DNA of 64,000 nt from positions 620,001 through 684,000 of the forward strand of contig OZ004589.1 of assembly GCA_963924555.1 (NCBI GenBank), given 5' to 3'. Numbering within the stretch: position 1 is the stretch's first letter; each line of letters starts with the position of its first letter. Made by a program: the position numbers and the translations under genes. The notes beneath the pieces are model-generated. The model saw nothing but the letters and a program-made list of their open reading frames with translations. It had not been told where the DNA came from and did no database searches. The DNA comes from Crambe crambe. Its lineage: Eukaryota > Porifera > Demospongiae > Poecilosclerida > Crambeidae. Shown one piece after another: positions 1 through 64,000 of this stretch.

Positions 1-3000
1 TCGATGGTCCCTCTCCTCTACATCACCATCCTATGCACCAACAAAATATACCATCACTTATCAACCCCTGTACACCATGAACACTCAACAAGAAATTGCA
101 GAAGTCTTGAGTGGGACTCAATCGTTTACTAACAGAGAAATCACTTTGACAAACCTCGGCTTTTCTTTCTCTTACCTTATATCGATTGTGGCCACTAATA
201 CTGTAGGAACTTCAATCAAGTCAACTCTCAGAGCACCTCGTGAGTTAACCCCTGTTAATTAATAAGATCCCTCCAGTAATGGGTAGGTCCCTTACCAACT
301 TAGAGCAGCTATAGAGACAGCAGCCATCTTGAGGAGGCAAGATATATTCTGTCTATGGGTCAAGATTGCTGCTGTTACCGTGAAAAAAACACCCTCTCTA
401 TTACAATAATTCTTGCACAGTGACTGACCGACCTGTATCTATCTTGTTTCATATCTGTTTATCATGTTGACCATTTAGCTTTCATACCAGAACCAACTTC
501 TGCAATGAGGAACAGCAGGAAACAATTCATTCAATTCAAATTCAGTGGAGTGAGAAATTGTGATGCCTGGAAGGTGAGTGAGCGAGTATGGGCATCTAGC
601 TAGCTAGCTCACTCTTATAGTTAAATGTTAACTTTTCAGGGATTCACTACTGAACCGTGGCTAGATTATCTTCCATTTTTGCAATTTTGGCTGTAGATAA
701 GTAAACCAGCTAGCAGTCACGAATCTGTGAGTATGTTTCAGCTGTGATAACATGATTGATTTGGTAGTTCTTGTGATTTGATAGCTACAAGCAGTGGAGA
801 AACGGCTATATGTTTGTTTTTCAGTTTAATTACAACTGATTTGCATCATCAACTGTAGCTGTGCTCTCCAGATAATCCCACACAAGTCGATGGAGCATAT
901 TGTTGTAACACCCTTTACCTGATTCTTATGTTTACGTGTAGCTGATCTAGTGGGGAAAAAAATTACAAATGGGTGTGGTCCTTAAATAAAGAACTACCCC
1001 CTTTTCCGACTCTTGGATCACATAACTACATCATAACCATATTTCCCTCCCTAGGATCGTGCAGCGGATATTGCCTCAGAGTTGTTTGAGCGTCTTGGTA
1101 TCATCTGTCCCGACTGCTCCTACACTCCATGGACCCCTTTCCTTCAACACCCCTCCACTGCATGCTCCATTATCAATCAAGATGAAGTCATCTTCACAAG
1201 TGAAGTCACGACCTGCAGAAGAAACTTTGCCAACTGTGACCTCAACACTCACATGGAGTTCTTTCACTCTCTCCCTTCTTCTTACCTCATTATTTCCAAC
1301 ACCACCCTCCTTTTGGATTCCAACTGTCCCCTCTATGCCTCCTCCCTGCAAAGCACAGACTGCTTTTCTGATGCCTTGCACTCTGCAGGGGTGCTAGCGG
1401 GCGGAGTCATTGGGAGTTTAATCGCAGGAGCACTCGTTATCGTGGGAATTATTTTAATTGTGATTATTGTGAAGAAAAGGAGAAAGGAGCTGAAGTATGG
1501 TACAAAGAAAATGACCCCTCATCCGATGACCCGTGCTCATCCAGGGAAAGAAACTGGGGAAGAAAAAGAAACGACATTGCAAGAGAGAAAGGAGTCTCAG
1601 TTACATGGTGCCGAGGATTCGGGATATGAGTTCCTTCCGGTGTTCAATAAATCTAAAGCAACTGGGGGGGATAATGATGACAGCGTGGAGTACGATATTC
1701 CTAAAAATATGCTGCATAACTTACCAGGTGCTTCGGAAAAACCTCAGTATGAAATTCCAGATATTAATGCCACAGAGAGCATTGATCACGATGACAAGAA
1801 GACAAAGAAGAGCTCGCGCAAGGCAACTTATGTCAATATCAGAAGGAAGAATGCAAAACCTGAAGGAAGCAGTAAAGTCAAGAGTGATCGCAAGAAAGCT
1901 AAAGTTGACACCCTCGGTCAAAGTGGTGAGGGTAGACAAAGGGTTGAAGGTCAAGCTACTAAAGCTCCTCCCACTTCCAATGCTCCCACGTCTTCCAATA
2001 TTCCCATGGCTCCTAAGGCTTCTACAGCCTCAATGGCTCCCCCGCCTCCCAAGCCCCCGCCGCCCCCCGAGGAAGAGGAGGAGTTTAGTTTCAGTTCAAT
2101 GAGGGCTGACAACTTAGGTGGTGGGGCGGCTCCGACGAAAAAGACAAGCACCATTTCTTCAACGTAAGTCATGTACATAACATTGCATTCATGTGGTAGT
2201 GTTTCTTGCTAGGACTCCAGAACCATGGATGTCCTTAGCTTTCATAATATACTTACTAGATAGCATGTTTTAAAGGATCATTCCCGAACCTCCAATAATG
2301 GACACACTTGGGACCTAGCATCTTGTTGAGGTCGTCTTCTTTTGAAAGTAATCTTAAAATTATTGAGTGTATATACAAAGGACTGTCATTTGTTGAGAGG
2401 TTTGTCTTCTTTCTGAGTGTCTACTGTATAATGCCAAGGTCTCTGTGCATGATTTTGATTGGTAGCTATAGCTACATCAAGCAGGCCTAGCTAAGCCACA
2501 TCAGTCATAACTGATAGCTACTCGAGCATGTTGAACAGAGCTGTAATATAAAACTGGACCATCATTTTTTCAAATGGCTGACCATAATTTCAACGCCTTT
2601 ATAGGATAGGCCACATATGCACAATGAATATATTGCTATAATCTCAGTAGCTGTAACTAATCTGCTTTGTTATAAGCCACGTATGACTGTCGTAATCTAC
2701 TTTGCTATGTCTTATACATTATAAGCCACGTATGACTGTACAATATAATCTGCTTTGCTATGTCTCATTTTTAACAGTGATGGAGGAGGTAAGAAAAAGC
2801 CTCTGATCCCTCAGGTCTCCAAAGCTTCCGATGGTGGTGGCAGTGGTGCTGTAGCTGGTGGCAAGAGAGGTCCTAAGTGGGTGGGGTCAGATACGGAATA
2901 TTGTGAGATGAACCCACTGGTCAAGCCCAAACCCAAGAAGGGCCAAGTGATCTCCACGGCAAATCGTGCCTATGAGTTGAGAAATAACTTGGAGAGTGCC

Positions 3001-3027
3001 AACAAGAACATTTACTTCATGCAGTGA
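1..3027 (+). CDS. Fn3 receptor with SH2-docking tail, copy 1 (5' end outside window)
   Basis: Partial copy of a tandemly repeated single-pass receptor. Exons seen: 1-239 (second Fn3 domain, entered mid-exon), 491-573, 1055-2163 and 2778-3027 (stop TGA). Phases agree (1, 0, 2). After the Fn3 domain comes a Cys-rich juxtamembrane domain, a TM helix (starting VLAGGVIGSLIAGAL) and a KKRRK stop-transfer. The cytoplasmic tail has YEFL, YDIP, YEIP, YVNI, YCEM, YEL and YFMQ, plus a proline run followed by EEEEE. YxxP, YxN and YxxM fit the known preferences of Crk/Nck, Grb2 and PI3K-p85 SH2 domains. Unlike copies 2 and 3, this copy has Gly, not Glu, in the TM helix. I recognise no named orthologue; adhesion or allorecognition signalling is inference. 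Confidence 0.8.
235..278 (+). promoter_or_regulatory. Single-copy donor unit (copy 1)
   Basis: The Fn3 exon ends CCTC and the 5' splice site is GTGAGT. In this copy the 44-bp unit carrying the donor occurs once; in copies 2 and 3 the same unit is a tandem array. Confidence 0.7.
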
Positions 3028-3925
3028 ACTTTTAGCTAGCTGGACTAGAATTCTTTTAGCTGCATGCCTCACATATGTAATAGCAAATAATTTTGTGGTC
3101 TGTATCGCTCTCTCTATGTAGGGATCATGACACGGATAGACTTACCGTATAGCGCTCTATTTTCGAGGCACTAATATTTCGAGGATAACTATTTCTAAAT
3201 ATTTCGCGGAATAATTTTCAAGGATCATTAAAATGTTAAATCCCGCCTACAAAATGAAAATAAATAATAATTATAGCGCGCAACATAGAATTGAATGCTT
3301 TTCCTTGAGAGTAGCTGCTGTCTCACTCCGAGAATTTTCCAGCGTAGTGGAGGTTCTACTGCTCTTCCAAATTCATAGTACATATGATAATGGCCATTAG
3401 AAGATTAAGGGGAGGAGCTGAGGGTGGAGCCTTCAGTACATATATAGATTGGGGGTGGAGCCTTCAGTACATAGATTGAGGGGAGGAGCTGGGGGTGGAA
3501 CCTTCCCTTTCATGTGGTGAATTAAAATTTGTGTCTCACAGTATCGCAACTACGGGGCTAAGTGAATGACACATGCAAGAATAACTTTTGATGGTGTTAG
3601 CTATTTGTTTGTATTGAAAGTGGAGTTATAGCAGGTAGGAAGTACATGTGAGACAATAACATCCCCATAGTATGTCAACAGTTATGATTCTCTATCATCT
3701 TATTAATGGAGTGTAATGCAGCTAGCTATTATTCAGGCTACACCGAATCCCCTTCTCTATTTATTGGGGGAGGGGAGTACTTGTTTTTACTGCATTTAGC
3801 ATTGTATATAATTTCTATTAATTTTTGCTCATTAGCATGTTGATATCACATGACATGCTCCTCAGCCGGTACTGGTGCTTGAGTTGAACCAATGAACAGA
3901 AATATCTTATTTGTTCACTCCTAGC
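3028..3925. other. Spacer between receptor copies 1 and 2
   Basis: I see no gene here. AT-rich DNA with a short G-rich duplicated stretch at about 3405-3500, where a GGAGGAGCTG..GGTGGAGCCTTC unit recurs. The same spacer recurs after copy 2 with small indels, so it belongs to the duplicated unit. Confidence 0.6.
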
Positions 3926-4332
3926 GGCAGATCTCCAGAGCCAACACTGATGGTTGTGTTTTCTCCTTCTGTTGCGTCATTCATACTGTTATTCTCAATG
4001 ACATAGACTTGAACATGGGAATCAAAATATTCTGTGGGCTCTCATGACAAGTATTTATACTGTTGGAACTGGAAGGGAGAACTAAACTGGATTATGAATT
4101 ATACTCGATTCCATTCTTTAATTGTATTGAAAGTAAAGAGCATGGTGATGAATTGTTTTGTCTGTGTGTCTGTTCAACAGCAGGTGTGCTCTACGTGGTG
4201 GATGCAAGGAAGGGCTTCATCCTTACCATGTTGAGACTCCCAGGTGACCTTTTCTCTTCACCTGTTTCAGTTGATAACTGCATTATTTTGGGTTGTAGAG
4301 ACAATAACATTTATTGTGTAAAACTTACATAG
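3926..4332 (+). pseudogene. AASDH-like PQQ/beta-propeller fragment, decayed (copy A)
   Basis: Reading frames give GSHDKYLYCWNW and, after a frameshift near 4090, AGVLYVVDARKGF, LPGDLFSSPVSVDN and LGCRDNNIYC. These resemble the PQQ-type repeat (blade end G-S-H-D-x-x-L-Y, blade start F-S-S-P-V) at the C-terminus of AASDH/ACSF4, recognised from memory. There are two in-frame stops upstream at about 4000, and no adenylation or carrier domain nearby. It therefore looks like a captured 3' gene fragment, not a working gene. Confidence 0.55.
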
Positions 4333-4720
4333 AAATGTTTCATTTTGGAATAGCTGACTTTGAGTGATTTTAGAGAATTATTTAGGACTTAGCTGTGAAT
4401 TTTTATCAAAGGATTTGAACTATTGATGACATGTAGTGTGTGTGTGTGTGTACACAGGATTTGAGATTTGGAGAATTACCTCAATTATTACATCATCTAA
4501 TAGATCACTAATACTAATAGCAGCTAATTACTTGAAAGTATAATCAGTGTGTTATGACAAGTGAATCAATGTTAGTAATGCTGCCATTAATAAACATCCC
4601 TTGATCTTGAGTGCACAATAACAACCATTCCTTCCATTTTCACTGCAAGTGCTTCTCTGGATGTACTGTAAGTACCAGTTTGTGCATGCAGTGTTAATTA
4701 ATTATTACTGCAGGGAACCA
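4333..4720. other. Upstream region of receptor copy 2
   Basis: No coding sequence seen. Contains a short (GT)n run at 4437-4451 and AT-rich DNA. The receptor start codon follows at 4721. No clear TATA box. Confidence 0.5.
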
Positions 4721-7700
4721 ATGGCTATTAAGTTCCAGATACTCTTCATCGCCTTCTGCATTCGTTATGTCTCAGGTTAGTAACTTGACTCCTCTAGCTA
4801 ATCGCTAGCTATCAGATAGCTTTCATTGTTCATTTTTCTCTCTCTCAGCAACTATTTCTAATCTTCAATTTGATACTACCGATTCTTTTCGATCAGTGCT
4901 GCTCAGCTGGGTTGATAAATTTGGATTTTGTCCTGGAAGTTATGGACTGAATTGCACACGGCTTTCTGACAACCAGGAAACTTATAATATTGAGGACTTT
5001 ACGGCAGTGTATGATAGTCGATTAGGGAGATGCATGTATGAGCCCTATGGATTTGAGGCATCCACCAATTATAACTGTTCTCTGACTCAAAACAGACCAT
5101 TCGGGACAACATCTTCAATTGAAGTCAACACATCATCAACAAGTATGAATGACTTCTTAGCTATTTAGGGGTCATAGTTGTGTCTGGGAGTTTATCAGCA
5201 TACCTATAGTCTTACTGTATTGCATGAGAATGTGAATGTGTATGGAGCATACAACCCGTTTGGTACTGAGTCTTCACCATCCAATACAGTTCACATTTTT
5301 ACTCCTACTGAAAGTGAGTTTGGTTAACTCTTGAGCTACAACCATTACACCTCAGTGAGAGAGGGTAGTGAAGAGCGATTTAAAAGATACTATTCACAAT
5401 CAGTAATTAATCTTGATTTCATTTCACACTAAGTCATACTTCCACTAATTTTGCTGATCTTTCATTATCATATATATAGTGCCATCAGAACCTCGGGATC
5501 TGGGTGTCTTCAACGTGACGTCAAACAGTGTCATTATTGCTTGGTCCCCGCCTGCAGTCACCAATGGTTTAAGTAGATACATCATTTACATCAATAATCG
5601 ACAACAAATGAACTCCATCAGTAGCAATAACACACGCTATCAAGTGTCAGGATTGATACCTGGACGTTCTTATTCCTTCCATGTAGTTGGATCTAACCAA
5701 GGGAATGTAAATTCTCCACCATCCAATACAGTCAATATCTATGTGATCACAGGTAATGTTAATAGAGCAATTAGATAGTTGATTACAGGTGATATTATAG
5801 AGCACTTCACTATAGCTATGCATATAAGCATGAATTTACACAGAGCACAGATTACTATACAGTGTGGAGCTCAGGGCATGCACATCAATCATACTGTAGA
5901 TTGCTAATGTCAATGTATGTGTAATCTACTATCATCATAATCATAACTAATGCTATCACAAGCATGGATTACTGATGTTGCAAGCATGGATTATTGATGT
6001 CACAAGCATGGATTACTGATGTTGCAAGCATGGATTACTGATGTTGCAAGCATGGATTATTGATGTCACAAGCATGGATTACTGATGTTGCAAGCATGGA
6101 TTATTGATGTCACAAGCATGGATTACTGATGTTGCAAGCATGGATTACTGATGTTGCAAGCATGGATTATTGATGTCACAAGCATGGATTGCAAGCATGG
6201 TTTATGATGCTATCACAAGCATGGATTACTAATGTTATCATGTTACAAACATGGATTACTGATAGATTACAAGCATGGTTTTAGCATGAATTACTAAGCA
6301 TGGTTTACTGATGTCACAAGCATGGACTACTGATGTCGCCAGCATAGATTACTAATGCTATCATAAGCATTAATTACTAATGCATGATTTACTCTCCTAT
6401 TGCACACAGTTCCTCAGTCTGTTGCTCCTGTTTCTTATGTGAACCGTTCAACTGACACACTCATTGTTCGATGGTCCCTCTCCTCTACATCGCCATCCTA
6501 TGCACCAACAAAATATACCATCACTTATCAACCCCTGTACACCATGAACACTCAACAAGAAATTGCAGAAGTCTTGAGTGGGACTCAATCGTTTACTAAC
6601 AGAGAAATCACTTTGACAAACCTCGGCTTTTCTTTCTCTTACCTTATATCGATTGTGGCCACTAATACTGTAGGAACTTCAATCAAGTCAACTCTCAGAG
6701 CACCTCGTGAGTTAACCCCTGTTAATTCATAAGATCCCTCCAGTAACCTCGTGAGTTAACTCCTGTCAATTCATAAGATCCCTCCAGTAACCTCGTGAGT
6801 TAACTCCTGTCAATTCATAAGATCCCTCCAGTAACCTCGTGAGTTAACTCCTGTCAATTCATAAGATCCCTCCAGTAACCTCGTGAGTTAACTCCTGTCA
6901 ATTCATAAGATCCCTCCAGTAACCTCGTGAGTTAACCCCTGTTAATTCATAAGATTCTTCCAGTAATGGGTGGGTCCCTTAGGGAAAGGGTGCATTATTG
7001 CTATAGCGACGGCAGCCATCTTGAGAGGCAAGATATATTCTGTCAATGGGTCAAGATTGCTGCTGTTACTGTGAAAAAAACACCCTCTCTATTACAACGA
7101 TTCTTGCACAGTGACTGACCGACCTGTACCTGTATCTATCTTGTTTCATATCTATTTATCATGTTGACCATTTAGCTTTCATACCAGAACCAACTTCTGC
7201 AATGAGGAACAGCAGGAAACAATTCATTCAATTCAAATTCAGTGGAGTGAGAAATTGTGATATCTGGAAGGTGAGTGAGCAAGTGTGAGCATCTAGCTAG
7301 CTAGCTCACACCTACTACAAATAGCCTTTTCGGGGATTCACTACTGAACCATGGTTAGATTTTCCTCCATTTTCGAGTAACCAGCTAGCAGTCACATGTT
7401 TCAGTATGACAACATGATCAATTTGGGAGTCCTTGATAGCTACAACAAGCAATGGAGAAACAGCTATGTGTTTCTTTTTTAGTTTAATTACAACTGATTG
7501 CACCATCAACCTAGCTAGCAAGCTGTGTTAGCAATAGAGCATATCCTTTACCTGATTCTTATGTTTATGGTGTAGCTGATCTAGTGGTAAAATTACAAAT
7601 GGGTGTGGTCATTCCACCATCCTTAAATAAAGAACTACCCCCTTTTTCGACCCACTTCACATAACCACACCATAACCTCCCCAGAATCGTGCAGCGCATA

Positions 7701-9653
7701 TTGCCTCAGAGTTGTTTGAGCGTCTTGGTATCATCTGTCCCGACTGCTCCTACACTCCATGGACCCCTTTTCTTCAACACCCCTCCACTGCATGCTCCAT
7801 TATCAATCAAGATGAAGTCATCTTCACAAGTGAAGTCACGACCTGTGGAAAAAACTTTGCTAACTGTGACCTCAACACTCACATGGAGTTCTTTCACTCT
7901 CTCCCTTCTTCTTACCTCATTGTTTCCAACACCACCCTCCTTTTGGATTCCAACTGTCCCCTTTATGCCTCCTCCCTGCAAAGCACAGACTGCTTTTCTG
8001 ATGCCTTGCACTCCACTGGGGTGCTAGCGGGCGGAGTTATTGGGAGTTTGATCGCAGAAGCACTCATTATCGTGGGAATTATTTTAATTATAATTGTTGT
8101 GAAGAAAAGGAGAAAGGAGATGAAGTACGGTACAAACAAAATGACCCCTCATCCGATGACCCGTGCTCATCCAGGGAAAGAAACTGGGAAAGAAAAAGAA
8201 ACGACATTGCAAGAGAGAAAGGAGTCTCAGTTACATGGTGCCGAGGATTCGGGATATGAGTTCCTTCCGGTGTTCAATAAATCTAAAGCAACTGGGGGGG
8301 ATAATGATGACAGCGTGGAGTACGATATTCCTAAAAATAAGCTGCGTAACTTACCAGGTGCTTCGGAAAAACCTCAGTATGAAATTCCAGATATTAATGC
8401 CACAGAGAGCATTGATCACGATGACAAGAAGACAAAGAAGAGCTCGCGCAAGGCAACTTATGTCAATATCAGAAGGAAGAATGCAAAACCTGAAGGAAGC
8501 AGTAAAGTCAAGAGTGATCGCAAGAAAGCTAAAGTTGACACCCTCGGTCAAAGTGGTGAGGGTAGACAAAGGGTTGAAGGTCAAGCTACTAAAGCTCCTC
8601 CCACTTCCAATGCTCCCACGTCTTCCAATATTCCCATGGCTCCTAAGGCTTCTACAGCCTCAATGGCTCCCCCGCCTCCCAAGCCCCCGCCGCCACCCGA
8701 GGAAGAGGAGGAGTTTAGTTTCAGTTCAATGAGGGCTGACAACTTAGGTGGTGGGGCGGCTGCGACGAAAAAGACAAGCACCATTTCTTCAACGTAAGTC
8801 ACGTACATAACATTGCATTCATGTGGTAGTGTTTCTTGCTAGGACTCCAGAACCATGCATGTCCTTAGCTTGCATAATAAGATAGCATGTTTTAAAGGAT
8901 CATTCCCGAACCTCCAATAATGGACACACTTGGGACCTAGCATCTTGTTGAGGTCGTCCTCTTTTGAAGGTAATCTTAAAATTATAGAGTGTATATACAA
9001 AGGATTGTCATTTGTTGAGAGGTTTGTCTTCTTTCTGAGTGTCTACTGTATAATGCCAAGGTCTCTGTGCATGATTTTGATTGGTAGCTATAGCTGCATC
9101 AAGCAGGCCTAGCTAAGCCACATCAGTCATAACTGATAGCTACTCGAGCATGTTCAACAGAGCTGTAATATAAAACTGGACCATCATTTTTTCAAATGGC
9201 TGACCATAATTTCAACGCCTTTAGCTATAGGATAGGCCACATATGCACAATGAATATATTGCTATAATCTCAGTAGCTGTAACTAATCTGCTTTGTTATA
9301 AGCCACGTATGACTGTCGTAATCTGCTTTGCTATGTCTTATACATTATAAGCCACGTATGACTGTACAATATAATCTGCTTTGCTATGTCTCATTTTTAA
9401 CAGTGATGGAGGAGGTAAGAAAAAGCCTCTGATCCCTCAGGTCTCCAAAGCTTCCGATGGTGGTGGCAGTGGTGCTGTAGCTGGTGGCAAGAGAGGTCCT
9501 AAGTGGGTGGGGTCAGATACGGAATATTGCGAGATGAACCCACTGGTCAAGCCCAAACCCAAGAAGGGCCAAGTGATCTCCACGGCAAATCGTGCCTATG
9601 AGTTGAGAAATAACTTGGAGAGTGCCAACAAGAACATTTACTTCATGCAGTGA
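4721..9653 (+). CDS. Fn3 receptor with SH2-docking tail, copy 2 (complete)
   Basis: Seven exons: 4721-4775, 4849-5142, 5480-5752, 6410-6706, 7188-7270, 7685-8793, 9404-9653. They sum to 2361 nt, a 786-aa protein with unbroken phase. Layout: signal peptide (starts MAIKFQILFIAFC), a Cys-bearing N-terminal domain (about 20-116), two Fn3 domains on single phase-1 exons (about 117-307), a Cys-rich juxtamembrane domain (about 308-445), TM about 447-473 with a buried Glu, and a 310-aa tail. The tail holds YEFL, YDIP, YEIP, YVNI, YCEM and YFMQ motifs and a PPPPKPPPPPEEEEE segment. It is likely a cell-surface receptor whose tail is phosphorylated by tyrosine kinases; the ligand is unknown. The start was chosen because it opens a clean signal peptide and exon 1 ends in phase 1, as exon 2 requires. 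Confidence 0.85.
5178..5316 (+). pseudogene. Half-Fn3 relic exon in intron 2 of receptor copy 2
   Basis: Reads LGVYQHTYSLTV..AYNPFG..SSPSNTVHIFTPTE, the second half of an Fn3 domain, ending at a good donor (GAAA|GTGAGT). The first half is missing, a TAG lies just upstream, and the frame entering it does not match the phase-1 end of exon 2. Exon 2 splices cleanly to the Fn3 exon at 5480, so this is read as an eroded extra Fn3 exon. Confidence 0.6.
5959..6385. repeat. 22-bp minisatellite (CAAGCATGGATTAyTGATGT) in receptor copy 2
   Basis: Intron 3 of copy 2 holds about ten tandem units of a 22-bp repeat, alternating ..GATGTTG and ..GATGTCA, then degenerate units. The same array in copy 3 is shorter, so copy number has changed since the duplication. 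Confidence 0.85.
6702..6965 (+). repeat. 44-bp minisatellite containing the Fn3 exon splice donor (6 units)
   Basis: Six tandem units start at 6702, 6746, 6790, 6834, 6878 and 6922. Each begins ACCTCGTGAGTTAAC, that is, the last four exon bases plus the donor GTGAGT. Only the first is attached to the Fn3 coding exon (ends 6706). Confidence 0.9.
8794..9403. other. Last intron of receptor copy 2
   Basis: Intron between the TM/tail exon and the last exon, near identical to the copy 1 intron (2164-2777). It holds a short duplicated motif (TATAAGCCACGTATGACTGT twice, about 9295-9370). No gene. Confidence 0.6.
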
Positions 9654-10588
9654 ACTTTTAGCTAGCTGGACTAGAATTCTTTTAGCTGCATGCCTCACAT
9701 ATGTAATAGCAAATAATTTTGTGGTCTGTATCGCTCTCTCTATGTAGGGATCATGACACGGATAGACTTACCGTATAGCGCTCTATTTTCGAGGCACCAT
9801 AGTACTATATTATCTATGGAGGCACTAATATTTCGAGGATAACTATTTCTAAATATTTCGCGGAATAATTTTCAAGGATCATTAAAATGTTAAATCCCGC
9901 CTACAAAATGATAATTATAGCGCGCAACATAGAATTGAATGCTTTTCCTTGAGAGTAGCTGCTGTCTCACTCCGAGAATTTTCCAGCGTAGTGGAGGTTC
10001 TACTGCTCTTCCAAATTCATAGTACATATGATAATGGCCATTAGAAGATTAAGGGGAGGAGCTGAGGGTGGAGCCTTCAGTACATATATAGATTGGGGGT
10101 GGAGCCTTCAGTACATAGATTGAGGGGAGGAGCTGGGGGTGGAACCTTCCCTTTCATGTGGTGAATTAAAATTTGTGTCTCACAGTATCGTGTTAAAGGC
10201 AACTACAGGGCTAAGTGAATGACACATGCAAGAATGGTGTTATTTGTTTGTATTGAAAGTGGAGTTATAGCAGGTAGGAGGTACATGTGAGACAATAACA
10301 TCCCCATAGTATGTCAACAGTTATGATTCTCTATCATCTTATTAATGGAGTGTAATGCAGCTAGCTATTATTCAGGCTACACCGAATCCCCTTCTCTATT
10401 TATTGGGGGAGGGGAGTACTTGTTTTTACTGCATTTAGCATTGTATATAATTTCAATTAATTTTTGCTCATTAGCATGTTGATACCACATGACATGATTA
10501 ACACACATTAATAATAACTGCTCCTCAGCCGGTACTGGTGCTTGAGTTGAACCAATGAACAGTATTATCTTATTTGTTCACTCCTAGC
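9654..10588. other. Spacer between receptor copies 2 and 3
   Basis: Close copy of 3028-3925, with an extra 33-bp insertion near 9797-9830 and other small indels. No gene seen. Confidence 0.6.
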
Positions 10589-10995
10589 GGCAGATCTCCA
10601 GAGCCAACACTGATGGTTGTGTTTTCTCCTCCTGTTGCGTCATTAATACTGCTATTCTCAATGACATAGACTTGAACATGGGAATCAAAATATTCTGTGG
10701 GCTCTCATGACAAGTATTTATACTGTTGGAACTGGAAGGGAGAACTAAACTGGATTATGAATTATACTCGATTCCATTCTTTAATTGTATTGAAAGTAAA
10801 GAGCATGGTGATGAATTGTTTTGTCTGTGTGTCTGTTCAACAGCAGGTGTGCTCTACGTGGTGGATGCAAGGAAGGGCTTCATCCTTACCATGTTGAGAC
10901 TCCCAGGTGACCTTTTCTCTTCACCTGTTTCAGTTGATAACTGCATTATTTTGGGTTGTAGAGACAATAACATTTATTGTGTAAAACTTACATAG
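10589..10995 (+). pseudogene. AASDH-like PQQ/beta-propeller fragment, decayed (copy B)
   Basis: Near-identical copy of the fragment at 3926-4332, with the same frameshift and the same stops. The lesions therefore pre-date the tandem duplication. It ends with LPGDLFSSPVSVDN and LGCRDNNIYC. Confidence 0.55.
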
Positions 10996-11401
10996 AAATG
11001 TTTCATTTTGGAATAGCTAGCTGACTTTGAGTGATTTTAGAGAATTATTTAGGACTTAGCTGTGAATTTTTATCAAAGGATTTGAACTATTGATGACATG
11101 TAGTGTGTGTGTGTGTGTACACAGGATTTGAGATTTGGAGAATTACCTCACAATTTGTCAATTATTACATCATCTAATAGATCACTAATACTAATAGCAG
11201 CTAATTACTTGAAAGTATAATCAGTGTGTTATGACAAGTGAATCAATGTTAGTAATGCTGCCATTAATAAACATCCCTTGATCTTGAGTGCACAATAACA
11301 ACCATTCCTTCCATTTTCACTGCAAGTGCTTCTCTGGATGTACTGTAAGTACCAGTTTGTGCATGCAGTGTTAATTAATTAATTATTACTGCAGGGAACC
11401 A
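10996..11401. other. Upstream region of receptor copy 3
   Basis: Copy of 4333-4720 with a slightly longer (GT)n run near 11103-11118. No gene seen. Confidence 0.5.
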
Positions 11402-14400
11402 ATGGCTATTAAGTTCCAGATACTCTTCATCGCCTTCTGCATTCATTATGTCTCAGGTTAGTAACTTGACTCCTCTAACTAATCGCTAGCTATCAGATAG
11501 CTTTCATCATTATTCATTTTTCTCTCTCTCAGCAACTATTTCTAATCTTCAATTTGATACTACCGATTCTTTTCGATCAGTGCTGCTCAGCTGGATTGAT
11601 ATATCAGCATTTAGATCATGTCCTGGAAGTTATGGACTGAATTGCACACGGCTTTCTGACAACCAGGAAACTTATAATATTGAGGACTTTACGGCAGTGT
11701 ATGATAGTCGATTAAGGAGATGCGTGTATGAGCCCTGTGGATTTGAGGCATCCACCAGTTATAACTGTTCTCTGACTCGAAACAGACCATTCGGGACAAC
11801 ATCTTCAATTGAAGTCAACACATCATCAACAAGTATGAATGACTTTTTAGCTATTTAGGGGTCATAGTTGTGTCTGGGGATTTATCAGCATACTAGCTAT
11901 AGTCTTACTGTAGTGCATGAGAATGTGATTGTGTATGGAGCATACAACCCGTTTGGTACTGAGTCTTCACCATCCAATACAGTTCACATTTTTACTCCTA
12001 CTGAAGGTGAGTTTGGTTAACTCTTGAGCTACAACCATTACACCTCAGTGGGAGAGGGTAGTGATATCGAAGGGTAAGAGCGATTTAAAAGATACTATTC
12101 ACAATCAGTAATTAATCTTGATTTCATTTCACACTAAGTCATGCTTCCACTAATTTTGCTGATCTTTCATTATCATATATATAGTGCCATCAGAACCTCA
12201 GGATCTGGGTGTCTTCAACGTGACGTCAAACAGTGTCATTATTGCTTGGTCCCCGCCTGCAGTCACCAATGGTTTAAGTAGATACATCATTTACATGAAT
12301 AATCTACAAATAAACTCCATCAGTAGCAATAACACACGCTATCAAGTGTCAAGATTGATACCTGGACGTTCTTATTCCTTCCATGTAGTTGGATCTAACC
12401 AACGGAATGTAAATTCTCCACCATCCAATACAGTCAATATCTATGTGATCACAGGTAATGTTAATAGAGCAATTAGATAGTTGATTACAGGTGATATTAT
12501 AGAGTACTTCGCTATAGCTATGCATATAAGCATGAATTTATACAGAGCACAGATTACTATACAGTGTGGAGCTCAGGGCATGCACATCAATCATACTGTA
12601 GATTGCTAATGTCAATATATGTGTAATCTACTATCATCATAATCATAACTAATGCTATCACAAGCATGGATTACTGATGTTGCAAGCATGGATTACTGAT
12701 GTTGCAAGCATGGATTATTGATGTCACAAGCATGGATTGCAAGCATGGTTTATGATGCTATCATAAGCATGGATTACTAATGTTATCATGTCACAAACAT
12801 GGATTACTGATAGATTACAAGCATGGTTTTAGCATGAATTACTAAGCATGGTTTACTGATGTCACAAGCATGGACTACTGATGTCGCCAGCATAGATTAC
12901 TAATGCTATCATAAGCATTAATTACTAATGCATGATTTACTCTCCTATTGCACACAGTTCCTCAGTCTGTTGCTCCTATTTCTTATGTGAACCGTTCAAC
13001 TGACACACTCATTGTTCGATGGTCCCTCTCCTCTACATCGCCATCCTATGCACCAACAAAATATACCATCACCTATCAACCCCTGTACACCATGAACACT
13101 CGACAAGAAATTGCAGAAGTCTTGAGTGGGACTCGGTCGTTTACTAACAGAGAAATCACTTTGACAAACCTCGGCTCTTCTTTCTCTTACCTTATATCGA
13201 TCGTGGCCACTAATACTGTAGGAACTTCAATCAAGTCAACTCTCAGAGCACCTCGTGAGTTAACCCCTGTTAATTCATAAGATCCCTCCAGTAACCTCGT
13301 GAGTTAACTCCTGTCAATTCAACTCCTGTCAATTCATAAGATCCCTCCAGTAACCTCGTGAGTTAACTCCTGTCAATTCATAAGATCCCTCCAGTAACCT
13401 CGTGAGTTAACTCCTGTCAATTCATAAGATCCCTCCAGTAACCTCGTGAGTTAACCCCTGTTAATTCATAAGATTCCTCCAGTAATGGGTGGGTCCCTTA
13501 GGGAAAGGGTGCATTATTGCTATAGCGACAGCAGCCATCTTGAGAGGCAAGATATATTCTGTCAATGGGTCAAGATTGCTGCTGTTACTGTGAAAAAAAC
13601 ACCCTCTCTATTACAACGATTCTTGCACAGTGACTGACCGACCTGTATCTATCTTGTTTCATATCTATTTATCATGTTGACCATTTAGCTTTCATACCAG
13701 AACCAACTTCTGCAATGAGGAACAGCAGGAAACAATTCATTCAATTCAAATTCAGTGGAGTGAGAAATTGTGATATCTGGAAGGTGAGTGAGCAAGTGTG
13801 AGCATCTAGCTAGCTAGCTCACTCCTACTACAAATAGCCTTTTCAGGGATTCACTACTGAACCATGGTTAGATTTTCCTCCATTTTCGAGTAACCAGCTA
13901 GCAGTCACATGTTTCAGTATGACAACATGATCAATTTGGGAGTCCTTGATAGCTACAACAAGCAATGGAGAAACAGCTATGTGTTTCTTTTTTAGTTTAA
14001 TTACAACTGATTGCACCATCAACCTAGCTAGCAAGCTGTGTTAGCAATAGAGCATATCCTTTACCTGATTCTTATGTTTATGGTGTAGCTGATCTAGTGG
14101 TAAAATTACAAATGGGTGTGGTCATTCCACCATCCTTAAATAAAGAACTACCCCCTTTTTCGACCCACTTCACATAACCACACCATAACCTCCCCAGAAT
14201 CGTGCAGCGCATATTGCCTCAGAGTTGTTTGAGCGTCTTGGTATCATCTGTCCCGACTGCTCCTACACTCCATGGACCCCTTTTCTTCAACACCCCTCCA
14301 CTGCATGCTCCATTATCAATCAAGATGAAGTCATCTTCACAAGTGAAGTCACGACCTGCGGAAAAAACTTTGCTAACTGTGACCTCAACACTCACATGGA

Positions 14401-16765
14401 GTTCTTTCACTCTCTCCCTTCTTCTTACCTCATTATTTCCAACACCACCCTCCTTTTGGATTCCAACTGTCCCCTTTATGCCTCCTCCCTGCAAAGCACA
14501 GACTGCTTTTCTGATGCCTTGCACTCCACTGGGGTGCTAGCGGGCGGAGTTATTGGGAGTTTGATCGCAGAAGCACTCATTATCGTGGGAATTATTTTAA
14601 TTATAATTGTTGTGAAGAAAAGGAGAAAGGAGATGAAGTACGGTACAAAGAAAATGACCCCTCATCCAATGACCCGTGCTCATCCAGGGAAAGAAACTGG
14701 GAAAGAAAAAGAAACGACATTGCAAGAGAGAAAGGAGTCTCAGTTACATGGTGCCACGGATTCGGGATATGAGTTCCTTCCGGTGTTCAATAAATCTAAA
14801 GCAACTGGGGGGGATAGCGATGACAGCGTGGAGTACGATATTCCTAAAAATAAGCTGCGTAACTTACCAGGTGCTTCAGAGAAACCTCAGTATGAAATTC
14901 CAGATATTAATGCCACAGAGAGCATTGATCACGATGACAAGAAGACAAAGAAGAGCTCGCGCAAGGCAACTTATGTCAATGTCAGAAAGAAGAATGCAAA
15001 GCCTGAAGGAAGCAGTAAAGTCAAGAGTGATCGCAAGAAAGCTAAAGTTGACACCCTCAGTCAAAGTGGTGGGGGTAGAGTGGCAAATGTATCTAAACAA
15101 AGGGTTGAAGGTCAAGCTACTAAAGCTCCTCCCACTTCCAATGCTCCCACGTCTTCCAATGTTCCCACGGCTCCTAAGGCTCCTACAGCCTCAATGGCTC
15201 CCCCGCCTCCCAAGGCCCCGCCACCCCCCGAGGAAGAGGAGGAGTTTAGTTTCAGTTCAATGAGGAAGCAGATGACTACCAACTTAGGTGGTGGGGCGGC
15301 TGCGACAAAAAAGACAAGCACCATTTCTTTAACGTAAGTCACGTACATAACATTGCATTCATGTGGTAGTGTTTCTTACTAGGACTCCAGAACCATGCAT
15401 GTCCTTAGCTTTCATAATAATATACTTACTAGATATCATATTTTAAAGGATTATTTCCCTAACCTCCAAATAATGGACCTAGCATCTTGTTGAGGTTGTC
15501 CTCTTTTGGAGGTGATCTTAAAATTATAGAGTTGTATATACAAAGGATCGTCATTTGTTGAGAGGTTTGTCCTCTTTCTACTGTATGCCAAGGTCTCTGT
15601 TAGTAAATGAAGGCCATCTAATTTGGCCCTCACATGTGTTGGCTATTAATTATCTCCATAATTTTGTCATATCCATCCATATTAGCTAGCTGACTATCCC
15701 TCCATTGCAATGTCTTATCAAAAAGAATGTAATTATAACCGATGGAGTATTTATTAACAATTCAAGACTCAATCACTCGATTGAATTGACCTTATTGGAG
15801 CCGAGGCCAGCCCAATCGATTCAGCAAGTCACTGGCTGCTAAGTAGCCTTCATTCAGCTCATTACGGAGAATTTTTTGAATCAGTACAATCCGTTACTCC
15901 TTTTTGGCACTTAACTGCTATAAAGACTCTCTTCTGTATATCATTGAATGATTCCTTTGTGACGAACATGGCTGCGACAATATAGACATGTGCTGCTCTC
16001 AATGTGCTGCTACACATTAATTGAAAGTAATCTAATCCAAGATTCTGTGTGATTGGTGGGCATTTGAAGTATGATACGTTTCATTTGATTACAATGTTCT
16101 GAGCAAACCCTGATGTACCTCACTGCCAAATGATTCATGCTGATGTACCTCACTGCCAAATGATTCATGCTGATGTACCTCACTGCCAAATGCTGATGTA
16201 CCTCACTGCCAAATGATTCATGTTTATGCGATATGCATGGTTTGATTGGTAGCTAGCTGCATCAAGCAGGCCTAGCTAAGCCACATCAGTCATATTATAT
16301 CACCTGTAAAAACTATTGTGTAAAAATAATTGTTATTTGAGTTCCAATTTGCAACTCAGATAACCTAAAAATGGGTTTGTACACATTTATTTTACTGATA
16401 GCTATATACCCCGAGCATGTTGAGTGGAGCTGTAATATACCATCAAATGGCTGACCAAGTCTTTATAGGATAGGCCACATAGCTATGCACAATGAATATT
16501 GCGTCAGTAGCTATAATTAATCTGCTTTATTATTTTGCTATGTCTCATTTATAACAGTGATGAAGGAGGTAAGAAAAAGCCTCTGATCCCTCAGGTCTCC
16601 AAAGCTTCCAATGGTGGTGGCAGTGGTGCTGTAGCTGGTGGCAAGAGAGGTCCTAAGCTGGTGGGGTCAAATACGGAATATTGCGAGATGAACCCACTGG
16701 TCAAGCCCAAACCCAAGAAGGGCCAAGTGATCTCCACCAACAAGAATGTTTACTTCATGCAGTGA
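11402..16765 (+). CDS. Fn3 receptor with SH2-docking tail, copy 3 (complete)
   Basis: Seven exons: 11402-11456, 11533-11832, 12185-12454, 12958-13254, 13701-13783, 14198-15333, 16558-16765. They sum to 2349 nt, 782 aa, phase unbroken. Same domain order as copy 2. Differences are whole-codon changes: exon 2 is 6 nt longer (DISAFRSC against DKFGFC) and the first Fn3 exon is 3 nt shorter. The tail exon gains codons around VANVSK and RKQMTTN. The last exon loses 14 codons that include the YEL motif of copies 1 and 2. YEFL, YDIP, YEIP, YVNV, YCEM and YFMQ remain. The frame-preserving indels suggest the copies are expressed and diversifying. Confidence 0.85.
11866..12006 (+). pseudogene. Half-Fn3 relic exon in intron 2 of receptor copy 3
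   Basis: Homologue of the relic in copy 2, with one in-frame 3-nt insertion (Ser). It keeps a donor (GAAG|GTGAGT) but has no upstream half. Confidence 0.55.
12659..12935. repeat. 22-bp minisatellite, short allele, in receptor copy 3
   Basis: Same CAAGCATGGATTACTGATG repeat as at 5959-6385, with about three clean units instead of about ten, followed by the same degenerate tail. Confidence 0.8.
13250..13484 (+). repeat. 44-bp splice-donor minisatellite (5 units) in receptor copy 3
   Basis: Units start at 13250, 13294, 13353, 13397 and 13441. The second carries an internal 15-bp duplication (AACTCCTGTCAATTC). The first unit is joined to the Fn3 exon ending at 13254. Confidence 0.85.
15334..16557. 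other. Enlarged last intron of receptor copy 3
   Basis: 1.2 kb here against about 0.6 kb in copies 1 and 2. The extra DNA lies mainly between about 15600 and 16400. It includes a 30-bp tandem repeat (TGATGTACCTCACTGCCAAA.., about four units, 16111-16221). No coding sequence seen. Confidence 0.6.
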
Positions 16766-17051
16766 ACTTTTAGCTAGCTGGACTAGAGATTCAAAAGAAT
16801 TCTTTTAGCTGCATGCATCACATATGTAATAGCAAACTAACTAATATTATTTGTGGTCTGTATTATAGTTTGTTGACTATTGTCAAATTAGTGTGGCAGA
16901 GTACTACGCTTCAGCCCCGCCCCCTGGCGGTATTCTATTTCCTGTCTACGTCTGTGCAGAGCTACTTAAGTAAACATCCTTGCCACAAATTAGTCTTCAT
17001 TATAGCAACGAACTCTTCGATCCCGAAGCACCAGAACAGCTTTGTACTATC

Positions 17052-19200
17052 ATGATCACGAGGTTATTTCTGCTGTTCTCAGCCATTGTTCTGTCGCTCA
17101 GCACTGCAACTGAACCAACAGTTGACAGTAAGTCCACCTTTTTTTCCCCCATAGGCTCAAAAACTGCATGAATCTAATAGTATTTCCAACTGATGTTTCT
17201 TTCACTCTATATAGGCTCTCTACCCATAGATGATGAAGATTTCTCAACAAGTGAGTATTGTATTGAAGTCTATTATAGATAGCAGAGTAACTGCAGAATC
17301 AAGTTTTAATGTTGCACATTGATGTTCCTGAAGTGTTTTGTGGCTGAGATGCACTAATCCATGCCATGAGCATGTAACTTGATACAGAGATTCTAATGTG
17401 CTCACAATGTGTGATGTTGCCACTTCTTATCGGTTACATAACAGATTAAATTCTTCGATAGTTTGCATTTGCAACTGCCAGGCTTATTTGGGCATTTTTA
17501 TTACTGTTTCTGACTGCATAATTTAACTATAAGTTTACATGTAGACCTATTTGTTATTACAAACTTGTTGTGTGCACTTCACTATTGAAACTTGGCCACC
17601 TGGCCTTCCAATCTTCCATCATAAAATAACTATTTTAGTGGCTCCAAATACACTTACTTTATACATCATGTATAGGCCTGGGTACGAGGCATGTTGCTTT
17701 ATACATCATGTATAGGCCTGGGTACGAGGCATGTTGCTTTATATAGGCCTTATATAGGCCTGGGTACGAGGCATGTATCTATGGTTGTGTTTTATCAGAT
17801 GCAGGATTTTCACTGAGTTTCAGAGCCTCTGTTAACTGCAACACAAATGACTGGTATCAAAGCAATGTGAGTAGAACCATGCACAATTAGCTTCATGAAA
17901 TCCAAATGCTATTATTATAGAATCATATATAGCTAGCTATCATAGCTAAGGGATGAGATTGGCTGTTTGATCAATGCAATGCGAGATAACTAGTTTTCAA
18001 TCACTTGTGGATATTTTTTCCCACTTCTCGGTTATGACATGACTGCTTGTTTATAGTGGCATTCTTAACATGAGGTTGCAGCAAGATTATAATTATATTG
18101 CTCAGACAAGCAGCTACCTCTTTACTTTGTAGATAATGTCGGAACAACCCAATTTGTCCATACTAATTGCTATACCTATTGTATAGAACTTAGTGCTAAG
18201 GACTGTCCCACAACCATCAACATTAGCTGTAGCCTTTATGAGATTGGCTAATTGTTGAATAAGTTAGACATACCTTAATAGGAGCTTGAGGATAATAATT
18301 GTGGAGTTGGCTGTGTTTATTAACTGTTATAGTGATGTGATTAAAACACTAGTGTGAACTTATGAGGTTCTTTCATCATTATCAAAAATTAAGTAATGAT
18401 AGTTGACACTTAGTTTCTAGATGTAATCAGAAAGCCGTTTCAGTAATCAGTTGTTAGACATACACAATTTCACAGACTAAAATAACAAAATTGAACTGAG
18501 ATTAATATATCTACAAGCCAGCTATTAGTGATAATCAGCTGAAGAAGTGTTAACTGTTAAGCTATTTGATTTGAAAATATGCGCACAGGTTGGTGGTTTA
18601 CTTGCACTCCAAAACTAATTCTAATCCTAAATATGTGCACAGGTTGATGGTTTAATTGACCTCCTGGCCCACAATGTTATCAGTCGTATCAACCAAGGCT
18701 GCAACCAGTGTGGATTTAATGTGAATAACTTCCGCAATGAAATCATGAGCTGCCAAAACCACCACATCACCTTCAACGCTGATATTCGTGATTGGGACTC
18801 GAGAGAATACCCTTCCAACAATATACTCATGATCATAGAGAGTCACTTCACCAACAGCTCAAACCCCATCTCTCTATCCACTGCAAATATCACACAACTC
18901 AATGGAAGAGTCCTTCTTCTTAATGTCACCGATGTACAAATCACTTACTTAGTGATGGGGAGTGGAGGTGGCAGTGATGATACGACTTCAAGCAACCCCA
19001 GTACAAGTGATGCAACTATGGGAGGTGTTAGTTCAACTGGTACTGGCAGCTTTAGTTCGACCAGTAACGCAAATGGGGCCTCAGTTCAAGTTATAGGGGA
19101 CAATAGTGCAACGATGCTTCGGGGAGTCAGCATCATTGTGCTAACTGGCAGTTTACTAGCCATGATTCTTCAGGATACTCTAAATGCATGCACGTGGTGA
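17052..19200 (+). CDS. Secreted/GPI-like protein sharing the receptor juxtamembrane domain
   Basis: Four exons: 17052-17127, 17215-17250, 17799-17866, 18643-19200. They sum to 738 nt, 245 aa, phase unbroken. N-terminal signal peptide (MITRLFLLFSAIVLSLSTA), then a domain with F..RASVNC..W, GC.QCGF and SC..HHITFNA, then a Ser/Thr/Gly-rich stalk and a hydrophobic C-terminus (GVSIIVLTGSLLAMIL) followed by nine residues. That fits a GPI-anchor signal or a TM helix with almost no tail. The F-x(6)-NC..W motif and the phase-0 intron right after it match the receptor's 83-nt exon and the start of its TM exon. The gene lies just downstream of receptor copy 3, same strand. Function unknown. Confidence 0.75.
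17670..17778. repeat. Tandem repeat around TATAGGCCTGGGTACGAGGC
   Basis: About 2.5 units of a roughly 43-bp repeat inside intron 2 of the secreted/GPI-like gene. Confidence 0.7.
18577..18660 (+). repeat. Duplicated 3' splice site before exon 4 of the secreted/GPI-like gene
   Basis: ATATGCGCACAG|GTTGGTGGTTTA at 18589 and ATATGTGCACAG|GTTGATGGTTTA at 18643 are diverged copies of the same acceptor and exon start, 54 bp apart. Use of the first meets TAA after nine codons, so the second is the coding acceptor. Confidence 0.7.
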
Positions 19201-19851
19201 TTGATGGATCATTGCTGGACAATTCCTTCACACCATGACTGCTCTCCTTACCCAGAATGATAATTGCACAAAAAGAGTTAACATTTTATCTTCAGTTTAC
19301 GTCTGTTTGTTAATCAATTTCCTTTACGTGAAATTCATGTTCCGTTTTTGTATGAATTTAAATTTTTCCAACCATTATTTTATAATCACAGTTAAATACC
19401 TCAATCATTGCCATTGCTTTCTAATTGTTATAAATAATGAATGTTTGTTGGTTTTATTGTTTTGTTGTCTGACAACATGTTCACATGTTTTTCTTCAAGT
19501 TGTGGAGGAAGTTTAAGGCATCCAAAGGTGTGGTATTGTCTAGCGATAACCCTTCGAGTCCTGAATAAAGACAATATAATAACACTATTATGTTGATAGA
19601 GAATAAATCCATGCCACTATTAGAATCTTATAACATGATGTGTGAAATATGTATGCATGTATGCTAGACACACTGGTATGTGATAGAGATCTAGCATAAA
19701 GAGTACTGCAAATTGCTACACAGTAGATGAAAGAGGTCATTCATGCAGCTCGGCATTAATGTGGTCAAGGGATATTGAGATAAAGGCCCAGAGCATTGGA
19801 GATATTGTGTGTGGGTGGTAAGGCCAAAGCATGGAGTGGTTGAGACATTGT
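19201..19851. other. Intergenic, between the secreted/GPI-like gene and MSH1 (tail to tail)
   Basis: AT-rich; an AATAAA at about 19564 could end the plus-strand transcript. No convincing gene. Confidence 0.5.
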
Positions 19852-41255
<21,404 letters not shown>

Positions 41256-41346
41256 GCTCGGATCAGGTCATGCGCTTTTATTTTGGGGCGCGTGCGCGAG
41301 CTATTTTGGATGATGTCATCCGAACGTTAGGTGAGTGCGCATGCTC
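41256..41346. promoter_or_regulatory. MSH1 5' flank with GC-rich motifs
   Basis: Contains GGCGCGTGCGCGAGC, TGATGTCAT (CRE/ATF-like) and GTGCGCATGC (NRF-1-like half sites) within 90 bp of the MSH1 ATG. The same elements recur before FAF1. Confidence 0.5.
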
Positions 41347-41358
41347 AGTTTACCTAAT

Positions 41359-42275
41359 GACTGGCAAAATATTGATGATATCGATGTCCCTCTACGGCAA
41401 CGCTCTCTTTCCCACAGCATTGATGAGGCCTCCTTCCAGAACTTACTCTCTTCTGCCCCCACCATCCGCTCACGAGCTCTGGCATACTTTTCAAGTCTGC
41501 CTCATGCAGGGGACTGGCTTAATGTGGTGCCATCAACATCACTGGGTCTTCACCTTCAAGACAGAGAATTCCAATGCTGCCTGCGGTACTGGCTGGGAAT
41601 TCCTCTCCAAAGTAATCCACTTCCTTGCCCAGAATGCCGGGACACTGCTGACATCTTTGGTGATCACCAGGTTGGGTGTAGTGGAAACGGTGACCGGATT
41701 TCCCGGCATAATGCCATACGTGACGTGGTCTTCTCTGCAGCCCAGTCTGCAGCCTTGGCCCCTTCCAAGGAGACCCCTGGCCTCCTTGCCAGCTCCCTCT
41801 CTCGCCCAGCTGATATCCTTCTACCCAATTGGAAAGGGGGCCGTCCTGCAGCTCTGGATGTCCATGTAATCAGCCCCCTTGCAGCAGCAGACTCTAAATG
41901 AAGCCTCCTTCACCCCAGGCCATGCCCTTCAGGTGGGAGTGAACCGCAAGCTAGCATCCTCTTTATCAGCTTGCCGCTCGGCAGGCTTGCACTTCATTCC
42001 TCTGGTAGCAGAAACATTAGGGGGCCTTGCTGACGACACAATTCAAACTGTTCGCTCCATTGGCAAGGCCATCACAGACAGAGTGGGTACTACAGATTCC
42101 TCCAACTCTTCCAAGCACCTCTTTGGTCGACTAGCCATTGCCCTGTGGCGTGGCAACGCCTGTTTATGGCTACATCGCCTCCCAACTCTCCCCCCCTCTC
42201 TAGACGGAGTGCCATGACTTGGACTTGTTTGTTTGTCTGTGTATAATCGAATTCCATGGATATTTAAAAAAAAAA
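41359..42275 (+). mobile_element. 5'-truncated non-LTR retrotransposon with 12-bp target duplication
   Basis: AGTTTACCTAAT occurs at 41347-41358 and again at 42276-42287, right after an A-rich tail, the hallmark of target-primed insertion. Only the 3' end of the element is present: its ORF shows CPEC..GDHQVGC and RPADILL..ALDVHV, resembling the Cys-His motif and restriction-like endonuclease found after reverse transcriptase. The frame shifts by one base at about 41880 (41335-41901, then 41879-42217). The insertion lies 0.1 kb upstream of MSH1. Confidence 0.85.
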
Positions 42276-42287
42276 AGTTTACCTAAT

Positions 42288-43179
42288 TTGTGCGCGCAGA
42301 TATGGTTTTCTCAGAACTACCATAGATATATCTATGGAACTACTGGAGGAGAGTCATAGACTAGTATTGCAAAGGAGAAGGAAATAGGGGAGTCCAGACA
42401 TGCATAATAATATTTTTGGCCCCACCTGTTATCTGCAGTCACGTAATGCCAGAAAAACATTTTGAAGGTTTTGTATAGTATCAATAAGAGTATTACTTCT
42501 CCTCCTTGATGATAAATTAACCAAGTTATGGTATTTTACTACTTAGCTATTTTATCATTGTGTTTACAGGGTATCTCAGGAAACCTTTTTAATATTATGG
42601 CCTAATGAACTACTTCATACATGTATGTAAGTTTTTCCTAGTCTACTATACTGTTTTTCTCTTTTTCAGTTTTGGAGCTTGTCAATATGACGTACTCCTT
42701 TCCAAATTCAATACAACCGATGCTTGCTATTGTAGCTATACTCTATAATTTACACTGACAGTCTAGTCGTCGAGTCTTAATATGAAGTCAAAGTCAAAGT
42801 TAAAGTTCATTGTAAAGGCCCAGTGGGCATATTGAGTACAGAATTAAAAGTAAGAGTTCAGAATAGGTTAGCTAAAGAACACAGGTAGCTAGTTCAGTCA
42901 GAGTCAGTGACTAATGTATGGTATAACAAAACTAAAGTTAAAATAATTTAGCAAAGTGACACAGGTAGTCAAATAAGACAGAGTCAGAGTGATGACAGTT
43001 CTTGCATCTAGTAATGCGCATGCGCATAATTCGGCGTTTTAATTTGTGGCGCGTGCGAGAGCGCGGGATATAATTGGGATGATGTCATGGTAAATTGCAA
43101 ACCACAATGTCCACATCATCGTAACTTAGCATCTCTATATAGTATCCAATCCGAGACTTTGAACTCAACCATATATATC
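42288..43179. other. FAF1 upstream region
   Basis: Noncoding. Includes a duplicated AAAGTTAAAG.. AGTCAGAGT..GA block (about 42785-42990). Ends in a GC-rich promoter with the palindrome TGCGCATGCGCA (43015-43026), GGCGCGTGCGAGAGC (about 43049) and GATGATGTCATGG (about 43078). Confidence 0.55.
43015..43026. promoter_or_regulatory. NRF-1-type palindrome upstream of FAF1
   Basis: TGCGCATGCGCA is a perfect match to the palindromic NRF-1 consensus, 154 bp upstream of the FAF1 ATG. Confidence 0.6.
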
Positions 43180-46100
43180 ATGGGCGATAAAGATGAGATA
43201 TTGATGAATTTTCAGGTGAGTCTACTAAGTAGCTACAAATCTCGAGTTAAGTGTAGAGTGTGCATTATTTGGATATATTTAACATGTACTATTAAATACT
43301 AAGGCTATAACTGGAATAGATGACATAGCAATTTGTCTTGATATACTGGAACAGAAGAACTGGGATTTGGTAGTAAGTATTAATGTAGGCATCAAAATAA
43401 GAGTGAGAAAATTATCCTTCATTCTGTTGCTAGGCAGCGTTGTCTGGTGTAATGCCCCCAGAGAATTACTCACAGAGCGTTGAAAGAACTTCGAATGGTC
43501 CATCAACTAATAGCAGGTTAGATTTAATTGAAAGTGGACTGCAGTCATAACCCATACTGCAACTTTGTGTGCATATTCTATTATTAGTTGGCTACTTTTA
43601 GCTCACTTCTATACAGTTTTTCCTTTAATAGAGTGAAGAATGTGGCAATTGTTATTGTGTTGATGTAGTGGGATATGTATGCCAAGGATTTAGCTAACAT
43701 TAACTCTAATTAGAGAACACCACAAGATGAATCGGTATTTTCTGTACACAGTAATGGCCCTGTGAGATCAGTTGGGTATGTGGATTTGACTGTTCCAGAG
43801 ACTCATATTAATGTGGAGGCAGAAGAATCTACTGTTCAGCAGTAAGTGTCGACCTTAGGGGGCTATCTCAATGTTAGTTATAATGGGTATGTGGGGAAAA
43901 AATCATTGCAAAGCTTCCTTATACTGGAAGCATTCAAGACTGTTAAGAGGCATTATTTAGAGTCATTATTGATAGTGAAAGTATTATGCACTTATCATAC
44001 TGATTTTGTCATTATGATGTAATAACCAATGAAAATTCAGTTTGTTTGATCACAGGCATAAAGATGCATCTCTGTGTGTGTCATATTCTTGTAGGGCTAC
44101 TGGGTCCTCTACTTCATGTACCTTGGGAGTGTATTTTGGAGAAAAGCTACTCAGACTGGAATTGCCTCTGAGCACTACGCTGGCCGAGGTCTGTATACTG
44201 AGTACTATAGACAACCATTGGAAGTATGGCTCACTCCTTCCCCCATTTTTTTTATTTTTTATTTTTTAGGTGAAGCAGCAGCTGGAAAGAGAGACGCGTG
44301 TTCCTCCTTCTGAGCAGGTTCTCTCCGGTTGGCCCCAAGCAATGCAAGTCCCTAAGGAAGTTGAGGTACCATGATGTGATAGAGTACTTATACATGCAGT
44401 TACCAAGTTGGAAAATAATAGTGTATCTATCCAAGACCCTTGTCTCTCTCTCTCTCTCTCTCTCTCCCCCCCCCCCCCCCCCCCCCCCCCCAGGAGCAAA
44501 TGACACTTGAACAACTGAACATCAGTGGTGATATTTACCACATTCGTATGGACCATCAACCCCCCTTCCACTATCCCTCCCTCCCCCACCTGCAAACCCT
44601 CACTGACATCTCCCTCAGTAACAACAGCATGTATGTCAATAAATCCTCTGTTCCAACCCTCACCTCATCACTATTCAACCATCGCCAGTCATCCTTTCCA
44701 GTGCAGGAAACAGCTCAGTCTGATGTCCGGAGTCTAAGTGTTGATCCAGGCTCACTTGAGGATCAGTTGTCGTCACAGGAGAGTACTGATGGAGTGAGTG
44801 GAGGGGAGGGAGTGGTGGCTGGGGAGGGTGGGAAGAAGAAAGGGGAGCATAGCAGAGGAACTGGCGACAGTTTGATAGTGATTGGAAGTACTACTGCTAA
44901 GGTGCCAGCACTGCTCAAACCTAATGTAAGTGAACTAAGAGGATCTGCTACTAAAGATATATTTGGATGTGTGAAATACCAGTATCAAGATATCATGAAT
45001 ATTATTATTGCAGGAAGTGATTGAAATCCGTGACAGCTCCCATTCCTCTGGAGCAAGTGACTCTTCACCTATTCCAGACTGCTTTGTATGTTGATCTCCT
45101 ATCATATTTTTATCCTGTAATGATTCACTTTTTGTATTTTGCTGTGTAGGGTGAAGACGATGAATTGTTTGATGATGAAGATGTCAAGAGCACTTCGGCC
45201 ATTAAGGCTCTGAAGGATCCATTAGTGCCCGAGGACTGTACTGAACCATATGAGGTGTTGCAGTGCTTCACTCACTCCTTTGAGCTGCGCTACGGTGCCA
45301 TGCATCCTCTCTTCCTCCTGGGTTCTCTCGCTGAGGCTATGGCTGAGGCTACCAGTGGCCCTGCTTCAAGCAGAGTGGTTAAGTATTGTGTATAGATAGG
45401 TCATTTGTTTTACATACTTGATCATGAAATATTTGACATGATTTACAGTAATTCATATCTTCCTAATCTGTATCGGTACATGTAAATAAAGTTCAGCTAC
45501 AGTTATTATATAGAGTGCTTTTTGTCTTGCCAGTGAAATTATCCACACCTGTTTGTAAAAGCTTATTCACTCAATTTACTTTATTATTGTAGAGAAAGCC
45601 GATGTTCGTATACCTGCATCATGACCGGAGTGTCCTGTCCAATGTATTTTGTAGCCAGTTGCTCTGCAGTGAATCTGTGGTGAGCTACCTCTCCTTGAAC
45701 TTTATCACTTGGGCATGGGACCTCACACTGCACATTCACCGGCTCAAGTAAGTAGCAGCGGACTTGCAGCCCTGTATGATTCGAGCATACTCTTTGCAGG
45801 CTTCTCAAGATGGTGGAGGACTGTTTTGGATCAGCTGCAAAGACCAGTGTAGATGAGATCAAAGCAGATCACCTTCCAGTCATTCTGATAGTATACAAAG
45901 AAAAAGGCTCTGTTAGCATCAGGAATATTATACAAGGTGTTCTAGTTTAAAATAGGAATGTATAGATTTTAGTGCGTATGTCAGGATGGCCGAGTGGTCT
46001 AAGGCGCTGCGTTCAGGTCGCAGTCTACTCTTGTAGGCGTGGGTTCGAATCCCACTTCTGACACTTTTTTTTTCTTCTTTTTTTTTCCCCCACCTTGAAG

Positions 46101-47310
46101 TACTAATAATAATACAGATTTCTTTTTAAACTAAAAGGTGAAACAAACTTGGATTCTCTAATGACCAGTCTACTGTTTGCTGTGGAAGAGCACAATATGG
46201 TTATTGAAAGAGAAATACTAGAGGAAGTGAGTGACTACTGAAGGAATATCATGATAAAAGTTGATTTATTGGTGTGTATATTATGTGGACATGCAGCATG
46301 AAAGACTAGTCAGGGAGCACATGATAGCAGAACAGAATCAGGCTTATGAGGAGTCACTACAAGCTGACAGAGAGAAGGTAATACTATTGCTATTATGTAT
46401 ATTTGAGTATAACGGAGAGATGTGGCTACAGGAAAGGAAAAAGAAGGAACAAGAGGAAGAAGAAGAGAAAGAGAGATTGAGTAAAGAGGTGAGCGAGTAG
46501 AAAATCCCCCCCCCCCCAAAAAACAACAACAAAAAAAAACAAAAACAAAACAAAACAAAAAAAACAACAACAACTGACTAATTACAAGCTTATTCAGAGA
46601 GCAAACCAACTTTATTCAAAGTGATGAACAAAGTGAAATAAAAGCCCAAGAGCTACAAGGTTTCTCAATGATCCAAAAAGTTGGAGACAAAGGGCTTGGC
46701 ATGGGCCAATAATATTAATAAATTATGAATAAATACAGATAGTGAGTTCACATTAATGATGTATGACAATATGATCTCAGTAGTATAAAAGAGAATATAT
46801 ATACACTTGCATTGCACTTGTATCCTGCTTATAACATGCTTTAAATTTATTGGTAGGCTGAGCGGCAGGCTATGGGTCAGAGTGTCCCAGAGGAACCCCC
46901 TGAAAGTTCCCAGGAGAAGCTGTGCACACTGAGAATACGCTTCCCTGATGGAGAAGTGGGCCAGAGAAGGTTCCTTGCTAGCAATACCTTGCAGGTCACT
47001 ACTCATTAGTTAGGTAGTGTGCATTCGCAATCATAGTGAAGTGAGGAGTTCCCACAGCTGTGTACTATATCTTGGTTGATACTTTTTCAGGATGTGATTA
47101 ATTTTGTGGGCTCGAATAATTACATGGTGTCGGAGTATAAGATACTGACTGGCTTCCCAAGAAAAGATGTAAGATTATATTAAGTAATTAGGTATAATTA
47201 TTAAAAGGGCAATTATTCTTTTGCAGTTGACAGAACAGAATTTTGCCCTATCTCTGGACGAGTTGAAACTGTGTCCACAAGAAACATTATTCATTGAAGA
47301 AAGAACGTGA
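43180..47310 (+). CDS. FAF1: FAS-associated factor 1 orthologue (UBA-UBL-UAS-UBX)
   Basis: Seventeen exons: 43180-43215, 43304-43372, 43434-43516, 43752-43841, 44056-44188, 44270-44365, 44494-44925, 45014-45085, 45150-45377, 45593-45747, 45800-45936, 46138-46226, 46297-46377, 46432-46488, 46857-46994, 47091-47168, 47227-47310. Total 2058 nt, 685 aa (human FAF1 is 650), phases consistent. UBA at the N-terminus (NFQAITGIDD, NWDLVAALSGV), UBL about 95-200, thioredoxin-like UAS about 355-510 (YLHHDRSVLSNVFCSQLL, FITWAWDL), an acidic/basic coiled coil about 540-590, and UBX to the end (LRIRFPDGE, RRFLASN, FPRKD, CPQETLFIEE). In animals FAF1 is a p97/VCP cofactor that binds ubiquitinated clients. 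The linker exon (44494-44925) is Ser/Gly-rich and poorly conserved. It is divergent from MSH1. Confidence 0.92.
44445..44493 (+). repeat. (TC)n + C26 polypyrimidine tract at the FAF1 exon 7 acceptor
   Basis: (TC)n is followed by 26 consecutive C (44466-44491) and AG (44492-44493). The next base opens exon 7. Confidence 0.9.
45980..46063 (+). tRNA. tRNA-Leu (CAG)
   Basis: 84 nt with acceptor stem GTCAGGA/TTCTGAC, D-loop AGTGGTCTAAGGC, anticodon stem CTGCG/CGCAG with loop TTCAGGT (anticodon CAG, 46014-46016), a long variable arm as in type II tRNAs, and T-loop GGTTCGAATCC. Discriminator A at 46063. No intron. It lies in the sense direction inside FAF1 intron 11, with a Pol III terminator right after it. 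Confidence 0.95.
46065..46074 (+). terminator. Pol III T-run after tRNA-Leu
   Basis: A run of T starts two bases after the discriminator base, the usual RNA polymerase III stop. Confidence 0.8.
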
Positions 47311-47459
47311 TCTACAATACAACACTAATGTTAGATTGTCATAAATATTATTTCAACTCAAATCAGTGCATCAATTTCCTGAAGCAGATGAAATTTTTAG
47401 CAATAGCACTCATTCAATCTAAATAAGCGAATTGGTGGTCACGTGCCGCATCCTCAAAA
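47311..47459. other. Short FAF1-NLR1 spacer
   Basis: Only 149 bp separate the FAF1 stop and the NLR1 ATG on the same strand, so the NLR1 promoter must lie here or in the FAF1 3' end. Contains CACGTG (E-box) at about 47440. Confidence 0.5.
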
Positions 47460-50400
47460 ATGGCTTCTTTGATACGAAGTGAGAGATGGAAATGGAAATC
47501 TATGAACTACAAGATGGTCTCTGGTTCTTCCTTCAAGTGTCTTTATGAAAGTAAAGCCTCTTCCAGATTCCTGAGGCCTCGAGATTCCCTGCGACCAGCA
47601 TATGTTCTGCTCCTGGTCATGTTAAGTGTTCCAGTGATGTACAGAGTATTCTGCCTTGTCACAGCTGTGGCAGCATTAACCATGGGACCAGTGGGCTCAC
47701 CAATAACCAGTGAATCATCAGGTAAGTTAGAATACTGTAGCAAGAATTGTGTTGAAAATATGTCTGATTTTTTTACAGCTGGAGTTGAAAGTTTGGAACC
47801 AGCTGTGAACTTTTCTGCCTTTGAATGGTCATTGAGCTGGATGAACCATTTCATTCTAAAGCTTACTATTTCCAGTGCTGTAATTTTGACATACAGTTTG
47901 TTTGTGGTCACCTTCATTCAACCAAAAACAGGTACTGCATGGCTTACTAGCTATCGACTAGAAATAATTCATCTTTCTCTTATTAATATTGTTTAAGGTT
48001 GTAATTCAAAGCCCTCTCATGATGGTTCACCATATGCTGGAACTAAATTCAGAATTGACTGGAAACTAGTAATGGCGGTTCCAGTGTTTCATGTGTATGC
48101 TGCTATGATAATGATGTTGCTTATTTTAGCTGGAGATGTGGAAACTAACCCTGGCCCTACTGGTAAATCCATTAGCAATGGTATTTATGGAGGGTACATA
48201 CTGTATTTGCATGTTGAAGCATACTTTGCTTTAATAAAGTTGGTTTACTAGCCGCTTTAAGTAACAGCTCTATTTTAATAAAAGTGCTTCTTTGCACCCT
48301 TACTGAGTGGTACTTTAAATAATGCCCACCCAAATGAAATTATTCTCACTGTTAGGCGTACTTCTTCCTAGCCGTTTACACCTAGTAATGTGAGAGTGAT
48401 TAGGTCTTATGATAATTGAATTTACTGCAGAGTTAACTCTGAAGACAGTTAGAACCCTTCTTCATCCAATACGTCATAAGTGGAAACATATTGCTATTGA
48501 ACTTGAAATAAGCAAAGGTACAATTGGAAGTCTAAAAGTGCAGTATAGTGACCCTAAAGATCTTATAAGTGAAATGGTATCCGAGTGGTTAAAAGGTATT
48601 TCCCCTCAACCTTCTTGGGAAATATTAGCCAGTGCACTTGAAAGCGACTTTGTGAATGAAAAGGCAATAGCAAAAGATATCAGAGAACGTTTTTGCGATC
48701 AAATTGAAAGCTCTGTAGACCATGAAGATCAGATACCGCAACTACCACATTCAAGTGCTGTGAAAGCTAAACCAACATCTAAATCACCAACTGAGGAATA
48801 TGCAGGCTATATGAGATCAATTTATAGCAGAAGTGAATTCCCAGATGATAACAAGTGGCCACCCACTCCATCAAAGCATTTTATTGACTTGGCTTTTATC
48901 GATAAGAAGTCTGAGGATGAACTAGAAAGGGCACCTTTTACTCATGGAATTGATCAGTATGTGAACAGTAGAGAGTCTGTTGATATGAAGGACATAGGTA
49001 GACCCCAGTCTGATTCTGACTATCCTCATATAATTTTAGTGGAAGGGGCACCAGGTGTTGGTAAAACTACATTTGCTTGGCAGCTGTGTAGAAAGTGGGC
49101 TAGCAAAGAATTGTTAAAAGAGTACAAACTCTTGATCTTCCTAAGACTGCGAGACAGAAAGGTAAGAGAATCTAAAACATTGAATGAACTGTTTTATCAC
49201 TATGACGGCTCTCTCTCTGAGAAGGTACGAAAAGAAGTAGAATCTGAGCAAGGAAAAGGTGTAATGTTCATTTTGGAAGGGTTTGATGAATTGCCTCGAG
49301 ATTTTAAAATGGACGGTTCCATCTTTAGTTTTCTTCTCAATGGTCATATTTTACCATCAGCATCGATTCTTGTTACATCTAGACCTAGGGCTCTAACTGA
49401 GTTAAGATGTAAGTTATCTTCTATAAGCCAGCATATAGAGATTCTAGGTTTCATCCAAGACCAAATATTTGAGTTTGTAGATTCTCTCAGCACTAAAAGT
49501 CATGTGCAGGATTTTATAAAGTTCATTATAAGGAATCCACTGATGCTAGCTATCATGTATATTCCACTCAATGCTGCTATTGTATTCCAAGTATATAGAG
49601 ATATAGTCTTTCGTGAAGGTACAGCTGGCAACTTTCCAACAACTTTCACAGATCTTTATGAAAGATTTACTCTTACTTTGTTATTACGATACATAGGAAA
49701 GTGCAAAAAGTTATCTTTTAATAGTTTGCCTCCTAATGTTAAAATTTCATTTGCTAAACTCTGTCAATTGGCTTATGAGGGATTGCAAAAGAAACAGGTT
49801 ACTTTTCATGATCTTCCTGATGACTTCGAAACACTTGGTTTCATGCAGTCATATTCTGATATTCACATCAGTAGGGGAATTTGTGTCAGTTCTAGCTTTC
49901 TGCACTTCACACTACAAGAGTATTTGGCTGCTAGATACATAGCAGAAAACAAAGATCCTGCTGATCACTTCAAAAAAATCACACTTGGCTATAATGATAT
50001 GTACATAAGGTTCTTAGCTGGGATCACTCAGTTACAGAACAGTTCACACTCAAAGTACATCTTTAATTCTACAAACCCTAGTATTATTATGTATCAGTAT
50101 ATCTGCTTAGATGCTGAAGAACAGTGTACTTTGAAGCAAGAAGTTTTTTGTGACAATAGCATTGAGCGTGGTTGTTTGAACTGGTGGTACGAATCGAAGA
50201 ATAAGAGCATTATAACTGGTATTGATAGAGAGAAGTCAGTAGCAGTGCACATGCCCCAGGTGGCATTGGATTATTATGCACTAGGGCATTGCATAGCTGT
50301 CAGTCACTGCAAATGGAAGCTGATTATTGACAAGGAGTGTATGATCAAAGATGAATGTGCAATGCTAATGATCGAGGGGTTAAAAACTGGTGATGGAGAA

Positions 50401-51399
50401 TCAGTTATTGAATCCATATTCTTCAATACGAAATCAGGAATGCAGAGAGCTTTTGGAGACTTGTTGAAATTCTTAGCTAGTCGAAATAAGCTTACTGGAT
50501 TACACGAATTGTGGATCTTTCAGAATTCACTGCTCTCGAGCTATAGCAATAGCATTTTTAAAGAGTGTCCATTGCAGAGTATCACTATAATGTGCAAATA
50601 TGGGAGAGTTGCTGAAATTTCAACTACTCTTGCCTCCAGAACATTGGAATCTTTGTATTTCCACCCTTTAAGCAAGCGTGAAGTTTTAAGTTGTAAATAT
50701 GTACAGAGTTTAATGATGATAGGTCCATGTGGCTTTGATGGAGACATAATTAGTGCCATTTGTGAACTTCTATCACAAGAGAACACCATACATACTCTGA
50801 CTTTGCAGCTGTTTGGTACTCACATTGAAAGATTTGCAAGCAGCCTATGTCGATTCCATCGCTACAACTTTAAGCCTGTTTTTGAGATTTTGAAGTATAA
50901 TAAGACACTCAAAACACTAAACCTTTTCTACGTTAATTTGACCACATCCTTTAATTTGCTCAATTCACTTCTACTGCGTAATCAGACTCTGCAAGAAATA
51001 TGTCTTCTGAAATGTGGTGTCAGTGATGACACCTTGTCAAATTTATCTCGTATATTTACAACTGGTAGAATTTCGTTGCAAAAATTTGCTGTTCATGATA
51101 GTTTTTCAGACTGTAAGAGTATATTAAAAATGCTGCACATAAAGTCATCGTTAAAGGAGCTTACTCTGAGAAGTGATACGTTTCTACAGAATGTTGAGCA
51201 GCTAATGTCAGCTTTAGTACCAGGTATCAAGTTATCAACATTGGAAATCTCATACATTCAACAGAAACAGTACCATCAAATGCAGCAACACTGCCGATCT
51301 CTTGTATTACCACTATCGATTAATGCATATGTGGATGGAAATATCATACACCATCATTCATTGACAAGCTATGGTATAAGTGTGGAATATAATTTCTAG
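47460..51399 (+). CDS. NLR1: triple-TM leader, 2A-like peptide, DEATH-NACHT-LRR receptor
   Basis: Four exons, all joined in phase 1: 47460-47721, 47779-47931, 47998-48162, 48431-51399, giving 1182 codons of precursor. Leader exons 1-3 each hold one hydrophobic segment (VLLLVMLSVPVMYRVFCLV; ISSAVILTYSLFVVTFI; VFHVYAAMIMMLLILA). Exon 3 ends in GDVETNPGP, a canonical 2A motif; skipping would end the leader at Gly191 and start the NLR at Pro192. The NLR then has a DEATH domain (about 194-284), NACHT with Walker A GAPGVGKTT (about 399-407) and Walker B MFILEGFDE (about 472-480), and C-terminal leucine-rich segments (LNLFYVNLTT, LLLRNQTLQEICLLKC). Likely role: cytosolic innate immune sensor, from the family. 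An in-frame ATG at 48409 could also start the NLR without the leader. Confidence 0.88.
48120..48158 (+). promoter_or_regulatory. 2A-like ribosome-skipping signal in NLR1
   Basis: Encodes LLILAGDVETNPGP. The D-V/I-E-x-N-P-G-P core is the full 2A consensus, preceded by a hydrophobic helix as in working 2A sequences. It lies at the end of exon 3, three codons before the DEATH domain exon. Confidence 0.85.
48233..48238 (+). promoter_or_regulatory. Intronic poly(A) signal in NLR1 intron 3
   Basis: AATAAA inside the intron between the 2A exon and the NLR exon. With intron retention the frame stays open for 29 codons past the exon to TAG at 48249-48251, so a leader-2A-only mRNA is possible. Confidence 0.45.
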
Positions 51400-51500
51400 T
51401 CTTGTTTTCTTTCATTTGTCATTATTCATTTTTTGTATTCATTCATTCATGGCTTTATGCGCATGCACACATGTCCTAACTTTGTTACACCATAGATACA
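51400..51500. other. NLR1 3' region
   Basis: T-rich 3' flank; no gene. Confidence 0.4.
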
Positions 51501-51981
51501 GAGGTTTTCAGGTTGGTTGACACAAAATTTGCCAACAATGCATAATTAAATTCGTGCTCGCTAAATTTAAGACCATTGCATTTGTATGACAGTATATTTT
51601 ACTCGCATGAATTTATTTTGCACATGCGCAAATTCTACTGGTCAACCAACCTGAAAACCTCTGTATACACCGATTTGCAGGTCGGTTGTCACAAAAAAGG
51701 GTCGTCAAATTTCACGCATGCGTGTTCATCTCAATTCAAAACCAATAGAATTCAACACGCATGCGTGTAAATTGACGACCTTTTTTTGTGACAACCGACC
51801 TGCAAATCGGTGTACTGAAGTTTTCAGGTTGGTTGACCAGTAGAATTTGCGCATGTGCAAGATAAATTCAAGCGAGCAAAAATACTGTCATATAAATACA
51901 ATGCTCTTAAATTTTGCGAGCACGAATTTAATTCTGCACTGTTGGCAAATTTTGTGTCAACCAACCTGAAAACCTCAGTAA
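51501..51981. mobile_element. Nested foldback cluster (three MITEs)
   Basis: Element 1 (51501-51657) has ends GAGGTTTTCAGGTTGGTTGA and its complement. Element 2 (about 51664-51817) has arms ACCGATTTGCAGGTCGGTTG. Element 3 (about 51823-51981) is element 1 in reverse orientation. Together they make a palindrome of about 480 bp centred near 51740. Confidence 0.85.
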
Positions 51982-51985
51982 GAGG

Positions 51986-53055
51986 TTTACGGGATTGGAA
52001 ACGGATCACGTGCTCTCGTTAGCAACTAACAACCGAGGCGCGTTGACAGCTGAATGACATAGCACGTTTGTCAAAGTTGCTGTTCTGACAAGATCCGTGA
52101 GGTAAGACTTATGCCAATGATACTATAATACACTAGGTCATAGATTTACTGTATGAAATAAATTTTAGCTCAGATTTTCAAGTTTATTCCTACAAATACT
52201 ACTGTAGTGGTTAATGGGACTGTAATCCCTCTCACGCTTGATGGAATCAATTGCTGTTGCCCATTTTCTGATCAAAAGGCATGTAAACTTTAGCTACATG
52301 GTTAGTTTTTGTATTAGCTGACATATATTGTCTCTAGCATTTGCAAGTGGTGTTAAAACTGTAATCCCTCTCCCAAGAAATAGATTAACAATATTGAAAC
52401 TGTATTAGTTATTTCAGGGAAAGGATAGAACAGTAAATGGAATTGGTGCATTCGTTTTCTATACAATAGTCATCCTATGGAGATGGCAAGCTTACTATAT
52501 TTCCCCCCTAATATCCATAGGGTCCACAGGACAGCTGACTGAGCCGAATTCTTAAGGTGGATGGTGTCAAAACCCAACAGCCAAAAGCTGGAAGTATTGC
52601 AATAATGCTGATGAGGGAGAACTGAGCAGAAACTGGCGGATAACTTTGGGGCAAAATTATCTAGCTATAATAATAATGAATTTATGTCTAATTTTAATAC
52701 CAAAAGTCATTCTGACCTTTCTTTCAAATCAATCACATAAAATTAATGTATAATGAGCAATGATAGGTACTCATAGTTATAATTACAAGGAAAAAAGTTA
52801 TGAATAATTAATAACTTCCTTCCTCAGACTCTCCAACTTCAACTCTCTGACTCTTCACTTCTTCAATACCTTCCCCTTAGCTTACTTGTACTATTCTGTG
52901 AGCTGTAGGGGCAAAATATCACTTTAACTGCCTTGAAAAGAGTGAATATTGATCTCTTTTCACAACGATTAATATAATTAATGCTGCATGCGCGTGCGCA
53001 TCTGTCAACGCGCCACGGTTGTGCAGTTCATTGGGCGTTTCCAATCCCGTAAAAC
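51986..53055. mobile_element. Non-autonomous DNA element with long imperfect TIRs
   Basis: GGTTTACGGGATTGGAAAC (51986) pairs with GTTTCCAATCCCGTAAAACC (53036), and GGCGCGTTGACAG (52037) with CTGTCAACGCGCC (53002). About 1.07 kb, AT-rich inside, no ORF of note. Near its right end is GCGCGTGCGCAT. Confidence 0.7.
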
Positions 53056-53181
53056 CTCATATCTATGGTTACACCTGAGCGCCTCCCTCGCGCTCAGTCA
53101 CCTTTTTTCTTTTTTTATGGGCGTGGTTTCATTTACTTCCGCTTTTGGCTTTTCCCATTGCAAAGATTGTGAAATCCTCGT
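53056..53181. promoter_or_regulatory. NLR2 5' flank
   Basis: 126 bp between the TIR element and the NLR2 ATG, with a GAGCGC..GCGCTC short palindrome and a GGGCGTGG box. No TATA. Confidence 0.4.
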
Positions 53182-54011
53182 ATGGCTTCGTTAAGTGTGA
53201 GTGAGCGGTGGAAATGGAAATCGATGAACTACAAGATGGTCTCTGGTTCTTCCTTTAAGTCTCTTTATGAAGGTAAAGCCTCTTCCAGATTCCTGAGGCC
53301 TCGAGATTCTTTGCGACCAGCATTTGTTCTGCTCCTGGTCATGTTAAGTGTTCCAGTGATGTACAGAGTATTCTGCCTTGTCACAGCTGTGGCAGCATTA
53401 ACCATGGGACCATTGGGCTTACAAGTAACCAGTGAACCATCAGGTAAGTTGGAATACTAGTCTATAGAGATTCAAATTCATATGTTGGATTTTGTGTACA
53501 TGTTCAGCTGGAGTGGAACCAGCTGAGAACTTTTCTGCCTTTGAATGGCCATTTAATGAAGAGAGCTGGATGAGCTGTCTCATTGTTAAGCTGACTATTT
53601 CCAGTGCTGTAACTTTCACATACAGTTGGTTTGTAATCACATTTATTCAACAAAAAACAGGTAAGCTTCAAAAAAACAAAAACAAAAAAAACAAACAAGA
53701 GTGTACTTACCACAGGAATGTTCCCTGTAAACAGTATAGTGTATTTACAAAGAGCATTCCTTAGATATGCAATACACACTTTCATTTTTAGAGTGTAGCT
53801 GATGAAAATGGAGATTAATTTAATTGTTCCCTTTCATTTGTTCAAGGTTGTGATTCCAAGCACTCTCATGATCGTTCACCATATGCTGGAATTAAACTGA
53901 GAAATGACTGGAAACTGGTAATGACTGTTCCAGTGTTCCATGTGTACACTGCTGTGGTAATGATGTTACTTATTTTAGCCGGGGATGTGGAAATCAACCC
54001 TGGACCTACTG
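53182..54011 (+). CDS. NLR2 leader: triple-TM segment ending in a 2A-like motif (intact)
   Basis: Exons 53182-53443, 53508-53660 and 53847-54011 have exactly the lengths of the NLR1 leader exons (262, 153, 165 nt) and stay open. Three hydrophobic segments, then GDVEINPGP: the variable x position is Ile instead of Thr, which the consensus allows. Intron 3 is only 52 bp, so the intronic poly(A) signal of NLR1 is absent. The body that follows is broken. Confidence 0.8.
53984..54007 (+). promoter_or_regulatory. 2A-like signal in NLR2
   Basis: Encodes DVEINPGP at the end of leader exon 3. All fixed positions of the 2A consensus are kept. Confidence 0.8.
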
Positions 54012-54063
54012 GTAAATCGTATAGGGCTAGATATTGCTAGCTCTTTGGACATGAGAGCTATAG

Positions 54064-57000
54064 AGTTAACTCTGAAGAAAGTTAGAAGCCTTCTTCATCC
54101 AATACGTCATAAGTGGAAAGATATTGCTATTGAACTTGAAATAAACAAAGGTACAATTGAAAGTCTAAAAGTACAGTACGGTGACCCTAAAGATCTTGTA
54201 AGTGAAATGGTATCTGAGTGGTTAAAAGATATTTCCCCTCAACCTCCTTGGGAAATATTAGCTAGTGCGCTTGAAAGTGACTTTGTGAATGAAAAAGTAA
54301 TAGCAAAGGATATCAGAGAGAATTTGTGATCAAATTAATAGCTCTGTAGACCAAGAAAAGCAAATACGACCACCACATTCAAGCGCTATGAAACCTGAAC
54401 CACCATCTAAATCACCGATTGAGGAATATGCAGACTATATGAAATCACTCTATCGTAGAAGTAAGTTTCCAGATGATAACAAGTGGCCACTTACTCCGTC
54501 AAAGCATTTCATTGACTTAGTTTGTGTCGATAAACAGTCTGAGGCTAAGCAAGAAAAGGCACCGTTCACTGATGGAATAGACCAGTCTGCTAAAAAATGG
54601 AAAACTATAGACATGAAAGACATAGGTAGACCCCAGTCTGATTCTGACTATCCTCATATGATTTTAGTGGAAGGGGTACCAGGTGTTGGTAAGACTACAT
54701 TTGCTTGGCAGCTGTGTAGAAAGTGGGCTAATAAGAAATTATTGAAAATGTATGACCTTGTGATCCTTCTAAGGTTGCGAGACAGAAAGGTAAGAGAAGC
54801 TAAAACGTTGAATGACTTCTTTTATCACTATGACAACTCTCTCTCTGAAAGAGTATGTAAAGAAGTAGAATCTGTTCATGGAAAGGGTACAATGTTCATT
54901 TTTGAAGGGTTTGATGAATTTACACCTGAACTAAGGAAACTAGAACAAACCAATTCTATCTTTACTCTTCTACTCAGTGGTAAGGTCTTGCCATCATCTA
55001 CTATCATGGTTACATCTAGACCATGGGCCTTGACTGACTTACAGTGCAAGCTTTCCTCCTCCATAACCCAGCATGTGGAAATTCTGGGATTCACTAACAA
55101 TAGAATACTTGAATATATAAACTCATTTGATAGAGAGAATGATGGGTTTCTTAAATTTGTAGAAGCTAATCCACTGCTTCGTGCTGTAATGTACATACCA
55201 CTCAATGCTGCCATAGTATACCAGGTCTACCAAGACATGGCCTCCCGTGAAGGTGTCAGAGGCATCTTTCCAACTACTTTAACAGAACTGTATTCAGACT
55301 ATACCCTTACATTGCTATTACGATACTTAAAAAGCACAGAAAAGTACAAAGACATAGCAGGAATCATTTCCCATCATACCTTGCCTCCTGAAGTTAAAAA
55401 GGCATTTGATAAACTTTGTGAATTAGCATATGTAGGGTTAATAGAGAAACAGCAGTTAACTTTCACTGGTCTTCCTGATGACTTTGAAACTCTTGGATTC
55501 ATGCAATCATGTTCAGACATTCATGTCAGCAGGGGAGTGTCTCTCAGTTACAACTTTCTGCACTTCACACTGCAGGAGTATTTGGCTGCTGTATACATAG
55601 CAGAACACAAAGATCCTGCTGATCACTTCAAAAAAGTCACATATAGTATGTACATAAGATTCTTAGCTGGGATTACTCAATTGAAGAATCCACTACATTC
55701 CAAGTATATTTTAGATAAGTCAGATCTTATGATTTCTGTGCCATATTATACCTGTCTGAAAAATGAGAATGCTGAAACAGATAAAGTAATTTTTGTGATA
55801 TTAACATAGAGCGTGGTTGTTTAAACTGGTGGTACGAGTCAAGAAATGAGAGCATCATAACTAATATTCCTAGTACAAGATGTGCGACGGTGTTTATGCC
55901 TCCTACTCCACTGGGTTACTATGTACTAGGTCACTGCATAGCCATCAGTCACTGCAAATGGGAGCTAATATTTGACAAAGATTGCATTATTGATGATAAT
56001 TGCTCCATGTTAATGATGGAAGGATTAAAAACAGCTCAAGAAACGTCAGTCATTGACTCCATATTACTGAATACATGTCTAGGAACAAAGAAAGCATTTG
56101 GAGACTTGATGAAATCTTTAGCTAGTCAGAATAAGCTAACTGGATTGCACAATTTGGCTATTTATCAACAGTCATTGCTTTCAAGTGATAGTTATAAAGT
56201 TTGTCCACTACAAAAGATTCGTCTACCATGTAAGTTTGGAAGAGTTGGAAATTTTATAGAATCTACCTTCAAATTGAAATCTTTAGAGTTTCACCCTTTA
56301 AGCCATCGGGAACTGTTATGCTATCAAAATGTGCCTGATCTGGTGATAAGAGGACCATGTGACTTTGATGGAGATCTAATGGATTCTATTTATAAGCTTT
56401 TATTACAAACTAAAGCAATACATTTCCTGCAATTGCAAGTTTTTGGTATTCATTAGACCAGTGTTAATGACATTCATGTTTCTCAGGATTTTTCCTCACA
56501 GCCATGCGGGCGGGCGGTAGTTATTATCCATTATACCATTATTATCAATGTCAAAAATGTCCATTTTCTAGCCACAAAATCATCATAAGTACAAGCACTT
56601 GAAGTCTGCAGCTGCTCAGCTGAATAGCAGCTTCTGGAGCGGTGCCAATTTTCCAATGCGGGCGGTTGACCAGAAACATGAATATCATTAACACTGGCCT
56701 TATGTGAAGAAACCTGGGCCGGTATTTGAGGCTTTAAAATGTAATAAAACTGTAGAAAATCTATCACTTGTGTCTGTCACTGTGAATACTTCACTTAAAC
56801 AACTGAACTCGCTTCTACTTCGTAATAAGACTCTACAAGATTTAAGTCTCTCGTATTGCAATATTAGCAATGAAATGCTATCAAATATTTGTCGCATCTT
56901 CACTACTGGCAAAGTTTCCTTGAAGACTTTTCTGTTTAGGGATAAAAGTGACATAGACTGTAATTCTCTACTACCACTGCTGGACAAGAAATCACCATTA

Positions 57001-57240
57001 GAGGGTCTTGGATTACAGATCGATGGAAAACTACAAATGTTGACATCTTAATAGCAGCTCTGGTACCAGGCATATGATTGAGATTATTATTTATTGGATA
57101 TATCACTCGGCAACAGTTTGATCAAATGAGGCAACACTACAATTACTCCCATTTAACAGAGTTGAAAATTATAGCCTCCGTACAAGAAGATGATGACATT
57201 AAAACTCCTAACGAATATGATTTCTATGTATGTTTTAAAG
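54064..57240 (+). pseudogene. NLR2 body: DEATH-NACHT-LRR, frameshifted and MITE-disrupted
   Basis: DEATH domain frame 54064-54329 ends at a TGA caused by a 2-nt deletion relative to NLR1 at about 54320. NACHT frame 54388-55809 keeps Walker A (GVPGVGKTT) and Walker B-like MFIFEGFDEF, then shifts near 55785. The next frame, about 55810-56455, is cut by a MITE in the LRR region. LRR remnants follow (56703-57051, 57078-57240) with further breaks. Synonymy with NLR1 is still high, so decay is recent. A short DEATH-only product from leader plus exon 4 remains possible. Confidence 0.85.
56456..56699. mobile_element. 244-bp MITE in NLR2, related to the 3.8 kb transposon
   Basis: 32-bp imperfect TIRs (right end, inverted: GGCCAGTGTTAATGATATTC..TTTCTGGTC), flanked by TTA duplications (56453-56455, 56700-56702). 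It shares GGCC..TTTCTGGTC ends, TIR length, GCGGGCGG subterminal motifs and a TWA-type 3-bp duplication with the element at 35796-39580. Confidence 0.85.
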
Positions 57241-58050
57241 TGGCAATGATAACTTTTGTACATAAAGTCATTATTCATGTTAGTTGTCCAGAGCCATCAA
57301 ATCTTGGCAGTACGGGGAGGACCAGGTTGCTGTACATAGAGGGCTGGGGGACGAAGTATCCAAATGACTGTGACATCACTTGCTGTATGGGAAAGATAAA
57401 TCCCCTCACTATAACAACTACTATTCACCACACCCCTTTATGCTCTGATAGAGTGATTAACCTTTACCTGCATTGCCATTTTTTGTTGTTGTGCAAGGAC
57501 TGAATTATCTGTGCTGGTTGGAGATGGTGACTATGTAATACAAATAAAGGAGGGTCACACACAATTCCCATTCCAACAAAATGACCTTACCAAACGTGTT
57601 CTTGATGTAGGTGGAACCAGTTGCTGGGGCGTGGGGGAGGGTCGTTGCATTTGATGGGAGTGGCCCCCTGTAGCTCCACCTCTAGCATGCTGTGTACTAT
57701 TGGAGGCCCTATAGGACATCATTAGTGTCATCAGACCATACCATACTGTTGTGCTACCTCTGAGGGTCTTCACTGTGCTGTTTTTGGAGTCGTGACTTTG
57801 TCTGCTGGAGACCTTGTAGAATATTTCTTCTGCTCTGACTATCAGTACCTCCCCACATTGTCCTGACAACTGATCCCGAGCCGTATAAACAGCAGCAGCT
57901 AGCGGTAGCTGATTACCCTTATTAGAGCACACCACGCTCTTATTAGAGCGCACCACTCCTCATTGATATCACGACCTTTACCCATCTCCCTTGAAAATTT
58001 CTTAGGTGACTGACAAAATTAATACACATGTTGAAACTACATGTAGTGTT
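57241..58050. other. NLR2-SDHB spacer with an unassigned minus-strand ORF
   Basis: A 133-codon minus-strand frame (57956-57555) contains AAAVYTARDQLSGQ and GEVLIVRAEEIFYKVSS and could end at a donor near 57590. I recognise no family and see no joining exon; it may be chance. Confidence 0.3.
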
Positions 58051-60244
<2,194 letters not shown>

Positions 60245-60880
60245 GGTCAGTTCTTTTCTACGGTACTATCTACCTATGGTTAGTATTGAAGGTCCTGTGT
60301 TCAACTCATCAGATGACTCTTATTTTGCATGACGCAATATAAAATTTCCGGTAAGCATGAAAAAAAGAGCGGCTTGCCCGTTTATTTTTGACTAAATCGA
60401 TAATTGCATTCCGATGGGATAATCATAAACCAAAAAATTCCACAACTATGAACCAATCTTTCTTTTTTCCCATCCACCACTACAGACTGCAAAGTGTGGC
60501 AGTGCATCGACCGCAGCAGCTCTGAGATCGGCTGTGGAAGATTATTGAATTCATACTTGGAATCATTATTGTAGAGCTGCATTCATAACATTATTACAGG
60601 TGTGGGAGTCGAGTATTTTTCACAACCCACCACACCACCGAGAGAAAATATTTCGAGCCAGTGTCTAAGTCGCCTTCATCGCGTAAAGAATGGTAGATCT
60701 ACTAACATCTAGCTAGCCGGAGATCTTTTATTTGTTCGATCTGAGCTCTATTCCACACCTTTAAAGCTCTAGCTAGCTAGATTCTTTAGGTAGCTAGGTG
60801 GAATAAATTAGAAGTCATCTCTTTGATGAGACAGCAGTTACTCACCCTACCAACTGATCTAAGTAGCTATAATAGCAAAG
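60245..60880. other. SDHB / plus-strand gene intergenic region
   Basis: Divergent promoters expected. A 66-codon minus-strand ORF (60582-60382, starting MQLYNNDSKYEFNNLPQPIS) has an ATG and coding-like composition, but I recognise no family. Confidence 0.3.
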
Positions 60881-61078
60881 ATGTCGCTCAATCTTCTTCG
60901 CACCAAAATGAAGAAGAAGAGGGGTCATGAAAAGAAGAACAGTGGCGATTCAACGACTCTAAAGGGCTCACCTGCTAGTGTTGTTGGGATTGGAGCTACA
61001 AGCGGTGTCTATGGAGGTCCGTTGAGGAAGTCCTTATCGACCAGCACTCCTCCTGATATATCATCTCCAGTGCATCAA
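60881..61078 (+). CDS. First coding exon of an unidentified gene
   Basis: ATG at 60881 opens 66 codons (MSLNLLRTKMKKKRGHEKKN.., basic then Ser/Pro-rich), ending HQ|GTGAGA in phase 0. The composition and clean donor suggest a real first exon of a gene that continues beyond the window or after a long intron. Not recognised; no domain visible. Confidence 0.5.
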
Positions 61079-64000
61079 GTGAGAGGGGTAGAGCTAGGCC
61101 TAGCTAGCTGGGGAGATAGTCAAATGTAAATTATGTTTGAGCTACAGCCTTAAACATGGGTGACACTCTAAATCACTTTGATGTGCTAAGGCTGCTATGG
61201 AGATAGGCTGCTAGGTCCATTATGAGCAGTTATTACCTGTTTAATGTTGCTAATCTGCTCTCGATCTCTTGGAGACCTAATTTTTTTTTGTTGATTTTGT
61301 TGCTGACTGATGTTATTTCTGATGTTATTTCTTATCGTAAAGTAATTCACTTTGCAGCTGTTATGCTGGTAAGTGTAGACGCAGTCCAAGAAGAGATTTC
61401 AAAGCCTCTTTTTTTTCTTTCTTGTTCTCATTTGCATGTATAACATTTGGTCTATGCCGAGGGTTATCATATTTACAGTCCCCCCTCCAAACAGACTTAA
61501 CGTCTGCCCTCAGATGTAAATAACATTAATCCTTTACTTTAGGACTGTGGAAAATGTTCTCTTAGCTATTAGAGAAAGAGGGGAGAATGCTACAAGGATG
61601 AAAATGTTCCATTTAAGGTCTTAAAGAAAGTTATCTCTCCCTCTTCAACTCATTTGTGTTGTTCCAATCGGAAGTCGCTTTGGAAGTATCATAATGATAA
61701 ACATTCAGATTCAGGAAATACTGAAAAAGATTATAATATACTGACCGACTTCCTTATTTGGTATAAATGTAGTAGGGAAAAAATGCTTGTTATTATTCTT
61801 CCACTAATTTGTCCCAAGGAATGAAGTGATGAAACAGCGTTGCGTGTATGATTTCATGTGAAAGGTGTAAGCTTTGTATCGTGAGAATCTTTACATCTGT
61901 ATTCACTACACTCTGACCTCCATTGGATAGATAAAACTTGTTAGTAGCAGTTCTTATGACTCATTGAACATCATTGCCATAGCTACAAGCTGAACATTAT
62001 TCTCTGTCAGTAACCTGCCATCATCACTGTGTTTGGTTAAATGAAACGGTCTCTAATAGCCTCTGACTAAATGTTTATAACTTCTTGCTTTGCTTTGGGA
62101 AAGACCCTTAATTAATGCTATTTTCAATGCTCTATATCTAACATCACTTTCGTATTGAAATCTTCTCGTGTGTGTGTGTGTGCTCAAGTTAATAATATTG
62201 AACTCAATCTAATAAAACGCACTCAGAGTAAGAGTTCTTTGTTTGAGTATGCACGAGCTGTTATAGACCCTTAACTCTCTATGCAGTAATTCAGTGGAGT
62301 CCATAGAGGTCAATATTATGATCATGATGTGGGCAAGCGTCTTTTTGTGACTCAATTAGTCCCCTCCATCCAATGGGGCATGTGCATGTCCTGTATTGTG
62401 TGGTACATGGTCTAACCACACTCAGCTGTTTACATAACCCAGCCTCCGCCCATCACTGCAGCAAATTGTAACATTCGTTACATGCCCTCCACTCCCTAGA
62501 GAGCTACTGTAGCCCCAAGGCCTTAATTAGTGCACGTGTTCATACATACTCTGTGTATCCTATTGCTCTGTAGTCATTTTCGAGCTTCTAATTACAGTGA
62601 CCTTTGCACCCTTGTGTCTAGGCTCTATGATATAAGCTCTTTAGATCTTTCAAAATGAAAAAATCACACTTTAATTTCAGATTCTCTCAGCACTCTGCAT
62701 ATCAGATAGATTCAGACTGTTTCAGATTAGCCAATGGTCTCAAGCTATCAGATGATCAGAGTGTTTAGGTTTCAGATTAGTCAACGCTAAGCATGGTCTC
62801 AGAGTGTGCAGGTGGAAGGGATTTGTTACTAGGGCATGTGCATGAGAGGAACTGTCTACCTTTCATGGTCAATTGACATTAGGAATTAACCCCCCAAACC
62901 TGTAATGAACTAATTATATTCAGTAGCTATGCAGTCATTTTATAAGCTGCCTTATCTGCTAGCTGTGGTTGCTTATAAATGTAACTGTACTAGTTCGGGA
63001 GTGCAGTCTTTGTTGAATTGAGAATTGCATTGCACATAGGTTACTTTTCTTACTTACAAGGATTATTGTTAGTCCCCCGTGTAGACTGTTGCTATGGAAT
63101 GGAAGATACATGATGAGTGGGAAGTATTTGGCTGCTGCGATCCGCTAGGTTGCACTTGCTGCTGCTTAATGGTGGGTGATGGGGTGGGAGGTGTTTGTAC
63201 TTTGGCTGCTGCGTTCCTCTAGGTTGCGCATTCCTGTTGAATTGAAGATGGTGTTGGAGCTACTTGAAATCACTTGTTACTTTGTAGAAATCGTAGTGCA
63301 GATGTTGTAGGCAAATTTAAACAGGCTCCACCTTCACTTTACTTTAGCATGTGGAGTGAATTTTGGCCAATGTAAATGTAGTATCAGCTGTATGCGCAGG
63401 AGCATGCTAGGCTCCAGCTGGTACAGACCAATTTGCTGTTGGTGGTGCAAAAAGGAAAACAGGTGTACCAACCACTGGATTTAACGCATAGTGCAAAAGG
63501 ACAAAAATGCAAAAATGTGATAGAATGGGCAAAAAACAAGAAGAAAGTGCTGACAGTGCATGTTTTTGGAGAGCAGCAGCAGCAGCATGTGTTATCCCCA
63601 GGAATTTAATCCTGAAGGACGAAAATAAGTCATCGGTCCAGGTTAGCTGGTTGCCTCCCTCCCTCACAATGGAAAAATCTTTCTCAATGTGACACTTGCT
63701 TAAACAGTGACCTGATTAGAATAGAGAAGGTCTTTTGCCCTGATTTAATAGAGAAGGGTACACGTCTTTGCCCTAAATGCTGTCCTGATTAGAGAAGTTC
63801 ATGTATTTAAAGAACTAGACATGGACAAATTGGGAATTTAATTGCAGGGGTCAGATGTAATTTGTTTCTTATGGTGAAGTTAGTGGCTTTATTATTGTAA
63901 ACAGCACTCATGGGCCTTTCAGTATTGTACACTACATATCTACACTTGAGCTGTTAGATGCTGTATTTGGTGCTGACTGCAGACCACAGAAAAATCTCAT
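61079..64000. other. Probable long intron or intergenic DNA
   Basis: I see no secure exon in 2.9 kb. A possible one is 63397-63609 (after TATGCGCAG; EHARLQLVQTNLLLVVQKG.. to TAA), unsupported by homology. A small duplicated block (TTTGGCTGCTGCG.TCC.CTAGGTTGC) lies at about 63126 and 63201. Confidence 0.4.

Follow-up and report, generated by a model that had tools for sequence, protein, structure and literature searches.

In this study, we describe a gene of the sponge Crambe crambe in which an NLR immune receptor is encoded behind a leader with three hydrophobic segments and a 2A (StopGo) sequence. On the sequence as it stands, the gene probably yields a leader and a cytosolic NLR, split by the 2A from one message, and is one instance of a recurrent module. 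It occupies positions 47460-51399 of the window, i.e. the whole stretch of 64,000 nucleotides that was analysed (contig OZ004589.1, positions 620,001 to 684,000), and is followed by a tandem copy at 53182-57137. We refer to the two as copy 1 and copy 2.

Gene structure and tandem copy

An earlier note on this DNA had described three phase-1 leader exons that end in GDVETNPGP and join a Death-NACHT-LRR exon. The exon borders, the joined frame and the conservation in the paralogue confirm this structure. Copy 1 consists of four exons (Table 1), all with GT/AG borders, and these combine through phase 1 joins into one frame of 1182 aa closed by TAG at 51399. Exon 1 ends in phase 1, and exons 2 (153 nt) and 3 (165 nt) are both symmetrical, phase 1-1. 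In order, the frame encodes a leader of 191 residues with three hydrophobic segments and the ending LLILAGDVETNPG, then P, then Death-NACHT-LRR.

Table 1. Features of copy 1 and copy 2, in positions of the window.
Feature	Position	Strand	Remarks
Copy 1, exon 1	47460..47721	+	start codon; positively charged N-tail aa 1-44; hydrophobic segment 1 ~aa 45-75; donor gtaagt, phase 1
Copy 1, exon 2	47779..47931	+	acidic loop; N-glycosylation sequon NFS aa 98-100; hydrophobic segment 2 ~aa 111-134
Copy 1, exon 3	47998..48162	+	basic loop; hydrophobic segment 3 ~aa 160-182; 2A core; phase 1 donor 4 nt past NPGP
2A (StopGo) stretch LLILAGDVETNPGP	48117..48158	+	predicted skipped bond Gly191 (48153-48155) / Pro192 (48156-48158)
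Copy 1, exon 4	48431..51399	+	entire Death-NACHT-LRR receptor body and stop codon
Death domain	48431..48690	+	start within few residues of predicted N-terminal Pro
NACHT ATPase domain	49030..49482	+	
C-terminal strand-helix (LRR-type) repeats	50230..51300 (approximate limits)	+	AlphaFold model, Foldseek
Copy 2, leader	53182..54011	+	exons 53182-53443, 53508-53660, 53847-54011; ends GDVEINPGP (DVEINPGP 53984-54007)
Copy 2, receptor body	54064..57137	+	NACHT 54658-55128; Death stretch open at its start

Between the copies, leader exons 1, 2 and 3 are 93, 82 and 87% identical in nucleotide sequence. In intron 1 identity is 70%, in intron 2 (66 nt long in copy 1, 186 nt in copy 2) it is 31%, and in the 100 nt upstream of the ATG 50%. 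Conservation ends at the predicted splice sites, and exon 1 is kept from the ATG to the donor. The receptor frame of copy 2 is interrupted in this assembly: its matches to copy 1 are split over several frames, and the first frame breaks lie near 54.32 kb and 55.79 kb.

The leader exons of copy 1 are predicted to splice to exon 4. Alternatively, the NLR could be translated from an ATG in intron 3, with the leader exons confined to another isoform. An in-frame ATG indeed stands a few codons ahead of the exon 4 acceptor in both copies, and P0001 and P0002 are likewise predicted to start at one. The latter starts are, however, choices of a gene caller; the ATGs lie at non-corresponding places in the two copies, and intron 3 shows no conservation, whereas the donor past the 2A and the acceptor ahead of the Death exon are retained in copy 2, in phase 1. 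We regard alternative transcripts as very improbable.

The receptor body

Exon 4 encodes a Death-NACHT-LRR receptor, all three parts having been found. NACHT is detected by Pfam with E = 1e-22 (81.2 bits, cut-off 26.7). The Death domain of copy 1 taken alone scores below the Pfam threshold (16.1 vs 22.6 bits). A profile of 18 Death-like exons located after 2A sites matches THOC1, RIPK1, FADD, PIDD and Fas in PDB (best E 1.8e-7), and the AlphaFold model of exon 4 has a helical bundle at its N-terminus. Pfam reports no LRR in exon 4; the model has a row of strand-helix repeats at its C-terminal end. In the PDB the model is most like NLR proteins, with NLRP3 at the top and NOD2 and NLRC4 among the others, over ~900-1050 columns.

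The 2A sequence

The structural study PMC12846837, in the text available to us, names L6, L7, L9, D12, E14, N16, G18 and P19 as the 2A positions that matter. Copy 1 has every one of them, in agreement with the earlier claim of a complete motif; LLILAG precedes the D and supplies L7 and L9 (F2A numbering). The core D(V/I)ExNPGP is present in both copies, as DVETNPGP at 48135 and DVEINPGP at 53984.

Two proteins from one mRNA had been anticipated, in a fixed ratio. The gene structure, the complete 2A, the NLR architecture and the constrained leader (see below) fit two products. A fixed ratio is not implied, because a ribosome at a 2A may skip, read through or terminate, and the shares of these outcomes differ between sequences (accessible text of PMC4981915), and because skipping can be inhibited once the upstream part engages the translocon (accessible text of PMC2978324).

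The leader

Each leader exon encodes one hydrophobic segment, with 19-residue Kyte-Doolittle maxima of 2.37, 2.06 and 2.27 in copy 1. With its 31 residues, two of them Pro, segment 1 might instead form a hairpin. Charged residues (K+R/D+E) number 10/3 in the N-tail, 0/4 in loop 1, 4/2 in loop 2 and 0/2 in the tail of copy 1; in copy 2 the values are 9/3, 0/6, 5/3 and 0/2. From the charges of both copies, and with segment limits set by us, a topology N-in, loop-out, loop-in, C-out is predicted. An uncleaved NLR would then be lumenal or extracellular, and not the ER- or membrane-tethered NLR that the earlier note had expected. Skipping would therefore be needed for a cytosolic sensor.

The leader is also constrained as a protein, since its dN/dS between the copies is 0.37 (190 codons, binomial p = 0.0012), close to the 0.34 of the Death domain. 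Searches of Pfam, PDB and the protein collection gave no match to the copy 1 leader; in that collection, none of 78 candidates is a relative of leader exons 1-2 at E <= 0.01. A search of the genome for the same three exons, as the earlier note had suggested, gave a strong match over all three in the tandem pair only. One locus on C11 matches residues 55-192 weakly (30%, E 3e-4) with three internal stops, and the remaining matches (E 0.03 to 0.7) cover the last part only, from residue 138 or later.

Proposed mechanism

We propose that a single open frame is divided in two by the ribosome. The basic N-tail and segment 1 would dock the ribosome on the ER, and the three-segment leader would be inserted N-in/C-out. 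With the third segment and the 2A core filling the exit tunnel, the Gly191-Pro192 bond would be skipped. This would release a membrane protein of 191 residues, which we infer to have a job of its own, and the same ribosome would continue with a cytosolic NLR beginning Pro-Thr, whose Death domain would start only a few residues in. After read-through, the NLR would be exported as a fusion to a segment that faces outward; skipping would therefore set the amount of active sensor. It is conceivable, if doubtful, that many Death-domain receptors are StopGo polyproteins with a membrane partner, in which contact between leader and translocon tunes the skip, so that disturbed ER insertion, e.g. upon infection, would alter the cytosolic fraction of the sensor. 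Were this the case, translation itself would report on the secretory pathway and arm the receptor.

Comparison with known systems

The closest known counterparts are the 2A signal sequences of sea-urchin NLRs. According to the accessible text of Roulston et al. 2016 (PMC4981915), the 2A of Strongylocentrotus purpuratus NLRs shares the GDVETNPGP core, a place N-terminal to Death-NACHT-LRR receptors and a Leu-rich hydrophobic stretch before the core, the sea-urchin stretch being read from a primer. One such sea-urchin 2A was shown to skip, with mutation of the Pro sending more reporter to the medium. Its product is divided between the cytosol and the exocytic pathway, and a comparable partition would follow here from the charge-based topology. 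The sea-urchin sequence is, however, a peptide of 26 residues that is itself the signal sequence. The C. crambe leader has 191 residues in three exons with three hydrophobic segments and is under its own protein-level constraint. Its 2A is completed in coding exon 3, at residue 191-192, and not inside an extreme N-terminal signal sequence of ~26 aa as in the SpNLR type.

Viral StopGo/2A, as presented in the accessible text of PMC12846837, have the same D(V/I)ExNPGP core as the sponge sequence and, ahead of it, the same L6, L7 and L9. The sponge 2A differs in that it lies in a host gene and has a membrane-type segment abutting its core. The order Death, NACHT, LRR and the membership of an expanded NLR family recall the NLRD class of the sponge Dysidea avara (PMC12909245); unlike here, the available portion of that paper contained no wording on NPGP, signal peptide or ribosom-. 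Literature searches that paired 2A or NPGP with terms for sponges (Porifera and Amphimedon included), for NACHT or for death domains returned nothing on point, and an earlier mention elsewhere is possible.

2A-like sites in the genome

Patterns coding for GDVETNPGP and D(V/I/M)ExNPGP occur at 87 and 208 sites in 143 Mb, and the reversed patterns at none, which is more than chance. Coordinates are known for 203 of the 208, and 34 distinct sites were read, many of them paralogues and not independent events. By profile search, a Death-like exon lies no more than 1 kb downstream of 27 of the 34; 7 of these exons had served as seeds of the profile, and the other 20 had not. At the other 7 none was found in the stretch examined, which was only 1.5 kb at L017, L024 and L008. 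Twelve of the 27 are also recognised by the Pfam Death model (E <= 0.01). At the 20 sites in long loci, the 7 seeds included, Death-like matches lie within 1 kb downstream (17), farther down (5) or upstream (3), and never on the opposite strand. By coordinates, among 150 listed of 965 candidates, a Pfam Death match stands within 1.5 kb downstream of at least 4 of the 203 sites and upstream of none. Given the 27 of 34 read sites, the 2A leader thus appears as a recurrent module ahead of Death-domain genes, some of them NLRs. Other such Death-like exons belong to genes with ankyrin or Roc-COR parts, unlike in S. purpuratus as far as the accessible text of PMC4981915 goes. A listed 2A lies within 12 kb upstream for only 6 of the 103 NACHT matches listed, so such leaders are no general feature of the NLRs in this genome. 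The multi-segment leader was singled out earlier as the unusual part. As a three-exon unit it is matched strongly in the tandem pair only, but the gene is no lone oddity, considering the sites above and the two-segment leaders of other loci (3 among 15 hand-picked representatives).

All 34 sites retain L7 and G11, and 32 each retain L6 and L9, in a set partly biased by choice: 5 sites came through a pattern demanding G11, another 11 belong to the type listed by it, and 9 were chosen through similarity to the copy 1 leader. At 9 sites chosen without either bias, L7, L9 and G11 are kept at 9/9 and L6 at 7/9. All 69 listed DVET-type sites have a preceding Gly codon. The core is coded in 22 ways across the 34 sites (17 for DVE, 5 for DIE), so the peptide is what is kept. 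An NLGP variant of the core occurs at L043 and L015, which are one locus.

As in the sea urchin, partial skipping might be purposeful and the exported, uncleaved NLR a functional second form. In HeLa cells, ~15% of a reporter was found in the medium with wild-type SpNLR2A6 vs 44% with a skipping-dead mutant (accessible text of PMC4981915), and the predicted C-out topology would export the fusion here too. We nevertheless consider dual targeting unlikely: L7 and L9 are kept nearly everywhere read (9/9 in the unbiased sites), as would be expected if efficient skipping were under selection; in the receptor body of copy 1 there are 7 sequons and no further sign of extracellular life was seen in it; and the leader has 26 aa in the sea urchin vs 191 here. 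At the other extreme, the motif could be inert and the product a single membrane-anchored or lumenal NLR. Inhibition of skipping by translocon engagement upstream of the 2A (PMC2978324, text available to us) and the existence of the NLGP copy agree with this, yet the retention of tunnel-contacting residues through 22 codings and behind leaders without detectable relation is hard to explain for an inert motif, and we give this alternative little credence. Skipping into leader and cytosolic NLR remains our preferred reading.

The accessible text of PMC4981915 places 2A-like sequences with the same core in non-LTR retrotransposons, and the 2A might have been brought in by such an element or a virus and now be decaying. 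This origin is disfavoured and scarcely credible to us: no reverse-transcriptase match at E <= 1e-4 was found in 10 large ORFs adjoining 2A sites, and the core is followed by a phase 1 GT at all 34 read sites (30 by consensus scan, 4 by eye), as in host exons.

In PMC12846837, cells are said to use 2A rarely; here, one genome holds 208 pattern sites, with a Death-like exon following 27 of the 34 read. If these sites skip, co-translational splitting would be a standard route by which this animal makes its cytosolic death-signalling receptors and, in almost the same quantity, a membrane protein. Leaders that differ in sequence have their core in common and carry it at the same place, which makes the role of 2A in animal NLRs testable.

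Among the 15 hand-picked representatives, a hydrophobic segment abuts the 2A core in 13. Compared without the 2A tail, the leaders of L032, L020, L043 and L040 form one group and those of L047 and L002 a small one; between the others no relation is clear (z is 4.2 for L034-L039 and for L041-L002), and the copy 1 leader reaches z <= 2.0 against all other representatives. By eye, the L038 leader resembles the large group, but not by score (z 2.4 at best).

Gene structure and receptor domains

Joining the four exons of the earlier note in the window (C12:620001-684000 of a 143-Mb genome in 119 contigs) yielded a frame of 1182 aa with GT/AG borders and phase 1 throughout, each leader exon contributing one of three hydrophobic segments, as had been proposed. 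The frame of this gene (copy 1) reads LLILAGDVETNPG up to the predicted skip and PTELTLK... after it, and the Death domain begins a few residues after the predicted new N-terminal proline. The Death-NACHT-LRR body that had been suggested behind the 2A motif was likewise borne out. NACHT is clear by Pfam, which reported no LRR in this receptor. The Death domain is sub-threshold for the single sequence; a profile of 18 Death-like exons located behind 2A sites matches THOC1, RIPK1, FADD, PIDD and Fas in the PDB. An AlphaFold model of the receptor from a 38-sequence alignment (mean pLDDT 72.7, pTM 0.63) displays an N-terminal helical bundle, NACHT and strand-helix repeats at the C-terminal end, and its top PDB match is NLRP3 (E 6.8e-22), followed by NOD2, NLRC4 and other NLRP proteins. 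At the level of sequence, the combination of leader exons, 2A and NLR is confirmed.

A tandem paralogue (copy 2) is found 5.7 kb downstream. Conservation between the copies starts from the ATG and is lost at every predicted donor and acceptor; an explanation by alternative transcripts appears very improbable. The core of copy 2, GDVEINPGP, is still valid. Its leader, 2A and Death start are all open, despite a receptor exon that is broken up in this assembly. Two uninterrupted relatives are present in another assembly. P0001 matches copy 1 at 97% identity; P0002 shares 61% with copy 1 but 63-84% with the separate pieces of copy 2, the longest of these at 84%.

Constraint and predicted topology of the leader

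Over 190 leader codons, the copies differ by 26.5 synonymous and 35.5 non-synonymous changes (dN/dS 0.37, p = 0.0012). For the Death exon the ratio is 0.34 over its first 87 codons, so that constraint on the leader and on the Death domain is of similar strength. This is more than a simple targeting peptide should require, which suggests that the leader has a job of its own.

The positive-inside rule allows membrane topology to be read from charges. K+R/D+E counts for N-tail, loop 1, loop 2 and tail are 10/3, 0/4 (with one sequon), 4/2 and 0/2 in copy 1 and 9/3, 0/6, 5/3 and 0/2 in copy 2, from which an N-in, C-out leader is predicted. Without skipping, the Death-NACHT-LRR body would face the lumenal side. 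The interpretation in the earlier note is partly supported, and extended, by the sequence. The prediction for the uncleaved form differs from the tethered NLR of that note: by the charges of both copies, read-through would give an exported receptor and not a tethered cytosolic one.

When 15 hand-picked leaders were compared without their 2A tails, they fell into one clear group and a second, small one; several others, including that of the window, had no clear kinship. A hydrophobic segment adjoins the core in 13 of these 15 (exceptions L032 and L034), so a membrane-type segment directly before 2A is common; three have two such segments in the open frame. The three-segment, three-exon leader was seen in the window pair only, the other leaders being judged from the open frame at the core.

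The 2A pattern across the genome

D(V/I/M)ExNPGP occurs at 208 places, the reversed pattern at none. At the variable place the codon is NTN, for V, L, I or M, in 85 of them and WSN in 123, with T or S in the 100 of the latter listed. The 203 sites with coordinates fall on 15 contigs, many in arrays. A retrotransposon origin, for which the 10 large ORFs scanned next to 2A sites gave no reverse transcriptase, seems to us very improbable. Leu7 and Gly11 (2A numbering) are kept at all 34 distinct sites read in sequence, Leu6 and Leu9 at 32 each, in a choice biased by 5 sites from a Gly-demanding pattern, 11 more of that type and 9 picked by similarity to the window leader; at the 9 sites free of both biases, Leu7, Leu9 and Gly11 are kept in 9/9 and Leu6 in 7/9. 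When listed DVET-type sites, found by a pattern with no Gly requirement, were cross-matched to the list from the Gly-demanding pattern, the preceding Gly was present in 69/69. The core is written in 22 codings at the 34 sites (17 DVE, 5 DIE), which argues that selection is acting on the 2A peptide. A phase-1 GT follows within 28 nt of the core at 30/34 sites by consensus scan, and was seen by eye at the other four (L021, L033, L034, L041).

A leader copy at L043 (about 7741-8100, +), the same as L015 (C11, about 7.086 Mb), carries the core GDVETNLGP with an otherwise regular LLILAG. It is a candidate for a natural dead 2A and a possible negative control.

Domains downstream of 2A sites

A local Death profile, for which 7 of the 34 sites served as seeds, detected a Death-like exon 55-836 nt downstream of 2A at 27/34 sites and at 20/27 non-seed sites, many of the 34 being paralogues. 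At the 20 long-locus sites (7 of them seeds), 17 matches to this profile lay downstream at a distance of up to 1 kb and 5 at a greater distance; 3 were upstream and none was on the opposite strand. The Pfam Death model (E <= 0.01) matched 12 of the 27 exons. The local profile found no Death-like exon at L030, L031, L033, L037, L017, L024 and L008; L030 has NACHT nonetheless.

NACHT follows further downstream at 9 of 21 sites (20 long-locus sites and copy 2), ankyrin repeats at L035 and Roc-COR at L043. Behind the 2A site of L046, Ig precedes NACHT in one long open frame (2-3199, -), odd for a presumed cytosolic receptor. A 601-aa frame with a hydrophobic stretch by eye lies downstream of the Death-less site of L037 (2964-4766, +); it has no Pfam match at E <= 1e-4.

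Genome-wide, at least 103 NACHT and at least 150 Death matches were scored. Among the matches listed, 6/103 NACHT are preceded by a listed 2A site at no more than 12 kb, and 4/203 2A sites have a Pfam Death match (of 150) within 1.5 kb downstream; these counts speak against a 2A leader that is general to NLRs.

Relation to known systems

Sea urchin NLRs carry 26-residue N-terminal 2A peptides combining signal sequence and skipping element; that study gives 2A-like sequences in 85/241 NLR proteins and, in a later count, the N-terminal form in 14/87 database entries (PMC4981915). Skipping can be inhibited where the region preceding 2A engages the translocon (PMC2978324). In a study of the StopGo structure, L6, L7, L9, D12, E14 and N16 are named as contacting the tunnel or as functional, and cellular use is called rare (PMC12846837). 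In the literature covered by the searches, no report of a leader-2A-Death module in non-NLR genes turned up.

Neighbouring features

The nested inverted repeats between both receptor genes are perhaps small transposons inside one another.

Receptor genes and neighbouring features (window positions)
Feature	Position	Remarks
Long tandem ORFs, three, near-identical	1055-2164, 7676-8794, 14189-15334	spacing about 6.5 kb
Similar ORF pair in tandem	30336-31496, 33271-34311	signal-peptide-like stretch in each by eye
tRNA-Leu (CAG)	45980-46064	ARAGORN
Copy 1	47460-51399	
Nested inverted repeats	51496-51980	arms 103, 72 and 71 nt, 90-92% complementary
Copy 2	53182-57137	leader exons 53182-54011, receptor body 54064-57137
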